From positions 33,540 to 97,539 of IMG/VR virus record IMGVR_UViG_3300009788_000095: a stretch of 64,000 nt of DNA; one strand, given 5' to 3'. This DNA comes from a virus. The notes under the pieces are model-generated. The model ran no database searches, had not been told where the DNA came from, and saw nothing but the letters and a program-made list of their open reading frames with translations. Positions within the stretch are counted from its first letter, which is position 1. Every line of letters starts with the position of its first letter. Position numbers and translations under genes: made by a program. Positions 1-64,000 of this stretch are shown here, one piece after another.

Positions 1-716
1 CTGATAAGTTTCCTTACAGAGCCATAGGATGCTATTCTGCCATACTTAGTGATAAGCATGTTATACACTAGCTCCGTATTCATCTTCCTTAGCTGGATAT
101 CCGTTAGCATCACTTTAAGCTTATCCGTTGTTGTCTGTCTCTTAAAGTTACCTCGACTTATCTCTCTAATAGCGTTTACCTTATTTCGGAAATACTCAAA
201 CTTACCGTCCTTCTCCTTACCTATGAAATCTGATAACCAATCATTAGCTGTCTGCTTACCACATGATATGTTGATTAGTGTTAGCTTAGGATTCTCTTTT
301 ATACGGCTCTCTATCCAGTCTAGTTTAGCCTCTTTATCTTTAACACTTCTAAGGTTCTCTTGCTGTGTTTCTTTCATGTTGCCTTTATGTCCGTCACCTA
401 TACTAACGAAATCAGCTATGCTCTCATGCTCTACAACTACATCCGCATGGCTATTACTCTCCTTTTTCATACTTTCATCCACCAACTTATCTAAGCTTTC
501 TATCTGGTAGGAATCGAGCATATCCTTATTTTCGAGATAGCGTCTGTCTCCTCTGATTGTTTCTATTACAATCTTAGCTAAGGCCTGTTCTGCGCCCTTA
601 GCATCCTCCTTGAAGCTAACTGTATCCATAACTTCTGCTATCTCTAATACATGTATGTTGAAATCATTTAACCCTATTTCAGCTATAATCAAGTCTCTTA
701 CGAGTATGTCATCCAT
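1..716 (-). CDS. Unknown protein, 3' end cut by window edge
   Basis: The reading frame runs leftward from an ATG at 716-714 and is still open at base 1, giving at least 238 residues. A strong GGAGGTG site lies just upstream (revcomp of 721-728). The protein begins MDDILVRDLIIAEIG and is mainly helical and charged. A segment near residues 165-200 (INISCGKQTANDWLSDFIG) is its most distinctive part. The visible C-terminal end could be a helix-turn-helix, but I do not recognise a family. It is the last visible gene of the leftward group that starts at 2783, so it is probably co-transcribed with it. A rightward frame at 49-510 is its antisense shadow. Confidence 0.75.
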   Translation of the reverse strand, partial: MDDILVRDLIIAEIGLNDFNIHVLEIAEVMDTVSFKEDAKGAEQALAKIVIETIRGDRRYLENKDMLDSYQIESLDKLVDESMKKESNSHADVVVEHESIADFVSIGDGHKGNMKETQQENLRSVKDKEAKLDWIESRIKENPKLTLINISCGKQTANDWLSDFIGKEKDGKFEYFRNKVNAIREISRGNFKRQTTTDKLKVMLTDIQLRKMNTELVYNMLITKYGRIASYGSVRKLI

Positions 717-732
717 TAGGTATCACCTCCTT

Positions 733-1086
733 TTAACTACGGATTAACTCTCTAATAGTTTGATTCTGAGCTTTAAACTCCCTGAGTTTATACAAATAGC
801 CTTTACTTCTTACATACAGCTCAGCTAGTGCGTACTTCAGATTCCTCATAGCCTGTTTCTTTGTTGCTACTGTCATCTCCGGAACTTGACTAAGATCATT
901 AAAGTCCACAGTAATCTCTTTATCTAATAGTTCCACTGTACCTGCTAACCTGGCAATCTTACTGTCTAATACATCAGGACTAACACCATAAAACATCCTT
1001 CCCAGGATACTGTAAGTCCTCTGAATACATGGCTTTTCAAACTCATCAAAATCTCTAAATGTGACATCATTTAATAATTCTTGCAT
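733..1086 (-). CDS. Unknown 117-aa helical protein
   Basis: Start chosen at ATG 1086 (MQELLNDVTFRDFDEFEKP). It has a GGAGGTG site 6 bases upstream and follows the previous stop codon by one base. A longer frame back to 1206 would overlap the well-supported gene 1088-1330 by 119 bases, so I reject it. The protein is mostly alpha-helical and ends in a basic stretch (KLREFKAQNQTIRELIRS). No family is recognised. It sits in the leftward operon with one-base spacing to its neighbour, suggesting coupled translation. Confidence 0.7.
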   Translation of the reverse strand: MQELLNDVTFRDFDEFEKPCIQRTYSILGRMFYGVSPDVLDSKIARLAGTVELLDKEITVDFNDLSQVPEMTVATKKQAMRNLKYALAELYVRSKGYLYKLREFKAQNQTIRELIRS

Positions 1087-1087
1087 A

Positions 1088-1330
1088 CTACACCTCCATA
1101 TAGATTGGTTTATTAGAGAACATATATTTAATTTCCCTGTTCTCTCTAATAGGGGAAATGTGGGTAAACTTTGTTGAACTACCCTGTAGTACTGCTCTTG
1201 CTGCACTGATACCGGTTAACCAATACTTACCTTGTATAGCAGCAATAGCTTCTTCTCTAGACATTAACTCCTGCAGCTTACTCTCTTTCCAGCACTCATT
1301 CTTTTTAATATAAGCAATGTATCTATTCAC
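1088..1330 (-). CDS. Unknown protein, paralogue of the gene at 1511-1774
   Basis: 80 residues, GTG start at 1330-1328 preceded by AAGGAGG. It shares its plan with the product of 1511-1774. Both start with a short YIKK/YTKK motif and then W plus basic residues. A middle segment contains 'AARAV'/'MAKAV', followed by FTHISP/FSFISP. The end is FSNKPIYMEV here and FSHNPIYKEV in the other. This indicates a duplication within the operon. The family is unknown. The start codon overlaps the stop codon of the 63-aa gene upstream. Confidence 0.75.
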   Translation of the reverse strand: MNRYIAYIKKNECWKESKLQELMSREEAIAAIQGKYWLTGISAARAVLQGSSTKFTHISPIRENREIKYMFSNKPIYMEV

Positions 1331-1521
1331 TATGCCTCCTTTTTAGTATATAGTGGACGAAACATACATGTAGATAAATCGTTAAAACACAGCACTCTCC
1401 AATACTTATGAGGATAGTCGTCAGGTACCCTTCCCGCTTCTTTTAGTTGTCTCATGTCTACAGCCTTGCAGTAATGACCACTCCCGTCCTCATGGTAGTT
1501 TAAACAATCGTTATGAGACAT
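1330..1521 (-). CDS. Small Cys/His-containing protein (63 aa)
   Basis: ATG at 1521 follows a strong AAGGAGGTAAC site. The sequence contains spaced Cys and His residues (CLNYHEDGSGHYCK near the N-terminus, then two more Cys), which could bind a metal. It sits between the two paralogous genes 1088-1330 and 1511-1774, overlapping both by a few bases, so all three are probably translated together. No family is recognised. Confidence 0.65.
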   Translation of the reverse strand: MSHNDCLNYHEDGSGHYCKAVDMRQLKEAGRVPDDYPHKYWRVLCFNDLSTCMFRPLYTKKEA

Positions 1522-1774
1522 TTGTTACCTCCTTGTAAATAGGATTATGACTGAAAAGGTAGAAAGTCTTCTTCTTAGCAGAAACATACACAGGTGAAAT
1601 AAAGCTAAAGTTAGTAGTAGTCTTTTTAGCATAGACAGCTTTAGCCATAAACTCTGTGCCTATGAAGTGAAAATCTCCTGCATACAGCTTCGTTGCTGCC
1701 TCCTGCAGTGTCTTTATCCTTGACACTGCCCTCCTGTGCCAGCCCTCATGTTTTTTAGTGTAAATACTAAACAT
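1511..1774 (-). CDS. Unknown protein, paralogue of the gene at 1088-1330
   Basis: 87 residues from ATG 1774, with a GGGGGTGAT site 6 bases upstream lying inside the end of the neighbouring gene. It is the longer copy of the pair described for 1088-1330, with the same order of short motifs (YTKK, W, FSFISP, FSHNPIYKEV) and a four-residue C-terminal extension. Its 3' end overlaps the start of 1330-1521 by 11 bases. Function unknown. Confidence 0.75.
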   Translation of the reverse strand: MFSIYTKKHEGWHRRAVSRIKTLQEAATKLYAGDFHFIGTEFMAKAVYAKKTTTNFSFISPVYVSAKKKTFYLFSHNPIYKEVTNVS

Positions 1775-1997
1775 AAGCCATCACCCCCTTTATTTTTCTT
1801 TCTATTTGCATTAACTTGATTAAACCCGGCTCAGCATCGATCTTCTTCAGATTAACACTAGCTATAATCAACCTTCTTGCCTGCTCTAGCTGCTCTAGTC
1901 TCATCCTCTTATAATCAATAGCAGGCCTGTCATAGCAACGAATACACACACCCTCTGTACACTTAAAACACTTAGCTTTTATGTTTAATTCATGCAT
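1767..1997 (-). CDS. Small CxxC protein (76 aa)
   Basis: ATG at 1997 (MHELNIKAKCFKC) is preferred to a GTG at 2006 because the AAGGAGG site is correctly spaced only from the ATG. Near the N-terminus C-x2-C and C-x2-C pairs (CFKC, CIRC) lie seven or so residues apart, a compact zinc-knuckle arrangement. A helical region rich in Leu and Arg follows. Possible nucleic-acid or adaptor role by analogy with other phage zinc miniproteins; no specific family recognised. Confidence 0.65.
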   Translation of the reverse strand: MHELNIKAKCFKCTEGVCIRCYDRPAIDYKRMRLEQLEQARRLIIASVNLKKIDAEPGLIKLMQIERKIKGVMAYV

Positions 1998-1998
1998 T

Positions 1999-2220
1999 CT
2001 ACTCACCTCCTTGAGTTAGTTCTGTAATACTTCTTCTTCCGGATAACCGTACAGCAAGATTGTCATCACCAACTGAATACAATAACCCAGGCATGTCCGG
2101 AACAACCTCAGCTAGTGTAAGATACTTTGGCCTAGGCATAAGCCTCTGTAGAGCCCTTTCCATATCAAGCTGCGCTCTAACCTTACGATTCCACTGATAA
2201 CTCTTTTTGTTAATAGCCAT
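1999..2220 (-). CDS. Unknown basic protein (73 aa)
   Basis: ATG at 2220 follows AGGAGGAGAGT. The N-terminal third is basic (KKSYQWNRKVRAQLDMERA) and the rest is mixed (RLSGRRSITELTQGGE at the end). The GGE codons and stop form the ribosome binding site of the next gene, whose ATG is one base downstream. No family recognised. Confidence 0.65.
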   Translation of the reverse strand: MAINKKSYQWNRKVRAQLDMERALQRLMPRPKYLTLAEVVPDMPGLLYSVGDDNLAVRLSGRRSITELTQGGE

Positions 2221-2232
2221 ACTCTCCTCCTT

Positions 2233-2502
2233 TTAATTTGATTCAACTACTCTAAGCTCGCAGTCTTTAACTGAGCAAGCCTTACAACCAATACCTCTAT
2301 GAATACAATACATAGCTTCAACACCAAATATGCCATCTTGACATTTTTGACATAAACCATTTATACGAAACTCTTTAACGCTAAGAACATCTTTAAACTC
2401 AGTAACAGGATTAATGTCTTTTTTACATAAAGGGCATTTGCTTTGCTCAACATTGTTTACTGCATCCCTAAAGCCTACTTTCTTTATTAAATCTTTATTC
2501 AT
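2233..2502 (-). CDS. Cys-rich, probably zinc-binding protein (89 aa)
   Basis: ATG at 2502, GGAGG eight bases upstream. Eight Cys occur, arranged as CPLC (about residues 23-26), CQKC (about 52-55), then C, C, C and C with HRG between, consistent with two treble-clef or zinc-ribbon sites. No enzyme motif. A GNRA-type hairpin at 2523-2539 and a tRNA-like element at 2554-2613 lie immediately upstream in the same transcript. Function unknown. Confidence 0.7.
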   Translation of the reverse strand: MNKDLIKKVGFRDAVNNVEQSKCPLCKKDINPVTEFKDVLSVKEFRINGLCQKCQDGIFGVEAMYCIHRGIGCKACSVKDCELRVVESN

Positions 2503-2522
2503 AACAACAGCCTCCGTACCTG

Positions 2523-2539
2523 CCTACCTTTCGGTTAGG
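2523..2539 (-). other. Short hairpin with GAAA tetraloop
   Basis: On the minus strand the sequence CCTAACCGAAAGGTAGG can fold as CCT/AGG and ACC/GGT around a GAAA loop, with one bulged A. It lies in the leader of the gene at 2233-2502, after the tRNA-like element. It could stabilise the processed 5' end of that message. Confidence 0.35.
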
Positions 2540-2553
2540 ACTTATAGGTAAAC

Positions 2554-2613
2554 TGCCAGTGATGGGAATCGAACCCAATAGCCTTATTATTTCAGCTTCA
2601 ACCTGACACTGGC
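2554..2613 (-). tRNA. Truncated tRNA-like element (60 nt)
   Basis: Read on the minus strand, a perfect 7-bp acceptor helix (GCCAGTG at 2613-2607 with CACTGGC at 2561-2555) is followed by an A in the discriminator position. Next to it is a T-arm (TTGGG, loop TTCGATT, CCCAT; four of five pairs). Only one other hairpin fits: TCAG/CTGA around a seven-base loop GTTGAAG. Read as an anticodon loop this has T33 and A37 and would give anticodon TGA. No second arm of normal size exists, and at 60 nt it is about 13 nt too short for a standard tRNA. It may be a minimal or decayed tRNA, or an RNA-processing signal. Confidence 0.4.
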
Positions 2614-2627
2614 GATTAATGAACATT

Positions 2628-2783
2628 CTACTTACTTTTCTTTAATTTGTTTAATGCTCTCTGGATGTTTACATAAGTAACCAGTTTGTCATCCTTCAAA
2701 TAAAATCTCATCTTGTTTCCGTTCTCTGTAACTTTTGTGATTCTTGTGCAATACCCAAGATTAATGTGATTCGCATATTCCAT
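2628..2783 (-). CDS. Unknown 51-aa protein, first gene of the leftward operon
   Basis: ATG at 2783 is preceded by AAGGAG at the right distance, and the frame ends with TAG at 2628. The product begins MEYANHINLGYCTRITKVTENG and ends in a lysine-rich tail (NKLKKSK). The pattern 'ITKVTENGNKMRFYLKDD' suggests a small beta-rich fold followed by a helix. No family recognised. It opens the leftward gene group and is separated from the next gene by the tRNA-like element. Confidence 0.65.
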   Translation of the reverse strand: MEYANHINLGYCTRITKVTENGNKMRFYLKDDKLVTYVNIQRALNKLKKSK

Positions 2784-3390
2784 TTGTTTCTCCTTCGCTT
2801 AGGGTTAAACTCGGATCAACCAACTACGGATGGGTGCCCCTTATTCCCAAGCTGTTAAATCATATTTATTTACTATTTAACTACCCTCCCCAGCGCACTT
2901 GGGTGAGGTTCGTTTTTATAGGGGGTCATGGTGAAACGTATCTAAAAATACGAAGGTTCGTACTATAGGGGGTCATGGTGATTTATAGGAAGGTCGGGAA
3001 AAACGTATCTGAAAATATATCCGGTCTCTTTTTACTCTATAATGTATGTCCGGTCTTCTTTTACTCTTTTTATAGAGGGTGGTCGAAAAAAGCGTATCTG
3101 AAAATATGGCGGGCACTACTGTTACTCTTACTCTGGTCTTATTGTTATTCTCTCTGATAGTATAATGAATGATCCTGCATTTTTTCTTTTGACTATGTAC
3201 CTACCGGTCAAATTCAAACCGAATTTAAAATGATAACTATTATGTTAGACCTCTTTGTATACTGCACACACTTACCTTATCCCTCCTACACTTTTTATGC
3301 ATAAATATACCCTTTTATCTTATTTCTCTACGCTTTTACTGCATTTCTTTACACATCTGTTTATTTCTCTACGTATCTTTTGTGCTATTA
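2784..3390. other. Divergent intergenic region
   Basis: About 600 bp between the leftward and rightward gene groups. It holds an inverted repeat GTTAAAT/ATTTAAC (2854-2881), the imperfect repeats described separately at 2907-3107, and a pyrimidine-rich stretch in which TTATTTCTCTACG occurs twice (near 3323 and 3361). A rightward frame at 2975-3157 runs through the repeats and has no convincing start site, so I do not call it. No clear promoter for the leftward genes could be picked out. Confidence 0.55.
2907..3107 (+). repeat. Imperfect repeats, candidate regulatory or origin iterons
   Basis: Unit A, GGTTCGT..TATAGGGGGTCATGGTGA, occurs at 2907-2934 and 2955-2981 with only small differences. 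Unit B, [A/G]CGTATCT[A/G]AAAATA with an A-rich lead, occurs three times (about 2934-2950, 2999-3018, 3089-3107); the last two copies share about 27 bp beginning GGTCG. Unit C, TCCGGTCT..TTTTACTC, occurs near 3019 and 3049. The units alternate, so the block looks like decayed tandem duplication. The CTATAGGG core resembles the start of T7-type promoters, but no single-subunit polymerase gene is in the window. Confidence 0.6.
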
Positions 3391-3419
3391 TTGACAATAC
3401 TGTAATTATGTTATATAAT
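3391..3419 (+). promoter_or_regulatory. Consensus sigma70-type promoter
   Basis: TTGACA at 3391-3396 and TATAAT at 3414-3419 are both perfect consensus hexamers with a 17-bp spacer. Transcription would start near 3426 and run into the leader peptide at 3457 and the rightward small-gene cluster. This is the strongest promoter in the window and suggests early transcription by the host RNA polymerase. Confidence 0.85.
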
Positions 3420-3440
3420 TTAAGTAAGTAGAGGGACGCT

Positions 3441-3500
3441 AAGGGAGGAAGATAATATGATAACTTTAATGTATGTATATAAAAGATAGAGACCTCCCTT
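3441..3500 (+). promoter_or_regulatory. Leader with short ORF and SD-sequestering helix
   Basis: AAGGGAGG (3441-3448), a strong ribosome binding site, precedes an ATG at 3457 that opens a 10-codon frame ending in TAG at 3487-3489. The sequence CCTCCCTT (3493-3500) is the exact complement of that binding site and overlaps the TTG start of the next gene. The 60-nt element can therefore close into a helix that hides both the binding site and the TTG. The leader frame and the downstream gene are in the same reading frame, separated only by the TAG and three codons. Confidence 0.5.
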
Positions 3501-3768
3501 GAAAAAGATATCCAGAAGCGATATACAAAAATTATTTGGGGATGAGAATATTGACCTCCTTATTGATAGTGGTATTAAAGCCGGTACTGATATACGTAGT
3601 ATACGTATAGTTATAGTAGACTATCTCTTATGTAAGTTTTTTGGAGATAGTGATAGAGAAGAGTTTAAGGAATATCCTGTTAGCGGTAAGCTGCGTATTA
3701 GCGGTAAGCTGCGTGAAAATATAGAAATAGGGGAGAATAGGTATGGACGTAAAAAACGTAGATTTTGA
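3499..3768 (+). CDS. Unknown 89-aa protein
   Basis: The frame starts at a TTG with no ribosome binding site of its own. Upstream, in the same frame, are a TAG and the 10-codon leader beginning at 3457. Expression could depend on re-initiation, amber readthrough (about 103 residues in all) or refolding of the leader. The product begins MKKISRSDIQKLFGDENIDL and carries a short repeat near its end (SGKLR twice). No family recognised. The next gene starts inside its last 26 bases. Confidence 0.55.
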   Translation: MKKISRSDIQKLFGDENIDLLIDSGIKAGTDIRSIRIVIVDYLLCKFFGDSDREEFKEYPVSGKLRISGKLRENIEIGENRYGRKKRRF

Positions 3769-4117
3769 AAAGATAAATAGAGAAGCTATACTCAGTTTAG
3801 AAGAGGACAGTGAGAAAAGATTAGAGTATAGGAGTTCAACTGAATATAGGATATTGAAAAGAAAGATAATTGAACACTGTTATGCTGATAACCATATTGT
3901 AGACAATGAGTATGTAGATACTCTTTTTGATAATGTTACTAATGATGAGTTCGTATACTTCTTTGAATGTACTGTGTTTGATAAAAAAAGGACGGTGGTA
4001 GGTGTGTCTCCTTCTGAGAGCGTTATTGTTTATGGACTAACATTTATAGTGACTTTCGGTCAGGATGCAAGTTACGAAGTATATAAAGAGAGGAAAGATG
4101 AAACCAATAGTGTTTAA
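3743..4117 (+). CDS. Unknown acidic protein (124 aa)
   Basis: ATG at 3743 with GGGGAG upstream. Mixed alpha/beta composition, with a beta-rich C-terminal half (SESVIVYGLTFIVTFGQD). No family recognised. It overlaps the previous gene by 26 bases and the next by 20. Confidence 0.65.
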   Translation: MDVKNVDFEKINREAILSLEEDSEKRLEYRSSTEYRILKRKIIEHCYADNHIVDNEYVDTLFDNVTNDEFVYFFECTVFDKKRTVVGVSPSESVIVYGLTFIVTFGQDASYEVYKERKDETNSV

Positions 4118-4346
4118 AGAAAGCAATGTTACATTTGCTAAAGATCAAAAGCAGTATTTACCTTTACCTGCTTTTAAGAATGAAAATGGTCATGTAATTT
4201 CATGCTGGAAGTTATCGCTAGTAGAAAGAATGAAATTACTATTTACAGGTAAACTATGGATGAATATACTTTCGTTTAATAAACCGCTATCTCCTATTTT
4301 ACCAAGTGTTAAATATCCTTTTATAAAAGATAAAAATGATGGGTAA
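4098..4346 (+). CDS. Small conserved-type phage protein (82 aa)
   Basis: ATG at 4098 is preferred because AGAGAGG lies directly upstream; a frame-internal ATG at 4065 has no site. The centre reads CWKLSLVERMKLLFTGKLW and then FNKPLSPILPSVKYPF. This 'W-L-x-ER-x-L-x-TG-x-W...F-x-KPL-x-P-x-LP' pattern is familiar from many short phage proteins of unknown function. I infer membership from memory of that pattern only. Confidence 0.65.
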   Translation: MKPIVFKESNVTFAKDQKQYLPLPAFKNENGHVISCWKLSLVERMKLLFTGKLWMNILSFNKPLSPILPSVKYPFIKDKNDG

Positions 4347-4563
4347 GCTGCATACTATACGAAGATATATACTGCGTGATCCTGAACGTTTTATTGATGG
4401 TTACTGGAGTGATGGTACAAAAAGATTTAAAGGTGTACGTTACGATAAAGGTAAAACATCAACAGTAAACCGGTTCACTTACTCATATAGGTCATTTGTT
4501 AAACATATATTAGCTGGAGTAGGCATGTCCGACGACAGGGAGAGGAATAGCGATGGTACCTGA
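4336..4563 (+). CDS. Unknown basic protein (75 aa)
   Basis: Two adjacent ATG codons at 4336 and 4339 overlap the end of the previous gene. The product is rich in Arg, Lys and Tyr (TIRRYILRDPERFIDGYWSD). No family recognised. Its last 50 bases include the segment GCTGGAG that can pair with the acceptor strand of the downstream tRNA-like element, so the 3' end of this gene may serve as RNA. Confidence 0.55.
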   Translation: MMGKLHTIRRYILRDPERFIDGYWSDGTKRFKGVRYDKGKTSTVNRFTYSYRSFVKHILAGVGMSDDRERNSDGT

Positions 4564-4635
4564 TGGGTTCACAGCTTATCCTTTGCTAATGGGTTAATCG
4601 CCATTGTTAGGCAGGTTCGAATCCTGCCTCCAGCA
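4513..4635 (+). tRNA. tRNA-like element with enlarged core
   Basis: A textbook T-arm (GCAGG 4611-4615, TTCGAAT, CCTGC 4623-4627) is followed by CTCCAGC (4628-4634) and a discriminator A at 4635. The perfect 7-base partner GCTGGAG lies at 4513-4519, 108 bases upstream, too far for a normal tRNA. Directly before the T-arm, AATGG/CCATT form a five-pair stem with an eight-base loop and a five-base variable region. A nearer 5' end at 4562 would give normal length but only about five of seven acceptor pairs. Alternatives: tRNA relic, tRNA with an insertion, or a tRNA-like domain closing a small RNA. Confidence 0.4.
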
Positions 4636-4651
4636 TATTTAGAGGGAAATA

Positions 4652-5140
4652 ATGAAATTGAAAGACATACCGGCACTAGAGTGGCACAGTTTTAAGGTTA
4701 ATAGTAGTAATGTTAGAAAATACTTAAATGCTGTTATAGATGAAAACGAAAAGCTTAAAGAAGCAGGATCAGCGTGTGTAGAGTTATTAAGAGAAATGAC
4801 TAACCTATATATTGCAGCTGATCATTCTGATTCCATACTTGCTTTTACAATAGCGCAGCGCTTTATAGATTTAATAGGGGGGGAACGGATGGGAGCATTT
4901 GACGCATTTTATAAGGGCGAGAAAGCAAAAGAGTATTACAGGAAAGCTAAACTATTTGAAAAATTATCTTTTGATTTGAATATTAATGTTCGTAAACTTG
5001 AAGACGTGAATAAACAACTTCAATTAAAGTACAGTGAATTAATAATGGCAGTTGGGAACAAATATAAAGGTGAGACCAGGCATGAGACTGCTTTACGTTA
5101 TATTAAAAATGCTGAACGTGTAAGAGGGAAGGGGAAATGA
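4652..5140 (+). CDS. Unknown coiled-coil-rich protein (162 aa)
   Basis: ATG at 4652 with AGAGGG upstream. Mostly helical: residues about 22-45 and 85-135 have heptad-like Leu spacing (for example KLRKLEDVNKQLQLKYSEL-like spacing). No catalytic motif. It directly follows the tRNA-like element. Its stop overlaps the next start (ATGA). Confidence 0.65.
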   Translation: MKLKDIPALEWHSFKVNSSNVRKYLNAVIDENEKLKEAGSACVELLREMTNLYIAADHSDSILAFTIAQRFIDLIGGERMGAFDAFYKGEKAKEYYRKAKLFEKLSFDLNINVRKLEDVNKQLQLKYSELIMAVGNKYKGETRHETALRYIKNAERVRGKGK

Positions 5141-5334
5141 AGAAAGAATTAACAGGGAAGGATGCAGCTGAGATAGTTGACAGATCCACAATCTTTATGC
5201 TAAAGGAAAGGATTGGACAATTAGAAGCTGAACATAAACGATTATTAAAAAAGGTAAGGTGTGGGTGTGGAAAGAAAGCCAATACTCACCTATGTAGTGA
5301 CTGTTACGTAAATGACTTAGTAGATTTACATTGA
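5137..5334 (+). CDS. Small zinc-binding protein with helix (65 aa)
   Basis: Overlaps the previous stop as ATGA. A helix (residues about 17-40, FMLKERIGQLEAEHKRLLKK) is followed by CGCGKK...HLCSDC, a C-x-C...C-x2-C arrangement that could bind one zinc. Typical of small phage accessory proteins; function unknown. Confidence 0.65.
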   Translation: MKKELTGKDAAEIVDRSTIFMLKERIGQLEAEHKRLLKKVRCGCGKKANTHLCSDCYVNDLVDLH

Positions 5335-5344
5335 GGAGAGTATA

Positions 5345-5563
5345 ATGAAATGTAAAAAATGCGGTACTACTATTAGTGCATGGACTGATATAAAAGAAGA
5401 ACCTCCTGAAAGAAAGCTACTGATAATAACAGACGGCAAAAAAAATGTCGGTGTAGCTTTTTACTATAAGTACTGTCAGAAGTTTTTTGTTGGTGATCTT
5501 GAATGTAAAAATGTTGTACAATGGACGCTCTTGCCTAAGCCTACAAAAAAGAGGAAAGCATGA
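5345..5563 (+). CDS. DUF551-like protein with N-terminal zinc knuckle (72 aa)
   Basis: Starts MKCKKCGTTIS, a C-x2-C pair. It then shows the layout of DUF551 proteins: 'PPERKLLIITDGKKNVGVAFYY', a short spacer, and the end motif 'VVQWTLLPKP', matching the usual 'W.PLP.PP' close. DUF551 proteins are common small phage proteins without assigned role. Good GAGGAGAG site upstream. Confidence 0.6.
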   Translation: MKCKKCGTTISAWTDIKEEPPERKLLIITDGKKNVGVAFYYKYCQKFFVGDLECKNVVQWTLLPKPTKKRKA

Positions 5564-5757
5564 AACTAAAATATCCGGCATCTCATTTTGTAAGTACTCC
5601 GTCTGGAAAAACATATGCTTGCGAAAAACATCTATCGGCGATAAGAGCTATATATAGGGTGTTAGGTTGTAATACGGAAGTAATTAAATTAAATAAGAAA
5701 GGTAAACACGAGTGCGACAATTGTGTTAACGAGAATAGTATAAATAATGATACATAA
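5560..5757 (+). CDS. Small Cys/His protein (65 aa)
   Basis: ATGA overlap with the previous gene. Contains CEKH and, near the C-terminus, HECDNC, giving a plausible four-ligand metal site (C-x2-H ... C-x2-C). The segment 'TPSGKTYACEKHLSAI' resembles small zinc-containing phage proteins. No specific family recognised. Confidence 0.6.
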   Translation: MKLKYPASHFVSTPSGKTYACEKHLSAIRAIYRVLGCNTEVIKLNKKGKHECDNCVNENSINNDT

Positions 5758-5974
5758 ATTAGAATATAGCTACTATACGAAGAAAGCAATAATAAATGGC
5801 AGAACAAAATTCAAGCATGAAGATTTTCGTAAAGGTATCCTGGATTTTGATACTAATAAATACTGGGATGATGAAAATAATTATTATAATGTTGTATCTG
5901 ATTTTCTACAGGATTCAGGTGTAAAGAAAGGGTATATGCTTACAGTAATTAAGAAGGAGGAAAAGGATGACTAA
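5747..5974 (+). CDS. Unknown acidic protein (75 aa)
   Basis: ATG at 5747 lies within the end of the previous gene. Rich in Tyr, Asp and Lys (YWDDENNYYNVVSDFLQDSG). Its 3' end contains the AAGGAGG site of the following gene. No family recognised. Confidence 0.6.
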   Translation: MIHKLEYSYYTKKAIINGRTKFKHEDFRKGILDFDTNKYWDDENNYYNVVSDFLQDSGVKKGYMLTVIKKEEKDD

Positions 5975-6449
5975 AACTGAATTTGTTGCTAAGTACAAAA
6001 TAGATTTTCAAGGAGTAAGGGACTTAGAGGGCATCTTAGATGATAATGCTAAGGATACTTTCAGCGAATATTTAATTAAACACAAATTAAAACCTGACAT
6101 TGAAAAAGGGATTGAAGCTGGTGATTTTATCCAAACTACAGATATGGAGGAGTATACCGCGACAGGTGTAGTTGCATCTATTAAAGGGAAGATTGTAGTT
6201 TGGTGTACTAATAGAAAATTTAAGTCTGATGATTTAAATAACTTTAAGTCTGTAAAAATTGTAGCTAAGAAAGATACTCAAGAGTGGGAGACTTTATTTA
6301 TAAGTAACTTTGGTAATTTAAATTATTGCTCTGATACTGAAATTAATGCTCTACGGGGCTCCCTTAGAAGTTTAAATGTTAAAGAAGAGCTATTATCTTT
6401 TATCCCTGAAGTAGGATCAGAGTTAAAAAGAATAACAGATAATCTTTAA
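5967..6449 (+). CDS. Unknown protein (160 aa)
   Basis: ATG at 5967 with AAGGAGG eleven bases upstream, overlapping the preceding gene by 8 bases. Alternating short helices and strands; a segment near the middle reads ATGVVASIKGKIVVWCTNRKF, likely a beta-hairpin. No family recognised. Confidence 0.65.
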   Translation: MTKTEFVAKYKIDFQGVRDLEGILDDNAKDTFSEYLIKHKLKPDIEKGIEAGDFIQTTDMEEYTATGVVASIKGKIVVWCTNRKFKSDDLNNFKSVKIVAKKDTQEWETLFISNFGNLNYCSDTEINALRGSLRSLNVKEELLSFIPEVGSELKRITDNL

Positions 6450-6505
6450 CGGCCAACCACGATATAAATATTTATAAAGACTTAGTAGGTCAGGTCGCTC
6501 CTGGT

Positions 6506-6568
6506 ATGTTAAAGTTAGTAGAACAATATGAAAAAAGACTAAAACAAAAATTAGAAAAACAACAATGA
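6506..6568 (+). CDS. Possible 20-aa microprotein
   Basis: A short frame (MLKLVEQYEKRLKQKLEKQQ) ends in TGA overlapping the next ATG (ATGA). The same frame is open upstream to 6443 without a better start. The sequence is a single amphipathic basic helix. No ribosome binding site is obvious, so it may be only the end of a decayed gene. Confidence 0.3.
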   Translation: MLKLVEQYEKRLKQKLEKQQ

Positions 6569-6945
6569 AGCATTACTACTTTGGCTGTAATAAACAGGCC
6601 GGACATTTTTGGTTTACTTCTGTTAATAAAGGAGAATATTTAATCCCACACTGTAGCTTTAGTATACCAAAAGAACTAGGTAGTATTAGAACATCTATTG
6701 ACAGCTCATTTTGCCCTGCAGACACCGAGGTAGAAGGAATCTCTAACCTTTGGCTTTTGATCTCAGGTAAAAAAAGATGGACAATATTATCTTTTTGGGA
6801 TCACAGTGTTGACAGTAGGCCCGGAAGTAATAGTAACTTTGTAATAGAAGGAGAGCATAATTTCAATAAAATGATAAATTTAATAACTAAATATTTTCCT
6901 TTTATTATAACACGGTTTCATTTTGACATAAAGATGCAGGAATAG
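6565..6945 (+). CDS. Small phage protein of unknown role (126 aa)
   Basis: ATG overlaps the stop of the upstream microframe. N-terminus MKHYYFGCNKQAGHFWF and a central 'LWLLISGKKRWTILSFWDHSVDSRPGS' give it an aromatic, beta-rich character. Similar short 'YYFGC..QAGHFLW' proteins occur in other phages in my recollection, with no function assigned. Confidence 0.65.
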   Translation: MKHYYFGCNKQAGHFWFTSVNKGEYLIPHCSFSIPKELGSIRTSIDSSFCPADTEVEGISNLWLLISGKKRWTILSFWDHSVDSRPGSNSNFVIEGEHNFNKMINLITKYFPFIITRFHFDIKMQE

Positions 6946-6946
6946 T

Positions 6947-7180
6947 ATGATTGAAGTTTATGTAGAATGGTATGACAGTCAGTCTTCTAATGTATGGACT
7001 GAAAAAAAGGACATTCACTATAAACATATACCGGCAGTAACAAAAGGATATAGAGTAAAAGAGACAGACAAGTATATTGTTGTTAGTCATTCCTATGACA
7101 AAGAAACCAACAGCTGGTGTGGATATTTACTTATACCCAAATGCAGCATAATTAAAATAGAGAAAAAGGTAAGCAGATAA
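6947..7180 (+). CDS. Unknown protein (77 aa)
   Basis: ATG at 6947, two bases after the previous stop. Beta-rich sequence with paired short strands (TDKYIVVSHSYDKETNSWCGYLLI). Ends with basic KIEKKVSR. No family recognised; part of the tightly spaced rightward small-gene cluster. Confidence 0.6.
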   Translation: MIEVYVEWYDSQSSNVWTEKKDIHYKHIPAVTKGYRVKETDKYIVVSHSYDKETNSWCGYLLIPKCSIIKIEKKVSR

Positions 7181-7255
7181 ATGAACACCCAAACATTAAT
7201 CATTTTAAAGACTAGATATATAATAGTACTAGAAAAAGAAGGTGTATGTGGGTGA
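7181..7255 (+). CDS. Possible 24-aa peptide
   Basis: An ATG directly after the previous TAA opens a 24-codon frame (MNTQTLIILKTRYIIVLEKE...) that ends 14 bases into the next gene. It is hydrophobic in the middle. Its position fits translational coupling, but there is no independent ribosome binding site. Confidence 0.3.
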   Translation: MNTQTLIILKTRYIIVLEKEGVCG

Positions 7256-7499
7256 TAGTACATTATCAAAAAAAGAAATTGAAGATTTATTAGGCTCTGC
7301 AGAAGAGTTTAAAAAAATAGGGAAAAATAAACCACGCTCTTTACCTGGAAAAATGAAAAGGGCATTATCTAGGATGGATAATGAATTTAAAGGGAAAAGG
7401 TTATATTATGAGGATGGTGAATATTATGTATGCTGCAAAGATGTACCTGGTTTATATTGTAAAGTAGATAGTTTACGGAGGATATATGGGACAAACTGA
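7242..7499 (+). CDS. Unknown basic protein (85 aa)
   Basis: GTG start at 7242 with an AAGAAGG-like site. Charged and Lys/Arg-rich (GKMKRALSRMDNEFKGKRL), ending with a Cys-containing beta-like segment (YVCCKDVPGLYCKVDS). No family recognised. Overlaps the next gene by 14 bases. Confidence 0.6.
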   Translation: MYVGDSTLSKKEIEDLLGSAEEFKKIGKNKPRSLPGKMKRALSRMDNEFKGKRLYYEDGEYYVCCKDVPGLYCKVDSLRRIYGTN

Positions 7500-7659
7500 A
7501 AGAAAATACAGCAAAAACAAAAAGCGATGCACTAAATGTAATATAGTATTCCGGGGCTTATTTATCGCATATAAAACACGGGTATACTGTATGACATGCG
7601 GAAGTAAAATTGAAGTTTCACCCACTATAAGTATAGGTGAGTATATAAGTGCAGCATGA
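7486..7659 (+). CDS. Zinc-ribbon miniprotein (57 aa)
   Basis: ATG at 7486 follows ACGGAGGATAT, and the frame ends at TGA 7657-7659. The product has CTKC and, about 20 residues later, CMTC, the classic two-knuckle zinc ribbon, with a basic N-terminus (RKYSKNKKRC). Likely a nucleic-acid-binding or adaptor miniprotein; partner unknown. Confidence 0.7.
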   Translation: MGQTERKYSKNKKRCTKCNIVFRGLFIAYKTRVYCMTCGSKIEVSPTISIGEYISAA

Positions 7660-7891
7660 ATTTTCTGAATGGTTTAATATTGATGATTATAAGAAACATT
7701 TAACCAGAAATATGAATGAGGTATACTTACTATACAATTTTAAAAAAGGAAATTTGTTGGTCTATATAAATGGTGTAAAAATAGATGAAATTGAAAATGT
7801 GCCTATATCCGGATCAGATATGACAAAAAAAAGTACATTTATAATACCGTCTGTAGTTTTTAAGTATTTATCAAATGCTGAATATAATTAA
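7649..7891 (+). CDS. Unknown protein (80 aa)
   Basis: GTG start at 7649 overlapping the end of the zinc-ribbon gene, with AGGTGAG upstream. Aromatic N-terminus (HEFSEWFNIDDYKKHL) and beta-rich C-terminus. No family recognised. Confidence 0.6.
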   Translation: MQHEFSEWFNIDDYKKHLTRNMNEVYLLYNFKKGNLLVYINGVKIDEIENVPISGSDMTKKSTFIIPSVVFKYLSNAEYN

Positions 7892-7908
7892 AATAAAAGG
7901 AGAAACTT

Positions 7909-8148
7909 ATGAGTAAAAGAATTGTAAGTGCAATACGCATACCGGCACATAAGCTTATATTTAAAATGCGGCACAGAGAACCATTTCGTAACAAGATATG
8001 CCGGTTTGTAGCCAGACATTTACCTGATAGATTAATTTATTTTGTTGTTATATGGGTGGGCGCTCAATGCTCTAGCGCTAATAATAAACCTGTGCCGGAT
8101 ATAACATGGCAAGATATGGCAAAACACTATGAAAAGAGAGATTATTAA
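7909..8148 (+). CDS. Small basic protein with hydrophobic segment (79 aa)
   Basis: ATG at 7909 with AAAAGGAG upstream. The first 40 residues are Arg/Lys/His-rich (RIPAHKLIFKMRHREPFRNK). They are followed by a hydrophobic stretch (LIYFVVIWVGAQC) that could be a short membrane segment. The end is soluble. No family recognised. Confidence 0.6.
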   Translation: MSKRIVSAIRIPAHKLIFKMRHREPFRNKICRFVARHLPDRLIYFVVIWVGAQCSSANNKPVPDITWQDMAKHYEKRDY

Positions 8149-8326
8149 TAATCGGTTTTTAGGGATATGTCAGAAATGCGGAAATAAGGTTAGAGTAAGA
8201 TTATCCGAAGAAGCTACTTTAGCCTTCAGAGTTAAAGAATTAAAAAAGATAGTGGGTATATATGCCACCAATGAATGCTGCCCTGCACCAAATAGATGTA
8301 AAGGTGGTTATAAAATAAAACATTAA
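8129..8326 (+). CDS. Zinc-binding protein (65 aa)
   Basis: ATG at 8129 within the end of the previous gene. CQKCGNK at residues 14-20 is followed about 35 residues later by C-C and another Cys (ATNECCPAPNRC), a likely two-pair zinc site. Basic overall; no family recognised. Confidence 0.6.
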   Translation: MKREIINNRFLGICQKCGNKVRVRLSEEATLAFRVKELKKIVGIYATNECCPAPNRCKGGYKIKH

Positions 8327-8341
8327 AAGAGAGGTAAGTAA

Positions 8342-8719
8342 GTGAAAAGTTATGGAAAAGAACTGATACTGGATATTCATGGTTGTAATGCTGCGACGTT
8401 TACCCGGAAATCTATTAAAGCATATTTCCAGGAGCTGTGTATCAAAATAGATATGAAAAGGGAAAAGCTTTGCTGGTGGGACTACAAGGGACATCCGGAA
8501 TTATACGAAAAAGCACCTGACCATCTTAAAGGCACTTCAGCTGTACAATTCATTAAAACATCTAACATCACCGTGCATACCCTGGATGTCAAAAAGATGG
8601 TATTGTTGAACATATTCTCATGTAAGGATTTTGATATAGAGGAAGCTGTAGGTTTTTCAAGTGAATGGTTCAAAGGCAAGAAATGCATATACAACACTGC
8701 AAGTAGGGGAGCATTATGA
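8342..8719 (+). CDS. Unknown protein (125 aa)
   Basis: GTG at 8342 preceded by AGAGAGGTAAG. The N-terminus (ELILDIHGCNAATFTRKSIKAYFQELCIKIDM) and the segment 'TSAVQFIKTSNITVHTLDVKKMVLLNIFSCKDFDIEEAVGF' resemble the S-adenosylmethionine decarboxylase/speH fold. There a short proenzyme shows 'TSHI.IHTWPE...A.ldiytC....p..a'. The usual serine self-cleavage site (S-H) is replaced by TSNITVH, and the enzyme's fold core is otherwise matched in order. I treat this as a possible AdoMetDC-like homologue, not a proven one. Confidence 0.5.
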   Translation: MKSYGKELILDIHGCNAATFTRKSIKAYFQELCIKIDMKREKLCWWDYKGHPELYEKAPDHLKGTSAVQFIKTSNITVHTLDVKKMVLLNIFSCKDFDIEEAVGFSSEWFKGKKCIYNTASRGAL

Positions 8720-8762
8720 ATGTAGAAATCCTCAAACAGCAGCTGCATGAGGAGAGAAAGAA

Positions 8763-9605
8763 ATGAAATATTTCTATAGTTCTGCCTCCCAAGGATTCTT
8801 TGGTGAAGGATACGCTTGGCACAAGCCAATCCTACTGACAGAGTCAATACGAAGGTTTATCAAGAGAGAACGGACTCTGACACAGGACGGATTCTCATTC
8901 TGTACAATACCCAAGTTCCCAGACTTTCCATTCGTATGTAAAACAATCACACTGAATCCCAAAAAAGGAACACCCTGGAGATTTACTCCTCCACCTATTA
9001 CTATGATAACTCGTAGTTGTTGGAACAAGATCAGATTGCATAACAAAGGGTTTGATTGGTTTATTAAGGAGTATACGTGGAGATTTGCTTCTGGAGAGAA
9101 ATGTGGAGATCTGTATAAACTTATTCCTTCATTGTATGGAACAACAGATGAACTTCAAAGAATGATAGATGGCTTGGAAGAGTATCTTGATTATATGATT
9201 AAAATGGTAGAAATAAATGTATCTTGTCCCAACGTAAAAGAAATAGCTGAAATCAAACTTCCGGAGTCGCCATATCCATTATCATTAAAGCTACGATATG
9301 ATGATGATCCACGTAGGTATGATCTTTCTAATGTTAAAAGAATAACTTTGAACTCTATACCTGCTAGTCGCTACATTAAAGGTATGCCTGGCGGGATCTC
9401 GGGTAAACTGGCACAGAGTAGAAACTGGGACTTCATACGAAAGTATCAGATACAGATTGCTCCGGAGATAGCCGGATGTTCAATTACCAAGATGGAGGAT
9501 ATTGAAACACTAAGCAAACCCCCATATAACTGTAAATCCATAGGATTAGGTAGTGTCTTAATGATAAACCCATGGCTTGTACTAAAGTTGAAGGAGGAAA
9601 GATAG
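8763..9605 (+). CDS. Dihydroorotate dehydrogenase-like TIM-barrel protein (280 aa)
   Basis: Class 1/2 dihydroorotate dehydrogenases are FMN enzymes of pyrimidine synthesis. Landmarks appear in family order: 'KTITLNPKKGTPW' (60-72), matching KT-[VI]-T-x2-P-x2-GNP; a Trp-Asn and 'NKGFDWF' region; the hallmark 'EINVSCPN' (150-157); 'PLSLKLRYD' (172-180); 'ITLNSIP' (194-200); 'GGISG' (210-214); 'GLGSVLMINP' (261-270). The length suits a slightly short family member. ATG at 8763 follows GAGAGAAAG. Catalytic base and FMN contacts cannot be verified by eye, so it could have changed substrate. A 16-codon frame (8716-8766) bridges it to the gene before. Confidence 0.75.
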   Translation: MKYFYSSASQGFFGEGYAWHKPILLTESIRRFIKRERTLTQDGFSFCTIPKFPDFPFVCKTITLNPKKGTPWRFTPPPITMITRSCWNKIRLHNKGFDWFIKEYTWRFASGEKCGDLYKLIPSLYGTTDELQRMIDGLEEYLDYMIKMVEINVSCPNVKEIAEIKLPESPYPLSLKLRYDDDPRRYDLSNVKRITLNSIPASRYIKGMPGGISGKLAQSRNWDFIRKYQIQIAPEIAGCSITKMEDIETLSKPPYNCKSIGLGSVLMINPWLVLKLKEER

Positions 9606-9703
9606 TGACATATTCGGATAGATGTAAATGTACTGAAAAGGCTGTTAGATATCTAGCACATAATTATTGTGCTACGAAGCGTAATGTATGCAATGGGGGA
9701 TAA
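9605..9703 (+). CDS. Cys-rich miniprotein (32 aa)
   Basis: GTG at 9605 overlaps the stop of the DHODH-like gene, with AAGGAGGAAAGATA just upstream. Product has CKC and two further Cys (NYC, VC). Too short for family assignment. The strong binding site and overlap support translation. Confidence 0.5.
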   Translation: MTYSDRCKCTEKAVRYLAHNYCATKRNVCNGG

Positions 9704-9812
9704 TAACGATAGTAAAATTAATCTCGAGACATTTAAATAAATTACTGAAGATATTTATGAGATGTTAATTTATGGATGGACAGCTAAAGAGTTAGCCGGT
9801 AGTCAGAAATAA
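9693..9812 (+). pseudogene. Short frame interrupted by an in-frame TAA
   Basis: From ATG 9693 (MGDNNDSKINLETFK) the frame meets TAA at 9738-9740. It then stays open for another 23 codons (ITEDIYEMLIYGWTAKELAGSQK) to a second TAA at 9810. The downstream part looks like a short helical HTH-type segment and has an internal ATG without a binding site. This looks like a small gene broken by one stop, or two unrelated short frames. Confidence 0.35.
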
Positions 9813-9864
9813 GGACATCTATTATGAAAGAAATAACAATAATAAAACCTAAGGAGGTTACATT

Positions 9865-9984
9865 ATGCAAGAGTTTACAAAGAAGTGTCCTCGCTGTGGT
9901 GAAATAACAGTAAAGAGACAAAGTGATGCCATATACATATGTCATAACCCAAAGTGTGTATGGGCTGGATGGATATGGAAATAA
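9865..9984 (+). CDS. Zinc-ribbon miniprotein (39 aa)
   Basis: ATG at 9865 preceded by AAGGAGG at ideal spacing. Product: MQEFTKKCPRCGEITV, then C-H-N-P-x-C near the end and WAGWIWK. Two Cys pairs (CPRC and CHNPKC) form a minimal zinc ribbon. Such miniproteins are typical of phage accessory clusters; role unknown. Confidence 0.7.
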   Translation: MQEFTKKCPRCGEITVKRQSDAIYICHNPKCVWAGWIWK

Positions 9985-10038
9985 GAGAAAAGTAGAAATG
10001 CAGTACTAATAAAGTATATTTGATAGGAGGAAAATAAA

Positions 10039-10476
10039 ATGACTAATATATATTATAGATTCATTAATTGGAAGAATAGTTTATTTAAAGAAAAAATAAC
10101 ATGCTTACGAAGAATGCATGATCCCGATCATCGGGAGCATAAAAAAGAATTAGATTATTGGTATACACGAGGTATAAATAAAACTTGTAGTTTTTGTGGC
10201 TCCATGCACCCAGATGAGTTTTTTGACTTATGTAAAAAAGTAATTGAAAATAAAGGGCTTAATGGGTATGAAGTTTCAATGTCTGATAAGAAATATAAAA
10301 TTTATGTCCGCCAACCGGGTGTTTCTAATGCAGGAGATGGAGTTATCAAATTTTACGTTCAGCACATAAGACCAAAAGATAAAACAAAAGAATTTGAGAA
10401 TATAGTAAATGAAGCAATACGTATATCTTCAGATGTGTTTAATAAAAAAATGGAAGAAAGGAGGAAAACTAAATGA
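10039..10476 (+). CDS. Phage protein with CxxC motif (145 aa)
   Basis: ATG at 10039, AGGAGG upstream. After a basic N-terminal region come 'CSFCGSMHPDEFF' (about 50-62) and a beta-rich part ('YKIYVRQPG...KFYVQHI'). Short phage proteins with a CSFCGS...HPDEF start and a DKxYKxYV segment recur in other genomes as I recall, but without known role. A small hairpin (TCCCGAT/ATCGGGA, near 10122-10136) lies in its coding sequence. It overlaps the next gene by ATGA. Confidence 0.65.
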   Translation: MTNIYYRFINWKNSLFKEKITCLRRMHDPDHREHKKELDYWYTRGINKTCSFCGSMHPDEFFDLCKKVIENKGLNGYEVSMSDKKYKIYVRQPGVSNAGDGVIKFYVQHIRPKDKTKEFENIVNEAIRISSDVFNKKMEERRKTK

Positions 10477-11522
10477 TATGTGTACTAATCATACCGACAG
10501 GGGTAGGTCTTGCAATAGGTGGAAATGCCGGTGACGCTAATCCAGTTGCTAAACTAATTGGGGCTTGTTGTGATAAGTTGATTCTTCACCCTAATGTAGT
10601 AAATGCCAGCGATATAAACGAAATGCCAGAAAATGCAGTGTATGTAGAGGGATCCATGCTTGATCGGTTTCTTAGGCAAGAAATTGAATTGAAAGAAGTC
10701 CTACGGAATAAGGTATTAGTCGTTGCTAACCTGCCTCTCAGGAGCGATACTATAAATGCTGTAAGTGCAGCCAGAGCTACTATAGGTCTGGAAGCTAGTG
10801 TCTTGGAGTTAAATACACCATTAGAAATGATTGCCGAGATGCATGAAGACGGACATGCTGGCGGCATAGTAAGAGGCTGGAAAGAATTAATTGAACAAGT
10901 TGCACCGTTTGATTTTGATGCCTTGGCGGTACACACTCCGATAACTGTACCAAGAGAGACTGGATTAAATTATTATAAAAAAGGAGGCGTAAACCCGTGG
11001 GGCGGAGTTGAGGCAATAGCAAGCAAACTTATAGCTAATGAACTAAACAAACCGGTTGCTCATGCTCCTGTAGAAAGTTTTAATATAGATGACCAACAAG
11101 AAGTATATGATCTAGTAGTGGATCCTAGAATAGCTTCAGAGTCACTATCCAGTTGTTATTTACATTGTGTACTTAAAGGGCTGCATAAGGCACCACGTAT
11201 CAGTGATCATTGTCCGGGATATGGTAGACGTATAGCTGCTCAAGAAGTCGATTTTATGGTATCACCTTTTGGTCTGTGGGGTCCTCCTCACGAAGCTTGT
11301 GCAGCATTAGATATACCTATTATATTTGTCAATGAAAATAAACCGGCTAAAGGACTCGCAAAAGAGATCCCGGAAGGCAAATATCCTAGAATATTTCAAG
11401 TTGAAAATTATATAGAGGCAGCCGGTCTAATTATGGCTCATGAAGCTGGAATTGATCCTTTATCTGTCAGAAGACCATTAGCAAATACAATAATAATAAA
11501 GGAGGTACAGAATGAAAAGTAA
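10473..11522 (+). CDS. DUF3326-family protein (349 aa)
   Basis: Full length for the DUF3326 family, which I know mainly from cyanobacteria, plants and some bacteria, with no established reaction. Recognisable features: the N-terminal 'LIIPTGVGLAIGGNAGDANP' followed by 'PVAKLIGACCDKLILHPNVVNA', a Gly/Asp-rich opening typical of the family. Later come 'GVNPWGGVEAIASKLI', 'AHAPVES', 'SSCYLHCVLKGLHKAPRI' and 'SPFGLWGPPHEACA', all well preserved. GGAGG binding site eight bases upstream. The gene is intact and its context (DHODH-like gene 900 bp before) suggests a metabolic role in infected cells, but this is inference. Next gene starts inside its last codons. Confidence 0.8.
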   Translation: MICVLIIPTGVGLAIGGNAGDANPVAKLIGACCDKLILHPNVVNASDINEMPENAVYVEGSMLDRFLRQEIELKEVLRNKVLVVANLPLRSDTINAVSAARATIGLEASVLELNTPLEMIAEMHEDGHAGGIVRGWKELIEQVAPFDFDALAVHTPITVPRETGLNYYKKGGVNPWGGVEAIASKLIANELNKPVAHAPVESFNIDDQQEVYDLVVDPRIASESLSSCYLHCVLKGLHKAPRISDHCPGYGRRIAAQEVDFMVSPFGLWGPPHEACAALDIPIIFVNENKPAKGLAKEIPEGKYPRIFQVENYIEAAGLIMAHEAGIDPLSVRRPLANTIIIKEVQNEK

Positions 11523-12081
11523 AACAGTAAGTATAGTTAATCTATACTGTTTTTTAATCTTAGTGGTTGTTATTGCCGGTATTTGTTTTTTAATCTTAAA
11601 CTGTAAAAAAGATAAGTCTGAAATAGAACTACTTTTAACAGATACTGAGACAAAAACAACTAAAAAGGCAACAAAAGAAAAACTAAAATGGCCTAAACAT
11701 TATGACGGTGAAAATTGGTGGGAAGTTGAATACAAAGAACATATCAATGTACATCATCCCTTAGGTTATGTAATTATCACTAAAATCAAAAAAGAAAACA
11801 TTTCTAAGGATGAAATAGAAACATGGACTATAGACTATGGTATTCAAAACTATGTAGAAGAAATACATTACAGTTTAAAGGCCACACACAATAATGGCGG
11901 ATATGAAGAAGAAGATAATGTATTTTTACCGGATAATGAAAATTTTCGTAATGCCTTTAGGACTGCGGAAGCTATACTCATAGCGTGGAAGTATAGTGGT
12001 AATAATCCCCTTAATACAGAAGATATAAAAAAAGCCGCAGTTAGGATGAAAGGAAGAAAGACAGGATTAATGCGTAAGTAG
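11512..12081 (+). CDS. Membrane-anchored protein (189 aa)
   Basis: ATG at 11512 with AAAGGAGGTAC upstream. One N-terminal membrane segment (about residues 10-29, YCFLILVVVIAGICFLIL) is followed by a charged linker and a soluble domain facing outwards or into the cytoplasm. The soluble part contains WPKHYDGENWWEVEY and a C-terminal helix. No lipobox at the right place and no known domain recognised. Confidence 0.65.
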   Translation: MKSKTVSIVNLYCFLILVVVIAGICFLILNCKKDKSEIELLLTDTETKTTKKATKEKLKWPKHYDGENWWEVEYKEHINVHHPLGYVIITKIKKENISKDEIETWTIDYGIQNYVEEIHYSLKATHNNGGYEEEDNVFLPDNENFRNAFRTAEAILIAWKYSGNNPLNTEDIKKAAVRMKGRKTGLMRK

Positions 12082-12126
12082 TTTGATTAAACTAAACCTT
12101 TCATATTATAAGAGAGATTTGGACAA

Positions 12127-12234
12127 ATGGGTTTAATTCTTATAGTTGGACTTGTATTAAATTTACTAATAATAGGCACATTAATTAAATTAGCTCTAAA
12201 GCTAAGTAATAATAAAAAAGAAAGGAGATTTTAA
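12127..12234 (+). CDS. Single-pass membrane miniprotein (35 aa)
   Basis: ATG at 12127; the first 24 residues are almost entirely hydrophobic (MGLILIVGLVLNLLIIGTLI) and are followed by a basic tail KKERRF. Its last codons carry the GAAAGGAG binding site of the next small gene. Topology suggests an N-out/C-in membrane peptide; role unknown. Confidence 0.55.
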   Translation: MGLILIVGLVLNLLIIGTLIKLALKLSNNKKERRF

Positions 12235-12236
12235 AA

Positions 12237-12350
12237 ATGTATCTTTTGTTAATTATTACTATATTAGCTGTTTTTCTTTGTGTATCTATTTATAAAGACT
12301 ATAGGAGAAGTAACCCTAAGACTACTGTTAAATTTAAAAGGAAAAAATGA
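12237..12350 (+). CDS. Single-pass membrane miniprotein (37 aa)
   Basis: ATG at 12237 with AAAGGAG nine bases upstream. Hydrophobic residues 1-18 (MYLLLIITILAVFLCVSI) are followed by a strongly basic tail ending KFKRKK. Stop overlaps the next ATG (ATGA). Paired with the previous gene it resembles tandem membrane miniproteins such as holin or spanin accessories, but nothing proves a lysis role. Confidence 0.55.
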   Translation: MYLLLIITILAVFLCVSIYKDYRRSNPKTTVKFKRKK

Positions 12351-12736
12351 ACTTACAACAAGCTTTAATTATATTTAAATTAAATCTAGAGCTATACTTT
12401 AAAGGTACAAAGTCTCCGAGCGAAGTAAATCTAAAATTAAAAAAGTTTAAAGAAGACGTTAAACAAACTTATAAACATCTGGCTCTTGCTGTGCATCCGG
12501 ATATACATCCACAACTAGGGTCTGAAAGATTCAGAAAATTAACAGAAGCAAAAAAAGTGTTACTAGAATTACATATTACAGAAAGAGTAAATGAACCAAC
12601 AATAACTGTCAGTAATATTTTTAATAATAGTTTTACACGTACAGAAGGCGCACATAGTGAAAGACATGCTAGTTGGTATACCGACTACTCTGATATTATT
12701 GATAGTTTTAAATGGTACGGCACTACATATAAATAA
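12347..12736 (+). CDS. J-domain protein (129 aa)
   Basis: Residues about 35-75 form a J domain: helix II 'KQTYKHLALAVHPDIHP' with the diagnostic HPD at 50-52, then helix III 'RFRKLTEAKKVL'. J domains stimulate the ATPase of Hsp70 (DnaK). Nothing else of DnaJ (Gly/Phe or zinc regions) is present. The C-terminal 50 residues are unrelated and may bring a phage client to host DnaK. It is the last gene of the rightward cluster and is followed by a promoter and terminators. Confidence 0.75.
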   Translation: MNLQQALIIFKLNLELYFKGTKSPSEVNLKLKKFKEDVKQTYKHLALAVHPDIHPQLGSERFRKLTEAKKVLLELHITERVNEPTITVSNIFNNSFTRTEGAHSERHASWYTDYSDIIDSFKWYGTTYK

Positions 12737-12747
12737 ATTGCATAGTG

Positions 12748-12776
12748 TTGCGTTATAGTGCTTTATAGGGTATAAT
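12748..12776 (+). promoter_or_regulatory. Promoter for a possible small RNA
   Basis: TTGCGT (12748-12753), 17-bp spacer, perfect TATAAT (12771-12776). It points rightward into an intergenic stretch that ends at a terminator 100 bases later, just before a gene on the opposite strand. Confidence 0.6.
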
Positions 12777-12782
12777 ATATAG

Positions 12783-12907
12783 TATAGGAACCTACAGTCG
12801 TAGGTTTCTTCGCTTGTTTCCAGTCAGAGAATCTTTCCTCCCTGACAATGGTAAACTCAAGTATCCCACATAAGGCCGATTGTCCCCATCGGCCTTTCCT
12901 TTTTTAA
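12783..12907 (+). ncRNA. Candidate small RNA in the convergent intergenic region
   Basis: Between the promoter at 12748-12776 and the terminator at 12872-12907 no coding frame is seen. The transcript would begin near 12783, fold a hairpin AACCTAC-agtc-GTAGGTT (about 12788-12805), contain an unpaired TTTCCTCCC and end in the terminator. TTTCCTCC is complementary to the AGGAGG-type binding sites used throughout this genome, so it could act as a translation-blocking RNA. This is inferred; only promoter, hairpins and terminator are seen directly. Confidence 0.4.
12872..12907. terminator. Bidirectional terminator
   Basis: AAGGCCGAT (12872-12880), seven-base loop, ATCGGCCTT (12888-12896), then a T-rich run TCCTTTTTT. 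An A-rich flank on the left makes it able to serve the leftward gene at 12904-13197, whose stop codon lies in the T-run. Confidence 0.8.
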
Positions 12908-13197
12908 TAAATATTGTTTCTGTAATGTAAGTCTGTAGCCTGAGTAACAAAACTATAAATGTTTTTTAAAAGGTTAGCATCGTAGTAAGCATCTGGCTCT
13001 GGATGAAAACAAAACTGTCTAGAATCAGGGTGTCCACACCATCTCACTACACCAATTAAATTCCTTTTAAGGGCTGTCAAGTAGCAACCCCATATAGGTG
13101 TTTCTCTATCTGCAGGACTTGAATGCTGCACAAACCTGATAATTTCATAATCAGTTTTCAAGCCTTCTGGTGGTAACTTTAATTCTTTCAACATCAT
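12904..13197 (-). CDS. Unknown protein (97 aa)
   Basis: Last gene of the leftward group; ATG at 13197 overlaps the stop of the nuclease gene upstream. Mixed sequence with Cys, His and Trp in the middle (IGVVRWCGHPDSRQFCFHPEPDAYYD), perhaps a beta-rich domain. No family recognised. The shared start/stop with the nuclease suggests the two products act together. Confidence 0.65.
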   Translation of the reverse strand: MMLKELKLPPEGLKTDYEIIRFVQHSSPADRETPIWGCYLTALKRNLIGVVRWCGHPDSRQFCFHPEPDAYYDANLLKNIYSFVTQATDLHYRNNIY

Positions 13198-13964
13198 TAG
13201 CGTACCTCTCTTTTTTTAATATCTTCTTTTAATAGTAATTCAACCTCTTTATCCATATTTTTAACTGGCATAATTATATAAGGTGAATTTTTTGGAAAAT
13301 GAATTAAGCACCCATCATGTAATTGTATATTGAAGTTAGATTTCAGTATGTTTTTATAAAACCCTAACTGAAGAGAATATTTATTAAACTCACAGTTATC
13401 AAAACCAGACAGTACCCCTAACATACTATCAAAACGGTTATCTCGTTTGATATTTTTATTTGTTTTCCAATCGACAATAAAATAAATGCCTGTTTCTTTA
13501 TTTCTACATAAACAATCTATTGTTCCAGCAACGTTATACTCTTTATGAGCTACCATAAGTTCAGTCTCTAGGATATCAACCTTATTTTTAAATGGATCCA
13601 GGAATTTATGAAATTGACTTATTCTATACCTAATATCTGTTACAGGTAGTGTAATCTTACTATATTTCAAAAATAGATTAATATAGTAGTGTAACTCTTT
13701 ACCTATTACAATTGAATAATCTTTTTTTATAAGCCAGTTTTCTTTTATTTCGTCTGTGCTTATTCCTTCTTCATCAGCTTTTATCTTAGCCCAGTAATCA
13801 GTTTTAAATTCAGGGGTATATTTATTTAGTATATCACTAACAGCCTCGTATTGGTTTTCTCGTACATAGTAAGTATGCGTATCTGGAAGAAAATTAATAT
13901 GTGGGTTTTTAAAATTCAATGTTTCCTTTTCCTTAGTATCATTGTATAATACAGGCACTTCCAT
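13197..13964 (-). CDS. PD-(D/E)XK nuclease of the RecB/Cas4 type (255 aa)
   Basis: All motifs of the RecB-like nuclease fold are present in order: GKELH with His at 92; ETELMV and 'AGTID' with Asp at 150; 'VDWK' with Asp 165 and Lys 167; and 'QLGFY' (Gln 199, Tyr 203). These residues hold the metal ions that cut DNA. The length suits a single-domain exonuclease, as in phage recombination or DNA-processing enzymes. There is no helicase part and no Cys cluster of the Cas4 iron-sulphur type. ATG at 13964 has only a distant binding site. It overlaps the gene at 12904-13197 and may use it as a partner. Confidence 0.8.
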   Translation of the reverse strand: MEVPVLYNDTKEKETLNFKNPHINFLPDTHTYYVRENQYEAVSDILNKYTPEFKTDYWAKIKADEEGISTDEIKENWLIKKDYSIVIGKELHYYINLFLKYSKITLPVTDIRYRISQFHKFLDPFKNKVDILETELMVAHKEYNVAGTIDCLCRNKETGIYFIVDWKTNKNIKRDNRFDSMLGVLSGFDNCEFNKYSLQLGFYKNILKSNFNIQLHDGCLIHFPKNSPYIIMPVKNMDKEVELLLKEDIKKREVR

Positions 13965-14097
13965 ACTAGCCTACCACCACACAGCTCCTAGAGTCTAGCC
14001 CTTGCACCATACATGTCTCCGACTGCCGATAATGTCCGTATGCAAATGCCGTTTGACCTTTTGAAGCACAGGGAGGCCCGTATCGGCCTTTTTATTT
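13945..14097 (+). ncRNA. Second candidate small RNA
   Basis: A TATAAT at 13945-13950 with a weak -35 (TTTCCT, 17-bp spacing) points rightward. About 125 bases further the sequence ends in the hairpin AGGCC/GGCCT (14074-14089) and TTTTTATTTT. No coding frame lies between. The arrangement and terminator resemble the unit at 12748-12907. It overlaps the 5' end of the nuclease gene on the other strand, so it could act as an antisense RNA to it. Confidence 0.3.
14074..14097. terminator. Terminator hairpin
   Basis: AGGCC (14074-14078), six-base loop, GGCCT (14085-14089), then TTTTATTTT. It lies directly after the stop of the leftward gene 14092-14343 and would work best for rightward transcripts because the T-run is on the plus strand. 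Confidence 0.6.
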
Positions 14098-14343
14098 TAA
14101 CAACTTCCTTTTGTTTTGTTGTTTAACTTTTTTAATACTTTTGTATACTGCACCATGCATTTTTTCACTATCCCATGCGACTTTATCTCCTAACTTAATC
14201 ACATGTCCCATACAGGCATACATAGCTTTAAATAATGTTTCAAGTTCTTCTTTATGGTACCTAGCTATGCCAGAATTAACCATAATCTCTAACTGAGCCT
14301 GAGCTAGGTGTATAGCTTTAGGGTTATATATTCCATTAAGCAT
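14092..14343 (-). CDS. Unknown helical protein (83 aa)
   Basis: ATG at 14343 overlaps the end of the upstream gene by 8 bases. Helical sequence with a Lys-rich C-terminus (IKKVKQQNKRKLLK). No family recognised. The stop codon lies in the T-run of a terminator. Confidence 0.65.
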   Translation of the reverse strand: MLNGIYNPKAIHLAQAQLEIMVNSGIARYHKEELETLFKAMYACMGHVIKLGDKVAWDSEKMHGAVYKSIKKVKQQNKRKLLK

Positions 14344-14698
14344 GCGGAATGCCTTTGAATTTTCCCCAAATATTTTCCATCATTGCTTTAGCATGTACTA
14401 TATATAACTTATCTTCAACTGAAAACATTAATGGGTTTTTAAGTAACTGACTATGTTCTTTACTATAATGATTTTTCCAAAATTCCAAAATCTCGTTAAC
14501 TTTTGACACTTTGTACTTTATGCTTTCCTTTACTATTATATGCCCTTTAAAAGTATCTAGTATACCCCTTAGAACTCCTCCCCTTCCTTCTGCTTCAGCA
14601 TATTTTGTATTATCTACTAAAGCATACTTATCAATGTCTTTTTTAACTTTATTATGTTGGGAGTAAAGATACTCTAAAAAAGCAGCCCATGTTTTCAT
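14336..14698 (-). CDS. Unknown helical protein (120 aa)
   Basis: ATG at 14698; product begins MKTWAAFLEYLYSQHNKVKK and is all-helical, with aromatic and lysine residues. No binding site of consensus strength (GAAAACCG region upstream). No family recognised; co-directional with the flanking leftward genes. Confidence 0.6.
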   Translation of the reverse strand: MKTWAAFLEYLYSQHNKVKKDIDKYALVDNTKYAEAEGRGGVLRGILDTFKGHIIVKESIKYKVSKVNEILEFWKNHYSKEHSQLLKNPLMFSVEDKLYIVHAKAMMENIWGKFKGIPHA

Positions 14699-14734
14699 TT
14701 TAACGGTTTTCTTCCTTTTTCTTTTCGTCTGATA

Positions 14735-15070
14735 TCACGAACTGTGTCCCTTTTTTTTTCTCTCAGGAGATTTTCTATTAAGATTTAATTTTAACTTCTT
14801 ACGTCTTTTTTTGTTTGCTACACTATGTGCCAGTTTTTGAACACTTATACTCCTCCCTTTTTTAGTAAACTTAGCTACCTTTCTTTTTTTTCTTCTAATG
14901 TTACCTTTCCGTTTTACTAGTTGTTCTGCTATACTTAGTGTTTCATTTTTAGAAATTGTGCCCTTTTTCTCAACTAGCTTTTCTGTAGCGGACTTTTGCT
15001 GATCTTCTTTTTTCTCAACTAACTTTTCTACTGTAGACTTTTGTTTGTCTTCTTTTTTCTTAAAAAACAT
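14735..15070 (-). CDS. Lysine-rich repeat protein (111 aa)
   Basis: About a third Lys/Arg. The N-terminal half contains near-repeats of a 16-residue unit (K-E-D-x-QKS-x-x-EKLVEKK, twice, then a degenerate third). The C-terminal half is a strongly basic stretch (NIRRKKRKVAKFTKKGRS...). It looks like a disordered DNA- or RNA-binding, histone-like protein. No family recognised. It lies eight bases downstream of the lytic enzyme gene. Confidence 0.6.
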   Translation of the reverse strand: MFFKKKEDKQKSTVEKLVEKKEDQQKSATEKLVEKKGTISKNETLSIAEQLVKRKGNIRRKKRKVAKFTKKGRSISVQKLAHSVANKKRRKKLKLNLNRKSPERKKKGHSS

Positions 15071-15077
15071 GTTTACC

Positions 15078-16430
15078 TCATTTTATATTTATTATAGGGG
15101 ATTTAGGTTTATCGTTAAATGTTTGAAGTTTAGGTTTATTGTTAATAGGTTTTTTAGGTATATGTTTACTTTTATTACGGATATATACTATAACCTTTAT
15201 AATAGCAAAGGTGGGTGCGAATGATGCAAGTAAAAGGATAGTTACTACCATTATTAAATATATGGTGATAGCTATTTTACGTTTTTTTTCTTCTTTCTCT
15301 TTTCGTAAATCCTGTGCAAGTCCTTTAAAAAGCGCTTTAGTCATTGGCCATAAATCATTATAATCCCTGAATTTACCTTTTGTAGCTAAACCATAAATTC
15401 GACGATATTTTTCATCGGTATCTATAGCTTTCTTGGCTATATGTTTTAACTGTTTATCAAACTTAGTTTCAAACTCTAATTTCATTTTTTCAATCTTATC
15501 AACATCATCCCTTAGTTGTTTTACATATTTCCAGGATTGAATGAAATTCCATTCCTGCTTACTACATGCCCTTCGGTATTTTTCCAGATATGTTTTATCA
15601 ATATTAACTTTAACACTAAACGTATTCCATTGTGATATATGAGCATTCCAGATATAGTAATACATAAATGGATTTCTTATATCTTCTTTAATAGTACCTA
15701 CATTAAATTTAAAATACCTTGGAAGTTTAACCCCCTTTTTATAATATGGATCTATACGTCTTATACCCCAGTGACTAGCAGTAATGTATATAGGTATATC
15801 ATTTCTGTACTGACGTTTAAGGCCCCACTGCAGCACACCTTCAACACGGGTAGCGTTTATAGGGTCTTCTAAATCTTTCGGACCTCGGTATACGATACCT
15901 AGCCGTTTTTGATAAGAGCGTGGAAGCCAGTCAAAGTATATTTTTGCTTGACCCACAGCATCCTGGTGATGTTGGTACATACCAAAAGCAGATCCATTAT
16001 CCCCTACACATTCCGGACCAAAGGATGTTTCTATACGCGCCTTTGCCATTAAGCTAAAGGTAGGTAAATCTAGTAAACGTGTAACTTCATATACTTCTTG
16101 TATGAAATCAGGTTTTTGGTATTTAGTTAATCCTTGATCGTTCGGTTCATTTTTCCTATGATATTTTAAACCGTAACGGGCAATTATCTCTGAATAAAAA
16201 GTAGTGACTTTTATATACCGGTCATTTTCAGTAAGGATTTTTTCATCACGTTGGCGGTCTTTTATCCTGGTAAATGTATCTATTAGGACGCTTTGCTGTT
16301 TACGTCCGTCCTGCCAGATAATTATAGACCAGATTAATATTGAAACAGCAATAAAGAACCACGGAGAGTGGTATGTTTTTCTTATAAACTTCTTTAAAAG
16401 AAATTTAAGATACGTTTTTAATTCAGTCAT
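15078..16430 (-). CDS. Membrane-anchored lytic transglycosylase-like protein (450 aa)
   Basis: Lytic transglycosylases cut the glycan chains of peptidoglycan. Residues about 115-225 show the SLT pattern: 'AKARIETSFGPE' with the catalytic Glu at 134 followed by TS, 'GDNGSAFGMYQ' (143-153) in place of the usual SxxGAxGxxQ, and 'ITASHWG' replacing the ...YNaG motif. One membrane segment lies near 23-40 and one near 375-410, so the catalytic domain is held on one face of the membrane. The tail after the second segment is Lys/Pro-rich. Unlike usual soluble endolysins, this needs no holin for access if the domain faces outwards. Candidate lysis or entry enzyme. Confidence 0.7.
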   Translation of the reverse strand: MTELKTYLKFLLKKFIRKTYHSPWFFIAVSILIWSIIIWQDGRKQQSVLIDTFTRIKDRQRDEKILTENDRYIKVTTFYSEIIARYGLKYHRKNEPNDQGLTKYQKPDFIQEVYEVTRLLDLPTFSLMAKARIETSFGPECVGDNGSAFGMYQHHQDAVGQAKIYFDWLPRSYQKRLGIVYRGPKDLEDPINATRVEGVLQWGLKRQYRNDIPIYITASHWGIRRIDPYYKKGVKLPRYFKFNVGTIKEDIRNPFMYYYIWNAHISQWNTFSVKVNIDKTYLEKYRRACSKQEWNFIQSWKYVKQLRDDVDKIEKMKLEFETKFDKQLKHIAKKAIDTDEKYRRIYGLATKGKFRDYNDLWPMTKALFKGLAQDLRKEKEEKKRKIAITIYLIMVVTILLLASFAPTFAIIKVIVYIRNKSKHIPKKPINNKPKLQTFNDKPKSPIINIK

Positions 16431-16446
16431 TTATACCTTGTTTTTC

Positions 16447-17373
16447 CTATTGTTTAAGAATATTATACTTCCCTTTATACTTTACTAAGAAAGGAGAAAA
16501 CATACCATATATCTCATGTATATCTTTTTTCATATCTTTAAGAGACTCTTCGTTTGGATTGATATCTAAAAGAGGCTCAAGATACGATGTATACAGTTTT
16601 CTCGCTTCTCTATTAGCTTCCCTAGCAGCTAAACGCCCATCAAGCTCTTTTACTTTTTTCTCAATATCATTTGACTTTTTTATAACCTGATCTGACTCAC
16701 CCCATTTATTTACCTGATCCACTTCTTTCTGACTGAGTACTACTACAGAGTTTTTACCAGCAGCTTCTCTAACTTTATCACGTAAAGATTTATCAGCTAC
16801 ATTTCCATTCTGCTCTTTATAGAACCAATCTTGAATCTCTTTTTGTCTTTCTACAGATAATGTTTCAAATATATTAGCCATTGTAACAAAGTCTTTATTT
16901 TTATTTATTGCTCGCGCTATGTAATCCCGGGGAGATAATTCTGCTTCTGCCTTATTATCGTCCTTTTTACCTTTTCCTGTTTTCCAGGCACGCCTTTCTT
17001 GAAGATAAGGTATAATTTTCATTTTTAAGAAGGAGTCTACTTCTCGTCTTTCAGTATTATCAGCTAACATCCACTCAAGTTCATCATCTTCAGGAATATC
17101 AATCACACTACACAGAGTTTCTTCAAATCCTAATTCTTTTAACACCTTATACCTACGATGCCCTGATATAATATGTTTTGTTTTCCAGTTAATAACAACT
17201 GGATTTTGAACCCCACGTACACGAATGTCTTCCTTAAGTTCATCTAATTCACTTTCTTCGTGAGCTGTACGCGGCTTAGTTGGAAAAAACTCTTCATTTT
17301 TTGGATGTATTACTATCTGGTCTAAGCTTATCTTAACAAACTTCATTTCCGAACCTAGTCCTAATTCCCGCAT
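16447..17373 (-). CDS. ParB-like nuclease/CTPase-domain protein (308 aa)
   Basis: Residues 10-100 match the ParB N-terminal (ParB/Srx) fold: 'VKISLDQIVIHPKN' , 'ELKEDIRVRGVQNPVVI', 'HIISGHRRYKVLKELG' (GHRR at 71-74) and then an 'ADNTERREV' segment. A helical, probably DNA-binding region follows (RDYIARAINKNKDFVTMANIFETL, with the typical HTH spacing), and then a charged C-terminal region. In phages such proteins bind DNA or modify it. ATG at 17373 has a perfect AAAGGAGGT site. A 9-bp inverted repeat at 17409-17440 lies just upstream and may be its operator. Confidence 0.75.
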   Translation of the reverse strand: MRELGLGSEMKFVKISLDQIVIHPKNEEFFPTKPRTAHEESELDELKEDIRVRGVQNPVVINWKTKHIISGHRRYKVLKELGFEETLCSVIDIPEDDELEWMLADNTERREVDSFLKMKIIPYLQERRAWKTGKGKKDDNKAEAELSPRDYIARAINKNKDFVTMANIFETLSVERQKEIQDWFYKEQNGNVADKSLRDKVREAAGKNSVVVLSQKEVDQVNKWGESDQVIKKSNDIEKKVKELDGRLAAREANREARKLYTSYLEPLLDINPNEESLKDMKKDIHEIYGMFSPFLVKYKGKYNILKQ

Positions 17374-17408
17374 AGATACCTCCTTTATTTATGTAACTAG
17401 TATGCGAA

Positions 17409-17440
17409 TATGTATAGGTTTAGCATGCACTCTATACATA
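17409..17440. promoter_or_regulatory. Inverted repeat upstream of the ParB-like gene
   Basis: TATGTATAG (17409-17417) and CTATACATA (17432-17440) are perfect inverted copies separated by 14 bases centred on GCATGC. The site lies 36-67 bases upstream of the ParB-like start codon, where an autoregulatory or parS-like site would be expected. Confidence 0.5.
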
Positions 17441-17448
17441 AGTGAAAA

Positions 17449-17694
17449 CTACTTTCTGTTATCATCATCATCATCTTCTCTATAAAAATCTCCTTCATCA
17501 TCATCATCATCATCTTCCTCATCTTCGTTGTAGAAATCTTCAAATTCATCCTCATCGTAAAAATTCTCTAACTCATCCTCTTCGTTTTCATCATATAAAT
17601 AATCCTCTTCTTCTATGTTATTTATATCTTCCAGAGAAAGCTCTGTATCCTCCAGTATATCTTCAAAACCGTCAAAAGGTTTTTCTTCGTTCAT
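17449..17694 (-). CDS. Very acidic protein, possible DNA mimic (81 aa)
   Basis: More than half of the residues are Asp or Glu, in runs such as NEDEEDDDDDDEGDF, and aromatic residues (Tyr, Phe) are spaced through them. There are almost no basic residues except at the very ends. Such small acidic phage proteins sometimes mimic DNA and block host DNA-binding enzymes, but acidic histone-chaperone-like roles are also possible. Directly upstream of the ParB-like gene. A His-rich frame on the opposite strand is only its shadow. Confidence 0.65.
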   Translation of the reverse strand: MNEEKPFDGFEDILEDTELSLEDINNIEEEDYLYDENEEDELENFYDEDEFEDFYNEDEEDDDDDDEGDFYREDDDDDNRK

Positions 17695-17735
17695 ATTTTA
17701 TCCTTAACAGTAGTATAACAAATATTAGATAAAAA

Positions 17736-18020
17736 TCAAGCCTTAAGTTTTTTCTTTATTTCAAAATACTCCTCTAACTGAATTGAGGTATGATTAATTT
17801 CAGATAACTGAGCTATATGATACCTTTTAATTAATTTTATTACACTCCTAATCTGCTTTATTTCTTTTCGTTGAAATGTATTTAGGGCATCTGCTATTTC
17901 AAGAAACTCTCTCAAGTTTGTAACTATATCTGTAAATATTTTATCTACGGATAATGCTTTAAATTTTAAGTTCGCTTTTTCTCTTTTAATTAGCTCTTTA
18001 TCATCAATGTCATGTTTCAT
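17736..18020 (-). CDS. Unknown helical protein (94 aa)
   Basis: ATG at 18020 with AAGGAG upstream (revcomp of 18028-18034). All-helical, with regular Leu/Ile spacing and Lys-rich ends; a coiled coil is likely around residues 45-85. No family recognised. Confidence 0.65.
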   Translation of the reverse strand: MKHDIDDKELIKREKANLKFKALSVDKIFTDIVTNLREFLEIADALNTFQRKEIKQIRSVIKLIKRYHIAQLSEINHTSIQLEEYFEIKKKLKA

Positions 18021-18024
18021 AGTG

Positions 18025-18162
18025 TTATACTCCTTTTTTACTCAGTTTTTCTTTACTGTCTTTAGTGTATAGCTTCCCTATGAACCCGACAAATGGTTGG
18101 AGTAAGATACACACAAGTATAGGTATGATGATAAAAGGTAAATAGACTTTTTGATATTTCAT
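18025..18162 (-). CDS. Single-pass membrane protein (45 aa)
   Basis: From ATG 18162 the product is MKYQKVYLPFIIIPILVC..., a hydrophobic segment (residues 7-28) followed by KLYTKDSKEKLSKKGV. An in-frame ATG at 18186 adds eight residues, and longer starts run into the divergent promoter. Neither start has a clear binding site. First gene of the leftward group; size and topology allow a small holin-like or regulatory membrane role. Confidence 0.5.
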   Translation of the reverse strand: MKYQKVYLPFIIIPILVCILLQPFVGFIGKLYTKDSKEKLSKKGV

Positions 18163-18217
18163 CTCTCTATTACTATATATCCTCATTTTGTAAAAAAAGT
18201 TAAGTACTTTTTTTTGG

Positions 18218-18246
18218 TTGAAAATAAATATAAATTTAAGTATAAT
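18218..18246 (+). promoter_or_regulatory. Promoter for the leaderless gene at 18253
   Basis: TTGAAA (18218-18223), 17-bp spacer, perfect TATAAT (18241-18246). The expected start point, seven bases after the -10 box, coincides with the ATG at 18253. Confidence 0.7.
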
Positions 18247-18252
18247 ATAGAT

Positions 18253-18675
18253 ATGACCACAAAACATAAAGATTTTTTTAGAAACATATTATTCTTATGT
18301 GGAATAACATTAGATAATGAATATAATTTTATTTGCGCAAAATGCATTAGTAACCCTGACCATGAAAAGTATAAAAAATGCCGTAACGAATATGGTAAAA
18401 TTGACCCCTTAGCACAATTTTATTGTATCATAAATTACCATAAATACCAAGAGATAAACCCAGATATAAAATTTCAACAAGTAATGTTAATTGTAAAACA
18501 AATAGATAAAGCAATAAAAGATGGGCGAAATTTCGCCCATCTTTTAAGTCTAATAAATATAGTTAGGTTAGAATTGAAGCTATTAGATAACGGAGTATTA
18601 AACATAGAGCAGGCCACACATGAGTACAGAACAAAAATAATATCGATCTTAGATAGATTTTTAAGCAAATTTTAG
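18253..18675 (+). CDS. Unknown protein, leaderless, with internal palindrome (140 aa)
   Basis: ATG at 18253 lies only seven bases from the -10 box, so the message should start at or near the start codon. An upstream in-frame ATG at 18151 would lie before the promoter. The product has three Cys and His residues near residues 20-45 (CAKCISNPDHEKYKKC), a likely metal site, and a helical C-terminus. A perfect 32-bp palindrome (18515-18546) lies inside the coding sequence. It stands alone between opposed gene groups, as a regulator would. No family recognised. Confidence 0.65.
   Translation: MTTKHKDFFRNILFLCGITLDNEYNFICAKCISNPDHEKYKKCRNEYGKIDPLAQFYCIINYHKYQEINPDIKFQQVMLIVKQIDKAIKDGRNFAHLLSLINIVRLELKLLDNGVLNIEQATHEYRTKIISILDRFLSKF
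18515..18546. promoter_or_regulatory. Perfect 32-bp palindrome inside a coding sequence
   Basis: TAAAAGATGGGCGAAA followed at once by its exact reverse complement, with no loop bases. As RNA it is a GC-containing hairpin ending in CTTTTA, so it could terminate transcription or stabilise the message; as DNA it is a two-fold symmetric operator-like site. Confidence 0.7.
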
Positions 18676-18688
18676 AGAAATATACTAA

Positions 18689-18718
18689 AAAGTACTGGAC
18701 AATTTTGTCCAGTACTTT
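18689..18718. terminator. Inverted repeat with CTGGACAA/TTGTCCAG core (copy 1)
   Basis: Perfect 14-bp arms around a TT centre, 13 bases after the stop of the preceding gene, followed by a short T-run inside the arm itself. Works as a terminator on either strand or as a protein-binding site. A second element with the same core follows at 18741. Confidence 0.55.
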
Positions 18719-18740
18719 ACACATGAATCTAATTTAAGTA

Positions 18741-18772
18741 AAATCTACTGGACAAAATTGTCCAGTAGATTT
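18741..18772. terminator. Inverted repeat with CTGGACAA/TTGTCCAG core (copy 2)
   Basis: 15-bp perfect arms (AAATCTACTGGACAA and its complement) around an AA centre. The core of ten bases per arm (TACTGGACAA) is the same as copy 1, but the outer bases differ with compensating changes on both sides. That keeps the pairing and argues for selection on the structure. Confidence 0.55.
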
Positions 18773-19287
18773 GTATGCTATTTCTTAAGTATTCAGCTAT
18801 TTTTAGTAATAAATAACTATTTTAGTGAATTTTCTAGGGAAGATTTTTGGTACGCCATTGTTTCTCTTTTAATGTCTATGTAAATTTAAGGAATTCGGGT
18901 GTTTTCGGAATTTTGCAGAACTCCGTCACGGTATAGGCTAGACTACGGGTGGTTCAGCTGAACTATGGTTCAACTACGTTTCATCTTAGTTCAACTATGT
19001 TCAGCAGATATTGAACTAAGATGAACTAAATACGTACCTAGATGATACGAAGTAGTACACGGTAAAAATCGAAGCGATTTTACCGTGTAGGGAAACGCTT
19101 CGCGTTTCAAATCTTTTGAGGAAACCACTTTATAGGATGAATACTATCTCTGTTTGAACTCGTCTGAACTTTGAACTTGAATATTAATCTTTTTAAGTGT
19201 TTTGTCATATAACATGTCTGTCGATAATTGGTAGATATGTAGGGGAGATACAGTGTGTATACATTATTACTGCTGCCGTGTTTTTCG
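18773..19287. other. Repeat-rich non-coding region
   Basis: No coding frame is supported. From left to right: a 12-bp palindrome GTTCAGCTGAAC (18952-18963); direct repeats GTTCAACTA (18968, 18989); 15-bp inverted repeats (18980-18994 with 19011-19025); a hairpin with 15-16 bp arms (19056-19089, one bulged A); and a 7-bp hairpin GAAACGC/GCGTTTC (19092-19108). The GTTCA-type motif occurs at least five times in both orientations between 18952 and 19016. Candidate origin, multi-operator or terminator cluster preceding the late genes. Confidence 0.6.
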
Positions 19288-19316
19288 TTGACAATTTAAC
19301 ATATGTAGTATATAAT
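19288..19316 (+). promoter_or_regulatory. Consensus promoter of the late gene block
   Basis: TTGACA (19288-19293), 17-bp spacer and TATAAT (19311-19316), both perfect. It lies 18 bases before the first small frame of the fibre gene cluster, so it probably starts the rightward structural transcript. Confidence 0.8.
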
Positions 19317-19333
19317 TAATTATAGGATTAAAA

Positions 19334-19420
19334 ATGCCGGATCCGCGAGTAATTTTAAGTGATATAGACTTACAAGGTAATAAAATACTTAATGCTGAAA
19401 TTGAGCATTTAGAAAAATAA
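19334..19420 (+). CDS. Fibre-like 28-aa fragment
   Basis: ATG at 19334 gives MPDPRVILSDIDLQGNKILN and eight more residues. The 'LxDIDLQGNKILNAE' phrase is typical of phage tail fibre repeats. It is either a short accessory of the fibre or a remnant of a longer fibre gene. No strong binding site. Confidence 0.4.
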   Translation: MPDPRVILSDIDLQGNKILNAEIEHLEK

Positions 19421-19441
19421 AAGAAAGTTAAAAATATTATA

Positions 19442-19558
19442 ATGTTGAACGGGGTGCTAACTTATGCTTTAGATGAGTTGCCTTTGAGTAGTGAGGCGGT
19501 TCAGTGTTTTATAATTTGTCTTATACCTGAAATAGTAGTAAAGAGGTTTATTGAGTGA
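19442..19558 (+). CDS. Small protein (38 aa)
   Basis: ATG at 19442 opens a 38-codon frame (MLNGVLTYALDELPLSSEAV...) whose TGA overlaps the GTG start of the next gene. Leu-rich with a hydrophobic centre (FIICLIPEIVV). The overlap supports translation. Function unknown. Confidence 0.4.
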   Translation: MLNGVLTYALDELPLSSEAVQCFIICLIPEIVVKRFIE

Positions 19559-19860
19559 ATCTTTATGATGACTTAAATATACTACAAAATGTATTAATAA
19601 ATTTTGTATCAGAGAGGGTAAGTACGTTTCCAGCTGATGCAAGAAGAGGAAGAGTAATTTTCCATATAGGATTAAAGTATTTGTTTGTATGTAAGAACGG
19701 GGTGGAAGATGCAAATGATACAACTTTAATAGCAAATTGGGTTGGTGGAAAAGTAATGATAGACGGAATGAGTAGTGAAGGAGAGAATAGAGGAAAAATC
19801 TTAATTACAGATGGTGCAGATGGGTATCTTTTTGGTGATTGTGACGGCGGTACAATATAA
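19555..19860 (+). CDS. Tail fibre-associated protein (101 aa)
   Basis: GTG at 19555. After a helix, the sequence 'FPADARRGRVIFHIGLKYLFVCKNGVED' resembles the short strand-rich repeats of phage fibre and tail-tip proteins, ending in a Gly/Asp-rich tail. It precedes the main fibre gene and shares its direction. Assignment rests on sequence style and context. Confidence 0.5.
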   Translation: MNLYDDLNILQNVLINFVSERVSTFPADARRGRVIFHIGLKYLFVCKNGVEDANDTTLIANWVGGKVMIDGMSSEGENRGKILITDGADGYLFGDCDGGTI

Positions 19861-19876
19861 AAAAGGAGTGTGAAAT

Positions 19877-21082
19877 ATGGCAGAACTAATTAAATTATTA
19901 ATTTTAAGAGGAACAGAGGCACAGATAACAAGTGCAAGTAATGATGTTGGTAAACCTTATCTTGCTACAGATACAAAGAGAGTTTATATATCAGATGGAA
20001 CTACAAAGCATTTAGTAGGTAAAGTTTTTTTTGGTCTTGATGCAAATAAGCCAACTGCAGCCGCATTGTTAACTGGTATGGTATATGTAGCAACTGATAC
20101 AACTAAAACCTATTATTGTAATGGGACAGCTTGGGTTGTAGCAAGTGTTACAGAATTGTCAGATATGACAGGAGACCTTGATGATATTTCAGATGGTTCT
20201 ACCTATGGAAAAGTTAAGAATACTGAATTGTCAAGTGGTCAAGTAGCACAGATAAGAGCGGTTACTGGTACACAAGATATTACGGGTGATACTTTAAAAG
20301 CCCATTTGGATAATCTCACAAAACATAGATTAATTAATGATGGTGGAAATGGAACGACGGAACTCTGGAGTGCTAATAAGATTGATTCTGAGCTTAATGC
20401 TGCTTCTTCTGGACAAAGTAGACAGCCAAAAGTAATTGATTTTGTTGATTGTACTGGAATACCACCAACAGAAGTTGAAGGAGATAGATATTTACTTGAT
20501 TTTGCTGTTGGTACAGTGCATGCAAATTGGGATGGAGCTGATAAAGGAGATTTAGTTCAGTTTGAAAGTTCTGCCTGGGTGATAAAAATTGATGCTTCGG
20601 ATGCTACTAAGGAAGGGACTATCACTTACGTAGATGACGAAAATGAAGATAGGATTCTTGTTAACGATGGCACACCTGATTGGGAATCAAGACCTACTGC
20701 TATCACAGCTCATAATGATTTAGGTGGACTAGATACAGGAAGTTATCGTCACTTAACTGCTCAAGAAAAAAAAGAAGCAACTCAGGCTGCCGGAACTGAT
20801 AATGAATCGGGACTTATGACGGATACTGATAAAGATAAATTAGACGGGATTGAAGCAGGAGCTGATGATAATCAAGATATTACTGCACAAAAGGGAACAA
20901 AAAGAACAGATGCAAATCCTGCTAATGGTGATGCAATTATTGAAGTTGATTTTGAAGATACGGGAACAAATATATTAGCTGTGTTAAAAGGAGCTGGAAA
21001 CGGAGTCGCTGGAACTTCTGATCAAGCAGCAAGACGGGATCGTCAACATAGATTAATTGACGTTGATGCTGGAACTCTTTAA
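19877..21082 (+). CDS. Tail fibre / receptor-binding protein (401 aa)
   Basis: ATG at 19877 with AAAGGAGTG upstream. Residues 1-90 hold two beta-rich repeats of the type 'GKPYLATDTKRVYISDG' / 'GMVYVATDTTKTYYCNG', common at fibre N-termini. Later come 'HNDLGGLDTGSYRHLTAQEK' and 'MTDTDKDKLDGIEAGAD', motifs that recur in long tail fibres. Gly, Asp, Thr and Ala-rich throughout. It probably trimerises and contacts the host surface. Neighbours up to 24555 appear to belong to the same adhesion apparatus. Confidence 0.75.
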   Translation: MAELIKLLILRGTEAQITSASNDVGKPYLATDTKRVYISDGTTKHLVGKVFFGLDANKPTAAALLTGMVYVATDTTKTYYCNGTAWVVASVTELSDMTGDLDDISDGSTYGKVKNTELSSGQVAQIRAVTGTQDITGDTLKAHLDNLTKHRLINDGGNGTTELWSANKIDSELNAASSGQSRQPKVIDFVDCTGIPPTEVEGDRYLLDFAVGTVHANWDGADKGDLVQFESSAWVIKIDASDATKEGTITYVDDENEDRILVNDGTPDWESRPTAITAHNDLGGLDTGSYRHLTAQEKKEATQAAGTDNESGLMTDTDKDKLDGIEAGADDNQDITAQKGTKRTDANPANGDAIIEVDFEDTGTNILAVLKGAGNGVAGTSDQAARRDRQHRLIDVDAGTL

Positions 21083-21095
21083 TTAAAAATAAATT

Positions 21096-21296
21096 ATGGC
21101 TAGAAATTTATATGTAAAAATCCTACGTGCTACAAAGACTCAATTAGAAAATTATGGAAGTTATCCTCTTGCAGAGGGAGAACTAGCACTTGATACAACA
21201 GACAAAGAATTGTATATTGGGACTGGAAGCACTAACAAAAAGCTTGGTGGTGTTGGTGCTGAAATGAAAAGATGGCGTTTATGGTTAGGAGCATAA
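21096..21296 (+). CDS. Small fibre-like protein (66 aa)
   Basis: ATG at 21096. 'YPLAEGELALDTTDKELYIGTGSTNK' is the short strand-turn-strand repeat found at the N-terminus of phage receptor-binding proteins such as tropism determinants. A Trp/Arg-rich end follows. Probably an adaptor of the fibre. Confidence 0.6.
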   Translation: MARNLYVKILRATKTQLENYGSYPLAEGELALDTTDKELYIGTGSTNKKLGGVGAEMKRWRLWLGA

Positions 21297-21297
21297 T

Positions 21298-21993
21298 ATG
21301 ATATTATTGGATACAAGTACAAAATTAGAACTCAAACTAAATGCAACTCCTTCGACTGAATTAGATTGGTTGTCTGTTTATATTGATACAACTAATGATG
21401 TTGCAAAACATAATGATGGAGTATCAAACGGGACTACTGATGTTATTATGGTAGCTGCACCTAGTGCCGATAAACGTCTTGTTCGTTATTTAAATATATA
21501 TAATAAGGATTCCTCTCCACAAACAATTACAATCAAAATAGATGATGGCGTTAATGAAAGAATATTGATTAAGCAAATACTAGAGCCAGAAAGTACATTA
21601 ATTTATGACTCACAAGCTGGATGGTATACCGTTCCTATTTATGTTGATAAAAAAGTAACAAAAACTATAGTAGTTGAAGCACCTGGAGTAAATGATAATA
21701 AATATATAGGGTTTACTCATAAACCTATAACCGTCTCGGAAATCAGAGCAGTACTAGTCGGTAGTTCTAATCCTTCTGTAACATGGACAATAAGATATGG
21801 ATCTGACCGAAGTTCTGGTGGTACTGAAATAGTAGTTGATGGAACAACTACAACGAGTACGACAACAGGAAGTGATGTAACAAGTTTTACTAATGATACT
21901 ATACCAGCAGATAATCACTATTGGTTAGTACTTACCGTAGTAAGTGGTATAGTAAATGAATTAGCTGTTACACCAGTTTTTAATTATACGTAA
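21298..21993 (+). CDS. Tail-tip or fibre beta-sandwich protein (231 aa)
   Basis: ATG at 21298, one base after the previous stop. Beta-rich, Thr/Asp/Val-rich sequence. The first half ('VRYLNIYNKDSSPQTITIKI') resembles tail-associated beta sandwiches, the second half a carbohydrate-binding-like sandwich. No family firmly recognised. Part of its 3' end is duplicated downstream (see 22013-22040). Confidence 0.6.
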   Translation: MILLDTSTKLELKLNATPSTELDWLSVYIDTTNDVAKHNDGVSNGTTDVIMVAAPSADKRLVRYLNIYNKDSSPQTITIKIDDGVNERILIKQILEPESTLIYDSQAGWYTVPIYVDKKVTKTIVVEAPGVNDNKYIGFTHKPITVSEIRAVLVGSSNPSVTWTIRYGSDRSSGGTEIVVDGTTTTSTTTGSDVTSFTNDTIPADNHYWLVLTVVSGIVNELAVTPVFNYT

Positions 21994-22012
21994 GGTAAAG
22001 CACAAAGTGGAT

Positions 22013-22040
22013 TGTTAACGAATTAGCTATTACCCAGTAT
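22013..22040 (+). repeat. Decayed duplicate of the end of the preceding gene
   Basis: The bases around 22013-22040 (containing ACGAATTAGCTATTACCCAGT) closely match 21953-21980 (ATGAATTAGCTGTTACACCAGT), the last coding part of the previous gene, but no frame is kept. This is probably the scar of a partial duplication. Confidence 0.45.
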
Positions 22041-22065
22041 GGGATTATGATTGAGGAGATATAAT

Positions 22066-22695
22066 ATGGCTAAATATGAAATATTAATTGGCGGAAAAGA
22101 TCAACAGAAAGCACATCGGTATAATAAAGGTGATATATTGTCTATACATCCTTGGATACGTAAAAGCACAACAGAAGTAGATCATTATGAAAATCAAGTT
22201 ATTAATGGACTTACTAAAAGAGTTCCAATAATGAAAGATTTGGATGAAGGAGTTGATTGGGGTTTGAAAGAAATTAAAAAAGGGTTGGTTGTAATAGTTG
22301 AATCAAATAAAACGATAGAAGAAATGAGACAATATACAGGTTCTATACATGAGCATAAAATATCATTTGAAAAAATAACAACACAGCAATTAAGTATACT
22401 AAGTGATGAAGATCAAAAAAATTATCAATTATATAAAGACTGTCATAGTAGGGTTGATTTAGTTGAATTAAGAAAAACAATTACAGATTTAAATGATGCA
22501 CAAATGGAAAATGAAACAGTTATATATCAACCATGTAAAAAATCTAGCCAATTAATAGCAAAGTTTTATGGAAATAATAACAATCGCTTACTTGAAGCGA
22601 AAGATGTTAACACAGTTAGTGTTGTAGCAGCTAAAGAAGCTGAAATAAATATTAATATAAATAGTATTAATCTAATTAAATCAAATATGGAATAA
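22066..22695 (+). CDS. Unknown structural-region protein (209 aa)
   Basis: ATG at 22066 (MAKYEILIGGKDQQKAHRYN) is preferred over a TTG at 22051 because GAGGAG lies at the correct distance. N-terminal 50 residues look like a small beta barrel ('HRYNKGDILSIHP'); the rest is helical. It sits between fibre genes and is probably a fibre or tail accessory. Confidence 0.6.
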   Translation: MAKYEILIGGKDQQKAHRYNKGDILSIHPWIRKSTTEVDHYENQVINGLTKRVPIMKDLDEGVDWGLKEIKKGLVVIVESNKTIEEMRQYTGSIHEHKISFEKITTQQLSILSDEDQKNYQLYKDCHSRVDLVELRKTITDLNDAQMENETVIYQPCKKSSQLIAKFYGNNNNRLLEAKDVNTVSVVAAKEAEINININSINLIKSNME

Positions 22696-22698
22696 TAA

Positions 22699-24555
22699 AT
22701 GTCAAGTAGTAGACGTAATGCAGTAAATGAAAATATTTCAACCTATGATAGTGCTGGAGGAAAAGATTATTCGGACTTGGGTGTATGGGAAAGTTTTACT
22801 GATATTGACCTCGTATCTGCTGCACAGTCTGAAGTGCTTGAGTGTTACAAAGGTGTACATGATGATGATGTGAATATGGTAGGATCAATAAATAATTCTT
22901 CATATCATAGAATTATCCGACCGGCTCCAGGAGAAGGACATAACGGGATTCCAAAACTTGATGGAACTGTAGTAGCGTTTTCTAATACATCGAATCTTAG
23001 TCCGTTTTGGTTGGCTGAAAATTATGCACAAATACAAGATTTAGTTTTAAAGTCAACCGTCAACGAAGCAGCCGATCGTTTTGTCATTGTTATGGATGAC
23101 ATCTATGATTATCAAAAGGCAATAGGATGTTTGGTTGTAGACAGCACAAATACTGGTTCAGGATCACTACTTGTTGGAATTTTATTTTATAATAATCATT
23201 TCATAATAAATTGCTTAATTCATAATTGTGAGCGAGTAGGGTTTGGAGGTCTTAACGCTGGAGGAACAGGCCTTTGTTATAATTGTGGTTCTGATAGCAA
23301 TGATGTTGGATTCCAATCAAATGTTCAAGTCACAATTGTAACAAATTGTGTGTCTTCAAATAATACGACATTAGATTGGGATACCGCCGCTGGTGGTTCT
23401 TTTACAACAACGACGTGTACTGCAGAAAATGATACACCGGTATTTAATGATGCTGCAAATGATGATCTTAGACTTGATGAAACTGATTATATATGTAGAA
23501 AGAAGGGTACTGATTTAAGTTCCGATGGAGTATTTGCTTTCGATGATGATATAATGTTTAATACTAGAACTTTTTGGGATATTGGATTTCATGCAAATTT
23601 TGATTTATCATCTCGAATAAAAGCAACAAATGAAAATGTAAGTACTTATGATTCAGCAGGTGGAAAAGATTATAGTGATCTTTCTGTTTGGGAAGCATTT
23701 ACTGATATTGACCTCGTATCTGCTGCACAGTCTGAAGTGCTTGAATGCTATAAAGGTGCACATGATGATAATATTACTTTTAGTGGAGCCACAACTAATA
23801 TATCTTATTTTCGTATAATAAGAGCAGCAAGTAGCGAAGGACATTCAGGTGTTCCATTAAGTGATGGATCATGTGTTGAATTTCACAATACTGGTAATGT
23901 AGAATTGATTTATCTCAATGAAGAATATGCTATAGCACAAGATTTAGTTGGAAAGTTAACACAAAATACAGGTGGTCAAAATGCATGTTTTAGAATAGCT
24001 GGTCCAAGTGCAAAATCGGTTGGGTGTATTGCATATGATTCCACAAATGCTGGTGCTGGTAATTTAGATGGATTTCAGCTGTATGACCATAATACCATAA
24101 TAGTTAATTGTTTAGCTCATAACGTGAAATCAAGAGGGGCTATGTACACTATGGGTGGTGGTAATACAGGATATATATATAGTTGCACTTTTACGAATAA
24201 TGGTACAACAGGAGTATTTCAATGGACAGGTACAGCAATAGGAAAAAATATTTTAGCCAGTGAGAATGCTATAGATTTTGCAGGTACAATTACGAAAACA
24301 ACATGTAATGCGGAGGGATCAAACCCTGTATATAGAGATGCTGCAAATAATGATTTTAGATTATCCGGGGTAGATACAATTGGAAGAAATAACGGTACGG
24401 ATTTAAGTGGTGTTGCTCCTGAAAGTGAGGCAGTATTTCCATTTAATGACGATATACATGATAGAACTATGGGAGGTTCTAAGCCTGGTAAAAATAGAGT
24501 GGGGTTATGGGGTATAGGATTTTATCAATTTTATAGTAGAGCTTATGTAACATAA
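22699..24555 (+). CDS. Tailspike-like protein with internal duplication (618 aa)
   Basis: Two halves of about 300 residues start with almost the same block: 'STYDSAGGKDYSDL' then 'VWE.FTDIDLVSAAQSEVL' , 'ECYKG.HDD'. Short strands rich in Asn, Gly, Thr and Cys ('NCLIHNCERVGFGG', 'NCLAHNVKSRGAMY') with regular spacing indicate a right-handed parallel beta helix, as in polysaccharide-degrading tailspikes. Each half ends with 'FNDDI..RT..WDIGF'-like close. No catalytic residues can be named. A 47-bp stretch is identical between the halves. Probably host surface binding or depolymerisation. Confidence 0.7.
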   Translation: MSSSRRNAVNENISTYDSAGGKDYSDLGVWESFTDIDLVSAAQSEVLECYKGVHDDDVNMVGSINNSSYHRIIRPAPGEGHNGIPKLDGTVVAFSNTSNLSPFWLAENYAQIQDLVLKSTVNEAADRFVIVMDDIYDYQKAIGCLVVDSTNTGSGSLLVGILFYNNHFIINCLIHNCERVGFGGLNAGGTGLCYNCGSDSNDVGFQSNVQVTIVTNCVSSNNTTLDWDTAAGGSFTTTTCTAENDTPVFNDAANDDLRLDETDYICRKKGTDLSSDGVFAFDDDIMFNTRTFWDIGFHANFDLSSRIKATNENVSTYDSAGGKDYSDLSVWEAFTDIDLVSAAQSEVLECYKGAHDDNITFSGATTNISYFRIIRAASSEGHSGVPLSDGSCVEFHNTGNVELIYLNEEYAIAQDLVGKLTQNTGGQNACFRIAGPSAKSVGCIAYDSTNAGAGNLDGFQLYDHNTIIVNCLAHNVKSRGAMYTMGGGNTGYIYSCTFTNNGTTGVFQWTGTAIGKNILASENAIDFAGTITKTTCNAEGSNPVYRDAANNDFRLSGVDTIGRNNGTDLSGVAPESEAVFPFNDDIHDRTMGGSKPGKNRVGLWGIGFYQFYSRAYVT

Positions 24556-24634
24556 TAGTAGTAAATAAAGTAGGAAGGATGGTGAAAAAGTTTAGCGTAA
24601 AGATGTTATAGGTAATTTTAAGGGAGGTTTGGTT

Positions 24635-25141
24635 ATGAATAGTAGTTATAGATTAAAATGGTTAACTTTATGTTTTATGATGGGTTTTGTATATCTCAGT
24701 ATAGAGGTAGTGTTTCGGGCTATTATTGGGGATATGGTAGGAGTACATAAGTTAATCTTCTGGAGTCTTGGTGGTTGGACTACATTGTGGATGCTTCCCG
24801 TAGGCGGGATATGTGGTGTACTACTTGGACTGCTGAATGAGATTAAAATATTAAAAAAGTGTATCGTATTAACCCAGTGTTTAATTGGTACGTTTATAGT
24901 TTTGTTTGTGGAGTTACTACTAGGTATTATTTTTAATTTAGGTTTTGGTTTGTCGTTATGGACATATGCTGGTTGGTCATATAATATATTAGGTCAGATA
25001 TGTTTACCTTTTGCGATCATATGGTTTTTCTTATGCCCTTTTGTATTTTGGTTGGATGATTTTTTGCGGTTTGCTTTATATGGCGAAGATGCAAAGTACT
25101 CTGTGTTAGTTCCTTATAGAAAATTATTTACTTTAAAGTGA
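24635..25141 (+). CDS. Multi-pass membrane protein (168 aa), ABC_trans_CmpB-like
   Basis: ATG at 24635 follows AAGGGAGG. Four membrane segments are visible (about 10-30, 45-65, 80-105 and 118-145). Motifs 'GGWTTLWMLPVGGICGVLLGLLNE' and 'LWTYAGWSYNILGQICLPFAIIW' fit the putative ABC-transporter type IV (CmpB) family, which is common in Firmicutes. In this late block it may act in the envelope, for example in lysis or superinfection exclusion, but that is guesswork. Confidence 0.6.
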   Translation: MNSSYRLKWLTLCFMMGFVYLSIEVVFRAIIGDMVGVHKLIFWSLGGWTTLWMLPVGGICGVLLGLLNEIKILKKCIVLTQCLIGTFIVLFVELLLGIIFNLGFGLSLWTYAGWSYNILGQICLPFAIIWFFLCPFVFWLDDFLRFALYGEDAKYSVLVPYRKLFTLK

Positions 25142-25479
25142 GGTATACGGTGTTTACTTTGGGGGATACTGTTACCATCTGTGTGATTGTCTTTGCTGCC
25201 GGAGGCAGTTACGCTCTTTTAAAGAAAGATGTAATTTTCATTAAAATAGTTTTAAGTTATTGGTTTGGGTCTGGAAAAGAAGGAGAAGAAGGTAGTGGCA
25301 TTAAACGATTAAAATTATACATTCAGCAAGAGCTGAGTGTAATGGATAAACGATATGAAGAACGATTTATAATTTTAGAAAGAAGAGTTAAAGCGTTAGA
25401 GGAGATTGCCGGGTTAATTGAAAAAGCTCAACAATATGAGTTTAAAATTAATAAACATAGAAATAATAAACATAAATAA
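25138..25479 (+). CDS. Membrane protein with cytoplasmic coiled coil (113 aa)
   Basis: GTG at 25138 overlapping the previous stop. Residues about 5-27 form one membrane segment, followed by a long helix with heptad spacing (residues 55-100, 'YIQQELSVMDKRYEERFIIL'). This topology is typical of spanin-like or holin-accessory proteins, but no family is recognised. Confidence 0.6.
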   Translation: MRYTVFTLGDTVTICVIVFAAGGSYALLKKDVIFIKIVLSYWFGSGKEGEEGSGIKRLKLYIQQELSVMDKRYEERFIILERRVKALEEIAGLIEKAQQYEFKINKHRNNKHK

Positions 25480-25487
25480 AGGTCTAT

Positions 25488-25748
25488 ATGTTAAAAACAT
25501 ATATTCTTAACCTTATAAAAAAAGAGTTTGGGCATGAAGCCTTTAAACTATTTAAAGATAATGATGATGAGGATACTATAAAGATTATACTAAAAGCTCT
25601 TGTTAACAATAAACTTAAATCGAAATATATTTCTATAAAACAGGCTGCAACCTGTTTGCGACTTATTAAGTATTTGGAAAAGAACGGTGTCCTAGATAAA
25701 GACACTTTAAAGATGATAAATGGTATTGATTATAAAGAATTTGAATAA
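25488..25748 (+). CDS. Unknown helical protein (86 aa)
   Basis: ATG at 25488. All-helical, Lys/Asp-rich: 'KEFGHEAFKLFKDNDDEDTIKIIL' then 'YISIKQAATCLRLIKYLEKNG'. Helical hairpins of this kind occur in small adaptor proteins. No family recognised. Confidence 0.6.
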   Translation: MLKTYILNLIKKEFGHEAFKLFKDNDDEDTIKIILKALVNNKLKSKYISIKQAATCLRLIKYLEKNGVLDKDTLKMINGIDYKEFE

Positions 25749-25768
25749 CTTAGAGGAGGAAAATAATT

Positions 25769-25987
25769 ATGAAATTACAAGATAATATTTCTTATGGTAA
25801 ACAAATAGTTAATAGAGTTAAAGAAATACCTTTAAAACTTTGCAGTATGTCTTTTTTAACTTGGGCTTTATTGTTATTCCTGTGGACAAAAGGAAAAATA
25901 GATTTTCAGGGTATTGACTTTTTAGTGTTTACTGCAGCTGTTATAGGTATTAAAGCTTATAAGGCAATAAAAGAAAAGGGGGAGTAG
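25769..25987 (+). CDS. Holin-like small membrane protein (72 aa)
   Basis: ATG at 25769 with AGGAGGAAAA upstream. Two hydrophobic segments (about 24-41, LCSMSFLTWALLLFLWTK, and 46-62, GIDFLVFTAAVIGIKAY) are separated by a short charged loop, and the C-terminus is basic. The pattern and size fit class II holins, although the nearest lytic enzyme (15078-16430) is on the other strand 10 kb away. Confidence 0.5.
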   Translation: MKLQDNISYGKQIVNRVKEIPLKLCSMSFLTWALLLFLWTKGKIDFQGIDFLVFTAAVIGIKAYKAIKEKGE

Positions 25988-26211
25988 TGGCGGATTATAT
26001 TTATACCCCATATAAACATGTGCAGTCTACAGCTTCAGCGGAGTGGACGGTTATTCATCGTAAAAAAAGATCAGTAACTTTATCTATATTTGATGATTCT
26101 GGTAAACCCGTGTTTGCTTCCTGGGAGCCGATCGATGATAGCACACTGGTAGTAAGGTTTAAAAAGAACGGTGTAGATTTTGCTATGTCTGGTCATTGTG
26201 AGGTATTTTGA
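25987..26211 (+). CDS. Small tail/baseplate-type protein (74 aa)
   Basis: GTG at 25987 overlapping the previous stop. Beta-rich sequence ('AEWTVIHRKKRSVTLSIFDDSGK...') resembling small phage tail proteins with 'PFS.Aseeti.h.lgr.p.V.v.dssG' layout. Probably a structural or tail-tip accessory. Confidence 0.5.
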   Translation: MADYIYTPYKHVQSTASAEWTVIHRKKRSVTLSIFDDSGKPVFASWEPIDDSTLVVRFKKNGVDFAMSGHCEVF

Positions 26212-26657
26212 TGGTTTATACTACTATAGATAATCCTGTATATCCTTTAGGTAGATTTCCTACCGATCTTATTGGTGAGGATGTATATTATAAAATAGTT
26301 AATCATGCGAATACTGTTGTTGTTGCAAGGACAGCTACGGGTGTTGTTGAGGTAGGGTATGGGGCTTATGGTATTTTACTTTCTTTTGATACGGTAGGGA
26401 ATTTTGTTATTATTTTTGATATTGATGGTACCGATTATGTAGCTTCTGAGAGTATTAACGTTACATTAAATCCGGATGAAAGTAGGGATAATGTAAAACG
26501 TGAATTTCAGCAATATAATGCTGATAAGTCTGTTAAGAAAGTAAGGATACTGAAAGCGAGGGACGGTGATTTTAATAATCCTGATATTATAAAAGAATTG
26601 ACATTTGAATATAATACCGATAAGACAATTAGTGTTATGAAAGAGGAGGTATTGTGA
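26211..26657 (+). CDS. Tail-associated protein (148 aa)
   Basis: ATG at 26211 in a TGATG overlap with the previous gene. N-terminal beta-sandwich-like region ('NPVYPLGRFPTDLIGEDVYY'), then 'SFDTVGNFVIIFDIDGTDYV' and a C-terminal segment of alternating strands ('YNADKSVKKVRILKARDGDF'). No family recognised; position among tail-tip genes suggests a structural role. Confidence 0.5.
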   Translation: MVYTTIDNPVYPLGRFPTDLIGEDVYYKIVNHANTVVVARTATGVVEVGYGAYGILLSFDTVGNFVIIFDIDGTDYVASESINVTLNPDESRDNVKREFQQYNADKSVKKVRILKARDGDFNNPDIIKELTFEYNTDKTISVMKEEVL

Positions 26658-26857
26658 GTTATAGTTCCAGGGAGCAAAGTTTACCTTTAGCTACAGAAGG
26701 GTATGTGCTAGGTGTAAGAGAAAGATTTATTCAGAATACTAAACTATCGGATGGTATTGTAGCGCAAGCTAATATAGCTGTTAAAGATGTAAAGATTGTC
26801 ACACTTCGTATAAGTGCTCCTTCAAAGCGATTAAATTTAAGTCTGAGTAAGAATTAA
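26654..26857 (+). CDS. Small unknown structural-region protein (67 aa)
   Basis: GTG at 26654 overlapping the previous stop. Sequence 'YSSREQSLPLATEGYVLGVRERF' then beta-rich. No family recognised. Confidence 0.5.
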   Translation: MSYSSREQSLPLATEGYVLGVRERFIQNTKLSDGIVAQANIAVKDVKIVTLRISAPSKRLNLSLSKN

Positions 26858-26868
26858 GGTGGTTAATT

Positions 26869-27228
26869 ATGGCTAAACTAGCAGAGGTTGAGGTATACGC
26901 TAATGATACAAAACTTTATTTAGAAATTACATTAGATGACGGAGATACGACTAATCCTCAGCCAATTGATTTAACTGATGTAATGTATATTCTTATTAAG
27001 GTGGCTGATAGTTTTGATGCAGAAACAAATCATTTTGTTGGTGAGTGTGAGATTGTCGGGGATCCTGCGGATGGTAGTATTCGGTATAAATTTTTATCAG
27101 GTGAGCTGGAGAGGGGCGGCTGGGTAGGAGAAATATCGTTAGTTTATAATGATTATGAGGTTCAGACAATGGGTCATTTTAAGCTGAAAGTTAAACCTGA
27201 TTTACCAAATAATATTGTAGGATATTGA
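26869..27228 (+). CDS. BppU-N-like baseplate/tail accessory protein (119 aa)
   Basis: ATG at 26869 with AAGGTGG upstream. The layout 'DTKLYLEITLDDGDTTNPQPIDLTDVMYILIKVAD...DPADGSIRYKFLSGELERGGWVGEISLVYND' matches the beta-sandwich domain found at the N-terminus of phage baseplate upper proteins and many short phage head or tail proteins. Alternating strand pattern fits. It is probably a virion structural accessory. Confidence 0.6.
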   Translation: MAKLAEVEVYANDTKLYLEITLDDGDTTNPQPIDLTDVMYILIKVADSFDAETNHFVGECEIVGDPADGSIRYKFLSGELERGGWVGEISLVYNDYEVQTMGHFKLKVKPDLPNNIVGY

Positions 27229-27231
27229 TTT

Positions 27232-27618
27232 ATGGTATTAGTTAGTGTAGGTCTTTTTTTATTAGCGGTATCCCTGGTTTTTTCGATAGTACTTTTTTGT
27301 ATGTCCTTGTCTAAGATAAAGATTGGAGGTACTATAAATGTAAACATACCTCAGAACGGATATCATAAATTTGCAGGTGTTGATCCTGCTCAAGGTAAAG
27401 ATAGGTCTGAAATGACAATGGTCGAACATCCCGGACCAGATGGTAGTACGATTAGTTATCCTACAGCTGTTCCGGATATGAGTATACTTGATAGTGCTAA
27501 AGTTGAAACTAATATGGATTCGGAAACATTAATTATTAAAGGTAATACCAAGGGTAGCGATATTAAAAGTGCTGCAGCAGAACTTAAAAAAACTAAAAGT
27601 AGCAAGGGGTTAAAATGA
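27232..27618 (+). CDS. Membrane-anchored protein (128 aa)
   Basis: ATG at 27232. One N-terminal membrane helix (residues 1-26, VLVSVGLFLLAVSLVFSIV), then a soluble 100-residue tail containing 'KFAGVDPAQGKDRSEMTMVE' and a Lys/Ser-rich end. The ATGA overlap with the next gene suggests that it works with the actin-like protein, perhaps as a membrane anchor. That link is inferred from position only. Confidence 0.55.
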   Translation: MVLVSVGLFLLAVSLVFSIVLFCMSLSKIKIGGTINVNIPQNGYHKFAGVDPAQGKDRSEMTMVEHPGPDGSTISYPTAVPDMSILDSAKVETNMDSETLIIKGNTKGSDIKSAAAELKKTKSSKGLK

Positions 27619-28628
27619 AGGGTTTAGATATTGGGACAGCATTTATTGTTTGTATGGAGCAAGGTACTGAGGGGAACCAGGTAGTTCGTAGTGAGAGAGA
27701 TGCTTTTTTTGAAGTACCTCCAGGTGAGTTTACAAAAAATATGCTTAACCAGTCTGGGGTTAATTATGTTAAGATGGACGACAAACTATATGTTATTGGT
27801 GATAAAGCTATGGAATTTGCAGAGGTGTTTGGTAGTGAAGCGCGTAGGCCACTTGCTCGTGGCTATATCAGCCCACGAGAAAAAGAAGCGCTTCCTATTT
27901 TAAATCAGATTATTAAGGCTGTAGCCGGTAAAATAAATGAAAAAAATGAGAAATTGATATTTTCGGTACCTGCGGATACTATTGATGATTTTCAGAGACA
28001 GAATGCCTTGGTATACCACAGAGAGAGTATAGCTACACTTATAAGACATATCGGGTTTGAGCCTATTGCACTTAATGAAGGTTTAGCGGTTATTTATTCT
28101 GAACTAAAAGATTATCAATTTAGCGGCCTAAGTTTAAGCTATGGAGCCGGAATGGTAAATTTTTGTGCGTCTTGGCTATCAGTGCCTATTCCTGAGCTTA
28201 CTTTTGCAATAGGTAGGGGCGGTGACTGGGTAGATGAAAGTGCTGCCCGAGCTTTAGATGAGAGTATTGCAGTAGTTTGCGGGATGAAAGAATCTCCAAA
28301 TGAATTTAATCTTAATGATAATTATGAATCTGGTATTCCTCAGGCATTAAGTATTTATTATAAAGAACTTATCAGGTATACACTAATGACCTTAGAACGT
28401 GCATTTTATAAAATAAAAAGGCGGTTTCCTAAACCGATACCTATTGTTATAAGTGGAGGAACTACATCTCCTCCTGGATTTTTGAACCTATTTACCGAGA
28501 TGACAAGAAAATGTATCTTTTCTAATTTTAAAGGAGATAGGATAGAGATAGGGGATATAATCCAGGCCGGTAATCCATTGTACTCTGTAGCTCAAGGTTG
28601 TATGATTAAGGGTGTGATAGATGGGTAA
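27615..28628 (+). CDS. Actin-like ATPase of the ParM/MreB fold (337 aa)
   Basis: The actin/Hsp70 ATPase fold is shown by phosphate-1 'GLDIGTAF' (3-10), connector 'NEGLAVIYSE' (154-163), phosphate-2 'LSYGAGMVNF' (174-183), a 'GRGGDWVDESAA' segment (200-211) typical of filament-forming relatives, and the adenosine motif 'IVISGGTTS' (277-285). Length suits ParM/Alp-type actins rather than Hsp70. The usual partner is a DNA-binding adaptor. The small gene 28621-28908 overlaps its stop and is a candidate. Phage-encoded actins have been linked to plasmid-like segregation or replisome positioning; here it lies upstream of terminase genes. Confidence 0.8.
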   Translation: MKGLDIGTAFIVCMEQGTEGNQVVRSERDAFFEVPPGEFTKNMLNQSGVNYVKMDDKLYVIGDKAMEFAEVFGSEARRPLARGYISPREKEALPILNQIIKAVAGKINEKNEKLIFSVPADTIDDFQRQNALVYHRESIATLIRHIGFEPIALNEGLAVIYSELKDYQFSGLSLSYGAGMVNFCASWLSVPIPELTFAIGRGGDWVDESAARALDESIAVVCGMKESPNEFNLNDNYESGIPQALSIYYKELIRYTLMTLERAFYKIKRRFPKPIPIVISGGTTSPPGFLNLFTEMTRKCIFSNFKGDRIEIGDIIQAGNPLYSVAQGCMIKGVIDG

Positions 28629-28908
28629 TAACGAAAACGAAATTGGTAGTTTAGGTGAATCTCAGATAACTAAGCAGGAAGAAAAAGTTATTATACCACA
28701 AAGGTTAGTAGGTAAGGATGTTGTTAACTGCCCTATAGCAGCTGCTGCAGAGTCAGTTGTACTTGTAGATTTTTGTAAAAATATATGTTCTCATTTTGTT
28801 AAATTTATTGAAGATGAGAAATATGGTAATAGGGTTGAGTGTAAATACCCTAGATTTATAAAAGTTATTAATGTTTACGGAAAAGAAAAGTCAACTACCT
28901 TTACCTAA
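28621..28908 (+). CDS. Unknown protein paired with the actin-like gene (95 aa)
   Basis: ATG at 28621 overlaps the previous gene by eight bases. Distinct features: 'NCPIAAAAESVVLVDFCKNIC' around residues 40-60 with three Cys, and a final basic beta-like segment. Its last five codons (STTFT) read into the hairpin that begins the IscB-linked region, so the true C-terminus may have been replaced by insertion of that element. Its close linkage to the actin-like gene suggests an adaptor role. Confidence 0.55.
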   Translation: MGNNENEIGSLGESQITKQEEKVIIPQRLVGKDVVNCPIAAAAESVVLVDFCKNICSHFVKFIEDEKYGNRVECKYPRFIKVINVYGKEKSTTFT

Positions 28909-28972
28909 AGGGTAGGGGCTTGAGTAGTGATGCTCAACGCAAGGGTTGATTAGGGAGCTAAAAGGAAATTTT
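28889..28972 (+). ncRNA. Candidate omega-RNA / HEARO-type structured region
   Basis: Three nested hairpins lie between the previous gene and the IscB start: CTACCTTTA/TAAAGGGTAG (about 28894-28914), TTGAG/CTCAA (about 28920-28937) and CAAC/GTTG (about 28935-28948), ending at TTAGGGAGCTAAAAGG. IscB nucleases use an RNA encoded just upstream of the gene, with the guide at its 5' end, which would fall in the end of the preceding gene. The exact ends and guide cannot be set by eye, and the RNA may extend into the N-terminal coding region of iscB. Confidence 0.45.
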
Positions 28973-30319
28973 ATGCAGAAGTTATTAGTAAAGTTAAAGA
29001 ACACACCTACGGATGCTTCACAAGTCTGTAGCTCTGTAAATTCTGTATTAAACAAAGAGGGCACTCTTAGTGTGCAGAATAAAGTACTGGCTAATAACAA
29101 TCCCGAAGTGAATCGAGTCTCTACAAACAAGACGCTCGTTAAAAGTAAAGTGTTTGTGCTTAACAAACAAGGTTTACCATTAATGCCCTGTAGTTATGCT
29201 AAGTCTAAAAGAATGGTTAAAAAGGGAGGAGCGAAAGTAGTTAAAAGATATCCCTTTACAATCCAATTAACATTTGATTGTGAAAACAAAACCCAAGATA
29301 TTACTTTAGGTATTGATACGGGTTTTGGTAACATTGGGTTTAGTGCTGTTTCAGAAAAGGAAGAATTAATTTCAGGAACTTTAAAACTCGATGGAAGAAC
29401 TAAAGAAAGATTAGATGAAAGAAGAATGTATCGAAGATGTAGAAGAAACAAATTGTGGTACAGGAAAGCAAGATTTAGTAATCGAAAGAAAAAAGAAGGA
29501 TGGTTACCTCCTTCAACCCAAAGACGGTATGATACACATTTGAATTTAATTAACGGGTTGAAAAAGATACTGCCCATCACTTTAATTACTGTTGAAGTAG
29601 CAAAGTTTGATATCCAGAAGATAGAGAATCCAGATATCCAAGGAAAAGAATACCAGCAAGGTAATTTGTACGAATATCAAAATACAAGAAGTTACTTAAT
29701 GGCTAGAGAAAAGGGTAAGTGCCAGTTATGTAGTAAAGATTTTAAAGGTCAACCAAGTCACCTACACCACTGTAAACAACGAAATGAAGCGGGTAGTAAT
29801 AGACCTGAAAACTTAGCCTTACTTCATAAAGTATGTCACACGAAGCTACACAGAAAAGGATTAAAACTATTTAAACCAAAAGAATATAAGGCCAATATAT
29901 TTATGTCTATTATAAACAAAAGGTTCTGGAAAGATGTTTCTAATTTAAAAGTTACTTACGGTAATACAACATTTGTTGATAGAAATAATTTAGAGTTAGA
30001 AAAATCTCATGTTAACGACGCTTTTGTTATTGCTAACGGTTCTAGTCAGAGAAGGTGTAAAGCGTTTAGTATACTTCAAAAGCGTAGAGCGAATCGAGCG
30101 TTGCAGTTAAATAGAAAAGGATTTAAACTTTCTATTCGTAAACAGAGATATAACTTACAGCCGCATGACTTAGTTAAAGTTAATAACCTTATTTGCACTG
30201 TTATTGGAACTCATTGCAAAGGTACTAGAGTTATGATTAATAAATTGGATAGAAAAGTTAGTGAGTCAATTAAAAATATAGAATGGAGTTTTCATTTTGG
30301 AAGTTTTACATATAATTAA
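28973..30319 (+). CDS. iscB: IscB RNA-guided nuclease (448 aa)
   Basis: IscB proteins, the ancestors of Cas9, cut DNA guided by an omega RNA. Features in order: an unusual 58-residue N-terminal extension; PLMP domain ('VFVLNKQGLPLMPCSYAKSK', 60-79); RuvC-I 'LGIDTGFG' with Asp 115; Arg-rich bridge helix (146-172); RuvC-II 'ITVEVAKFD' with Glu 208; HNH domain with zinc pair CQLC (250-253), 'HLHHCKQRN' (His 265, 266), Asn 280 and 'KVCHTKLH'; RuvC-III 'SHVNDAFVIAN' with Asp 349; and a basic C-terminal domain. All catalytic residues are kept, so activity is expected. ATG 28973 has AAAAGGA upstream; an earlier TTG at 28946 is less likely. No transposase accompanies it. Confidence 0.88.
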   Translation: MQKLLVKLKNTPTDASQVCSSVNSVLNKEGTLSVQNKVLANNNPEVNRVSTNKTLVKSKVFVLNKQGLPLMPCSYAKSKRMVKKGGAKVVKRYPFTIQLTFDCENKTQDITLGIDTGFGNIGFSAVSEKEELISGTLKLDGRTKERLDERRMYRRCRRNKLWYRKARFSNRKKKEGWLPPSTQRRYDTHLNLINGLKKILPITLITVEVAKFDIQKIENPDIQGKEYQQGNLYEYQNTRSYLMAREKGKCQLCSKDFKGQPSHLHHCKQRNEAGSNRPENLALLHKVCHTKLHRKGLKLFKPKEYKANIFMSIINKRFWKDVSNLKVTYGNTTFVDRNNLELEKSHVNDAFVIANGSSQRRCKAFSILQKRRANRALQLNRKGFKLSIRKQRYNLQPHDLVKVNNLICTVIGTHCKGTRVMINKLDRKVSESIKNIEWSFHFGSFTYN

Positions 30320-30327
30320 AAAGGAGA

Positions 30328-30717
30328 GTGACAGTTTCTCTGTTGCTTAAAGGCGACAGTTTCCTTGTCGAAAAGGTTATGATCGATCAAAACTTAGAAA
30401 GTATCACTTCTACGGTAGCTACTTTTATTGATCATTGGTGGGCATGGCTAGTACCTGTTGTAATAATGTTTATATTAAGGAGATACATATCTAATTTATG
30501 GTATCGTATCGTAATGAAATTAAGCGAGGCTCCTTATGCGAGTATAGGTAATGTGATTCAATTTCAGGAGAACGGTACAAAATGGAAAATAGTAGGATTT
30601 ACGCGACACAGCGTTTATCTTAAGAACGCAGAGAAAGAGAAGAATGGTAACCTTGCTTTAATGCGCGTTCCTATAGACAAGTACTATAATAGTATATTTA
30701 TTTATAAGAAGGTATAG
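30328..30717 (+). CDS. Small membrane protein resembling an MscS fragment (129 aa)
   Basis: GTG at 30328 gives 129 residues; ATG at 30379 (112 residues) is also possible. One membrane helix (about 40-58, WAWLVPVVIMFILRRYI) is followed by 'LSEAPYASIGNVIQFQENGTKWKIVGFTRHSVYLKNAEKE...LMRVPIDKYYNSI'. This recalls the membrane exit and beta domain of MscS-type channels (ExPY..GD.I...G..G.V..I..R.T.L...d.....IPN). Three-transmembrane channel core is missing, so it may be an oligomeric relative with another function. Starts nine bases after iscB. Confidence 0.5.
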   Translation: MTVSLLLKGDSFLVEKVMIDQNLESITSTVATFIDHWWAWLVPVVIMFILRRYISNLWYRIVMKLSEAPYASIGNVIQFQENGTKWKIVGFTRHSVYLKNAEKEKNGNLALMRVPIDKYYNSIFIYKKV

Positions 30718-30720
30718 CTT

Positions 30721-31746
30721 ATGGGTGAGTTAAGGAATAAGTATAGAGATATGGAGACGGGGCAGTTTGATAGTGTATTAAAGCCGGAGGACGAGGCTTA
30801 CATTATTAATAATTATTTAAACATGACGGACGCAGAGATGGCTACTCAGTTAAAAGTAAACATGCAAGTAATCCAGAATTTTAGAAGTAAAAAGGGTTTA
30901 ATGAAAATGTCTTATTCTTATGAGAGCGCTTTTGGTGGGGTAATGAAAGATGTCGAGAATAACCCACAGGATAAAATGAAAGAGAAAATAGAAAAAAGTG
31001 AAGGCGGGGGTATTAAGCAGGGTAAAGGTAAGGAAAAACAAAAAAAGAAAAATGTCTCTGAGTTTTCTTACGAAGATGAAAAAAAAGCATTAAGAAAGTA
31101 CTTATCTTTAGATATCAAAAAGTTAATTCCGTCTCAGTATTTAAAAGATATAGGCACACAAGATGAATTTGTAGATAAGTTTATAATTCTTAGAAAGAGT
31201 TTTAACGATGGTGAGTGGAGGGATTTTATTGCTCATTGGATGAGATATATGAAGGAGCATCAATATGATTTTAATGTAGCTGAAGACTTTGATGATTTAT
31301 CAGGATTGATAAGGGAATTAATTATTCAATCAAATATATTTGATAGAAATAAAAATGCGCGTACTAGTGATGCGTTTTTTTCAATATATATGAAGCAGTT
31401 TAATGAGTCTGTAAGTAGACAGAAACGATACCAGGATAATTTAAAACTTTCCAGGAAATCTAGAAAAAGTGAAAAGGATTATGATAAAGAATCTTTTGTT
31501 GAAATAGTAGCTATGTTTGATAATGAGGAGACACGTAAAGTGATGGCTCAGGCAGATAAAGAGGATAATGTTGAGTTACTTAATTATATGGACAAAATAA
31601 GAAAAAAAATGAGAGAGGAGGTTCCGGAAGGTACTGAAATTGACGGACAGGAATCTTCTTTGCTAATGGGTATAAGCGAAGAAAAAGTTCAAGATATAGT
31701 AGATAAAGGTATTGATGTCTTAGAGAAGGAGAAGATTGAAAAATGA
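30721..31746 (+). CDS. Putative small terminase subunit or TerL-linked protein (341 aa)
   Basis: ATG at 30721. N-terminal 60 residues fit a helix-turn-helix ('DEAYIINNYLNMTDAEMATQ' then 'NMQVIQNFRSKKGLMKMSY'), as expected for DNA recognition by a small terminase. A Lys/Gly-rich linker and a long helical domain with heptads follow. Its stop overlaps terL (ATGA). It is longer than most TerS proteins, so it may have an added domain. The assignment is from position and HTH. Confidence 0.55.
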   Translation: MGELRNKYRDMETGQFDSVLKPEDEAYIINNYLNMTDAEMATQLKVNMQVIQNFRSKKGLMKMSYSYESAFGGVMKDVENNPQDKMKEKIEKSEGGGIKQGKGKEKQKKKNVSEFSYEDEKKALRKYLSLDIKKLIPSQYLKDIGTQDEFVDKFIILRKSFNDGEWRDFIAHWMRYMKEHQYDFNVAEDFDDLSGLIRELIIQSNIFDRNKNARTSDAFFSIYMKQFNESVSRQKRYQDNLKLSRKSRKSEKDYDKESFVEIVAMFDNEETRKVMAQADKEDNVELLNYMDKIRKKMREEVPEGTEIDGQESSLLMGISEEKVQDIVDKGIDVLEKEKIEK

Positions 31747-33581
31747 TGGGTGAGAGGAAGGGTTTATCTGAGTCTGAAATAAGGATGATTAAATATTTTC
31801 GTATACGTCCTGACAGGGCTGCGGAAATGTTATTAGGTATTGATTTTTTACCTTTTCAAAGATTACTTATTTTTATAGGTTGGTACTTTCCTTTTGTTTT
31901 AAATATACTGACTAGAGGTGCTGGTAAGACTTTTATGTTAGCTACTTTAGCATTACTCAGGGCTATGCTGTATTCTAATCAGAAGGTTGGGTTACTGGCG
32001 GCTTCCTTTAGACAATCAAAGCTACTTTTCGCTGAAATTTATAGGATATATATGAAGTCTGCGCTTTTACAAGGTATGGCGGAGAAGCCTCCTGTACGTG
32101 GTACGGATCTATGCTATTTTAATCTTAAAAATGGATCTGAAATTCAGGCATTACCTTTGGGTGATGGTGAGAAAATTAGAGGAGCGCGTTTTTACTATAT
32201 AGTACTGGATGAGTTAGCTCAAATTCCGGAAATTATCCTTAATATTGTTATAATAGGTATGACAGCAACAAAGCAGGACCCTATTAAAAGCGCAAGAATG
32301 GAGGCTTTGAAAAAGAGATTAAAAAAGGAGGGGAAAGTACCTTCTAGGAGTATACAGCTGGTTTCAGAATTAACTAAGAATTATCTAATAGGTGCTTCTA
32401 CAGCTTATTACCAATTTAATCATCTTTTTAAAATGCTAAAAAATTATATAAGGGTTATAAAGGATAAAGTCATAGCTGAAAATGGTATGGATTTATGGAA
32501 GCTGTATGCAGTATACAAGTTATCGTATAAGATGATACCTGAGGGATTCATGTCTATAGAATCGATAATGATGGCTAAGGAAAAAATGTCGAGCATGCAG
32601 TTTAACATGGAATATAATTGTTTATTTCCTGCGGAGAGTGGGGGTTTTTTTCCGGCTCAGATTGTAATGAATGCTTATACACATAATGGACAGATACATT
32701 TTGAGCTTGCAGGGGATGGTAACGCTGCATATATACTTTTTTGTGACCCGGCAAGAACTAGTGACAACTGTACTTTTTCTATTAATAAAATATTATCTAC
32801 TACAGAAGCTACCCGGTATGCGTGTGTTTGTGTAGAGGTACTTCAGGGTAGAAAGTTCCAAGAGGCTATGGAAAGGATTAGGGATATATGCCGTAGGTTT
32901 AATATTGTTAGAATCGCTATGGATCAGGGCGGTGGTGGATTAGCTATAAAAGATCTATTAAATGATCTTGATAAATGTCCGGAAGGTGAAGAATTAATTT
33001 GGGATTTTGAAGATCCGGCCTCTTACTTAGATGAGGAGATGCAGTTTAAAAAACCTGGATTACATATCTTGCATTTAGTTAATTTTAACCCTGCTTATTT
33101 GACGGAAGCTAATCATGGCTTATTATCCTCTTTAGAAAGAAAAGAATATGTATTTCCTACACCGTTAGGTACAGAGGATTTGATGAATAAAGGTGAGAAG
33201 GAAGCAGAGCAATTAGAAAATGTAGAGACAGAGATGCTTGTCGCTAAAAATGAGATGATAAACATTGTATTAACTAGAACACCAAAGGGATCTCCTCACT
33301 GGGATACACCAGCGAAAGGACAAAGAAAAGATAGATATACTGCTATTATGGGAGGCTGTAAAGAATGTAAAGATTTTATTAAGCCTGAAAATAGTGAAGA
33401 AGTAACTATAGATTTACCAACGGGAGGTTGGGCAGGTAAAGCAAGTTTGAGTACAAAGAAGGAGTTAGGTGTCGGAGCTGCTGATCTTACCCAAGGAGGA
33501 ATTAAGTTTTCAGAAGCAGCAGAGAGAAGAAAAAGATTAGTTTATGCTAAAAAATTATCAGAGATAGCTGAGTTAAATTAA
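31743..33581 (+). CDS. terL: Terminase large subunit (612 aa)
   Basis: The packaging motor: ATPase domain with Walker A 'TRGAGKT' (57-63) and Walker B 'YIVLDELAQIP' with Asp 156 and Glu 157, and a RuvC-type nuclease domain with 'ILFCDPARTS' (Asp 335) and 'RIAMDQGGGG' (Asp 394). 'LTRGAGKTFMLATLALLRAM' and the 'LAASFRQSKLLFAEI' coupling segment are typical. Length suits terminases of phages with headful or cos packaging. Located just before the portal gene, the usual order. Confidence 0.92.
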   Translation: MMGERKGLSESEIRMIKYFRIRPDRAAEMLLGIDFLPFQRLLIFIGWYFPFVLNILTRGAGKTFMLATLALLRAMLYSNQKVGLLAASFRQSKLLFAEIYRIYMKSALLQGMAEKPPVRGTDLCYFNLKNGSEIQALPLGDGEKIRGARFYYIVLDELAQIPEIILNIVIIGMTATKQDPIKSARMEALKKRLKKEGKVPSRSIQLVSELTKNYLIGASTAYYQFNHLFKMLKNYIRVIKDKVIAENGMDLWKLYAVYKLSYKMIPEGFMSIESIMMAKEKMSSMQFNMEYNCLFPAESGGFFPAQIVMNAYTHNGQIHFELAGDGNAAYILFCDPARTSDNCTFSINKILSTTEATRYACVCVEVLQGRKFQEAMERIRDICRRFNIVRIAMDQGGGGLAIKDLLNDLDKCPEGEELIWDFEDPASYLDEEMQFKKPGLHILHLVNFNPAYLTEANHGLLSSLERKEYVFPTPLGTEDLMNKGEKEAEQLENVETEMLVAKNEMINIVLTRTPKGSPHWDTPAKGQRKDRYTAIMGGCKECKDFIKPENSEEVTIDLPTGGWAGKASLSTKKELGVGAADLTQGGIKFSEAAERRKRLVYAKKLSEIAELN

Positions 33582-33591
33582 AGGAGCGGGT

Positions 33592-35730
33592 ATGGTAAAA
33601 AACGGTAAGGATACTGGAGTTGCCCAAAAACATAAAACGGGGACTAAAATTGATTATGATAAGGGGGAAGTGTCTGTAGAACTTCCTTATTTAGAAAGAC
33701 ATGATCAAGCTTCGTACCATAGAGCTGATGACTACGAGACAGAGATAGGTGGAGGTTCTTCAACTTTTCGTAAAAGGGCGTATTCGAATATCAAGTCTAA
33801 AATAAGTCAGGCTCAGGATTATTATATAAAAGATTCTTTAGCAAGAAGGTTTATTGAGTTGATGGCTCAATTTTCAGCTACTTCAGTACAGTTAAAAGGC
33901 GCACAAAAGTACAAAGTTTTTTTTAATCAATGGATGAAGGTTGTAGGCATGCCTACTATTTTAAAAAAGATATTTAAAGAATTTTATAGAAGTTCAAATG
34001 TGCATACAATTAAATGTACCCTTCCTTTTAAAGGCAAATTTAAAAAAGGAGAGAAATTAGATATAGATATCCTGAAGGGTTTTAAGACTGACGGACGGTT
34101 AGGTAATTTTGATAATGCTAAGTATAAGATCGATTTAGCTAGATATATAAGAGGTGGTGAATCAACAGATATAGCGGCTAGAAAATTAAATTGGTCTAAT
34201 AAGATGATCCCCTGGCGGTATACAGTTTTAAACCCTTTGCAAATTGAAAAATATGGAGATTCTACTTTTAGGTTAGAAGAAACATACTGGACCCCGAGTA
34301 GCTCACTAAGGCATTTAATATTAGAGATTGAGGCTGATAAAGGAAAAGCCAGAAGAAAAAAATTAGAGCCTATTATTAAATCTATTCCTGCTATGTTATA
34401 CCAACAGTTAAAAGATGGTAAATCAAAAATAGAATTATTCCCTCATTTTTATTCTCCAATATATAGACTAAAAGATGATTATGAGAGCGATGGTGAGCCT
34501 TTGATGACTCCTATCTTTGATCATCTCTTTAGAAAGAACCAAATGAGAGAAGCTGATATTCGAGTTATTAATTCTGTGATTAATAAAATATTATTAATAA
34601 GGGTAGGTAGTGACAAATTTCCAGCTAAGAAAAAACAGTTGGAGGCTATCTCTGCTATATTTCAAGAGCCTTCACATGTTCTTGAATTAATATGGAATCA
34701 TTGTATTGATGTTAAGTGGGTTGATGTTCAGACAGAGTTCTTAAATGACGATAAATATAATTCTGTAGATAAAGACATCAAAGAGGGATTCGGGGTAACA
34801 GAAGTTTTATTAGGCACAGCAAAAGATAATAAAGGAAATCCTTTTGTATCGTTAAGAGGGTTAGTTGAAAATATGGCTGACGGTCAGGAATCTGTTTCTG
34901 AATGGTTACAAGAGGAGTTTGAAGATATAGGCGATACTTTACAGCTGGACACTGTTCCAGAGCCGCATTTAACGACTATTAATCTTGAGGATAAGGTTAA
35001 TCTTTTTAAGATATACCAAGGTATGGTAGATAGAGGTATTTTATCTAATGAAACAGTTTGTGAGCTTATGGGAGAGGACTGGAGAAGAAATCTTGCACAA
35101 ATTAAAAAAGAGTCTAAACAGAGAGAAGAAGGCATATTGCCTTTGATGGGGTCACCTTATCAGAAAGGAACTGAGTCTCCTTCAACAGTAGCGCCTGGTG
35201 ATAAAGTTCCAGGAGATCCTAATGTACCTACAGGAGTAAAGCCTAAGTCAGAAATCACACCACAAGAGAGAAGAGGGTCTCAAGGAAAACCGGTAGGTAA
35301 ACAAGGTCCTTTACAGACTCCGCGAAAAAGTCCTCGTATGAAAGCAGCAGCGGAAGCAGCAGTATTAGACGGGAGTGATGTTTTAACTGCTGATGAATTG
35401 ATAGGGTATGCTAATCAGGCAGTTAAGAAATTGTACGACAGCTATAATACAGGCGGAAAAGATTTTAAAGCTATATACAACGATGTAGCGCTTGATTTAT
35501 ATAAAATACCTTCAAAGGATATAGCTTTTTTTATTAGCAATGGCGGATATAAAATTAATGGAGAAATTGATTTAAATTCTGATTTGTATAAAAATGTAGT
35601 GTCGGATATTAGGGGTATGGCCAGTACTTATATCTCTAAGTGGAAAAGAAATAACGTAGGTAAAAATATGTCGCCAGATGTTTCTCTAAGTATATTAGCT
35701 GATTCTTGGGCTGCATGTGTACCTGTTTAA
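33592..35730 (+). CDS. Portal protein (712 aa)
   Basis: ATG at 33592 with AAAGGAG upstream, directly after terL, where the dodecameric portal is expected. The central region has the portal alternation of helices and strands ('DSLARRFIELMAQFSATSVQLKG', 'INKILLIRVGSDKFPAKKKQ', 'EGFGVTEVLLG'), including the long helices of the stem and wing. The C-terminal 170 residues carry a Pro/Gly/Lys linker and an extra helical domain, so it is larger than usual portals. Assignment from context and style; no single invariant motif proves it. Confidence 0.75.
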   Translation: MVKNGKDTGVAQKHKTGTKIDYDKGEVSVELPYLERHDQASYHRADDYETEIGGGSSTFRKRAYSNIKSKISQAQDYYIKDSLARRFIELMAQFSATSVQLKGAQKYKVFFNQWMKVVGMPTILKKIFKEFYRSSNVHTIKCTLPFKGKFKKGEKLDIDILKGFKTDGRLGNFDNAKYKIDLARYIRGGESTDIAARKLNWSNKMIPWRYTVLNPLQIEKYGDSTFRLEETYWTPSSSLRHLILEIEADKGKARRKKLEPIIKSIPAMLYQQLKDGKSKIELFPHFYSPIYRLKDDYESDGEPLMTPIFDHLFRKNQMREADIRVINSVINKILLIRVGSDKFPAKKKQLEAISAIFQEPSHVLELIWNHCIDVKWVDVQTEFLNDDKYNSVDKDIKEGFGVTEVLLGTAKDNKGNPFVSLRGLVENMADGQESVSEWLQEEFEDIGDTLQLDTVPEPHLTTINLEDKVNLFKIYQGMVDRGILSNETVCELMGEDWRRNLAQIKKESKQREEGILPLMGSPYQKGTESPSTVAPGDKVPGDPNVPTGVKPKSEITPQERRGSQGKPVGKQGPLQTPRKSPRMKAAAEAAVLDGSDVLTADELIGYANQAVKKLYDSYNTGGKDFKAIYNDVALDLYKIPSKDIAFFISNGGYKINGEIDLNSDLYKNVVSDIRGMASTYISKWKRNNVGKNMSPDVSLSILADSWAACVPV

Positions 35731-35734
35731 AAAT

Positions 35735-35787
35735 TGTTGATAAACTGTTGATAAACTATAGACAAATTCTGTTTTATAGTGTATAAT
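35735..35787 (+). promoter_or_regulatory. Promoter with tandem 12-bp operator-like repeats
   Basis: TAGACA (35759-35764), 17-bp spacer, TATAAT (35782-35787). Immediately upstream, TGTTGATAAACT occurs twice in direct repeat with an 11-bp period (35735-35746 and 35746-35757), one helical turn apart, so a protein could bind both on one face. Its complement (AGTTTATCAACA) contains TTATCAACA, one base off the DnaA box. Transcription would start near 35794, before the gene at 35839. Confidence 0.7.
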
Positions 35788-35838
35788 TGTTTATAGAGAG
35801 AGACAGTACGGCGGAAATAAATAAAAAGGAGAGGATAT

Positions 35839-36027
35839 ATGCAAGCACGATGTATGAGATGTAAAGATAATAGGGATATGAAAGATGTTCAAATTGTTAA
35901 AACAAAAAGAGGCGGTTTTATGGCTAAAGGAAAATGCATTCAGTGTGAGTGTGGGATGTGTAAAATTATGTCAAAAGACCAAGCCTCTCAACTAGCGACT
36001 GAACTTAGTATTCAGTTACCAGCATAA
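35839..36027 (+). CDS. DUF5679-like zinc-ribbon protein (62 aa)
   Basis: ATG at 35839 with AAAAGGAGAG. 'CMRCKDNRDMKDVQIVKTKRGGFMAKGKCIQCECGMCKI' has two C-x2-C pairs (CMRC, CIQC) with the Arg/Met/Gly features of small DUF5679 zinc ribbons. Probably a single-zinc adaptor; function unknown. Has its own promoter. Confidence 0.65.
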   Translation: MQARCMRCKDNRDMKDVQIVKTKRGGFMAKGKCIQCECGMCKIMSKDQASQLATELSIQLPA

Positions 36028-36059
36028 AAAGTAAATAATTAAAAAAAAGGAGAAGGCTG

Positions 36060-36539
36060 ATGAAAAAGTTAATTTTTATTTTGATTGTATTAAGTGTGTT
36101 TTTTATGTTTGCTGAGGATTTACTAATTGAAAGGTTACATACACCTGTATGGAAAACTGTTAATGATAGTAAAGGCTTTAATCGTTTAATCGATATTGCT
36201 CTTCCCGGTGAGAAATACTCTATTGTTGAAGAAAAGGTGTCTTGGTATTTTGTGGAGATTCTTACACTGTCTAAACATGTAGGTATTAAGTGTTGGGTAT
36301 GGGCGGGTAAAAAAGATAAACCTATAGTAGTTAAAAAGGACGGTAAATTTTATATTGGGCAAAAAGGTGTTACTGCACGTAGTAGGCCTGTAACAGTAAA
36401 AAGTACTGAATTAGGTAAACATATACTCAACGGTTCGGAAATCAAGATTATAAAGAAGAAAGTATTAAAAGTTAAAGTTAAATTATGTGATGGAAATGAA
36501 GGCTGGGTATTTATAGCTAATGGTAAAATAATTCAATAG
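36060..36539 (+). CDS. Secreted SH3-like protein (159 aa)
   Basis: ATG at 36060, AAAGGAG upstream. A signal peptide (residues 1-18, basic then hydrophobic LIFILIVLSVFFMF, cut near A18/E19) precedes two bacterial SH3-type repeats. The second shows 'GQKGVTARSRPVTVKSTELG' and 'DGNEGWVFIANGK'. Secreted SH3 proteins bind cell-wall peptides. Here, between portal and head genes, it may be a virion- or envelope-linked factor. Function inferred. Confidence 0.65.
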   Translation: MKKLIFILIVLSVFFMFAEDLLIERLHTPVWKTVNDSKGFNRLIDIALPGEKYSIVEEKVSWYFVEILTLSKHVGIKCWVWAGKKDKPIVVKKDGKFYIGQKGVTARSRPVTVKSTELGKHILNGSEIKIIKKKVLKVKVKLCDGNEGWVFIANGKIIQ

Positions 36540-36549
36540 GGAGGCATCT

Positions 36550-37086
36550 ATGCCAGTGGGACCTTATCCTACATTTGATGTTTGTGTAGCAGCTCAACAA
36601 AAAAAAGGTAAGTCTAAAAAGTCTGCGCAAGCTATTTGCGGAGCAATAGAGCAAAGGACTAAGAAAGGAAAGGAAACCGGTTCTTTTACTGAAGCTAAAA
36701 TAGTTTATGATTTGGTGAAGGCTGAAGTAGGTATAGATAGTTCTGCAGTATGGAAGCCTGCACGGAAGAATGATCTTCCAGATGCAGCATTTGCATATGT
36801 TGAATCAGGAAAAAAGGAAAAGATAAATGGTAAGACACTTACTAAGCCAAGGAGTAAAAGACATTTACCGCATCACACTTTTGCAGTAAAAACAGGAAGT
36901 GAAAGTGATACAATAGATAAACCTCATCTTAGAAATGCGTTAGCTCGTGTTTCTCAGACAGGCATAGGCATATCACCAACGGCTAAAGTTAGTGCTGAAC
37001 GTCATTTAAGAAGACATGCTAATGCTTTGAAAATAGGTGAAGGTGACGACAAGAAAGTACAAAAATTAAAAAATAAGGATAAGTAA
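36550..37086 (+). CDS. Unknown head-region protein (178 aa)
   Basis: ATG at 36550 with AGGGAGG. The N-terminal segment is 'GPYPTFDVCVAAQQKKGKSKKSAQAICGAIEQR'. The C-terminal region is 'LPDAAFAYVESGKKEKINGKTLTKPRSKRHLPHH ... LRNALARVSQTG', a domain often found on its own or fused to portal or protease proteins in phages. Highly basic. Probably an internal head or assembly factor. Confidence 0.6.
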   Translation: MPVGPYPTFDVCVAAQQKKGKSKKSAQAICGAIEQRTKKGKETGSFTEAKIVYDLVKAEVGIDSSAVWKPARKNDLPDAAFAYVESGKKEKINGKTLTKPRSKRHLPHHTFAVKTGSESDTIDKPHLRNALARVSQTGIGISPTAKVSAERHLRRHANALKIGEGDDKKVQKLKNKDK

Positions 37087-38705
37087 TGTCAGACATTATT
37101 AAAACTCCGGATTACTTTAATATCCCTATACAGTCTGTTGATTATGCTAAGGACTTAGATGAGGTACCGTTTTTTGAAAAAAGATCGAGTGTTTTACAGC
37201 AGATAATGCCTGAGAAGCAAGTAGACCTTGCTTATGGTACGGCTTTATATGTATCTCAAGGCGGGAATAAAAACGGTTATTATTTCTCTAACCATTTATT
37301 GTTAGCTAATTATAAAACAGGTTTATTAAAGCCTATTAACGTAGGACATAGTGCCGAGTTTATAGTAGGTGTTGTTTATGATGTGGCTTTGTCTAAAAAA
37401 GGAGATACAGATAATCCCGAACCTAAATTTAGTTTAATTGAAGATTCAAGAGTTAAGGTAACATCCGACAAAGGAATCTATACTGAGGGATATAGAGGTG
37501 AGGTTGATGTTTGGACCCACTTCGTATTATTTAAAATAATTTACCCAGGTGTTGTAGAGGTTTTAAAAGAAAATGTTTCAGGTAATATGGAGTATGATAA
37601 ATACTTTATGTCTATGGAAATTCTTTTTGACGATTATAAATATTTATGGGATGAGGATGAAGCTACAGCTTTTGATCGTACTTATAAAAATCAATACCTT
37701 GATGAGTATATAGGTAAAACTTTCGAAGGAAGAAAATTATTTAAGATGTATACAGGCCCGGTGGCGTTTGGCGGAGGCGGGATAGTAAGTGATCCTGCTG
37801 AATCTAGAGCAGTATTGGCAGATGTTGCTAATAAAGATGTTGCAGCTACAAATCTCTCCATTAAAAAAGATGGAGATTTGTATAAAGTTTACAGTCTCAA
37901 TGGTAGTGAAATGGGTAGAAAAGAGGATAAGGACAGGGCGGACAATAATAAGAAAAATTCTAATAAGGAGGAATTAATTATGGCAGACGACAAAATCGAT
38001 GTTGCAAAGATGGTTCAAGACGTTGAGAATAATGTTCTTGAGAGAGTTAAATCGTTGCAAGCTGTTGAAAAACTTGATAAAGCTTCTGCGACAATTGCAG
38101 CTCAAAAAGAAGAAATTACTTCTTTAACTAAGAACTTACAGGATGTATCTGCTGCAAGTGACGATGCTATACATGAAGCTGAAGGATCATTAGAAGAATC
38201 TAATTCTAAGCTCGACGAATCTAATACTAAAATTACTGAACTTGAGAATAAAAATAAAGAGCTTGAGAATAATCAGATGACTGAAGAAGATAAAAAAGAA
38301 CTTGCTGATTATCGTATCCATAAACTTTCTACAGAGCGGTTAGAGGATCTTTCTAGTAAAAAGATCATTATTCCTGAAGATAAGAAAGGTGAAGTTATGG
38401 AAAAACTTGGTAAATTTTCTAATGAAGAGTATAGTGCTTATGTTTCTGCGTTAGAGATGGCCGGGGTTAAAGATGAAGCCGCTAATAAAGGTGCGGCAGG
38501 TAAAGATACAGCAGGATCTAAAGATACCGGGAAAACTGGTGCGGAAGGTAAGGCAGCTGATAAAATTCTTTCTAACGCAAGTGTTACTCCTGATGCTGAT
38601 TTGCAGCAGGATACAGCATCAGCAGATGCAAAAAGTGTTAACTTCAAAAGTGCGCTTAGAAGTGTAACGACTCGAACTAAAGAAAACCCTCGTGGGGGTC
38701 GTTAA
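37086..38705 (+). CDS. Prohead protease/scaffold fusion (539 aa)
   Basis: ATG at 37086 overlapping the previous stop. Residues 1-230 have protease-like elements ('NVGHSAEFIVGVVYDVAL', 'MSMEILFDDYKYLW') and include a catalytic-type His near residue 89. The last 240 residues are a coiled-coil scaffold ('EEITSLTKNLQDVSAAS..', 'ITELENKNKELENNQ') and a Lys/Gly/Ala-rich end. A strong internal start at 37980 gives the scaffold alone. As in lambda C/Nu3, one frame may encode both a full-length protease and a shorter scaffold. Confidence 0.7.
   Translation: MSDIIKTPDYFNIPIQSVDYAKDLDEVPFFEKRSSVLQQIMPEKQVDLAYGTALYVSQGGNKNGYYFSNHLLLANYKTGLLKPINVGHSAEFIVGVVYDVALSKKGDTDNPEPKFSLIEDSRVKVTSDKGIYTEGYRGEVDVWTHFVLFKIIYPGVVEVLKENVSGNMEYDKYFMSMEILFDDYKYLWDEDEATAFDRTYKNQYLDEYIGKTFEGRKLFKMYTGPVAFGGGGIVSDPAESRAVLADVANKDVAATNLSIKKDGDLYKVYSLNGSEMGRKEDKDRADNNKKNSNKEELIMADDKIDVAKMVQDVENNVLERVKSLQAVEKLDKASATIAAQKEEITSLTKNLQDVSAASDDAIHEAEGSLEESNSKLDESNTKITELENKNKELENNQMTEEDKKELADYRIHKLSTERLEDLSSKKIIIPEDKKGEVMEKLGKFSNEEYSAYVSALEMAGVKDEAANKGAAGKDTAGSKDTGKTGAEGKAADKILSNASVTPDADLQQDTASADAKSVNFKSALRSVTTRTKENPRGGR
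37980..38705 (+). CDS. Nested in-frame scaffold start (241 aa)
   Basis: AAGGAGG at 37965-37971 and ATG at 37980 with ideal 8-base spacing lie in the frame of the larger gene at 37086. The product begins MADDKIDVAKMVQDVENNV and consists of the coiled-coil scaffold part. Its start sits exactly at the end of the protease domain, after a charged linker, which argues that it is used rather than accidental. Confidence 0.65.
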   Translation: MADDKIDVAKMVQDVENNVLERVKSLQAVEKLDKASATIAAQKEEITSLTKNLQDVSAASDDAIHEAEGSLEESNSKLDESNTKITELENKNKELENNQMTEEDKKELADYRIHKLSTERLEDLSSKKIIIPEDKKGEVMEKLGKFSNEEYSAYVSALEMAGVKDEAANKGAAGKDTAGSKDTGKTGAEGKAADKILSNASVTPDADLQQDTASADAKSVNFKSALRSVTTRTKENPRGGR

Positions 38706-38752
38706 TTTATTTAACGATTTTAATTTAAATACTAATATAGGAGGAAATAATC

Positions 38753-39394
38753 ATGCCAGTGAATCCAGTTGTTAATTATAGACAAATTAACCGGTATTCT
38801 AAGCAGTTCGAGCCGATAGACGGAGATTTTGTTAAAGAGGGATATTTTAAGATCCCTGCGGCAGAGATCGAAGCTCTCGGTTATGGTGATGCTGAAGATG
38901 TTCCGGAAGGTATTGCCGTAAAACTAGCTGTTCCCGGTTCTTCACAGACGAAAAATTCTGTGTATGTACAATATGAGGAAGGCGATCTGGAAATCTGTGA
39001 TACAGATGATGCAGAGGTTTACGGTGTAACAGTCCAGAGAATTATTCCAGTAGGAACAAACTTTCCTTATAAAAGGAAAGAATATTCATCTGCAGTTTTT
39101 CGTGGTGAGTATGTTGGTGTAGTAACAGGTCATTTCATCGCAATGTTAATGGGAATTCACCTTGAGACAGGAGTAGGAACAACAGTTCCCGCAGTTAAAG
39201 ATTATTTGTATGTAGGAGATAAAGGTATGCTCTCCTTAGACGGAGAAAATGGAGCCGGCTCTACCGGTAAGAAAGTTGCCCGAATTTTATCTAGAGATAG
39301 GTTGCCTAGACAGTTTAGTGATGGTGCAGTAAAAGCTGGTTCAACTCATAAAGAAGTGATGGTTAAATGTTTCTTAACGGAGAATCCGTCGTAA
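38753..39394 (+). CDS. Putative capsid decoration protein (213 aa)
   Basis: ATG at 38753 with TAGGAGGAAATAATC. Beta-rich, Gly/Val/Pro-rich protein with 'KLAVPGSSQTKNSVYVQYEEGDLEI' and 'AVKDYLYVGDKGMLSLDG'. It lies directly before the capsid gene in the usual site of head decoration (lambda D-like) or capsid-stabilising proteins. No family proven. Confidence 0.6.
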   Translation: MPVNPVVNYRQINRYSKQFEPIDGDFVKEGYFKIPAAEIEALGYGDAEDVPEGIAVKLAVPGSSQTKNSVYVQYEEGDLEICDTDDAEVYGVTVQRIIPVGTNFPYKRKEYSSAVFRGEYVGVVTGHFIAMLMGIHLETGVGTTVPAVKDYLYVGDKGMLSLDGENGAGSTGKKVARILSRDRLPRQFSDGAVKAGSTHKEVMVKCFLTENPS

Positions 39395-39420
39395 GACGCG
39401 GATAATACAGGAGGAATAAC

Positions 39421-40368
39421 ATGAGAAACGATTTATTGTTGAAAATTGAATCTGGTGACGCGTTATCTGATTCTGAGAAACGTGAACTTTTCATGGAGAT
39501 GGGCAAAAACAGTCGTGAGGCTGAAGAGCTCAGAAAAGATTTCGCAGCGTCCAGGGGTGAGTTACTATTACCGGTATTAAGGCAACAATCACTAATTAGG
39601 CAAATATTTAGAGAATCTTTTACTAACGGACAACAAATACCTTATCCTATCAGATCTAAGAGGATTAGAGCTGCTTGGTTTATGGCTAGTATATCAGGTG
39701 TTCCACAAAGAACAGCTGAACAAGATGAGATGGTGTTTCCAACTTTTTATATAAAAGGTGGAGCTCGTTGGTATCTTGATTATGCTAGAGCAGGAAATTA
39801 CGAGTTAATTGAAGAACTCGAAAATGACCAAATGGACGAAGTAGCATACAAAGAAAATCTAGCCGGATGGACACTTATAAAAGCTGCTGAAGCTTCTGGT
39901 GACATGCTTGTCATTGATAAGATTTCTGCTGAGACAGGTTTCACAGTTAAAGTAATGGTAGAAATCATTACTAACTTGGAAGAGCAGGACGATAAGAGAC
40001 AGATATCAGATATATATCTTTCTCCGAGACGCTATAACGATATTCTCAATTGGGCTAAGTTAGACGTTGAACAGTTAGACGATGGCACAAGACGAGAGAT
40101 ATTTAGTAGAGGTCCTGAAGCTGTAGCCAATATTCTCAGAAGCTGGGGTGTAGCTTTTCATAAAGTTTTTGATCCTGAATTTGTAGATGATACTAAATGC
40201 TATTGTTTTCAAGGCAGTAGATTTGGTGTTATGCCTGTTGACAAGCGATGGGAAACAGTGCATGACGATCAAGCTAAGATGACCTGGGAAGATGGATGGA
40301 TTGGGCGTGAACAGGTTGGTTTCGGTATTACCGATTTACCATCTGGTTGCGTTTATAAATTTGCATAA
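39421..40368 (+). CDS. Major capsid protein, HK97 fold (315 aa)
   Basis: ATG at 39421 with a good AGGAGG site. After a helical N-terminus (1-50), the sequence has 'FRESFTNGQQIPYPIRSKRIRAAWFMA' (E-loop-like), 'WTLIKAAEASGDMLV' (spine helix), 'RQISDIYLSPRRYNDIL' (P-domain strand and helix) and the end 'GREQVGFGITDLPSGCVYKF', all usual for HK97-type capsid proteins. Position after scaffold and decoration genes supports it. A terminator-like hairpin follows. Confidence 0.82.
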   Translation: MRNDLLLKIESGDALSDSEKRELFMEMGKNSREAEELRKDFAASRGELLLPVLRQQSLIRQIFRESFTNGQQIPYPIRSKRIRAAWFMASISGVPQRTAEQDEMVFPTFYIKGGARWYLDYARAGNYELIEELENDQMDEVAYKENLAGWTLIKAAEASGDMLVIDKISAETGFTVKVMVEIITNLEEQDDKRQISDIYLSPRRYNDILNWAKLDVEQLDDGTRREIFSRGPEAVANILRSWGVAFHKVFDPEFVDDTKCYCFQGSRFGVMPVDKRWETVHDDQAKMTWEDGWIGREQVGFGITDLPSGCVYKFA

Positions 40369-40383
40369 ATTTAAATAGTAGGG

Positions 40384-40416
40384 AAGAGGGTTCTTTAGTA
40401 GGGGCCCTCTTTACTT
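40384..40416 (+). terminator. Terminator-like hairpin after the capsid gene
   Basis: AAGAGGG (40384-40390) and CCCTCTT (40405-40411) pair over a 14-base loop and are followed by TTACTT. It is probably a weak, partial terminator that lowers expression of downstream connector genes relative to capsid. Confidence 0.55.
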
Positions 40417-40431
40417 ATTAAAGGAGCAGGT

Positions 40432-40962
40432 ATGGCAGTAGTAAAAGATGTAACAGTTGAAAAACCTGAAGAACCTAAGCCTTTGGGTTTTAAGGACAGG
40501 GTTGAAAATACAGGTAAGTTTGCTAAGGTAGAAGAAGCCATAAGGCAAGTACCTAGACATAGAGACTTGAATCAATTACCCAAATATAAGCATTTACTCA
40601 AAGACGCGGATGATCCAAAAAAATTAGTGTCTAAGGGGTATAGTGAGATTGAGAAAGCTGTAAATAGATATTATCAAGAGAAAAACATTAATGCTTTACA
40701 GGTATTTTTACAAAACTTTATGTATTTTCCTCGTGACTTGGTAAAAATGGCTGAAAAGTATTACGATGAACTAGCTAGGAGGCAAGACTCTTCAACGGGA
40801 GGTGCTTTCACTATAGAAGAACTGAAAGAAAAAAAGCTTATTGAGTTGATGACTTTGGGAAATAAGTTAGGATTGTTTTTTCAAAATGGAAAAACAAAAG
40901 AAGCGATGATAGAGGCGATCATGACCATGCAAAAGATAAATGTAAGGAGAAGAAAAGTCTAA
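40432..40962 (+). CDS. Head protein with C-terminal SAP/HeH-like domain (176 aa)
   Basis: ATG at 40432 with AAAGGAG. N-terminal part basic and helical. Residues about 128-165 ('FTIEELKEKKLIELMTLGNK', then 'GLFFQNGKTKEAMIEAI') match the helix-extended-loop-helix / SAP pattern used to bind DNA ends in Rho and phage proteins. Position after the capsid gene suggests a role at the DNA-filled head or connector. Confidence 0.6.
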   Translation: MAVVKDVTVEKPEEPKPLGFKDRVENTGKFAKVEEAIRQVPRHRDLNQLPKYKHLLKDADDPKKLVSKGYSEIEKAVNRYYQEKNINALQVFLQNFMYFPRDLVKMAEKYYDELARRQDSSTGGAFTIEELKEKKLIELMTLGNKLGLFFQNGKTKEAMIEAIMTMQKINVRRRKV

Positions 40963-41723
40963 TGGCAGCTACTGTAGATACTGAATCAGTTGAGACAGAA
41001 GTTCTTATTCTTCGGGCTACCGGAGATGAAAGGATAAGTTATTTGCAGAAATATCCGACTGTGCCCTATGAGGACTCTTTTGCATTAAAAATATATAAAA
41101 GGCCTTTAGGTGTAACAGATCCAACAAGATTAATAGTAAATACTGATTTTGTAATGGATGACGAGAATGCTACAGTCCAGTATCTGACAGATTTTAGTGA
41201 AGATGATTATGTTTATATACAAGACTATGAGTATGAAACTATCTATCATAAGTATATATCCTCTTTAAGAGATACGGTAGGAGATAATAACTTTATTAAT
41301 TTGCGCTACGGAGCAGACACCCTAATTCGTTACTTTCATAAAGCGATCTTTGAAAAAATAGTTCCTGTTTCTGATTGGGTATTTACTTTGGATGAGGATG
41401 TTAGTAGGGTTGAAGAAAGTATAGATAATATAAAATTGGATTTTATCGTTGATTTTGCTGCTTTAATGCTTCAGAGGGCTGAGTTAAAAACAGCGCTGCG
41501 AAGAGCGATAGTAATTAGCGATGCTACATCTAGACTTGATACTACAAAGCATTTGAAGATAATGCAGGATCAGGTTATTAAAGACGAAGAAACTTTAGCA
41601 TATACTTTAGATCAATATTTAATAACATCAGGGATGTTGGATGGTAGTCTATTACTAGCGATAAAGGGCTCTATTAAAGCTAGAACTATTATAGACTATG
41701 CAGGTAATGCTATATTAGTATAG
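40962..41723 (+). CDS. Putative head-tail connector protein (253 aa)
   Basis: ATG at 40962 (TAATGG overlap). First half is beta-rich with 'KIYKRPLGVTDPTRLIVNTDFVMDD'; second half helical ('SIDNIKLDFIVDFAALMLQRAEL'). Composition and place fit the adaptor proteins that bind the portal. No family proven. Confidence 0.55.
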   Translation: MAATVDTESVETEVLILRATGDERISYLQKYPTVPYEDSFALKIYKRPLGVTDPTRLIVNTDFVMDDENATVQYLTDFSEDDYVYIQDYEYETIYHKYISSLRDTVGDNNFINLRYGADTLIRYFHKAIFEKIVPVSDWVFTLDEDVSRVEESIDNIKLDFIVDFAALMLQRAELKTALRRAIVISDATSRLDTTKHLKIMQDQVIKDEETLAYTLDQYLITSGMLDGSLLLAIKGSIKARTIIDYAGNAILV

Positions 41724-41731
41724 GATAATAT

Positions 41732-42253
41732 ATGGCAGAACAATTAGTAGATGAGAATACTTTCTTTTTATATAAGGAAGGCATGGCCAGTATGAGGGAG
41801 ACTCTTGGAAGAAGGATTATTGTTAAACTTCCTTCTATTGTTCAGGATTGTCCTAATTGTTCATGGGATGATGTTAACCAGAGAAGTTCTGGTATGTATG
41901 ACCCAATATATCCTTACCCGGCTAGTATTCCCGGACCAAAATCATTTAAAGGAAGATGCCCCGTTTGTAAAGGTAAAGGTAAAGTTGCTTATTCTGAACA
42001 AAGTAAGAGAATAAAAGGTCAGTGTACATGGCTAGAAGGTAAGGCACGAACAGTAACGGTTGGCGGTAAGACATATGATACTGATATAAAAGCCTCCAAT
42101 ATAGATATTCGATTTTATGATATAGTTGAAAAAGCTGACTCATTTATAGTTGACGGTCAAGAAGTAGACTTAGCCTTTAAGCCTTTAAAAGAGGGTTTAC
42201 GAGATTTAATTAAGTTTACAGCGTATTTTACTCATAGTAAACTTAGTACTTAA
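41732..42253 (+). CDS. Putative head-closure protein with zinc site (173 aa)
   Basis: ATG at 41732. C-x2-C pairs 'CPNC' (about residues 49-52) and 'CPVCKGKGK' (about 78-86) flank a short beta region, a zinc finger that some phage stopper proteins carry. The C-terminal part ('VEKADSFIVDGQEVDLAFKP') is a beta barrel, as in head-closure proteins. Position in the connector cluster supports it. Confidence 0.55.
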   Translation: MAEQLVDENTFFLYKEGMASMRETLGRRIIVKLPSIVQDCPNCSWDDVNQRSSGMYDPIYPYPASIPGPKSFKGRCPVCKGKGKVAYSEQSKRIKGQCTWLEGKARTVTVGGKTYDTDIKASNIDIRFYDIVEKADSFIVDGQEVDLAFKPLKEGLRDLIKFTAYFTHSKLST

Positions 42254-42263
42254 GAGGTAAACC

Positions 42264-42593
42264 TTGATACTAGAAAAGAATATAGCGCAGGCTTTACTGG
42301 AAATTAAGACAGAGGTTAGAAATAATATTCTAGAACAGTTAGAGAAGGGGGCTACGTTACATTTTTCAGGTTACTGGGTTTCTGTTGATACCGTTACAGA
42401 GCTTTTTAATAGTATGCAGGTATTTGTTGAAAGAGATTCAGTAGTAGTTAATAAGAGTGATGTACCGGCTTTAGTACCGGTAAAGGTATTAAATGTTTTT
42501 GAGGTGATTCTAATTGAAAGTGTTAGAGCTGTAATTAAAGGAGATAATGTACCAAAGTATACAATACCAGAAATTGAGAGGTTGGTAACATAA
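42264..42593 (+). CDS. Unknown connector-region protein (109 aa)
   Basis: TTG start at 42264 with AAGAGG upstream. N-terminal helix then beta-rich ('GYWVSVDTVTELFNSM', 'LVPVKVLNVFEVILIES'). Could be a tail-terminator-like or neck accessory. No family proven. Confidence 0.5.
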   Translation: MILEKNIAQALLEIKTEVRNNILEQLEKGATLHFSGYWVSVDTVTELFNSMQVFVERDSVVVNKSDVPALVPVKVLNVFEVILIESVRAVIKGDNVPKYTIPEIERLVT

Positions 42594-42594
42594 C

Positions 42595-43392
42595 ATGGCT
42601 TTTAGTGAAATTAAGTTAGTTGATCTTAATATTTTTCACCATATTCGCGAACAAGTATTATATTCTTCTCCGCCTCTAGGAGAAGAGGATGTATCTTTTG
42701 ATGAATACATAGAGGATGATATTTTAGACGCGACTGAAATACTTGAATTAGGTATTACTGTAAAAAGCCATAAAGCGTATCGTTCGTCTAATAGAAATTG
42801 GATTTATTATGACACCAAAGATATTGAGATTGTAATTAAAAAAAACGGATATGTTATTGGTTCTTCAGATTATATAGTTAATTATAACGAAGGTATTATA
42901 GTATTTACTGATCAATTTGCAGGAACTCTTGATGATGTTGATGATATAACAGCAGACTATTACTGTATGACTGTAAATGTTATGGATGGCTATCCATACG
43001 ATAAATTAAAGAAGCCTGAGTTTCAGAACAACCTTCCGGTTGTTGCTGTTGAATATATGGACGGTGTACCAGTACCGTATGAACTTGGGGGAACGGAAGA
43101 AGAACTGAGGTCTTTTACACTACATGTGTTAGCATCCTCAGATTCGGAAAGAGATGATCTAGCAGGTATAATAGCTAAAAGTTTAAAAGCTTCGATACCT
43201 ATAATAGATTATAGGCAGGGTATGCCTCTGAACTTTGACGGTAGTAAAAATTCAGAGTTCGGGTACGGTATACTTGATAAAGGAAGAATCTTATTTGAGA
43301 ATATTCGTAACAGGACTATTCGTCTTGAGGATCCATTACCTATACAAAGGTTTTGGAATGTTATAACCCTTAGTACAAGGAGCTTTATTTAA
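42595..43392 (+). CDS. Putative tail terminator/completion protein (265 aa)
   Basis: ATG at 42595, one base after the previous stop. The C-terminal half has 'SFTLHVLASSDSERDDLAGI' and 'PIIDYRQGMPLNFDGS', patterns typical of tail completion proteins: a beta sheet covered by helices and rings. The first 130 residues look like a second beta domain. Located just before the tail tube. Confidence 0.6.
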   Translation: MAFSEIKLVDLNIFHHIREQVLYSSPPLGEEDVSFDEYIEDDILDATEILELGITVKSHKAYRSSNRNWIYYDTKDIEIVIKKNGYVIGSSDYIVNYNEGIIVFTDQFAGTLDDVDDITADYYCMTVNVMDGYPYDKLKKPEFQNNLPVVAVEYMDGVPVPYELGGTEEELRSFTLHVLASSDSERDDLAGIIAKSLKASIPIIDYRQGMPLNFDGSKNSEFGYGILDKGRILFENIRNRTIRLEDPLPIQRFWNVITLSTRSFI

Positions 43393-43586
43393 TGGTTTTA
43401 AAGTGTAATGCCTGTGAGGCTATAGTAAGGCCTAGGAATACATCAAAAGTATGTCCTAAGTGTAGTAAGGGTGTTTTAGAAGAGATGAATTTCCATGAGG
43501 AAAAAAAAGAACCCATTTCGATAGAGACAATTTTTGAGAGAAAAGCTGAAAATGCTAATATTAAAGTGAACGAAAAAATACTTTAG
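43392..43586 (+). CDS. Zinc-ribbon protein in the tail cluster (64 aa)
   Basis: ATG overlaps the previous stop. CNAC (about residues 5-8) and CPKC (about 21-24) form a zinc ribbon. The rest is a Lys/Glu helix. Role in tail assembly unknown. Confidence 0.6.
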   Translation: MVLKCNACEAIVRPRNTSKVCPKCSKGVLEEMNFHEEKKEPISIETIFERKAENANIKVNEKIL

Positions 43587-43598
43587 GAGGTAAACATT

Positions 43599-45299
43599 AT
43601 GAGTCGTGAAGTAAGAAATATTTATCCTGGTGAGTGTCTGTTTCTTAATGACACCCAGGTATTGAGAGTTCAGACATTTGGAGCTTCAACAACTCTAAAT
43701 TCTGAAGACGTGAATGAACTTGGTAATTTGGAAATTGTCGAAATTGTGGATAATGTTCCGGCAGTTGCAATTACCTTAGATACTTTCTGTCATGGAAGTA
43801 TTGCGACAGTAGCTCTTCTTGCAGGAAAAGACCCACTTAATACAAGATATGTAAGAGCTGCAGATTTTGAATCAGCGTCAGTTGATATTTACGCGCCAAT
43901 TATTCAAGGTGCAGATTACGGTAAAACTAATACCGAGGCTGCAGCGGGCACATTAGATATCTACCGTACCATGTATATTGATAACGCTTTTGTAAATTCT
44001 CAAACAATGACTTTTAATACGACAGCAATAGCTACTGAGAATTATGCAATGGAATCGGATAATAAAGCATGGTATTTTAATGATGGTGCAAGTGTTGTTC
44101 GTGGTCAGGTTAACATCTCAACAGGAGATACTGATTATGATACATCTGAGCTTACACTTGATTCAGGTAAAACAGCTGATGATGATACACTAATGACACA
44201 GCTCAATGATGGTAGTTACACACTAGCTACAGATTTAGACCAGCAAAAGATTATAAAAGTTATTGATGCTACAGATGGATTTACTGTGCTGAAAGAACTT
44301 ACATCTGCCGGTAGTGTTGCTAATGGAGCTGGTGATCCTGCAGGTTTTGTAGCTGGACAATTTTATATTGAACAGCATCTTTCTATTGAGAGACCTACAG
44401 GTAACCCAGTTGGTGAAACTATCCATATTCATACGGATGATGCAGTAACTTATGATACTGAAATACTTGATGTAAGGTATATTGCTAAGAAAGGTGGGGC
44501 TTATTTTAGTCCTGATGCTAGTTTTATTTCTGGTTTAAGACTTGGTCAGACTCAGATTTATCTAGCGCCTTTTTTATCTGGAACAACTAAAATTGATCCT
44601 GCTGATGAGATATTTTGGAGGATGATAAGTTCTACAATTACAGTAACACTTACTAGAGAACCACTATTAGAGCTTGGTCATTTTAGACCTTACTCAAGGC
44701 CTTTAACATTCCCTATACCTGTTACAGTTGCATCTGAAGCTACAGATGCAGACACAGAAATGTTTGCAAAACTTTGTGGTAAAGATTTTGATACAGATAC
44801 AGAAATATCTATTGATGATCTTTTAAAGGATCAGAACCTTATAGTTAAATTGTACAGGTATACTGATGTTCAAAGGAGAAAGATTGCAGCGGCTTTAGTA
44901 AATGATGGAGGTAAAAATATTACAGGATTTAATGTAAGTGATACCTCGTTTGATGAAGATACTTGTGATCTTCCAGCATATGGTGGCGCAGGTATTGATG
45001 ATAGTGTCACTGTAGGTAGTGAGACATACTATACACATGATCTTGCTCCTTTGCTGACAATAGTTGTTAAAAGATTAATACCTACCGGTGAAAATCAAAA
45101 TCTTGCTATTGGTGGAAATGCTACGCAGACGTTTGATTTTAGAGCTGATAATGCTACTGTTGGTATTGGCGGAGCCAATGAGCTTTGTATCGGATCTTAC
45201 GGTACAAACCAGGGGGCTGGCGTTGATACTTCAGAGATTGTAGCAGGCGCTCATGGCTGGCAGGCTTTTAAGTACAGCGGAACTGATGCTGATATTTAA
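43599..45299 (+). CDS. Major tail tube protein (566 aa)
   Basis: ATG at 43599 with TAGGAGGTAA. First part 'LRVQTFGASTTLNSEDVNELGNLEI' is the tube-fold start, and 'WRMISSTITVTLTREPLLELG' with 'RPLTFPIPVTV' the second strand group. Between and after are inserted beta domains (residues about 100-290 and the last 100), making it larger than usual tube proteins. A strong terminator follows, as for the most expressed tail gene. No sheath gene neighbours it, so the tail is non-contractile. Confidence 0.72.
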   Translation: MSREVRNIYPGECLFLNDTQVLRVQTFGASTTLNSEDVNELGNLEIVEIVDNVPAVAITLDTFCHGSIATVALLAGKDPLNTRYVRAADFESASVDIYAPIIQGADYGKTNTEAAAGTLDIYRTMYIDNAFVNSQTMTFNTTAIATENYAMESDNKAWYFNDGASVVRGQVNISTGDTDYDTSELTLDSGKTADDDTLMTQLNDGSYTLATDLDQQKIIKVIDATDGFTVLKELTSAGSVANGAGDPAGFVAGQFYIEQHLSIERPTGNPVGETIHIHTDDAVTYDTEILDVRYIAKKGGAYFSPDASFISGLRLGQTQIYLAPFLSGTTKIDPADEIFWRMISSTITVTLTREPLLELGHFRPYSRPLTFPIPVTVASEATDADTEMFAKLCGKDFDTDTEISIDDLLKDQNLIVKLYRYTDVQRRKIAAALVNDGGKNITGFNVSDTSFDEDTCDLPAYGGAGIDDSVTVGSETYYTHDLAPLLTIVVKRLIPTGENQNLAIGGNATQTFDFRADNATVGIGGANELCIGSYGTNQGAGVDTSEIVAGAHGWQAFKYSGTDADI

Positions 45300-45309
45300 T
45301 TAATTGTAT

Positions 45310-45346
45310 ACTCAAGGCAAGATACTTCTTGCCTTGAGTTTTATTT
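45310..45346 (+). terminator. Strong terminator after the tail tube gene
   Basis: Perfect 12-bp stem (ACTCAAGGCAAG 45310-45321 and its complement 45328-45339), six-base loop, then TTTTATTTT. One of the best intrinsic terminators in the window. Confidence 0.88.
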
Positions 45347-45360
45347 TAAAGGAGAAATCC

Positions 45361-45651
45361 ATGAATGAAGGTAAGGGTAAGGACATGGTTCCAGACGGAA
45401 CAGGGCTTTTATATGGTTATTTTGAACAAATGTATAAAGGTATGTTTGAAAAACAATTAGATATTTTAGAGTATATACTCATCTTGACAGCACCAAAAGA
45501 TAAAGATGAAATGTTTGTTAAACTTAAATCTAAAATATTAAGGCTAGGGAATAATTCATTGCGTCAAGTACAAGATGAATTAAGGAAATATGATATTAGA
45601 CCGAAGGATGTGGTACATGATATTGTTGTACCACCACAGAATCGGAATTAA
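45361..45651 (+). CDS. Unknown tail-region protein (96 aa)
   Basis: ATG at 45361, AAAGGAGAAATCC upstream; a longer frame from 45304 runs through the terminator and is rejected. Helical: 'MFEKQLDILEYILILTAPKDKDEM', 'LRQVQDELRKYD'. Possibly a small tail-assembly factor. Confidence 0.6.
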   Translation: MNEGKGKDMVPDGTGLLYGYFEQMYKGMFEKQLDILEYILILTAPKDKDEMFVKLKSKILRLGNNSLRQVQDELRKYDIRPKDVVHDIVVPPQNRN

Positions 45652-45668
45652 TTAAAAAGGAGAAGGCT

Positions 45669-46442
45669 ATGGCAGACAATGAGAAAAAATTGGCTGAGGA
45701 AACTAAAGAAACACCGACCGCACCTCCGGGATCACCAAGTCCAGAGGCTGCAACTACAGGTGAAGTTATTGAAGACGAAAAGGCACGTAAATTTACTTGG
45801 GTAGATAATCAGGGCGCTAAACTTAACCTAAATATTCGTAGGCCTACAGGTGAAGAAGTACAGGCTAGTGATTGGGAATATGCAAGGATATTTAACGAGG
45901 CTATCCAGGAAGGGATTATCCCGCGAGCTGCTCTTATTTCCATATTACAGGAAAGAGGTATCAACTTTGATAAACAGCAGGAAGAAGTAACTGTAATGCA
46001 GGATGAGTTGAATGCTTTAATAACTGAATTAGAGGAAGTTCGTAAGAAAGAGGATAAGGGTAAGGTTACTGAAGTAAAAGACGACATAAAGGATTTACGT
46101 GATAAGCTAATAGTTAAAAGGACTGCAATTTCTGATTATACGAGAAATTGTGCTGAGAGTATGGCAAATGATGCAAGAGATGTATTCGTATTAGCTACTA
46201 TTTTGGAAAAAGATGGAGAGTCTTTTTTTAATTCAAAACAGATAGGTACTAGACAGGCTATGCGGGAGAGATTGAAAAAGTTCCAGAAAGACGAATACAC
46301 TACACTACGGCTGCAGGGCTCTTATGAGTTTATGACATTTGCTAACGGGTTGCCTTCTAACTTTATGGAGCAGTTTCCAGAGAGACAATCAGAGAAATGG
46401 GAAACTACTACTAAAGGTAAACAGAAAGCTGCTAGTAAATGA
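45669..46442 (+). CDS. Tail assembly chaperone-like protein (257 aa)
   Basis: ATG at 45669 with AAAAAGGAG. After a Pro/Ala-rich start comes 'LNLNIRRPTGEEVQASDWEYARIFNEAIQEG', the 'RxPT..e...a...y...f..ai..Gi' pattern of tail assembly chaperones, then a long coiled coil (about 95-150) and a helical end. It lies two genes before the tape measure, the usual chaperone place. The next gene starts in a different frame with overlap ATGA; no clear slippery site is seen. Confidence 0.6.
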   Translation: MADNEKKLAEETKETPTAPPGSPSPEAATTGEVIEDEKARKFTWVDNQGAKLNLNIRRPTGEEVQASDWEYARIFNEAIQEGIIPRAALISILQERGINFDKQQEEVTVMQDELNALITELEEVRKKEDKGKVTEVKDDIKDLRDKLIVKRTAISDYTRNCAESMANDARDVFVLATILEKDGESFFNSKQIGTRQAMRERLKKFQKDEYTTLRLQGSYEFMTFANGLPSNFMEQFPERQSEKWETTTKGKQKAASK

Positions 46443-47479
46443 GTGTAGTCCTTAACGACGAAGAGGTAAGACTATATTTTTCAGAGATAGCTACTGGGAC
46501 AAGGACTATTACTGTTAAGAACAGTAAAGGCAAGGAACTACTAGGAATATTAAGACAACCTACCGCTCTAGAGTATAGAGTAGGGGCGGAAATATATAAA
46601 GATACTTTTGAAGATAGTATCGTTAACAATATAAGAACCAGAAAACAATTAGAGACTGATTTTATTAAACAGTATAACTTTTTAACTGAAGCAGAACTGT
46701 CTAAGCTCTCTAGGTTAGAATCAGAATTAAAGGTACTAAGAAAGCAATTAATAAGACTTTCTGGTGAGCCGATTTTAGTCAGGCAGAGAAGAGAAGACCT
46801 AGATAAGAAAGAAATAGAGTACTACACTTTATTTTCAAAAAGAGCTAAGTACTACACAGAAACAGCAGAGTATCAGGCTGAGTCTACAGAGATGTTTCAC
46901 TATGCTAAATTTTGTATATCTTTGTGGAAGACTACAGAAAGTTTTCTGGTCGAAAGAGATGATGTATTACGAAGACAAGCTATCCAACAACTTACTTCTT
47001 TTGTTCGCGGTTTTGATCAAGGAACCCTCAGGGCTTTAGCACGAAATCCTATTATTAGAACTCGGTGGAGAGCATCGAAAAAGACCGGTAATCCATTTTT
47101 TGGGATACCTATGCAAGGAGGAAATCAGTTTTTAGGTAGTCCTTCTGCATATTGGACACCAGATCAGATTGGTATGAGTTCCTGGCTTATGTACTATGAT
47201 GATGTTACTGAAGCTTTTGAGGCTCCGGAATGGTTATTAAAAGACGATGAAAAGCTTGACCGCTGGGTTGAGAAGAAAATGGAGGCCAAGGAGCGAGAAA
47301 GGATTAAAAAACTGGGTGTAGGGTCTGACAGAGATGCTTATGATCACGAAGAGGTTATTGTTTTTGGTGATGATAAGGATTTACTATTTGGCGAGGGTTC
47401 TCCTTATACGCCTAAATGGGATAAAGGAAAATCTGGAGATAATATTTCAGACCAGAAATCTATTTTAGGGAACAACTAA
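46439..47479 (+). CDS. Second tail assembly chaperone-like protein (346 aa)
   Basis: ATG overlaps the previous stop (ATGA). 'LLGILRQPTALEYRVGAEIYKDTFEDSI' echoes the RRPTGEEV... segment of the preceding gene, so both have related chaperone domains. A coiled coil (about 80-120) and a Trp-rich C-terminus ('WMxxYDDVTEAFEAPEWLL'-like) follow. Its stop is directly followed by the tape measure ATG. It may coat the giant tape measure before tube polymerisation. Confidence 0.6.
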   Translation: MSVVLNDEEVRLYFSEIATGTRTITVKNSKGKELLGILRQPTALEYRVGAEIYKDTFEDSIVNNIRTRKQLETDFIKQYNFLTEAELSKLSRLESELKVLRKQLIRLSGEPILVRQRREDLDKKEIEYYTLFSKRAKYYTETAEYQAESTEMFHYAKFCISLWKTTESFLVERDDVLRRQAIQQLTSFVRGFDQGTLRALARNPIIRTRWRASKKTGNPFFGIPMQGGNQFLGSPSAYWTPDQIGMSSWLMYYDDVTEAFEAPEWLLKDDEKLDRWVEKKMEAKERERIKKLGVGSDRDAYDHEEVIVFGDDKDLLFGEGSPYTPKWDKGKSGDNISDQKSILGNN

Positions 47480-50400
47480 ATGCCTGAAGAATTAATACGT
47501 ATTGATTTAACCGAGATGTCTGAGCTTAGGGACCTAGTTCAATCTTTACGTGGTATAAAAGATGTCTTTTTAACTTTCTCAAAAGCCGTGAGTACTCCGT
47601 CCGGAGGTAAAGCTACAGTAGGGGAAATATCAATTAAAAACCTCATTAAAAAGTTTGACCAAGAGTTTAGTGCTTTCACTAAAAAGTTTGGAGAAGGTGC
47701 TAAGGAGTTTAAGGTTAAAGGTATTGATGAGGCTCGCCGTAAAATTCAAGGTTTTTCCGGATCTATCGGTAAAATGGTCCAGGCCGTAGGAGAAATAGAT
47801 AAATCTATAAAATCTATAACAGCAGCAAGTCTTAAACTTAAAAAATCACCGGAACTTAAAAAAGCTAGAGATACCCTCGAAAAAGAATTAAATAATATTT
47901 TTACAAAGTATATGTCTTTAAATGTTGATGATGTTATTAGAACAGCTGAAAAAACAGGGAAAAAATTAAATGATTATTTTAAAACTATAAATGATAGATT
48001 GGCTGAAACTGGTAAGGGGATAGAAAAACAGATTCAAGATTTACCAAAACCTAAAGCTAAGGTTACTAAAGGTAGTCAGGGAGTTGTAGGAAAGGCTAAA
48101 GAAGGTATTAAGAAAATAGAAGAAAAAGAACAGACTTATATTTCAGAGCTGGACGAAAGAGTAACAGGTACCCTAGATGTTTTACATAAGAGATCTATAG
48201 ATCAAATAGATGCTTTGATTAAAGAAGTAAGAGGCACTACTCCTGCGGGGGCTACTGCGAGATTTGCTGAGGCAGGGAGAACGGGTGTTTTAAAAACAAT
48301 CAGCGCTATTAAGAAAGGTATTCAGATATCTCAGAAAGGGTTAACTAAGTTAGTAGATAAGGCTCTAAATTTACAGAAATTAAATGAAGTGATAGGTAGG
48401 AGTACAAAACAAGTTCAAAGACTTGAAAACGAGATTAAAAATATAGAGAGAACTATACAACCTGAGGAAGCTGAGGGTATTATAGCAAGACGGGAACGAT
48501 GGATAACAGCATTAAATAACCAGATTAAAAAGTTTACGGAAGCACGCACTACAGTCTGGAATGAAATAAGTAAGAAGTTGTCAAGTGCTGCTATAGGCGA
48601 TGTCAAAGAATTTGCAAAACTGTTAGAGACAATAAATGATATACGTTTCTACAGTAGACTTACACGTAGATTAGAAAGAAGGGGGATTTCTCCAGAATCT
48701 TTAAATCGTGTTAGAACAACATTCGGGGCATTTGAGTTTGAGGGGAAATTTTATGAGAATATTAATTTAATAACAAAGGGTCTTATTGCTACTGCTAAGA
48801 CCAGTGTAGAAGAAGTAGGTTTTGCTATCAGTGAGCAGATAGGCCAGTATGGAAAAACTGTAACAAAATTACGTTTGGGCTTTACGAGAGGAAGAGCCCC
48901 TAGAGAAATGTTTAAAGTTACAGAAGCTATTTCTGGTATTACACGAGGTTTAGGCGGATTACCTGGTGCTAAGTTTGGTAAGGTATCGGCAGGGGCAAAA
49001 GAGGATGTTGTTGGAAAATTATTAAACAGTATAGCTATGCAGGTAGCTCAACGAGCAAAGTCTGAGGTTAGTGTAAGCGGAATGGCAGTGAGCGGTTTAG
49101 ATGTAGAGAAAGCGGCTGATGAAATAGCTACAGCTATTATTACTCCTTTTTCAGGTTATTTGTTAGCTAAAAGGCCGGAGATAGGAAAAGCGGTTATACC
49201 CTCAGGAAGACCAGATTTAATGAAGCTAGATGATCTTGCCAGGTATATGGTTAGAGAAGCAATGCCTACGGCTATGAGAAAGAAGTTTCAGGTTACCATA
49301 AGTAAATTTTTTGAGCAAGCAGGTGATATAGGTAGAATAAAAACTGAATTTATGAGGGTTATGGGTATGGTAGGACCTGCTGAAACAGCAGGTGCAAGTT
49401 ATGAAGGTTATATACGGGAGATGGAAGCACAGGCTAAACTATTTATCGATCAACAAGAGTATACACGAGAGTTTGCGCCGACTATACAAGCAGCTATAGA
49501 TGCTTATATATCCGGAGGAAGTCAGGTATTTGAAAGAGTTGTAAATTTATTAAAGATACGAACACAGAAGTTTTTAGTTGAAATAATAAAGCTTATTCAG
49601 AATAGGGTTCAGTTACCTATTGCTGAAGCTATGGCTAAGTATAGAAAAGAAGTACAGCAGAGATTTGTTGAGATGCTGGTAGCGGGATTTAGGAAAGAAC
49701 AGGGAAAAGTACAAAAGTTAGCATCCGGTAGGGCGATGCAGTCTGGACTAATAAGCGGCGCATCGGCTACTGAAGAACAGTGGACAGCACCTTCTGCATT
49801 TTCGATTACAACTCCAGGACAGACACCAAAGATAGAAAGAGAGCTTAGGAGTATGATATTCAACCTGATGTCTTATTCCCTTAGGGGTAAGTCGCTAAAG
49901 GGCACTAGGTTTATCTCTGATTTTGTTCCAAAGATTTTAAAAGAAACGGAAGCTGCAGAAGTAGGTATGCCTGGTAAGCAATTAATAACAACACAGGCCC
50001 TAATAGAGAGAATAAAGACATCAAAAGGGGAGGATGCAGAACAAGCAAAAAGACTTATTGAACAGGTTACGGTGTTACCGGAAGAGGAGTTTAAAAGATT
50101 TAAATTTATAGCAGAGACCCTTAAGTTATACATTACAAAAAAAGGTGAGTTTACTAAAAGAGGGCAGGAGATGATGAAGCGTGTTATGGGAAATGCTAGA
50201 AGACTAACCAGAGGTGGCGGTATTTCTACACAATATCAATCTTTCTTGAAAGTGATGTTTGAGGAGGTTTTAAATATAGAGCGAGAAAGTGTTTTTGCTC
50301 AGATGATAGATCCTGCACAGATGGAGGCATTTTTATCTCATGAAAAGGTAGCGTCTCAAAAATTAGTAGCTAATATAGTTAGTAGGATAGAAAGGTTTCC

Positions 50401-53400
50401 GAAGGGTAAAATGAAAACAGGCCTTTTGACTTATGCTGATATGAAAGAGAGACAGAGAAAAATTGCGGAAGAAAAGTTAAAGCGGGTAGGTGATATTATA
50501 AAGAAATATACGGCTATTGGATTTTCACCAACTCTCATTAGGAGACTAATTGCTACGACTGAAAAAGAACAGGAAGTTTTTGATAGAGAAGTTGTGGCGT
50601 TAGAGAATGTAATTAAAAGAGGCGGTGCTGTAGCGTATGAGTATTTTCCTACGCAGCAGATTGTAGAAAAACATAGGCAGGAAGCATTAGCTATCAGGGG
50701 GCTTGAAGAGGCTGAGAATGTAAGTAATAAAAGACTACAGAGAGCTTTTCAGAAAATCAGTAAAGTATTTCAGGAAGGTGCAGGTTTTAAAGAGATAAGA
50801 CAAATGATATCAGATGTTTATAAAAGAGGAGATAGAGAAACTGTATCTCGCTACGATAAGGCTATAACCGCACTATCCTCTATACATAAAGAAAACATAC
50901 AGAATGTTGGTAAAATACTTATTCCTGCAATAGTGCAGTTTTTTGTAGGCGATATGGAGAACTTGGAGCAAGTATTAAGAACATTAGCTTTAATATCGGG
51001 AGGAGCTGCTACCGCAGAAAGGTACGGGTATATAAGGTCTTTAGTTGGTGAATTTTTAGGAATTTCACGAAAAGAGTACGGGCGTTTAGATAAATCTTTA
51101 AAATCAGGGAATAAGCAGGCAGTAAAGGCAGTTCGGGATAGATTAGTGACTTTATTTACTCCGAAGATAATGGATCTTGGAAAAAGTTTGGAGGATTTTT
51201 ATATACAGATGAGTGCAGACTTAGCTAATCTTGTTACTACAAACTTAGTTAGTTGGTTTACTGCTCAGAAAGAAGGGTTGGGTAAAACATTCGGTGCAAT
51301 AGCGATGCGTGTAAGACAGCTAGGCAGGATGCGTGTTAAAGGTGAAACTATAGGTATGATAGAGCCGTCAGGATTCTTACCAGGAACTACCGGAGAAATA
51401 CCTATTGAAACTATAAGACAAGAACAAAGATTATTAGGAGCAAGAGGAAGAAAACCGACAGGGGAGGTACCTGTTTCTTATGCACCGGCGGTTAAAGGGC
51501 TAGATGATATTCTTAGGGAGTTAACTGAAGAATTTAAACTAACTAAAGAGGCTGTGTCAGTACTTCGTGCCTTTATGGAAACTAAATTTTCAGGAAGAGA
51601 GGTTGTGGCTATACGTGGTAGAGCAGGAGTAACTACTCCAGGAAGAGGCGGGCCTTCAGCTTTTGGTGCTTTTGCAGGTAAAGATATTGAATATGGTTTA
51701 CAAAATATAGTAAAAGATTACATGAAACGGCTAGGCTATACTGTTGAGGGTAAAGCAGCAACAACTGGAACTAAAATACATGATATCTTAGAAGGTGTTT
51801 TTTTAGAGTACTCAAAGCGTATCGGAACTCAGATGGTAACTGAACAACCAGTAACAACTGTAGGTACTAGAGAAGGCGCTGCTGCTAAAACATCATTATT
51901 GGGTTTTGGTAGAATTGATATACTTGGTATATTTAAAGGTTACGGTGAGATATTTAAGGCATTAGGGGCTATGCCTGCTTTAGTAGATATTAAGACAGTA
52001 ACTCGTCTTGAGGCTTTTGATGCAGAGGGATTTAAGACTCAGATTAGTGCGTATGTAGAAATGTTTAAAGTTTTGGTAAAGATGAATCCTGATAAATATC
52101 CTGAACTACAAGATGCTTTAAAACTAATGGGCGGTAGGGAAGTTACTGCTGTACGAAACTCCATTGTAAATATTCAAAGTATTGTTAAGGATATTACGCA
52201 GTTACAAGCTGCGGCTCTTGTTATAGATAGGGAGGCATTTGAGGCAGCTATTAAAAAAGCCGGTTTTAAGAGTATTGATCAACTAAGGTTTTTGGTATTA
52301 GCCGGTAAAATAACTAACGAGCAGGTGAAACGACTTATAACGATTGTTAATCAGGTAGGTAAGGTTGAGGTTTTTGGTTTAAAAGATTTGCCTGATATTG
52401 AGAGATTGATGATTCCTGCTTATAGAGCAATAGTGGCTTTTGAACAAGTTAATAAAGTGTTAGGTAATATTTCCGGAGAAATAACAAAGAGGTTTGTAGA
52501 ATATAAAGGTAGACGTGTAGAGCATATAGACGAGGCTCTTCTTGCTAAAAATTTAGGGGAGCTAGGGTTGCCGTTTATTAAAGATGCGGAAAAGCTAAAA
52601 AGGGTCGCAAAAGAACAAAAGGTATCTATGGGAGAAGTAAAGGATGCTATAAAAAGAGCAACTGTAACGGTAACTAGCCAAGTTCCGGAACGTGAATTTA
52701 AGGATTTTTATGCACAGTTAAAAGAGAGGTTACTGACACAATTAAAAACTTTAACTGGTTTTTCTAATATAAAACAGTATTTAGGTGAATATATCGGTAG
52801 GCAGCAGATAGGTGGTAGGGCAGGTGTTGCTGCATTGCCAGCACCAGGAAGGGTAGGGGTAGAAAAAGAGAGAGTGCAAGTATCAGCTGAAACAGCAAAA
52901 ATGACGGGTGAAGAAGCAAAGGCTTACGGAAACATTATAGGAAGTGTTGAAACTTTAACCGGTAAGTTAAAAGAAAAGACCGGCGCTCTTGAAGCAGAGA
53001 TGGCTATTTTAAAGGAAGAAGCTACTATTTTTGTTTCAATTACACAGACAGCGGAAAGTTTGGTTAAGTACCTGAGAGGTACAGAGAAATTATCTTCTGT
53101 AATTAAATCAGCTTCACAGGTTCTTAGCTTGTTTGGACTGAGTGAGAAAGAGGTAGGAAAAGTAGTTAAAAACTTAGGAAAAACTGTCGGAAAGATGGAA
53201 GAGTTAAAATCAGCAACATCTAAGGTAAAAGATACTGTGGAAGGTACAGCTCAGGGATTTGATAGAGTAAATAAAAGTGCAACTGATTCGTCCAAAACTA
53301 TAGATGATATGCTGGGCGGTATGTTTAATTTAGGTAGCGGGACTGCGAGTGTTGAAGAAAAGATTAAGTCAATGACAAGTGAAGCAGGCAGGTACGCTAC

Positions 53401-56400
53401 TATGATGAACAGTGCTGTTACTTTTTCTAAAAATGAATCTGCAAATAGAGAGCAGATTAAAGCTAAGCTTAGTGATGCTTTATCACATATTGAAAAATAC
53501 GAACAGTTAGCGAATAGGCTTTCAGAACATTCTAAAAATAATGTAGATGCAGCTAAAGCGGAATTTACAGCACGTCAGAGAATTGCACAGATATACGAGC
53601 GTGCTTCTGAGTTTGGATTAAGGACGGAATCTGAACTAGCAGAGAAGATAGATCTTAGAAATAAAAAACAACGAGATTTATCAAGACAAGCTAATGAGTA
53701 CTTTACACAGTTAGGTAGGATCAGAACTGCATCTGCAGACGCTAACATACCCCTACATGAAAGACTTGAGAGTCTTAGAGAGGCTATACGTGCCTTAAAT
53801 CAGTATGCAGACGTAGTTAAATCGCTTTCTCAGGTTGAGGGAGAGGGCTTAGCAACAGCATCTAGACGACAACAGTTTGCAATGCGTAGATCTCAGATAG
53901 GGGAAGCTTTAGGGGGATTACAAGCAGAGTTTAAGAGAGGGGCTGATCCTGCAGGGGAATTAACGAGACATATAGGGAAGCAGATATCGCAGTTTAATGA
54001 AGAAATGTTATTATCTGGAAGAGCTTATGCTCAATTAACTAAAGAATCAGGAGGGGCTATAAGAGAAAACTTAAATGTGATTCGTAAAGTAACTGATCAA
54101 CAAGGTAAGCAGCTACTTATGGTTGAAGGTATAGCAACAGCTCAGGGTAAAGTAACTACACAGGTAAAAGAGACAGCATCTGTGTATGCTGGAACTGTAG
54201 CTAATCAGATGAAAAATATTATGGCTAGACTGGCGAAGTGGGGGAGTGGTGCTTTTTTATATTTTGGTGTTATGCGTGGTGCTAGGGATGCTGTTCGTGC
54301 AATAACAGAAATGGAAAGCGCTATTACTTCGTTAAGGCAAGTTATGAATCAGTCTAATACTGATTTTATGGCTATGTCAGAGCAAGCTTACGCTCTAGCT
54401 GTGTCCTACGCAACACCTATTAAAGATTTAATGAAAACTATGTTAGAGTTTGCGCGGCAGGGCCTTAACCAGGAAGAGGTAATAGAGGCTTCACGGGTAG
54501 CTACTCTAGCAGCTAATGTAACAGTCTTAAATGCAACGCTGGCTATGGACACACTTACAGCTGCTACACGTCAGTATAATATATCTGCAATGGATTCTAT
54601 AAAAGTTCTTGATGCCTGGAATTTAGTAGCTAATAGGAATGCTGTTACTGCAAAGGATTTGGGTGGGGCGATGAAACAGGCAGGTAGTATAGCTAAATTA
54701 ATGGGGCTTGGTTTTGAGGAACTCACAGGTATCATGGCTGCATTACAGGAGACTACCAGAAGAGGTGGACCTACAATCGGACGTGCAATTAGGTTTATGT
54801 TAGTTCATTTAAGAACAGATGAAACAGAGAAAGCTTTAACTGATTTAGGTATTTCTATAAGAAAGACAGCCGGAGAATATAGAACAGCTTCATCTGTATT
54901 TAAGGAAGTAGCTGAGAGGTGGAGAGAATTAACAAGTGCTCAAAAGTACCAAGTTTCTTATGCTATAGGGCACGTAAGGTTTGGTGCATTTGTAGCTGCA
55001 ATGTTTGAGAATTGGGCTAAGGTTACTAAAGCTACAACAGAAGCTACTTACGCTCATGGATCTGCAATGGCAGAAAATGAAATAGCTATGCAGGCGTTTA
55101 AGAAACAAGTAACAGGTTTACGTAATGAATGGGAGGCTTTTATTTATTCTTTTGGTAGAACAGGTATCTTAGGTATACTACGTGGATTTCTTTCAATAGG
55201 TAAGGGTATCTTAGGTGTATTTGATAAACTGCCAGGGGTTATAAAGACTACAATTTCTGTCTTGGGTACATCTGCTGTTTTATTTATGGGACTTAGTCGA
55301 TTTTTACGATGGTATTTTAGTATTGATTTATCAGATGTTATTCGCAGGTGGGGATTAAGAGCGGCAGGAAAAGAGGCGGCAAAAACTATAGGTTTTTTAA
55401 AGAATGTTTCTTCAGTAGCTATTGGTAAAAATATATCTGAGACAGAAACACTAGCAATGGCACAAAACACAGTAACAGGATCTGTGCAGGGAACAAATGT
55501 TTTATATACTACGAGTCTTGGCCTCCTTAACTCTATGACTTTAGCTACAAGGGAGTTAGCGGTTGCTCAGGGTTTAGTTACTGGGGGCACGACAAAAGTA
55601 GCTATGCAGACGTTACCCTCTACCCTTGTGATGCAAAGAGGGAGACTTGCACCTACTTCAGCAAGAACGATAAAGGAGAGCGTAGCAGTAGCGGGTACGG
55701 GTGCAGCAGTCAAAAGATCATTATTTCAGAAGAGTACTTTTAGAGAAACATTTCGTGCAGCTAGGGTATCCGGGAAAGCTACAGGAAATAGATGGGGTAA
55801 TGCTTTTATGGCTGCAACCTGGTTAAGGGTTAAGGGTTTAGGTAAGGGATCTTTTTGGAAGGGTTTAGGTTTAGCTTTAACTAAGGTAGGAGGTACTTTA
55901 GCAGGATTTTTAACTAGTCCTCTTGGGATTGTAGCGGCAGCTATAGCAGGTACTACAGCAGCCCTATGGGGATTTAGGAAAGTAACAGATAACACATCTA
56001 AAATTATAATTGAAAAAAACAAAAAGTTAATTAACGAACTTCAGCAGTCTTTAAATGAGGCTAAAATAGCTATTGTTTCTTATACAACGGCTTTAGAGAA
56101 TATCGCTACGGGTGCTAGGGTTGATTTAAGTGCTATTGAAAGGGAGAAGAAATTAAGATCAGATATAGCTTCCCGGTTTCCTGGGTTAGTGAAAGGTTAT
56201 ACAGATTACGGGGATGCTATTCTTGAGTCTTCAAACAGGGTTGGTGTACTTAAAAAAAGAATGGAAGAGTTAGCCACAGTAAAAGCTGTAGAACTAATAG
56301 GTATACAGTTAGAGGAAGTTAGTGTTATATTAAGAGATCTATCAGACCCGAGAGTAGGCAGAAATATTTTAACTTATTTACCGGCCAGTCTGGGTTTGTT

Positions 56401-59400
56401 GGATAGTACTATAGACAAACTAAGAAAAAATATTAAAGAATATAATAATCTACGAGAAGCTTACAATGAGGCATTTAAAAGAGGTTATGATGTTACTACT
56501 ATTAGAAAAAATATGGGTGAGATTGCTGAGGAGATTAGAGAGGGAACCAAGGTAGTAAATACTTCTTTTATTCAGGCAGAAAATAGAATGAGAAGTATAG
56601 CAAAGATGGGCGGAACTGCTGCAGTTGAGGCAATTGGGAGGGCATTACAAACAAACTCATCAAATCTGGAAATTTATATAACTAGTATAGTTCAAAGTTT
56701 AGGTACGGAAGATGTTTTAAAAGGATTCAGAGCATTTTTTGTTAAAACATTTGGCCCGGACTTAGGTACGATTATAAAAGATTCTGTTAGGAATATACCT
56801 TTACCAGCTTTAAAAGAGTCGGCGGAGGCTATATCAAAAGCTATTTCCGATTCTTTATTAACAAATATAGACGTTAAGGGGTCTACCCGAAAGGCAGTTA
56901 GAAAAATAGTTAAAGATTTAGAAGATGCGATTAGGGGTGAAGATTATCAGGAAGCTTTGTTATCGGCTATGGAAGGTATATATGAAATCAGGGGAAAACT
57001 AAGCGATAATGCGGTACAGAAATTAACTAGTAAGATGGGCGAGTTTGCTATAGTTTTCGCAAAAAAGATAGAAGGCGATGCGAAAGAACATAGAAAAATG
57101 TTTATTAAGACTACCGAGGGGTATGCTATAATAGATGAAGAAGCTATAGCAAACATATTTGGAGGTAAAGATATAGATTTAGAGCTTATTAAAAAGAAAA
57201 AAGAATTTATAATGAAATACAAAAAGTCTGGCGATGTGATTGATATGATTGAAGAAATGCAGCGAGAGAAAGGTAAGTGGGAAGGAGATACATACGTTAT
57301 TAAAGTAGGTATTAAACCAGATGAAGTATACTTTAATAAACTTAAAGTGGCGATGGACGCTGTTAAGGGTTATTCTGCATACCTTAAAGTGATGGATCAG
57401 TATTTAACTGGAATTAGTGCAACAGAAAAAAACAGAGTAAGTATGATGAAGGATGCTTATTCTATAGGTACGAAGTCAGCAAAAGAATACGCTAATATAC
57501 TTGATGCTTTGGAAATTAAAATCAAAAAGAACTTAAGTAGGTTTGGTGGTTTAATGGGTGCTGGTCCGGAATTTAAAAGGGAGATGCTTGATATTACAAG
57601 ATTAAGAGCAGAAGCAGAATTAACTGTTAATAAGTATAATCAGTGGCGTTCCTTAAAGAATAGAATGTTAGCAGATCCTGCAGCATTTCAAAAGGATACA
57701 CACGCAGTAAGAACCTTTAAGAATTTAATAGGAGATATCCAGGCTAGTTATAAAACATTACCGAGAGAAGCGCAGGAAATGTACAGGGGTGTTTTTAAAG
57801 ATATAGATAAAGTTTTAATCGATGAAGACCAGGTAGAGAAGAATAAAGAAAAGATTTTAGGTGCAATTAGGGATATAGCTGATAAGGCTAAATATAAAGG
57901 TGTATTAACTTTTGAAACAATTGATACACGTGTTTTTGATAAAGCCATAGATGAAATATATAAAAAGTTTAGGGACACTTCAGCCCTTACATCAAAAGAC
58001 GTAGAAAGTATAATAAATAAAATCCCTATAGATACAGGGGCTGTAATTAATGCTGAAATAGATAATATGAGAAAAAAAATAAATACGATGAAGAAAGAGC
58101 AGTTTCCCGGGCTATTCGGTACTATTTCAGAAAGTGACATAAATTATTTTAAACAGCTAAATACGCTATATGGAGAATTAGAGAAAAAAAGAAGAACTGC
58201 TAAGGTTTTAGGTAAGGCTTTACCATTTATTCCTAAAAAAACTGATTTAGATGCAGTTAGTAAATCTCTAGATAGTTTAATAAAAGAACATGGAGCAAGA
58301 CTTGCATCAGGAGTTTCAGTAGATATTAGTAAAAGTGTTTTACCGCGTTTGAAAAAAGAGTTAGAAGCAGTGCAACTGATGAAAATGGAATTTAAATTAG
58401 ATGAAGCACAGGCCGCTAAGCAGGCAGTAGGTGCGGCTGAATTATTTAAATCCGCTTTTACAAGAGAATTACATGAGAGGGTAGGAGAAGAAGCAGGAGG
58501 AAAACTTGCTTTAGGTACAGTAAAGGGGCTTCAGCGTGGTTTAACGGTTTTAGGAGGTACTAATTTTTATAGACTATTAGCAGGTACAATGAAGATAGAT
58601 AAAGTAGCTAATCAGTTAATAAGATCAGGTCAAAAAGCATTTGAGAAAGCTAGTAGAGGACGAGGTGGTACTGATACGATGACTGCTATACTAGGTTTAA
58701 CTCAACAGAATATAGGCGAAGCATTAAGGACAGCTAATTTAGGAGGAGTAGCTATAAACGCAGCTAGTCAGATATGGGATGAATATTTAAGCAGGGCCAG
58801 GGACGGAAGTACAGAGAGTATTGCAGTTTTTACAGAAACAATAAAAGCTTTTTCTAAGGCCGCAGGGAATACAACGGGAGAAATGTTAGACAACATAACA
58901 AAACAAATGGAAGAGGGCATGAGGCCTGATGTAGCTTTTATGGATATGGTTAAAAGCCTTGGTTTAGCCCCTGAGGATTTAAGACTTATACAACAACAAT
59001 CAACAAAAATGCTTTCGACTATTACAGCTATACAGAAGGGTATGGGAGATGCAGCGAGTGACTACTCTAAGTCTTTAACAGAGTCAGGTAAAAAGTCTAG
59101 ACTGGAAATAGTTAGTTTGTTAAGTGAGTCTTTAAATATAGCTAAATATTATGAAAAAAGAAGAGACGAGGCTATAAAGGACATGAAGGAGTATGTAACT
59201 ACTCTAGTAAGCTATAGTAAAGAATTGACTTCTGGAGTAGGTGTGTCTTTTGCTGAATTTTCAGAAAAGATGGGTGGGCATCTTGGTGGTATACGTAAGA
59301 TGTTAAATATATTTTCAAAATCTACTGAAGCAGAAGTAAGAGGGTGGGCTAAAGCTTTAAAGGAGATTTTAGGTAGAAAGTTTGTAGAGGCTTTTACAGG

Positions 59401-62400
59401 TTTTAATATCCAGGCGATAAAGCAGTCTATTAATGCAATAAGGGATGCCTTAGCTACTGAAGAATTTGAAGAAACCGGTTACGCTGGCATGACAGCATTG
59501 GCGAGTCAAATAAAGAAATTAGGTATAGCTTTAGCTAAAACAGCAATAAAGTTCCCAGAAGTTAAAACGTGGGGTAAAATGGTTAAGGAGGCTTTTGATA
59601 AAAAGACAGTGGCTGAAGCGGAAGCAATGGGAAAAGCATTAATAAAGTTAGGAAATGAAACAGATGAGTTACGTAAGAGGCGGGATTATTTAAAAAAAGG
59701 ACCACCTGCAGGGGCAAAGGTTATATTTTTTGATCCTGCTAGTGTTAACGAATTAGATGAACAAATAAAACAGAATGAGATACGCTACACTAGGTTAAAA
59801 ACTCAACTAGTAGCAGGATCTACAGCAATGAAAAGTTATTTTGAGGATACGTCGAAAGAATTTAATGAGTTATTTAGGGTACTTGGTTATACAGATAAAC
59901 AGATTAAAGTATCTGATAAAAATTTACAGGCTTTAGGCTTAACAGGTATACGGGCAGCTTATGCTGTTATTCAGCAGCAGATTAGTTGGATTAAAATGAA
60001 TAAGTCTTTATCTGATTTTGTAACAGTTGCTGACCTGTACACAGATATAGGTTTGGTAAATAGAATAGGTGAATTGACTCCTGTTATTTCTGCTACAGAA
60101 GAAGTGCTTACCGCATTAAAAAAGGAGTATATAAGTAACACTGAAAAGTTAAGGGAATACACGGAACAAACAGAAGATTTTATTAAAGTGCAAGAGAGAC
60201 AAAAAATAATAGTGGAAACGGTAAAAGATGTAGAGAACTGGAGGGAAAGATTAGTAGGGTTTGAAAGTATGAGATCTTCGTATTCAGATTTAAATAAAAG
60301 TTTAAATTTATTAGATGCTCAAACAAAGGTATATCAGTCTAGTTTAGATTCTGTAAGTAAAACTGCTGATTATTTTAAAACAACAATTGATAAACTGATT
60401 GAATCTTCATTACGTTCCGGAGAGTGGGGTTGGGATAAAGTTCCGCCACTTATAAAAAGCTCTATAAGTCAGCTAGAGTCTTACTACTCAGAACTGTTAG
60501 CTTTACAGAGACAGCAGGATGTTATTTATAACCAGGTAGATAGACTAGGCGATGCATGGGCGGATGCACTGCATGCCCCTGATGAAGAACAAACACTTTT
60601 GAAGTCTATAACAGATAGTTTTAAACAATTAAGAAGAGATGCATCAAGAAATTTTATACAGCCTGTTCTTGATGACTGGAAGAACTTATTTGCTGGAACT
60701 GTACCTATCAAAGATATACAAGTAGATGCAAGTGCGGAAATAAAGTTTATAGTAGCAGAGATTAAAAGATTAGAAGAAAATATTAGAAGCGAGAAAGGTG
60801 TATTCGAGGAAGTTTTTTTAGGTGATCTAAAAAAGGCATTAGGTATTTTAAATGAGAACGACACTATACAAGCACTTAATAGCATGAGTAAGGTTATTAA
60901 CAATATATTACTGGGTAAGGGGGGTGTGGTAAGTGCACCTGTACCCCTTAAAAAGGCAAGTGGGGTTGTACTAACTGCTGCTCAGGGAGTAGTGGATGGA
61001 AGGTCTGGAGGTCAGTTAGGTCACGCTGTAGCTAAGGAAGGTAGTGTTTTAGCTGAACTTCATCCAGGAGAAATAGTTGTACCAGCTCGGTTAGCAGGAG
61101 GGGTACCCTCTTACATAACTAATCAATTACCTGTTTATGATGGATTTTCTTCAGGGATACGTATGGCTGAGGGTGGTGTATTAACCGAAGAAGAAAATCT
61201 TAAAAAAGCAAAACAGGTTGCTGATAGTTTATTTAATAAAGGTCTTTTTCTGGAAGCTGTATCTGCGTATAGAGGTATACTAAAGGTAAGGCCTAATGAT
61301 CGGGATGTTAATTTAAACCTTAATAGATTACTAAGTCAAAATGCCTTTAGTGATCCTTCTATAAAATTAGAAAGAGAAAAAGATATAGCTAAACACCCCG
61401 AGATAGAAGAAAAAATAAAGGAGGCTAATCTTCTCTACAGATCACAGGAGTATAAGAAGGCGCTTGATATTTTTACAGGCATAAGGTTTAAATACAAAGA
61501 TATTGAACAAGATAGTAAGTGGCTTACGTATGGTTTTATAGAGAGGATAAAGACATTTATTGAATATAATAAACCCGGGGATGTAGCAGGTCTGATTAAG
61601 GAAAAGCCGGAATTAGGTAAGGCTCTTGATCCGCGGGATATGAATTTAGAGGATGTAGAGTTGTTGGCACGAAGTTCTTCAAGTAAAAAAGAATTGAAAT
61701 CTATACTGAGTGAGATACCCCTGGATAACCATAATGTTCGTTTAGGTATGGAATCTTTGATAAAGGAGAAATCTTATTTTTATAAATTATTTGAAAGGCT
61801 AAAAAAATGGGGTGCAGTTAGGTCTGAAGTAAGTTTCGCAAAAGAAATGATGAAGTCACTTAATAAAGAAGCTGTAGTTGATTACTTAGGGATAGAAAAA
61901 TTTAAGAGATATTTTCCTAAGATACCAATTACTAGTCAACAATTTGCTTCAGGTATTAGAATGGTTGAAGGTGGACAGTTACCCTTACCCAGAGCAGCAG
62001 TAAGAGGAAGATTTACACAGGAGGAAAAAGAGAAACAAGCTGAGAATCGTTGGAAAGTAATGGCAAAGATAGCTTCTGCAGCTTGGAAGTTGGGCGGAAA
62101 AGGTGTTACAGGGTTTATGGGTTTAATAAGTTCTGCTCTTAAGAAAGAGATAACTCTTCCTGAAATGAATAATCAGTTAACTAAAGATCAGTTAGAGATG
62201 AGGGACGCGATAATGCGTGGTTTCGGAGGTAAGTATAAAACAGCAGATACGAAAACTGACCTTAATTTTTGGAAAGATGTATATAGGGGTTTAGGGATTA
62301 TGGGTAAAGGTCTTTCTACGGGATGGAAGGGATTTATTAAATTTATAAAAGATCATATGAGTTTAAAAGAAATATATTTAGGTGCTAGGGCACAGCAAGG

Positions 62401-64000
62401 GCAACCAACTGCACTTGATATAGCTGCTGGTCGTGCTTCTGGTTTACGTTTATCTGAAGGTGGACAGTTAGGCCATGCTGTTGCCGCTGCGGGTGAAGTA
62501 GCTGCAACATTACATCCAGGTGAGATAGTTGTACCGGCTCATCTTGCAGGGGGAGTGCCGTATAATATTGTAAATAAGTTACCGGTTTATGACGGGTTTT
62601 CTTCCGGTGTACGTATGCAGGGCGGAGGTAGTATAGGGGGGGTTACTGAAGTTAAAAGTGAATTAGATAAATCTTTTGCTAAGTTAGTGATAGGTTTTAA
62701 AGCAGCTGCATTGAACATGGAAGTATCAGATAAGGTTTTTAGACAGAATTTGGAAGCTCAACGGAGTACTAACAGGAGCATGGAAGATGTAGGCAGGAAC
62801 ATGGAGGTAGTAAGTAAGGGTTATAAAAAAAGAGCTGCTGTTTCTGCTTCTCCTGAGGATAGTAGGAGTAGTGCTATACGCATAGATACAGACAGTATGG
62901 TTTCTAAAGGCAGTGTAGGTGGAGGAGGAGCTTCTCTAGAGATAGGTATGGTTAAAGCTACAGATGTTATAAAAGGATTTAATACTATTCTAAGTAAACA
63001 GGAAGACAAAGTTAAGGAGTTAACAGACGCTTATACAAAACTTAAACAAGAAACAGGCGATCTTAAAACAGCTTCTAAAGAGGCGAAGGAGGCATTAGCA
63101 AAAGCTGATTGGGAGAAAGCTATTAATCAAGTTGGATTAGGTTTATTGCATGCGACTGAATTTGTTGCTAAGAAGGCTGAGCCTGTGCTTGTGGGTGGTT
63201 TTCAGGCAATAGTAGCCGGTATGAGCGGAAGTGCTGAAGTGTTAGCTATGGCTAGAGAAAAGTTAGGGGTAGAAATGGGTAAGCGTGAAAAGCAAGTTAG
63301 AGAAGAATTAGCAGGGAAAGCTGTAAAGAAAGAGGAAAAGAAACAAGTAACAAGAAGAGCTACTGAAATAACAGAAACAATAGGTATTCAAAAAGCCTCC
63401 GGAATAAAAATGCATTTAGGAAAGGCAGAAGGGGAGCGAAAAGACATAAGCCTATCAGCAGAAGACATGGTAAAGACAGTAATGCTAAGTACAGAGGACT
63501 ATGCAAATGCCTTGTCTAATTTAAGAGACCCCGACACTGTAGATGCCCTGAATGCTTTACAAATTCAAATGATAGGGGTTAGCGATAAAGCTTACAAAAC
63601 AGCAGAGGCTGAACTTGTGAATGCTAAGGCTAAAAAAGAAGCTGAAACAGCGACTCAGAAAGCTAGTGAAAAACAGTTAGAAGCTGCGAAAAAAAGTGAT
63701 GCTTTTGGAAAAGCTATGGGAACGGTTATTGCAACGCTGGAGGTTGGTATAGGTCAGCAAATGATGAAGGATTTTAAAACATTAGCAGAAGATATAAGTT
63801 TAACAATCGGCGGAATAACACTTCAAGGGACAGGTAAGACAACAGGTACCCGAATGAAAGAAGCCGGATTAGAAGACTTTCAGATGAAGACTGCTGCAGA
63901 TAGGCCAGAAGTGCAAGAATCTGTTTCTGGAGGAGGTGCGGTTGGTGCGGTTGTAGGTAAGCAGCTAGGTACTACTGCGGGTGCAGCTCTAGGGGCTGCA
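47480..64000 (+). CDS. Giant tape measure protein, 3' end cut by window edge (at least 5,507 aa)
   Basis: From ATG 47480 one frame stays open to base 64000. Its start follows the chaperone-like genes, the usual place. Regions seen: helical start with coiled coils (1-700); a PD-(D/E)XK nuclease motif set (about 1430-1530); the phage tape-measure core (about 2256-2620), including 'EFARQGLNQEEV', 'AKLMGLGFEELTG' and a hydrophobic membrane stretch; a second hydrophobic stretch (near 2790-2840); long helical repeats; TPR-like helices (about 4570-4670); and two copies of 'HPGEIVVPA' (His 4528 and 5012). Length predicts a tail of at least about 0.8 micrometre. Start has only a weak AGGG site. Confidence 0.85.
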   Translation, partial: MPEELIRIDLTEMSELRDLVQSLRGIKDVFLTFSKAVSTPSGGKATVGEISIKNLIKKFDQEFSAFTKKFGEGAKEFKVKGIDEARRKIQGFSGSIGKMVQAVGEIDKSIKSITAASLKLKKSPELKKARDTLEKELNNIFTKYMSLNVDDVIRTAEKTGKKLNDYFKTINDRLAETGKGIEKQIQDLPKPKAKVTKGSQGVVGKAKEGIKKIEEKEQTYISELDERVTGTLDVLHKRSIDQIDALIKEVRGTTPAGATARFAEAGRTGVLKTISAIKKGIQISQKGLTKLVDKALNLQKLNEVIGRSTKQVQRLENEIKNIERTIQPEEAEGIIARRERWITALNNQIKKFTEARTTVWNEISKKLSSAAIGDVKEFAKLLETINDIRFYSRLTRRLERRGISPESLNRVRTTFGAFEFEGKFYENINLITKGLIATAKTSVEEVGFAISEQIGQYGKTVTKLRLGFTRGRAPREMFKVTEAISGITRGLGGLPGAKFGKVSAGAKEDVVGKLLNSIAMQVAQRAKSEVSVSGMAVSGLDVEKAADEIATAIITPFSGYLLAKRPEIGKAVIPSGRPDLMKLDDLARYMVREAMPTAMRKKFQVTISKFFEQAGDIGRIKTEFMRVMGMVGPAETAGASYEGYIREMEAQAKLFIDQQEYTREFAPTIQAAIDAYISGGSQVFERVVNLLKIRTQKFLVEIIKLIQNRVQLPIAEAMAKYRKEVQQRFVEMLVAGFRKEQGKVQKLASGRAMQSGLISGASATEEQWTAPSAFSITTPGQTPKIERELRSMIFNLMSYSLRGKSLKGTRFISDFVPKILKETEAAEVGMPGKQLITTQALIERIKTSKGEDAEQAKRLIEQVTVLPEEEFKRFKFIAETLKLYITKKGEFTKRGQEMMKRVMGNARRLTRGGGISTQYQSFLKVMFEEVLNIERESVFAQMIDPAQMEAFLSHEKVASQKLVANIVSRIERFPKGKMKTGLLTYADMKERQRKIAEEKLKRVGDIIKKYTAIGFSPTLIRRLIATTEKEQEVFDREVVALENVIKRGGAVAYEYFPTQQIVEKHRQEALAIRGLEEAENVSNKRLQRAFQKISKVFQEGAGFKEIRQMISDVYKRGDRETVSRYDKAITALSSIHKENIQNVGKILIPAIVQFFVGDMENLEQVLRTLALISGGAATAERYGYIRSLVGEFLGISRKEYGRLDKSLKSGNKQAVKAVRDRLVTLFTPKIMDLGKSLEDFYIQMSADLANLVTTNLVSWFTAQKEGLGKTFGAIAMRVRQLGRMRVKGETIGMIEPSGFLPGTTGEIPIETIRQEQRLLGARGRKPTGEVPVSYAPAVKGLDDILRELTEEFKLTKEAVSVLRAFMETKFSGREVVAIRGRAGVTTPGRGGPSAFGAFAGKDIEYGLQNIVKDYMKRLGYTVEGKAATTGTKIHDILEGVFLEYSKRIGTQMVTEQPVTTVGTREGAAAKTSLLGFGRIDILGIFKGYGEIFKALGAMPALVDIKTVTRLEAFDAEGFKTQISAYVEMFKVLVKMNPDKYPELQDALKLMGGREVTAVRNSIVNIQSIVKDITQLQAAALVIDREAFEAAIKKAGFKSIDQLRFLVLAGKITNEQVKRLITIVNQVGKVEVFGLKDLPDIERLMIPAYRAIVAFEQVNKVLGNISGEITKRFVEYKGRRVEHIDEALLAKNLGELGLPFIKDAEKLKRVAKEQKVSMGEVKDAIKRATVTVTSQVPEREFKDFYAQLKERLLTQLKTLTGFSNIKQYLGEYIGRQQIGGRAGVAALPAPGRVGVEKERVQVSAETAKMTGEEAKAYGNIIGSVETLTGKLKEKTGALEAEMAILKEEATIFVSITQTAESLVKYLRGTEKLSSVIKSASQVLSLFGLSEKEVGKVVKNLGKTVGKMEELKSATSKVKDTVEGTAQGFDRVNKSATDSSKTIDDMLGGMFNLGSGTASVEEKIKSMTSEAGRYATMMNSAVTFSKNESANREQIKAKLSDALSHIEKYEQLANRLSEHSKNNVDAAKAEFTARQRIAQIYERASEFGLRTESELAEKIDLRNKKQRDLSRQANEYFTQLGRIRTASADANIPLHERLESLREAIRALNQYADVVKSLSQVEGEGLATASRRQQFAMRRSQIGEALGGLQAEFKRGADPAGELTRHIGKQISQFNEEMLLSGRAYAQLTKESGGAIRENLNVIRKVTDQQGKQLLMVEGIATAQGKVTTQVKETASVYAGTVANQMKNIMARLAKWGSGAFLYFGVMRGARDAVRAITEMESAITSLRQVMNQSNTDFMAMSEQAYALAVSYATPIKDLMKTMLEFARQGLNQEEVIEASRVATLAANVTVLNATLAMDTLTAATRQYNISAMDSIKVLDAWNLVANRNAVTAKDLGGAMKQAGSIAKLMGLGFEELTGIMAALQETTRRGGPTIGRAIRFMLVHLRTDETEKALTDLGISIRKTAGEYRTASSVFKEVAERWRELTSAQKYQVSYAIGHVRFGAFVAAMFENWAKVTKATTEATYAHGSAMAENEIAMQAFKKQVTGLRNEWEAFIYSFGRTGILGILRGFLSIGKGILGVFDKLPGVIKTTISVLGTSAVLFMGLSRFLRWYFSIDLSDVIRRWGLRAAGKEAAKTIGFLKNVSSVAIGKNISETETLAMAQNTVTGSVQGTNVLYTTSLGLLNSMTLATRELAVAQGLVTGGTTKVAMQTLPSTLVMQRGRLAPTSARTIKESVAVAGTGAAVKRSLFQKSTFRETFRAARVSGKATGNRWGNAFMAATWLRVKGLGKGSFWKGLGLALTKVGGTLAGFLTSPLGIVAAAIAGTTAALWGFRKVTDNTSKIIIEKNKKLINELQQSLNEAKIAIVSYTTALENIATGARVDLSAIEREKKLRSDIASRFPGLVKGYTDYGDAILESSNRVGVLKKRMEELATVKAVELIGIQLEEVSVILRDLSDPRVGRNILTYLPASLGLLDSTIDKLRKNIKEYNNLREAYNEAFKRGYDVTTIRKNMGEIAEEIREGTKVVNTSFIQAENRMRSIAKMGGTAAVEAIGRALQTNSSNLEIYITSIVQSLGTEDVLKGFRAFFVKTFGPDLGTIIKDSVRNIPLPALKESAEAISKAISDSLLTNIDVKGSTRKAVRKIVKDLEDAIRGEDYQEALLSAMEGIYEIRGKLSDNAVQKLTSKMGEFAIVFAKKIEGDAKEHRKMFIKTTEGYAIIDEEAIANIFGGKDIDLELIKKKKEFIMKYKKSGDVIDMIEEMQREKGKWEGDTYVIKVGIKPDEVYFNKLKVAMDAVKGYSAYLKVMDQYLTGISATEKNRVSMMKDAYSIGTKSAKEYANILDALEIKIKKNLSRFGGLMGAGPEFKREMLDITRLRAEAELTVNKYNQWRSLKNRMLADPAAFQKDTHAVRTFKNLIGDIQASYKTLPREAQEMYRGVFKDIDKVLIDEDQVEKNKEKILGAIRDIADKAKYKGVLTFETIDTRVFDKAIDEIYKKFRDTSALTSKDVESIINKIPIDTGAVINAEIDNMRKKINTMKKEQFPGLFGTISESDINYFKQLNTLYGELEKKRRTAKVLGKALPFIPKKTDLDAVSKSLDSLIKEHGARLASGVSVDISKSVLPRLKKELEAVQLMKMEFKLDEAQAAKQAVGAAELFKSAFTRELHERVGEEAGGKLALGTVKGLQRGLTVLGGTNFYRLLAGTMKIDKVANQLIRSGQKAFEKASRGRGGTDTMTAILGLTQQNIGEALRTANLGGVAINAASQIWDEYLSRARDGSTESIAVFTETIKAFSKAAGNTTGEMLDNITKQMEEGMRPDVAFMDMVKSLGLAPEDLRLIQQQSTKMLSTITAIQKGMGDAASDYSKSLTESGKKSRLEIVSLLSESLNIAKYYEKRRDEAIKDMKEYVTTLVSYSKELTSGVGVSFAEFSEKMGGHLGGIRKMLNIFSKSTEAEVRGWAKALKEILGRKFVEAFTGFNIQAIKQSINAIRDALATEEFEETGYAGMTALASQIKKLGIALAKTAIKFPEVKTWGKMVKEAFDKKTVAEAEAMGKALIKLGNETDELRKRRDYLKKGPPAGAKVIFFDPASVNELDEQIKQNEIRYTRLKTQLVAGSTAMKSYFEDTSKEFNELFRVLGYTDKQIKVSDKNLQALGLTGIRAAYAVIQQQISWIKMNKSLSDFVTVADLYTDIGLVNRIGELTPVISATEEVLTALKKEYISNTEKLREYTEQTEDFIKVQERQKIIVETVKDVENWRERLVGFESMRSSYSDLNKSLNLLDAQTKVYQSSLDSVSKTADYFKTTIDKLIESSLRSGEWGWDKVPPLIKSSISQLESYYSELLALQRQQDVIYNQVDRLGDAWADALHAPDEEQTLLKSITDSFKQLRRDASRNFIQPVLDDWKNLFAGTVPIKDIQVDASAEIKFIVAEIKRLEENIRSEKGVFEEVFLGDLKKALGILNENDTIQALNSMSKVINNILLGKGGVVSAPVPLKKASGVVLTAAQGVVDGRSGGQLGHAVAKEGSVLAELHPGEIVVPARLAGGVPSYITNQLPVYDGFSSGIRMAEGGVLTEEENLKKAKQVADSLFNKGLFLEAVSAYRGILKVRPNDRDVNLNLNRLLSQNAFSDPSIKLEREKDIAKHPEIEEKIKEANLLYRSQEYKKALDIFTGIRFKYKDIEQDSKWLTYGFIERIKTFIEYNKPGDVAGLIKEKPELGKALDPRDMNLEDVELLARSSSSKKELKSILSEIPLDNHNVRLGMESLIKEKSYFYKLFERLKKWGAVRSEVSFAKEMMKSLNKEAVVDYLGIEKFKRYFPKIPITSQQFASGIRMVEGGQLPLPRAAVRGRFTQEEKEKQAENRWKVMAKIASAAWKLGGKGVTGFMGLISSALKKEITLPEMNNQLTKDQLEMRDAIMRGFGGKYKTADTKTDLNFWKDVYRGLGIMGKGLSTGWKGFIKFIKDHMSLKEIYLGARAQQGQPTALDIAAGRASGLRLSEGGQLGHAVAAAGEVAATLHPGEIVVPAHLAGGVPYNIVNKLPVYDGFSSGVRMQGGGSIGGVTEVKSELDKSFAKLVIGFKAAALNMEVSDKVFRQNLEAQRSTNRSMEDVGRNMEVVSKGYKKRAAVSASPEDSRSSAIRIDTDSMVSKGSVGGGGASLEIGMVKATDVIKGFNTILSKQEDKVKELTDAYTKLKQETGDLKTASKEAKEALAKADWEKAINQVGLGLLHATEFVAKKAEPVLVGGFQAIVAGMSGSAEVLAMAREKLGVEMGKREKQVREELAGKAVKKEEKKQVTRRATEITETIGIQKASGIKMHLGKAEGERKDISLSAEDMVKTVMLSTEDYANALSNLRDPDTVDALNALQIQMIGVSDKAYKTAEAELVNAKAKKEAETATQKASEKQLEAAKKSDAFGKAMGTVIATLEVGIGQQMMKDFKTLAEDISLTIGGITLQGTGKTTGTRMKEAGLEDFQMKTAADRPEVQESVSGGGAVGAVVGKQLGTTAGAALGAA
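51767..52060 (+). other. RecB-type nuclease domain inside the tape measure
   Basis: Within the tape measure frame: 'GTKIH' (His 1434), 'GFGRIDILG' (Asp 1480), 'LVDIKTV' (Asp 1503, Lys 1505) and 'QISAY' (Gln 1521, Tyr 1525). These are the GxxxH, GxxD, DxK and QxxxY motifs of RecB/Cas4-like nucleases in correct order and spacing, the same set as in the separate gene at 13197-13964. Confidence 0.7.

Follow-up and report, generated by a model that had tools for sequence, protein, structure and literature searches.

The window analysed here spans the final 64 kb of an IMG/VR virus record of 97.5 kb and carries a cassette of three ORFs that overlap in series, by 4 nt and then by 8 nt, with the stop codon of the first gene overlapping the start codon of the second (ATGA). 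An earlier note had placed three overlapping genes at 27232-28908, in the order membrane protein, actin, small partner, and the ORF coordinates (Table 1) bear out both the overlap and the position of the membrane protein before the actin. The same locus is present on a near-identical 180-kb IMG/VR contig (L001; 99.99% over 13 kb). On its 3′ side the cassette is followed by an IscB element, a small membrane protein, a 341-aa protein, the large terminase subunit, the portal and the major head protein. The window belongs to a bacterial or archaeal virus; the search for host clues yielded neither a tRNA nor an annotated relative.

Table 1. Features of the actin cassette and its surroundings in the 64-kb window.
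Feature	Position	Strand	Remarks
ParB N-terminal domain protein	16447-17373	-	distant from the actin cassette
ORF 1, membrane protein	27232..27618	+	128 aa, ATG; directly 5′ of the actin gene
Predicted transmembrane helix codons of ORF 1	27235..27306	+	about residues 2-25; Kyte-Doolittle
Tail motif of ORF 1, DIKSAAAELKKTKSSK	27559..27606	+	residues 110-125; candidate volactin-binding peptide
ORF 2, volactin-family actin	27615..28628	+	337 aa, ATG; PF25216
ORF 3, four cysteines (CPI..C..C..CKYPR)	28621..28908	+	95 aa, ATG
HEARO (omega) RNA of the inserted IscB element	28890..29118	+	Rfam RF02033, 116.7 bits, E 2e-23
IscB RNA-guided nuclease ORF	28946..30319	+	guided_IscB, 292 bits (NCBIfam); RRXRR, HNH (Pfam)
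Terminase large subunit, start of the head/packaging module	31743..33581	+	Terminase_6N; phrog_2, E 1.7e-25
Portal	33592-35730		phrog_2739, E 3.5e-17
Major head protein	39421-40368		phrog_2522, E 8.8e-7

ORF 2 matched the Pfam family Volactin (PF25216) over its full length (residues 2-331; E 4.6e-70, 237.1 bits against a cut-off of 35). No other Pfam family appeared at E values up to 1, and PHROGs contained no corresponding family. The protein carries the phosphate-1 (GLDIGT), phosphate-2 (SYGAGMVN) and adenosine (SGGT) motifs, and residues D5, G7, T8, E155, S175, G177, G179, D204, D207, G281 and G282 were invariant among 44 relatives. An AlphaFold2 model computed with 44 sequences (pLDDT 95.1, pTM 0.92) shows the actin fold. 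Its nearest solved structures (Foldseek, VIA-align 2) were MamK (Z 29.0 at 19% identity), BeeR (28.2) and MreB (about 27), with actin and crenactin next at Z values of about 25. An actin fold with its nucleotide motifs, as expected in the earlier note, was thus recovered; neither Hsp70 nor a sugar kinase, to which a closer relationship had been considered, was among the best PDB matches listed for the model. By its predicted structure, ORF 2 is an actin proper in fold, and an Hsp70 or sugar kinase is not favoured. Its profile and structure matches both lie far above what chance would give.

The ParM-type pairing proposed in the same note did not hold up: the actin is a volactin, and its assignment to StbA/ParM was rejected, Volactin being the sole Pfam family at E values up to 1. 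A search of the record with PF06406 gave no match, but this profile matched nowhere at all. MamK, although the nearest solved fold, was rejected as well, as ORF 2 reached 27.9 bits against an NCBIfam MamK cut-off of 400; no magnetosome genes were noticed in the context.

The volactin of Haloferax volcanii (VolA, HVO_2015), described in 2024, forms long dynamic filaments whose tips touch the membrane, and its binding factors are stated to be unknown (PMC10869688). The window protein has in common with it the full-length Pfam family and the actin fold. As far as the literature could be accessed, volactin has so far been studied in salt-loving archaea only, and our search of it returned no paper on phage volactins. 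A scan of IMG/VR that used three aligned sequences detected 398 viral relatives, some of them on contigs of 370 to 620 kb. These viral volactins occur in huge phages and in a marine T4-like cluster; among the genomes of the annotated collection, two from huge phages contain an unannotated volactin, and a further cluster emerged with haloarchaeal queries. Among cellular organisms, volactin was detected above the cut-off in 58 of 149 Planctomycetota genomes and in 2 of 145 genomes from the phylum of a Falkowbacteria MAG, and it was also found on haloarchaeal plasmids. In the tree, which also includes cellular and divergent phage volactins, those of the window and of its nearest relative, L006 (48% identity), branch together as a separate deep lineage. 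Contig L002 was discarded as a relative; its 41% segment is a chance peptide match within an unrelated 869-aa protein.

The product of ORF 1 has one hydrophobic segment, located at the N terminus (highest Kyte-Doolittle mean over 19 residues, 2.81, at residue 2), which agrees with the single-pass membrane protein noted before. Since K29 and K31 follow this helix, the C terminus should be cytoplasmic according to the positive-inside rule. Pfam returned nothing above cut-off, a bactofilin assignment was rejected (14.7 bits against a cut-off of 27.9), and Pfam, PHROGs and NCBIfam gave no DNA-binding family for this protein. Its C-terminal 20 residues match the tails of genes located directly 5′ of volactin in huge phages and Planctomycetota, with the motif ending 3 residues before the C terminus. 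L006 encodes a 125-aa membrane protein with the related tail DTADSIAALKNLRKGK. Scored with a phage adaptor matrix derived without sequences of the window clade, ORF 1 reached 10.0 and the L006 protein 13.6, compared with 6.5 for the next best of 77 other window ORFs. When the soluble part was shuffled in 5000 trials, the score was reached in 0.1% of them for the window (P 0.001) and in 0 for L006. Judged by its hydrophobic moment, the helical tail of ORF 1 is not clearly amphipathic. We here define an adaptor as the gene directly 5′ of volactin that ends in the tail motif, and ORF 1 is such a gene.

In the huge phages, the product of the gene directly 5′ of volactin has about 210 residues and, at its end, a conserved motif with the consensus GVDEAAKALKALRKKK, which usually lies within 10 residues of the C terminus and is preceded, about 25 residues before, by FIPS/T. 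The AlphaFold2 model of one such adaptor consists of a folded N-terminal domain (no confident PDB match, best E 0.27), a disordered stretch, a helix at residues 98-120, further disorder and an isolated helix at residues 187-201, the latter corresponding to the tail motif. An upstream gene with the motif was present in 73 of 81 phage loci and directly adjacent in 64, counts that are partly circular as the genes were chosen by the motif. Some volactin loci (L004, L023, L063 and L091) had no recognisable tail gene.

In Planctomycetota, the genes 5′ of volactin span 160 to 800 codons and end in the tail [ST]N[LI]..V.V......GI..SL.RLK.LR. For a blind test, a tail HMM was trained on 33 of these genes, with no phage sequence in the training, and run against 3285 distinct phage-locus ORF tails in which upstream genes were labelled by adjacency only. 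Fourteen of the top 20 were adjacent-upstream genes, of which only 55 were available among the 3285 (hypergeometric 8e-22, a value inflated by kinship among the phages). The L006 gene ranked 2nd, a haloarchaeal (Natrinema) upstream gene 3rd and the window gene 14th. Taken alone, the window gene is a weak match (E 1.3). Of 4115 other ORFs, no more than 2 reached its score. With the marine-trained tail HMM it ranked 293 and went unrecognised, and with the full, longer huge-phage tail HMM it ranked 114. Because the single matches are weak, it takes rank, position and the L006 relative combined to link the window tail to the others; and as the marine and full huge-phage profiles rank this tail so low, it is the short motif matrix and the Planctomycetota profile that carry the link.

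On haloarchaeal plasmids (Haloarcula, Natrinema), the gene before volactin encodes a DUF7139 membrane protein with about four hydrophobic helices and an acidic tail that contains a similar motif, apparently twice (in Natrinema GVDQQVAGLKGLKGG and TVDDQTAKLKELREQQ; second copies were recognised by eye only). The phage matrix scored the Natrinema tail at 10.5 (shuffle P 0.002) and the Haloarcula tail at 3.9 (P 0.065, alone not significant). The arrangement of a membrane protein gene before the actin is the same as in the window, whereas the window adaptor has a single membrane helix and one tail copy, and its volactin gene sits in a virion module, where a role in cell shape is not expected. A DUF7139 gene is also present somewhere in the genome of Haloferax volcanii. 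The haloarchaeal tails, together with the tip anchoring in Haloferax, suggest the DUF7139 protein as the candidate anchor.

Further volactin loci were encountered during these comparisons. Volactins are widespread in Planctomycetota (e.g., L085-L117, L122-L160), each located after an unnamed gene with a conserved C-terminal tail, and some genomes contain a second, divergent volactin (L145-L147). More divergent members (L149-L154) lie a few bases 3′ of a gene of about 600 aa ending in ..LDRVL.AM.., which is a different type of partner. In the Candidatus Falkowbacteria MAG (L091), a volactin at 6001-6975, 43% identical to that of the window, adjoins two gas vesicle GvpL/GvpF genes and a Cdc48-type ATPase gene.

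ORF 3 had been put forward as the small cysteine-containing partner of the actin. Its four cysteines were confirmed and are shared with a 66-aa gene that occupies the corresponding position in L006; the partner role found no support. In the IMG/VR search, ORF 3 occurred in only two contigs, the window's phage and L006, it is not conserved with volactin, and Pfam, PHROGs and NCBIfam gave no family match, DNA-binding families included. ORF 3 is best seen as a neighbour rather than a proven part of the actin system, and on sequence grounds ORF 1, not ORF 3, is the likely adaptor. The 3′ end of ORF 3 is occupied by a complete IscB element with its HEARO RNA (28890-30319), located within the phage late gene cluster. 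As the HEARO RNA begins inside ORF 3, the last six codons and the stop of this gene were supplied by the insertion. Homology of the IscB ORF starts near residue 69. L006 is without the element at this place, and its next gene directly overlaps the 66-aa gene. The IscB element and the HEARO RNA are not part of the actin system.

These data also bear on the idea of a DNA mover similar to ParMRC or AlpAC, in which the actin would push phage DNA and a small protein would serve as adaptor on repeats near the operon. In prophage CGP3, the phage actin AlpC and its adaptor AlpA move phage DNA to the membrane, with alpA preceding alpC (PMC4446434). The window resembles this system in its phage actin, the adaptor gene directly 5′ and the link to the membrane region, and a protein with a ParB N-terminal domain is encoded elsewhere in the window. 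AlpA, however, binds DNA repeats, and the actin families differ; in the window, no iteron-like centromere was found at 26.8-29.2 kb (a single 15-nt repeat in two copies was seen), and the adaptor, a membrane protein, matched no DNA-binding family. The type II plasmid partition system ParM-ParR-parC likewise combines an actin with a cotranscribed partner, for which binding to the actin through a short C-terminal segment has been proposed. It differs in its iterons, in its DNA-binding partner, which in the window is an upstream-encoded membrane protein, and in the actin, which in the window is not ParM by profile. With the 95-aa protein also lacking a DNA-binding family and conservation with volactin, we consider a DNA mover improbable. 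The window system is a new form of the known prokaryotic actin-adaptor pairs.

A membrane anchor before the actin, called unusual in the earlier note, turned out to recur in haloarchaea and in marine phages. Within the marine cluster (L189-L254), a single-pass membrane protein of about 100 residues is encoded 5′ of volactin in 46 of 54 assessable loci. These proteins mostly end in GKVKTQKDKLKKLRG, a tail weakly resembling those of Planctomycetota (10 of the top 20, with one expected). The observation made in that note was confirmed and its interpretation partly supported. Of the 66 marine loci, 43 have a T4-type major head protein beside volactin (within the fetched flank), and a head maturation protease is found nearby in some. 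The membrane protein together with volactin is thus a recurring item of phage head modules, in the window as well as in the marine cluster. T4-type proheads are built on the membrane, which fits a membrane tether in the marine cluster, and capsid positioning is plausible from the gene context. In the huge phages, volactin is located near putative tail genes, named so from by-eye resemblance (sheath-like sequence) and not from profile hits.

That each of the three phage groups has these genes within a head or tail module would also suit a morphogenesis ATPase acting without long filaments, i.e., a local assembly factor or virion component that the adaptor tail recruits to the head or tail, and the folded soluble N-terminal domain of the huge-phage adaptors points in the same direction. 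Against it speak the membrane-protein nature of the window adaptor, the filament-forming proteins among the nearest solved folds and the dynamic filaments of the characterised Haloferax volactin. We regard such an ATPase as unlikely.

Our preferred reading, to which we assign a probability of roughly 0.6, is a phage volactin system in which the tail of ORF 1 tethers filaments to the membrane in the service of phage assembly. The 337-aa volactin would bind ATP and most likely form dynamic filaments as the archaeal volactin does. The 128-aa protein would reside in the cytoplasmic membrane through its N-terminal helix and expose a flexible cytoplasmic linker with a short helical tail end. This tail may bind volactin, probably at the filament end, much like the C-terminal 17 residues of ParR, which were proposed to bind ParM between subdomains IA and IIA (PMC3794156); such binding is suggested by the genetic linkage and the ParR precedent. 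Filaments tethered in this way by their tips, as the example of Haloferax volactin suggests, could push or hold proheads or packaging complexes, the cargo indicated by the head-gene context. Volactin membership, the N-terminal hydrophobic helix and the site beside head genes are direct readings of the sequence, while the conservation of the partner tail and its linkage to volactin are statistical in nature.

The frequency of volactins in Planctomycetota, whose upstream genes have C-terminal tails of this type, would also allow a takeover of the host, with the phage volactin disturbing or replacing a host volactin cytoskeleton and the phage tail mimicking that of the host partner. The volactins of the window and L006 are, however, not nested in one host group, and every phage encodes its own tail gene beside volactin, which makes a takeover very improbable. 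Tethering by the phage's own adaptor could also be part of a wider scheme. With somewhat less than even odds, we suggest that the volactins of archaea, Planctomycetota and phages constitute one modular system, in which filament ends are caught by the short C-terminal tail of the upstream partner and the members differ in the anchor alone: haloarchaea use four membrane helices, the window and the marine phages one, and the huge phages a soluble domain. If so, the DUF7139 protein would be the missing membrane anchor of archaeal volactin, and phages would have at the membrane an actin-based device for holding or moving proheads or tails, corresponding to the tubulin spindle in jumbo phages. That spindle, PhuZ, is also a phage-encoded filament thought to position phage components, but as a tubulin it has no homology to the window actin. 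As the tail is shared by three kinds of organism, it suggests a common means of fastening actin filaments to membranes or to parts of the virus, and a single peptide-binding experiment would test archaeal, bacterial and phage anchors together. Moreover, should the virion genes of many marine phages be accompanied by an actin and a membrane tether, phages that actively position their capsid assembly may be much more numerous than the few jumbo phages with a tubulin spindle would indicate.

Several other regions of the window attracted attention. Metabolic-looking phage genes at 8763-9605 and 10473-11522 encode a dihydroorotate-dehydrogenase-like ORF and a DUF3326 protein (E 3.6e-70), and a 618-aa protein encoded at 22699-24555 contains an internal duplication (153-nt pieces, about 80% identical). 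A single open frame of more than 5500 codons extends from 47480 to the window end at 64000. Eight clustered base differences between the window and the 180-kb contig at 51700-51710 introduce a stop into this frame in the contig version and none in the window version, which reflects either an assembly error or real variation. According to the 180-kb relative (L173, L174), the giant frame comprises about 6430 codons in all, up to contig position 121245. It carries a PhageMin_Tail tape-measure domain and, if it encodes a tape measure, would imply an exceptionally long tail.

Follow-up and report, generated by a model that had tools for sequence, protein, structure and literature searches.

How does an IscB nuclease come to stand among phage packaging genes with no transposase beside it, and what is the N-terminal extension that its product seems to carry? 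These questions are raised by the window analyzed here, the whole stretch of 64 kb that forms the last part of a 97.5-kb virus record (IMGVR_UViG_3300009788_000095). A second IMG/VR contig of 180 kb differs from it by one base in 17.8 kb across the iscB region. We searched both phage records, either of which may be a fragment, and gathered IscB relatives from IMG/VR and GTDB.

Identity and genomic setting of the IscB gene

The gene at 28973–30319 (plus strand, as are all features below) encodes 448 amino acids plus a stop and opens at an ATG internal to the ωRNA. Profile and structure comparisons identify its product as an IscB. It matched the NCBIfam equivalog NF040563 with 292.4 bits against a cut-off of 175, in an alignment running from residue 60, as well as the Pfam families RRXRR (203.8 bits) and HNH (34 bits), and its best PDB sequence matches were IscB/IsrB. 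A Foldseek search with the predicted fold returned IscB or IsrB entries as the ten best matches (top 8csz, E 5.9e-26), with TM-scores of about 0.5 for a model that includes the low-confidence extension. The core (29150–30316) comprises PLMP, the RRXRR/bridge region, a split RuvC, HNH and a C-terminal domain. Specifically, RuvC-I D115 is encoded at 29315, RuvC-II E208 at 29594, H266 of the HNH region (residues 250–295) at 29768 and RuvC-III D349 at 30017; these four residues are invariant across 26 relatives, and C250/C253 and C288/H289 are present in the HNH region. A sequence-only reading of this DNA had described a catalytically intact IscB on the strength of PLMP, D115, E208 and D349 of a split RuvC, a bridge helix and a complete HNH. 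Its residues were correct, with H266 to be added, and the profile search that it had named beforehand as able to overturn it found IscB similarity at 292.4 bits. An IscB as such is ordinary for phages, and a PHROG family for it exists.

On the 5′ side, iscB follows a 95-aa ORF (28621–28908), at whose 3′ end the insertion lies, and before it a Volactin-family actin-like gene (27615–28628; PF25216, 237 bits). On the 3′ side stand a 129-aa ORF, a presumed small terminase, the large terminase (31743–33581; phrog_2, E 1.7e-25) and the portal gene. The large terminase and portal calls are supported; the putative small terminase has no family match and is labeled from position only. The earlier placement between an actin-linked gene and the small terminase thus holds as regards the phage head and packaging block, but the 95-aa ORF intervenes before Volactin and the small terminase is positional only. 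Two other observations concern the window. A single open frame of at least 5507 aa occupies 47480–64000 and is cut off by the end of the window, where the record stops as well; a frame of this length points to a giant tail or structural protein. At 22699–24555, a 618-aa protein contains an internal repeat (22725–22866 versus 23628–23769, 82% identical in DNA).

No Y1 transposase (PF01797) was found in either phage record, as the sequence-only reading had it, and the element thus lacks the Y1 TnpA in cis that defines IS200/IS605. This is ordinary, because TnpA linkage is rare among HEARO/IscB nucleases (PMC9755519). No dedicated promoter stands out.

The ωRNA scaffold overlaps the start of the iscB frame

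A HEARO match (RF02033) covering the full model length (1–211) lies at 28890–29118, with 116.7 bits against a gathering threshold of 83 (E 9e-25), and is the sole HEARO in the record. Its fold has a z-score of −2.74, and compensatory changes were observed at 43 of 62 consensus pairs among 13 relatives. An ωRNA at the 5′ side of a free-standing IscB had been expected, and it is there at full length. The match overlaps the start of the ORF, however, such that the "58-residue extension" results from reading the scaffold in frame. The extension had rightly been flagged as unusual while its nature went unrecognized, and the gene start assigned to 28889 has to be moved to the ATG at 28973, position 28889/28890 being the left edge of the ωRNA. 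The in-frame stretch overlapping the ωRNA spans 28973–29149 (59 codons). A Shine-Dalgarno-like AAAAGGA lies inside the ωRNA at 28960–28966, and its duplex energy before the ATG at 28973 is −6.1 kcal/mol, compared to −0.4 kcal/mol before the core start, where the window phage has a GTG (29150).

The frame is open through the ωRNA across a clade

Counting that of the window, 14 sequences keep the iscB frame open through the ωRNA, from an invariant ATGCAG situated just past the first ωRNA helices to the core. A tree of the core placed these 14 and two others in one clade with support of 96/98; 14 of its 16 members have the open frame, which no IscB elsewhere in the tree shares, so that two losses suffice. 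L032, one of the two exceptions, has AGGAGG and an ATG directly before the core instead. The window IscB itself has the features of the clade, with ATGCAG inside the ωRNA and the frame open to the core.

Across 13 sequences, the extension contains no stop in 648 codons, compared to 12.6 ± 2.4 in column shuffles, of which none in 5000 reached zero (minimum 5). Each codon column position was permuted, retaining base composition per site, and the tree was not modeled. The other two frames of the extension contain 2–8 stops each, and standard IscB ωRNAs with a located core have 1–6 in the corresponding frame. Lengths downstream of the ATG were a multiple of three in 12 of 13 sequences, and those upstream were scattered (7/3/3). 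In four members (L011, L013, L039 and L014), the core begins at neither an ATG nor a GTG, and an SD-like site precedes the internal ATG in most members, being weak in L025, L027 and L029. We had also considered that the extension might be a mere annotation artefact, a candidate dropped on the openness of the frame across the clade. The conservation points to a scaffold that lies within the coding sequence and is probably translated with it, the peptide having no evident role.

The extension evolves like an RNA

Differences are spread almost evenly over the three codon positions of the extension (0.39/0.44/0.38), unlike the coding-type pattern of the core (0.31/0.23/0.52), which suggests that the IscB core is under purifying selection across the clade. 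AlphaFold2 assigned a pLDDT of about 30 to residues 1–54 and about 90 to much of the core, and the extension is accordingly predicted to be unstructured. The simplest account of these patterns would be selection for the RNA fold and an open frame, not for amino acids. Copies of the same family without an ORF, found in a Desulfamplus MAG, agree weakly with this account: one lineage of four carries an in-frame TAA in a hairpin loop, which counts as one event. Two recent ORF-less copies, little changed from the full copy, are still open in frame, so openness alone can be inherited.

Element borders and the predicted guide

The Desulfamplus MAG contains one IscB copy and six ORF-less copies, which occupy seven sites, each with a left flank of its own, and which all start with GTCAACTACC at HEARO position 1. 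The window element opens with the same ten bases (GTCAACTACC) at 28890, and the seven copies support this left boundary and the guide register that it would set. In that MAG we observed 13 HEARO copies altogether (L173, L176, L178–L180 and L194–L200), at least six of them ORF-less; the ORF-less derivatives retain the ωRNA and the opening codons of the IscB core, joined to a right end that they have in common.

By analogy with known IscB biology, the 16 nt immediately 5′ of HEARO position 1, TTTACGGAAAAGAAAA (28874–28889), which form the left flank at the 3′ end of the upstream ORF, are predicted to act as the guide. This sequence was found once per record in the two phage records, allowing up to two mismatches, and there abuts GTCAAC, not a TAM-like sequence. 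The right end of the element would lie within 30320–30381, where three candidates fit equally: a TAM-like AAAGG right after the stop (30320), a TAM-like GTGACA at 30328, and a site past the terminator-like hairpin CTGTTGCTTAAAGGCGACAG followed by TTTCC (30340–30359). The hairpin may belong to the element as its 3′ hairpin. GTGACA matches the OgeuIscB TAM, NWRRNA.

Empty sites of phage IscBs

No empty allele of the window locus was found in IMG/VR or INPHARED. Searches of IMG/VR with TerL, Volactin, the 95-aa ORF, a TerL profile and a degenerate target pattern returned only the near-identical contig, a contig with 65% TerL identity that begins inside TerL (L067), and the distant L096. The latter is the nearest relative with the flank; its homologue of the 95-aa ORF ends (KIHPIAG*) at the matching place and no IscB follows, but it is too distant to serve as an empty allele. 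In addition, 33 matches to the degenerate pattern in IMG/VR look unrelated to the locus, the Volactin loci of huge phages (L018 and L019) are not syntenic with it, and flank searches for the relatives L024 and L014 found no empty sites.

Other phage IscBs do have them. IscBs occupy three sites in Staphylococcus herelleviruses. In phiSA_BS1, whose flanks are 99.7–99.8% identical, nothing is inserted at the JDF86 site, which is cleanly empty; it is empty in Golestan101-M as well, while the Golestan101-M and VL10 sites are without IscB in PSU4 and LSA2308. These clean empty sites in relatives imply that phage IscBs are mobile as whole units with no transposase in cis, and cutting may be what drives the movement. 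For the window IscB, a homing cassette is plausible. The homing that the sequence-only reading had proposed gains indirect support from the copies of a close relative at multiple sites, the single occurrence of the guide per record, next to GTCAAC and not a TAM-like sequence, and the empty sites of other phage IscBs, and stands short of an empty allele of this locus in IMG/VR or INPHARED. The anti-competitor use proposed alongside it is unsupported, no rival with a matching target having been found in IMG/VR.

In the silviaviruses VL10 and CIFT_MFB_MRSA13 (L165 and L164), synonymous changes alter the beginning of the downstream gene at the IscB right junction; the empty site reads ACAAATAGTAAAAA and the sequence after the insert in VL10 reads ACAAATTCGAAGAA, as if the cassette brought a new gene start to which its guide no longer pairs. 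Three relatives of the window IscB were placed by eye from translations: that of L024 at the 3′ end of a gene resembling a small terminase and immediately ahead of the large terminase, that of L010 ahead of a capsid-like gene, and that of L025 beside a TnpB-like ORF. A Clostridioides phage (L020, CP069348.1) carries a standard HEARO-IscB (124 bits), very near to those of L046 and L047 from IMG/VR.

Proposed mechanism and alternatives

The reading we regard as likely is that of a transposase-less mobile IscB–ωRNA (OMEGA) cassette at the 3′ end of a small packaging-operon gene, with its scaffold inside the iscB frame, translated from the internal AUG and spreading by homing. The ribosome would most likely begin at the AUG at 28973 in the scaffold and read about 59 ωRNA codons before the nuclease. 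One transcript would be either translated, or folded and taken up by IscB as guide RNA. With the flanking 16 nt as guide, the ribonucleoprotein would cleave the uninterrupted allele of a related phage or of one infecting the same cell, and the cassette would spread when the break is repaired from the occupied copy. The empty allele would join AATGTTTACGGAAAAGAAAA to sequence within 30320–30381. IscB bound to its own scaffold would cover the Shine-Dalgarno and AUG and could limit its own synthesis. More tentatively, and with slightly less than even confidence, we propose that in this IscB lineage a ribosome-binding site and start codon inside the scaffold make translation and guide assembly mutually exclusive, the nuclease repressing itself via its guide, as a switch for a homing phage element.

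Two alternatives concern the extension. If the protein were an ordinary IscB starting at the GTG at 29150, with the ωRNA no more than a 5′ leader and its open frame due to chance, the beginning of all profile matches at residue 60 would be expected, as would the GTG itself and the position of the ωRNA, which in standard IscBs is wholly upstream. We consider this quite unlikely given the absence of stops where 12.6 are expected, the frame-keeping length changes confined to the region downstream of the ATG, the lack of an SD before 29150 (−0.4 kcal/mol) and the four members with no ATG or GTG at the core start. The recurrence of the peptide motifs PTDASQV, LNKEETLS and NNPEVN across the clade could instead reflect a protein domain with a function of its own, such as RNA or DNA binding, which overlaps the RNA by chance. 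These motifs sit on conserved ωRNA segments, however, and neither the flat codon-position rates, unlike those of the core, nor the pLDDT of about 30 over residues 1–54 fits a domain, making it very unlikely.

The other two concern the role of the element. Purifying selection on the core and the absent transposase would also suit a domesticated phage weapon, a ribonucleoprotein kept against rival phages or the host and not for homing. This is unlikely, as the guide has the left-flank form seen in each mobile copy examined, neither phage record contains another target with up to two mismatches, and no rival with a matching target emerged, the 33 IMG/VR pattern matches looking unrelated. An inert IS200/605 remnant on its way out is highly improbable: the missing TnpA and the unrecognizable right end would agree with decay, but the catalytic residues are all intact, the ωRNA is full length, the core shows coding-type evolution across the clade and the second contig is identical save one base in 17.8 kb.

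Significance and comparison with known systems

The unusual part of this system is the ωRNA nested in the ORF across a clade. If the proposed reading is true, one RNA segment is under two unrelated constraints, a covarying guide fold and an open, apparently peptide-neutral frame, and the nesting suggests how transposase-less RNA-guided nucleases may balance guide against enzyme. IscB curation can swap upstream starts for downstream ones at N-terminal insertions of at least 10 aa (PMC13180657); this could hide nesting and misplace the ORF start and the ωRNA end in candidate editors. With the phage relatives that have empty sites, RNA-guided homing could be put to a direct test in laboratory phages. 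In the searchable literature, we found no report of phage IscB homing or of an ωRNA inside an IscB ORF, the latter being weak evidence of novelty.

The window IscB shares with OgeuIscB (7xht), OrufIscB (9nvu) and TbaIscB (9k30) the PLMP, the split RuvC with HNH, the RRXRR, a 5′ HEARO-type ωRNA and a left-flank guide. Unlike in these systems, its ωRNA overlaps the 5′ part of an ORF kept open instead of lying upstream, and the element is phage-borne with no TnpA. The nearest precedent for one RNA as both message and guide is TnpB, a nuclease that obtains ωRNA by processing its own mRNA (PMC10278001): there, too, the protein mRNA and the guide RNA are one transcript, and a cis-regulatory effect is proposed. 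However, the TnpB ωRNA is at the 3′ side, whereas that of the window IscB lies 5′ and contains the start codon; the RNAs are unrelated and the nucleases belong to different lineages. The IscBs of the Staphylococcus herelleviruses JDF86, Golestan101-M, VL10 and CIFT_MFB_MRSA13 are, like that of the window, transposase-less and located at phage gene borders; their close relatives have clean empty sites. They belong to a distant IscB branch and their RNA lies upstream, not nested. Finally, free-standing phage HNH homing endonucleases resemble the window element in sitting between essential genes and in likely spreading by cutting empty alleles, whereas the window IscB would find its target through an RNA copied from the flank and not through protein–DNA recognition.

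What the first reader, a model, noticed from the sequence alone, without database searches (positions are those of the whole stretch)
28889..28972. Hairpin chain before iscB may be a very compact omega RNA
Three hairpins are packed in about 60 bases between the upstream gene and the iscB start, and the upstream gene's last codons read into the first one. Known omega RNAs are longer, so either this is a minimal form or the RNA continues into the unusual N-terminal coding extension of iscB (28973-29140). In the second case the same DNA would serve as both protein code and guide RNA.
Basis: partly seen in the sequence, partly recalled or inferred. Interest (0 to 1): 0.7.

Follow-up and report, generated by a model that had tools for sequence, protein, structure and literature searches.

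The report
Guide RNA nested inside nuclease gene
In a large virus, the guide RNA of an IscB nuclease is full-sized, not miniature, and two thirds of it lies inside the readable start of the nuclease gene, so the same DNA appears to make both the RNA and the front end of the protein.

Summary
The hairpins are real, but they are only the 5' third of an ordinary-length omega RNA. Rfam HEARO (RF02033) matches 28890-29118 over all 211 positions (116.7 bits, cut-off 83). The RNA runs through the "N-terminal extension" and stops 31 nt before the conserved IscB core (GTG at 29150).

In 24 related loci (23 viral, one archaeal) the iscB frame is open through the RNA: 0 stops in 57 codons upstream of the core, against 106 and 110 in the other two frames and 54 in 13 canonical relatives. 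Start codon: ATG in 21, TTG in 2. Linker length varies only by multiples of 3. Seven have no start codon near the core. The RNA helices covary strongly. Silent sites in the extension are far more conserved than in the core, and no third-position excess is seen. So the RNA fixes the sequence and selection keeps the frame open; the peptide itself looks unconstrained.

An empty site in an archaeal relative places the left end at HEARO base 1, with ATGA on the right. In the window the element is 28890-30378, inserted into an ATGA stop/start overlap; this explains the upstream gene reading into hairpin 1. Translation of the extension is inferred, not shown.

The parts
28890..30378 (+). Whole IscB/omega RNA insertion element (1489 bp); right end inferred
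   Evidence: Left end: first HEARO base, the homology boundary in multi-copy archaeal relatives and in an empty site. Right end: placed before ATGA, as in the archaeal copies; no empty site for this virus itself
28874..28889 (+). Presumed guide segment (16 nt assumed), host-virus flank directly 5' of the scaffold
   Evidence: Position by analogy with OMEGA systems and the empty site in G105; length not determined; no second target in the record
28890..29118 (+). omega RNA scaffold (Rfam HEARO, RF02033)
   Evidence: 116.7 bits vs cut-off 83, model 1-211 complete; covariation in relatives
28889..28951 (+).
   Evidence: fold; helices 1-3 of the consensus
28960..28975 (+). AAAAGGA ribosome-site-like sequence and ATG start codon (28973-28975) inside the omega RNA
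   Evidence: sequence; ATG in 21 and TTG in 2 of 23 open relatives with an identifiable start
28973..29149 (+). N-terminal coding extension of iscB, 59 codons, overlapping the 3' two thirds of the omega RNA
   Evidence: frame kept open in 24 loci; 3n length changes; predicted disordered, residues 1-55 pLDDT about 30-37
29119..29149 (+). Linker between omega RNA and IscB core
   Evidence: no stops in 264 linker codons of 24 loci, 16.7 expected
29150..30319 (+). IscB core (PLMP, RuvC, HNH), 389 codons plus stop
   Evidence: NF040563 guided_IscB; PF14239 RRXRR and PF01844 HNH
28621..28908 (+). Upstream gene; its last codons (28890-28908) come from the inserted element
   Evidence: frame runs into HEARO; joined flanks would give ...GAA AAA TGA, stop overlapping the next ATG
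30379..30382 (+). ATGA: presumed target-adjacent motif and start codon of the downstream gene
   Evidence: same motif after archaeal right ends and in the empty site
30379..30717 (+). Downstream gene, 112 aa, no family match

Best explanation
This is an IscB (OMEGA) element in a virus. Its omega RNA is full-length and its iscB gene starts inside that RNA. The transcript that carries the guide and the scaffold is also the iscB mRNA: the ATG at 28973 lies in the middle of the scaffold, and a ribosome starting there reads through the rest of the scaffold, then a short linker, then the IscB core. The amino acids of the extension are dictated by the RNA; selection on the protein side only keeps the frame open. 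On one RNA molecule, translation and folding into the scaffold should exclude each other, so each transcript is either message or guide RNA, and free IscB binding the scaffold would cover its own start codon (inferred). The element sits in an ATGA stop/start overlap between two genes; its guide copies the left flank, so an uninserted allele, with that flank followed by ATGA, would be its natural target (shown for the site structure in an archaeal relative, inferred for cleavage and for this virus).
For: HEARO full-length hit in the window and in most relatives scanned. Frame 0 has 0 stops over 57 codons in 24 open loci, other frames 106 and 110; 13 canonical loci have 54, 44 and 55. Linker: 264 codons, 0 stops, 16.7 expected; with 13 non-redundant linkers 9.3 expected, P about 1e-4. 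Distances from a conserved RNA motif to the core (49, 52, 55, 64) are all 1 mod 3 in open loci, mixed in canonical ones. Stops resume just upstream of the ATG: 63 in 30 codons of 23 loci, all 23 affected. Seven open loci have no start codon near the core, and canonical loci have their own start there, mostly with a strong ribosome site. Covariation: 96.1% of cells paired, 35 pairs changed on both sides, 0 of 500 shuffles as high, including helices lying wholly in the coding extension. pS in the RNA-overlapping extension 0.35 vs 0.75 in the core. Mobile multi-copy relatives with the same open extension in Thermoplasmatota and an empty site.
Against: No expression data. No third-position excess in the extension (145/147/119 changes vs 326/250/618 in the core), so nothing shows that the peptide is useful. 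Ribosome-site strength at the upstream ATG is only moderate and in several loci weak. Fourteen open loci still have a GTG at the first core codon, so internal starts remain possible there. The open loci are not one clean clade on the core tree. Within the RNA, sequence conservation itself lowers the chance of new stops, so the linker test carries most of the weight.
Confidence: 0.8

Rival explanations
1. The omega RNA is a separate non-coding RNA and IscB starts at GTG 29150; the open extension is a by-product of RNA conservation.
For: No amino-acid-level selection in the extension; GTG present at the core start in the window and in several relatives; family models begin at the core.
Against: The linker is not RNA-conserved (pS 0.67) yet has no stops in 24 loci and changes length only by threes; seven relatives have no start codon at the core.
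Confidence: 0.15
2. A minimal omega RNA of about 84 nt ends before the ATG.
For: The 5' junction folds on its own.
Against: The HEARO model matches end to end across 229 nt, with covarying helices inside the extension.
Confidence: 0.02
3. The extension is a real protein domain with its own function, such as binding the omega RNA.
For: Shared peptide pattern across relatives, e.g. TPTDASQV and LNKEETLSV.
Against: The shared pattern lies over conserved RNA motifs; no codon-position bias; pN/pS 0.92; predicted disordered; no solved relative.
Confidence: 0.08
4. A decayed transposon remnant with no present function in the virus.
For: No Y1 transposase in the 97.5-kb record or the 180-kb copy.
Against: iscB intact, catalytic-type residues invariant in the family alignment, full RNA kept, frame intact. 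Lack of transposase is common for IscB elements (general knowledge).
Confidence: 0.15

Closest known systems
IscB with HEARO/omega RNA (OMEGA systems)
   Same: Same protein family, same RNA family, RNA 5' of the gene, guide at the RNA 5' end by position, target-adjacent motif on the 3' side
   Different: In canonical relatives iscB starts after the RNA with its own ribosome site; here the start codon lies within the RNA and the scaffold is in frame with iscB
IsrB omega RNA (PMC9581776)
   Same: The paper reports that the terminal RNA hairpin contains the Shine-Dalgarno sequence of isrB and suggests a role in regulating expression; its motif preference NTGA fits ATGA
   Different: There the RNA reaches only the ribosome site; here about 145 nt of scaffold lie in the coding frame
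TnpB omega RNA / sotRNA (PMC10278001, PMC12558985)
   Same: Guide RNA and nuclease mRNA share sequence; TnpB processes its own mRNA
   Different: TnpB RNA overlaps the 3' end of the gene; here the overlap is at the 5' end and covers the start codon
HEARO in Staphylococcus phages (PMC13346280)
   Same: HEARO reported in phage genomes
   Different: No nesting in the coding frame was seen in the passages read

Membership tests
IscB RNA-guided nuclease | Match to the IscB family model | tested here: met
   NF040563 292 bits vs cut-off 175
IscB RNA-guided nuclease | RuvC and HNH domains with catalytic residues | tested here: met
   PF14239 and PF01844; D115, E208, H265/H266, H346, D349 invariant in 17 relatives; residue roles by analogy
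IscB RNA-guided nuclease | RNA-guided DNA cleavage | not testable with these tools
   needs purified complex
HEARO / omega RNA (RF02033) | Covariance-model match above the curated cut-off | tested here: met
   116.7 vs 83 bits, complete
HEARO / omega RNA (RF02033) | Structure supported by covariation in this group | tested here: met
ISC element (IS200/IS605-like) | Precise insertion, guide flank at left end, motif at right end | tested here: inconclusive
   Met for an archaeal relative, where an empty site was found; for the window itself only inferred
ISC element (IS200/IS605-like) | Y1 transposase in the element | tested here: not met
   none in either virus record; archaeal genomes G135, G001, G184 carry Y1 genes
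Protein-coding N-terminal extension | Frame kept open beyond chance | tested here: met
Protein-coding N-terminal extension | Codon-position bias or low pN/pS | tested here: not met

The most novel reading that the evidence does not exclude
A lineage of IscB elements in viruses and Thermoplasmatota archaea reads its own guide-RNA scaffold as the start of the nuclease protein, so that each transcript is either message or guide, and the nuclease limits its own synthesis by binding the RNA around its start codon.
Probability: 0.35. Interest if true: 0.78.

Novelty: new variant of a known kind. Interest (0 to 1): 0.62.

Why it matters
It would be a clear case of a structured guide RNA and a protein reading frame sharing the same bases over about 145 nt, with the RNA dictating the peptide. 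It gives a direct way to study how omega RNA and nuclease amounts are balanced, and it warns that IscB gene starts in this lineage need care. The ATGA site also suggests why these elements land in operon stop/start overlaps.

Tried and rejected
Minimal omega RNA: rejected. Chance open frame: rejected by stop counts and frame-keeping length changes. Functional extra domain: not supported. Empty site of this virus: not found; the upstream gene, downstream gene and terminase gave only the near-identical 180-kb record. Second target of the presumed guide in the record: none. The extension (with the core start) in plasmid and phage records: none at 1e-5. Foundational papers (Weinberg 2009, Altae-Tran 2021) are not in the library, so an earlier remark on HEARO overlapping the ORF cannot be excluded. 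Searches for a description of omega RNA inside the iscB frame found none.

Full report
What is there. The window is part of a virus record of 97,539 bases; a near-identical 180,316-base record exists. Rfam HEARO matches 28890-29118 on the + strand, model 1-211 complete, 116.7 bits against a cut-off of 83. The whole RNA folds at -63.8 kcal/mol, z -3.46, 0 of 200 shuffles as good. The IscB core starts at 29150 (GTG; VFVLNKQGLPLMPC) and matches NF040563, PF14239 and PF01844. So the RNA has normal length, and the unusual coding extension 28973-29149 overlaps its 3' two thirds.

Is the extension coding? I collected relatives by protein search, by a HEARO DNA pattern and by a profile of extension plus core start. 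In one search they fell into two groups: 24 loci (23 viral, one archaeal; the window included) with the iscB frame open at least 45 codons above the core, and 13 canonical loci. Over 57 codons upstream of the core, stops by frame were 0/106/110 in the open group and 54/44/55 in the canonical group. The linker between RNA and core is not constrained as RNA, yet has 0 stops in 264 codons where composition predicts 16.7; with 13 non-redundant linkers 9.3 are expected, P about 1e-4. The distance from a conserved RNA motif to the core is 49, 52, 55 or 64 in the 19 open loci where I read it cleanly, always 1 mod 3, and of mixed phase in canonical loci. The open frame begins at a start codon inside the RNA: ATG in 21 and TTG in 2 of 23 loci, with stops resuming a median of 6 codons further upstream. 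Seven open loci have no start codon within codons -4 to +2 of the core, while all 13 canonical loci have one, mostly with a strong ribosome site. At the upstream start the ribosome-site strength is moderate and variable.

RNA or protein constraint? On an alignment of 11 open relatives the RNA structure has 96.1% of cells paired, 35 of 59 pairs with changes on both sides, and no shuffle of 500 as high; helices 6-9 lie in the coding extension. The alignment was made without the structure, but the structure was derived from it; the slid controls fall to 34-42% paired. Counts of changes at codon positions 1/2/3 are 145/147/119 in the RNA-overlapping extension, 65/74/80 in the linker and 326/250/618 in the first 80 core codons. 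pS and pN are 0.35 and 0.32 in the overlapping part, 0.67 and 0.52 in the linker, 0.75 and 0.33 in the core. The frame is kept open but the peptide shows no selection. AlphaFold2 gives residues 1-55 pLDDT about 30-37 and much of the core 80-90, on a shallow alignment of 17.

The element and its site. Thermoplasmatota genomes hold many copies with the same extension: 8 of 389 genomes, 11 matches in G135, some internally deleted yet still in frame. Their homology starts at the first HEARO base and ends before ATGA. The site of one G135 copy is empty in G105: the same flank is followed directly by ATGATAAAAGA, where G135 has the element followed by ATGATAAAAGA. By this rule the window element is 28890-30378, followed by ATGA at 30379, the start of the next gene. 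Joined in thought, the upstream gene would end ...GAA AAA TGA, overlapping that ATG. At least four archaeal copies (L123, L124, L125, L126) also lie in such a phase. The presumed guide is the flank directly 5' of 28890. No other match exists in the record. Neither virus record has a Y1 transposase; the archaeal genomes do.

How it probably works. Shown by comparison: RNA family, covariation, open frame, element ends in an archaeal relative. Inferred: translation of the extension, guide function, cleavage of the empty site, and mutual exclusion of translation and RNA folding with feedback on synthesis.

Comparison. The IsrB paper notes the Shine-Dalgarno sequence of isrB in the last omega RNA hairpin and suggests a regulatory role (PMC9581776). 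TnpB omega RNAs lie at the 3' end of their gene, IscB ones at the 5' end (PMC12558985). I found no description of an omega RNA inside the 5' coding frame of iscB, but the two founding papers are not held. I file this as a new variant of a known kind.

Limits. The open loci are not one clean clade on the core tree: 17 group together with support 0.90, while L013, L039 and L051 fall elsewhere. Loci share ancestry, so the non-redundant linker count is the safer figure. Most loci are uncultivated virus contigs. Canonical loci were mainly found through one HEARO pattern. The host of this virus is unknown.

Noticed in passing
window 47480-64000 (+, runs off the window): A single open reading frame of more than 5,500 codons; residues 2305-2492 match PhageMin_Tail (PF10145, 2.9e-27), so probably a giant tape measure protein.
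   Followed up: partly
window 27615-28628: Gene with a strong match to Volactin (PF25216, 237 bits), an actin-like family, just upstream of the element.
   Followed up: no
window 10473-11522: Full-length match to DUF3326 (PF11805, 237 bits), unusual in a virus as far as I know.
   Followed up: no
L124, L125, L126 (G135) and L102: Internally deleted elements that keep the omega RNA and extension and appear to fuse in frame to the C-terminal part of IscB.
   Followed up: partly
L092, L097, L099, L103: Loci matching the extension where the open frame ends shortly after it, with no IscB core in frame: possible solo omega RNAs; HEARO confirmed for L092 and L099.
   Followed up: no
L098/L102 record G461 (137,151 bases): Four HEARO matches in one virus record, three above the cut-off.
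   Followed up: no
L051, L063: A sub-lineage with a different RNA sequence around the start, TTG start with AAAGGAG before it, still in the same frame.
   Followed up: partly

Follow-up and report, generated by a model that had tools for sequence, protein, structure and literature searches.

A giant tape-measure gene with a predicted nuclease-like domain ahead of its core in an uncultured phage lineage

Introduction

The tape measure of the longest-tailed phage bears an enzyme, and an enzyme–tape-measure fusion is therefore the nearest precedent for the locus described here. In Thermus phages P23-45 and P74-26, the tape-measure protein gp96 comprises 5,002 aa with an RNA polymerase fused on its N-terminal side, and tail length exceeds 800 nm (PMC10770324, PMC9022992, PMC10034513). 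The tail of P74-26, at nearly 1 µm, is the longest known (PMC10034513), and P23-45 possesses both a virion and a non-virion polymerase (PMC10770324). P23-45 was the only described case we found of an enzyme of nucleic-acid metabolism fused to a tape measure, and our search of the open-access literature returned no report of a tape measure that exceeds 5,002 residues or that contains a nuclease domain.

Tape-measure size scales with tail length, and published pairs from phage G, phiL47, Hotorobo and P23-45 give 0.147–0.162 nm per residue (PMC8570332, PMC3888941, PMC4982279, PMC9022992), in agreement with the value of 0.15 nm assumed in a preliminary description of the present locus. Very long tape measures and tails have also been reported for the Gordonia phages Hotorobo, Woes and Monty (3,327 aa, 540 nm; PMC4982279), yet these proteins reach half the length of the one studied here. 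SPbeta YomI and the tape measures of Lactococcus phage phiL47 and Bacillus phage BcoS-136 (2,285–3,275 aa) share a homologous core with our protein (21–27% identity), preceded by 300–660 residues. The nuclease-like pattern that we describe below was not found in those related frames that we scanned.

Here, we analysed a stretch of 64,000 nucleotides (positions 33,540 to 97,539 of the IMG/VR virus record IMGVR_UViG_3300009788_000095), referred to as the window throughout.

Results

A 5,507-codon frame without a stop occupies positions 47480–64000 of the window (+ strand), and its ATG directly abuts the stop codon of the upstream gene (46439–47479). The frame runs up to the window edge, which is also the end of the 97,539-base virus record, and so the gene is truncated by the contig. 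Codon-position GC content (~0.47/0.38/0.26) was coding-like from the start to the end of the frame, which, together with the open frame itself, bears out the single uninterrupted frame noted in the preliminary description. The same gene is present on a near-identical IMG/VR contig (IMGVR_UViG_3300024265_000030; 180,316 bases), hereafter the sister contig, with 17 substitutions in 16,521 bases. Following the gene to its stop codon, as had been advised earlier, was possible on this contig, where it ends at codon 6,434 and yields a protein of 6,433 aa. The window thus holds the 5′ 5,507 of 6,433 codons; the gene does span at least 16.5 kb as previously claimed, but this visible length is incomplete and the whole gene is 17% longer.

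Only seven differences separate the two contigs over the window's first 50 kb, and against this background a cluster of differences inside the tape-measure gene stands out: eight of the 17 fall within window positions 51700–51710 (+), where the window reads TTTACAAAATATAGTAAAAG and the sister contig TTTTAAAATATAGTTAAAAG. In the sister contig, two compensating one-base shifts at this site turn codon 1410 into TAG and divide the gene into frames of 1,409 and 5,019 aa, just upstream of the GxxxH motif of the nuclease-like domain (see below). A stop codon, which the preliminary description regarded as an argument against so long a gene, is hence present in the sister contig at codon 1410 and absent from the frame in the window. 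From these sequences, some members of the population may have a divided gene, with the open form more likely representing the normal state. Besides, all 17 differences in the last 16.5 kb lie within the tape measure (window 51029–61937), a gene that seems to vary faster than its surroundings within the population.

The tape-measure core reported previously was recovered at residues 2305–2492 (54392–54955, +), a stretch that matches PF10145 (E=3.4e-27; score 96 bits, cut-off 33.2) and aligns with SPbeta YomI, phiL47 and BcoS-136 (alignment A1). PHROG 4211 matched with E=3e-78, and in all, a dozen PHROG tape-measure families had matches. The hydrophobic segments that had been noticed were likewise found, at residues 2562–2611 (55163–55312, +), 2803–2833 (55886–55978, +) and 5236–5258 (63185–63253, +), all three C-terminal of the core. 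Further downstream of the core, a motif of the form GGQLGHAVA..HPGEIVVPA.LAGG.P can be read twice in the translation, at about residues 4510–4565 (61007–61174, +) and 4994–5049 (62459–62626, +). Similarity to ordinary tape measures is confined to residues 2063–2739, and the core alignment starts near residue 2,240 of the window protein. Among 79 other core-bearing loci in a first scan, the longest frame measured 3,587 aa, and no more than 848 residues lay ahead of the core. For the N-terminal extension of our protein (residues 1–1312; 47480–51415, +), we found neither relatives nor an RNA-polymerase motif. A search for relatives among known phages at the DNA level returned none.

Residues 1313–1652 (51416–52435, +), ~740 residues upstream of the core and in one frame with it, are predicted to form a Cas4/RecB-like PD-(D/E)XK nuclease-like domain. 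The pattern G-x3-H, E, G-x-x-D, D-x-K-T, Q-x3-Y is complete in the window (G1430, H1434, E1455, G1477, D1480, D1503-x-K1505-T1506, Q1521 and Y1525). Searched directly, this region of the window protein matched the exonuclease family phrog_298 (E=5.9e-4); no Pfam model scored above its cut-off for it, and no relatives of the region emerged from a protein search of 50,697 phage records. When the window was aligned with 20 relatives (alignment A4; ~15–20% identity), the invariant positions consisted of one Gly plus the PD-(D/E)XK set G-H, E, G-D, D-K-T and Q, and an N and the Y were nearly invariant across the 21 tape measures. The A4 profile matched Cas4 structures in the PDB (4ic1, E=9e-4; weakly 4r5q, E=0.13), and PDDEXK_1 matched three alignment members. 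A profile built without the window row scored the window region at a modest 12.6 bits, compared with a best of 2.6 bits in 200 shuffles, and over the full 6,433 aa it scored highest at residues 1426–1549. The position of the domain is conserved as well, with a distance to the core of 737 residues in the window and 589–774 in relatives.

AlphaFold modelling of the nuclease region gave an unusable model from the single sequence (pLDDT 41). With 21 sequences, confidence was still low (pLDDT 48, pTM 0.28), and only the helix-strand-strand-strand-helix order fits such a nuclease, with the residues in the expected places; Foldseek found nothing with this low-confidence model. The active-site residues are the same in order and identity as those of Cas4 and RecB-type nucleases (4ic1, 4r5q; PF12705), but, unlike in these enzymes, the domain is embedded in a tape measure, and since the window part of the protein is devoid of cysteine, it cannot possess Cas4-type FeS cysteines. 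Taken from its sequence, this tape measure probably also carries a DNA-cutting enzyme.

The tape measure is the longest tail gene and stands in a series of plus-strand genes in the order terminase–portal–head–tube–two chaperone-like genes–tape measure. The terminase large subunit (31743–33581; phrog_2, E=1.7e-25) is ~30% identical to that of Bacillus phage Slash, and is followed by the portal protein (33592–35730; phrog_2739, E=3.5e-17) and the major head protein (39421–40368; phrog_2522, E=9e-7). Position and conservation suggest that a 566-aa protein (43599–45299) is the tail-tube protein, although without relatives in 50,697 phage records, without a family assignment and without a PDB match to the profile of its family. 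The next gene encodes a putative tail assembly chaperone (45669–46442), as judged from its position and cross-matches with relatives; it resembles the following gene (46439–47479), a second putative chaperone whose stop abuts the tape measure. Neither the contractile sheath (PF04984) nor Baseplate_J (PF04865) was detected in any of ten records of the lineage defined below, while the controls matched, which makes a non-contractile tail likely.

Just upstream of the terminase gene resides a complete IscB system (28890–30319, +). Its HEARO (omega) RNA spans 28890–29118 (Rfam RF02033, 116.7 bits), and its protein matches solved IscB structures (E about 1e-38). Because the RNA overlaps the start of the listed IscB frame, the true start is probably further downstream. 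Elsewhere in the window, a ParB-like protein is encoded on the opposite strand (16447–17373, −), adjoining a 450-aa protein without a family match.

Using a profile of the putative tube protein (A2) as a marker, we retrieved 57 viral loci, and a tape-measure core was present in 34 of the 50 records examined. Twenty-nine frames were inspected in full, 20 of which are complete and longer than 6,900 aa (one of these, G027, has ambiguous bases, and a few are near-duplicates). Most tape measures of the lineage measure ~7,000–8,250 aa. One reaches 13,616 aa: on a 211-kb phage contig (G046:74903–115753; L156–L158), a single open frame of 40.9 kb, with coding-like codon composition and no repeats, contains both the tape-measure core and the polymerase motif described next, and may rank among the largest phage genes. 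In three relatives, the frame spans 3,382–3,903 aa and contains neither polymerase nor nuclease. Extreme length is a trait of this lineage, beyond the single contig with which we began. A relative of the putative tube protein was traced to only one 20-kb contig from a Gammaproteobacteria MAG, too weak a link for naming a host.

DxDGD marks the active site of the RNA-polymerase beta-prime subunit. At least 23 relatives carry the sequence LD[FY]DGDxIxxH ahead of the core, and PF00623, the Pfam domain of that active site, matches the pre-core region in eight of 20 members (best 5.8e-5). The pattern D[FY]DGD....H occurred in one of 2,000 shuffles of a polymerase-bearing protein, and the relatives, as P23-45, have an R-x-P motif ahead of DxDGD. 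An apparent two-barrel RNA polymerase is thereby predicted for most relatives, whose usual order is RNA polymerase (DxDGD)–nuclease–core–ruler, with 815–1,032 residues from polymerase to nuclease. The relatives' polymerase region had no match in PDB and PHROG searches, and that of one relative had none among 50,697 phage records. In three polymerase-bearing members (G023, G048 and G046), the nuclease pattern was not detected. Conversely, the N-terminus of the window protein showed no DxDGD motif and no hidden polymerase, and PF00623 had no match in G000 or G001. Relative G004 may resemble the window in having a nuclease without a detectable polymerase, but its nuclease match, though plausible by eye, lacks significance.

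At 0.147–0.162 nm each, 6,433 residues predict a tail of 943–1,044 nm. Given that homology is limited to residues 2063–2739 and that a nuclease-like domain sits in the first ~2,240 residues, however, not all residues can be assumed to act as ruler. Discounting residues 1–1652 lowers the prediction to 701–776 nm, and counting only the core and the C-terminal part gives 615–681 nm, from which we infer a tail of about 0.6–1.05 µm. The preliminary estimate of at least ~0.8 µm, among the longest tails, is thus in line with accepted scaling, but would drop to only ~0.6–0.8 µm if the N-terminal part did not measure. Among the core homologues, BcoS-136 departs from the nm-per-residue scale: its tape measure has 2,792 aa, while a 145-nm tail and a 59-nm head were reported (PMC6483233). 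Such a head seems too small for the 160-kb genome of this phage (vB_BcoS-136, MH884508), and the measured particle and the genome may be mismatched.

Discussion

We consider it likely that the window encodes a giant ruler that also carries enzyme cargo to be injected with the DNA, as has been proposed for the polymerase of P23-45. The gene product would be the giant tape measure of a phage whose tail is long and non-contractile; its core and the ~3,800 residues that follow would lie inside the tail tube and set tail length. The region before the core would serve as a cargo segment that includes the Cas4/RecB-like PD-(D/E)XK nuclease domain. Elsewhere in the parent lineage, a two-barrel RNA polymerase would usually precede the nuclease within this cargo segment, reminiscent of P23-45; the window virus may have lost the polymerase, may never have had it, or may harbour a version too diverged for detection. 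During infection, the tape measure would exit the tail before the DNA, so that the nuclease enters the envelope or cytoplasm of the host. Catalytic activity and injection are predictions from the sequence, as is the biological target: the delivered nuclease would probably act on host, competing or the phage's own incoming DNA, be it by attacking host, plasmid or prophage DNA or by processing the phage's own ends.

Like the window protein, P23-45 gp96 is a giant tape measure with an enzyme on the N-terminal side. However, this enzyme is an RNA polymerase and no PD-(D/E)XK pattern was found in gp96, whereas the window protein has a predicted nuclease and no polymerase motif; gp96 is also 1,431 residues shorter. 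Profile comparison gave no signal of similarity between P23-45 and the polymerase region of our lineage. A second, free-standing polymerase match in G048, above the Pfam cut-off, recalls the two polymerases of P23-45.

As the source is a metagenome contig and the frame runs into its end, a duplication or chimera during assembly could have lengthened the frame artificially. Yet, neither long or tandem repeats nor self-similarity were found within it, so that assembly duplication is not the cause of its length, and a tandem duplication or assembly repeat was rejected on this ground. Moreover, a second contig is 99.9% identical across the gene, relative G004 has the core and the extreme C-terminal end arranged as in the full-length protein, and equally long frames exist in distant records. 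An artefact is thus largely refuted and, in our view, hardly credible. The sister contig raises the separate question of whether the locus really consists of two genes, the continuous frame of the window being a minority or assembly variant. The TAG at codon 1410 does occur in a contig of 180 kb, and an ATG near the nuclease motifs follows five codons later. On the other hand, this arrangement requires two compensating shifts inside 11 bases, the shifted segment lies where the protein aligns with the relatives' nuclease domain (positions 76–98 of A4), and all 20 complete relatives have a single uninterrupted frame, which renders two genes quite improbable.

The tail itself might be contractile, with the 566-aa protein as its sheath, since in phage G a 579-aa sheath precedes the chaperones and the tape measure has 2,893 aa (PMC8570332). 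The failure of both PF04984 and PF04865 to match where controls did, and the fact that the homologues of our core are siphovirus tape measures, make this very unlikely. Somewhat more has to be said about the possibility that all residues, including the N-terminal 2,240, simply measure, in which case the nuclease-like motifs would be decayed or structural and the tail ~1 µm long. Whole-protein scaling agrees with the known pairs, and in TM4, deletion of 114 tape-measure residues with an enzymatic motif shortened the tail by ~20 nm (PMC1796659), implying that embedded enzyme segments can count as ruler. Still, the exact catalytic residues are kept across very diverged tape measures, as would be unexpected for decayed or structural sequence, and relatives of the core mostly have just 300–850 residues before it. 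We therefore deem a mere ruler unlikely and favour a ruler with enzyme cargo.

A broader proposal, which we put forward tentatively and would not yet call probable, is that the whole uncultured lineage has tails of at least 1 µm (about 2 µm for the 13,616-residue member) and uses its tape measures as carriers of injected enzymes, in which a virion RNA polymerase is followed by a Cas4/RecB-like nuclease just ahead of the core, the window variant delivering the nuclease only. If so, a nuclease delivered by a tape measure would constitute a new phage route for attacking or protecting DNA during entry. While P23-45 already provides one tape measure with an enzyme fused to it, we found no report in the open-access literature of a nuclease as cargo or of a length above 5,002 aa. 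With this lineage, the largest known size moves up from 5,002 residues to 8,252 or more, and probably to 13,616. The lineage further suggests that enzyme–tape-measure fusions are widespread in uncultured phages, with the nuclease as a second type of cargo. Since the relatives have a core in common, flanked on each side by sequence whose length varies by thousands of residues, whether length alone sets the tail when part of the protein is a folded enzyme can now be tested.

The sister contig also covers other tail genes. A giant one (L007:5317–11868) encodes 2,183 aa with a tail fibre PHROG match and is related to a tail protein of Microcystis phage MaeS. Downstream of the tape measure (L007:14551–17195), a gene for a 460-aa protein whose N-terminus is discoidin-like and which contains several dozen CxxxC repeats overlaps that of a 431-aa radical SAM/SPASM enzyme, which matches the CXXX-repeat target maturase family (TIGR04115; E=8e-102; score 341 bits, cut-off 350). 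This pairing suggests a phage tail protein that is chemically modified, possibly by thioether bridges.
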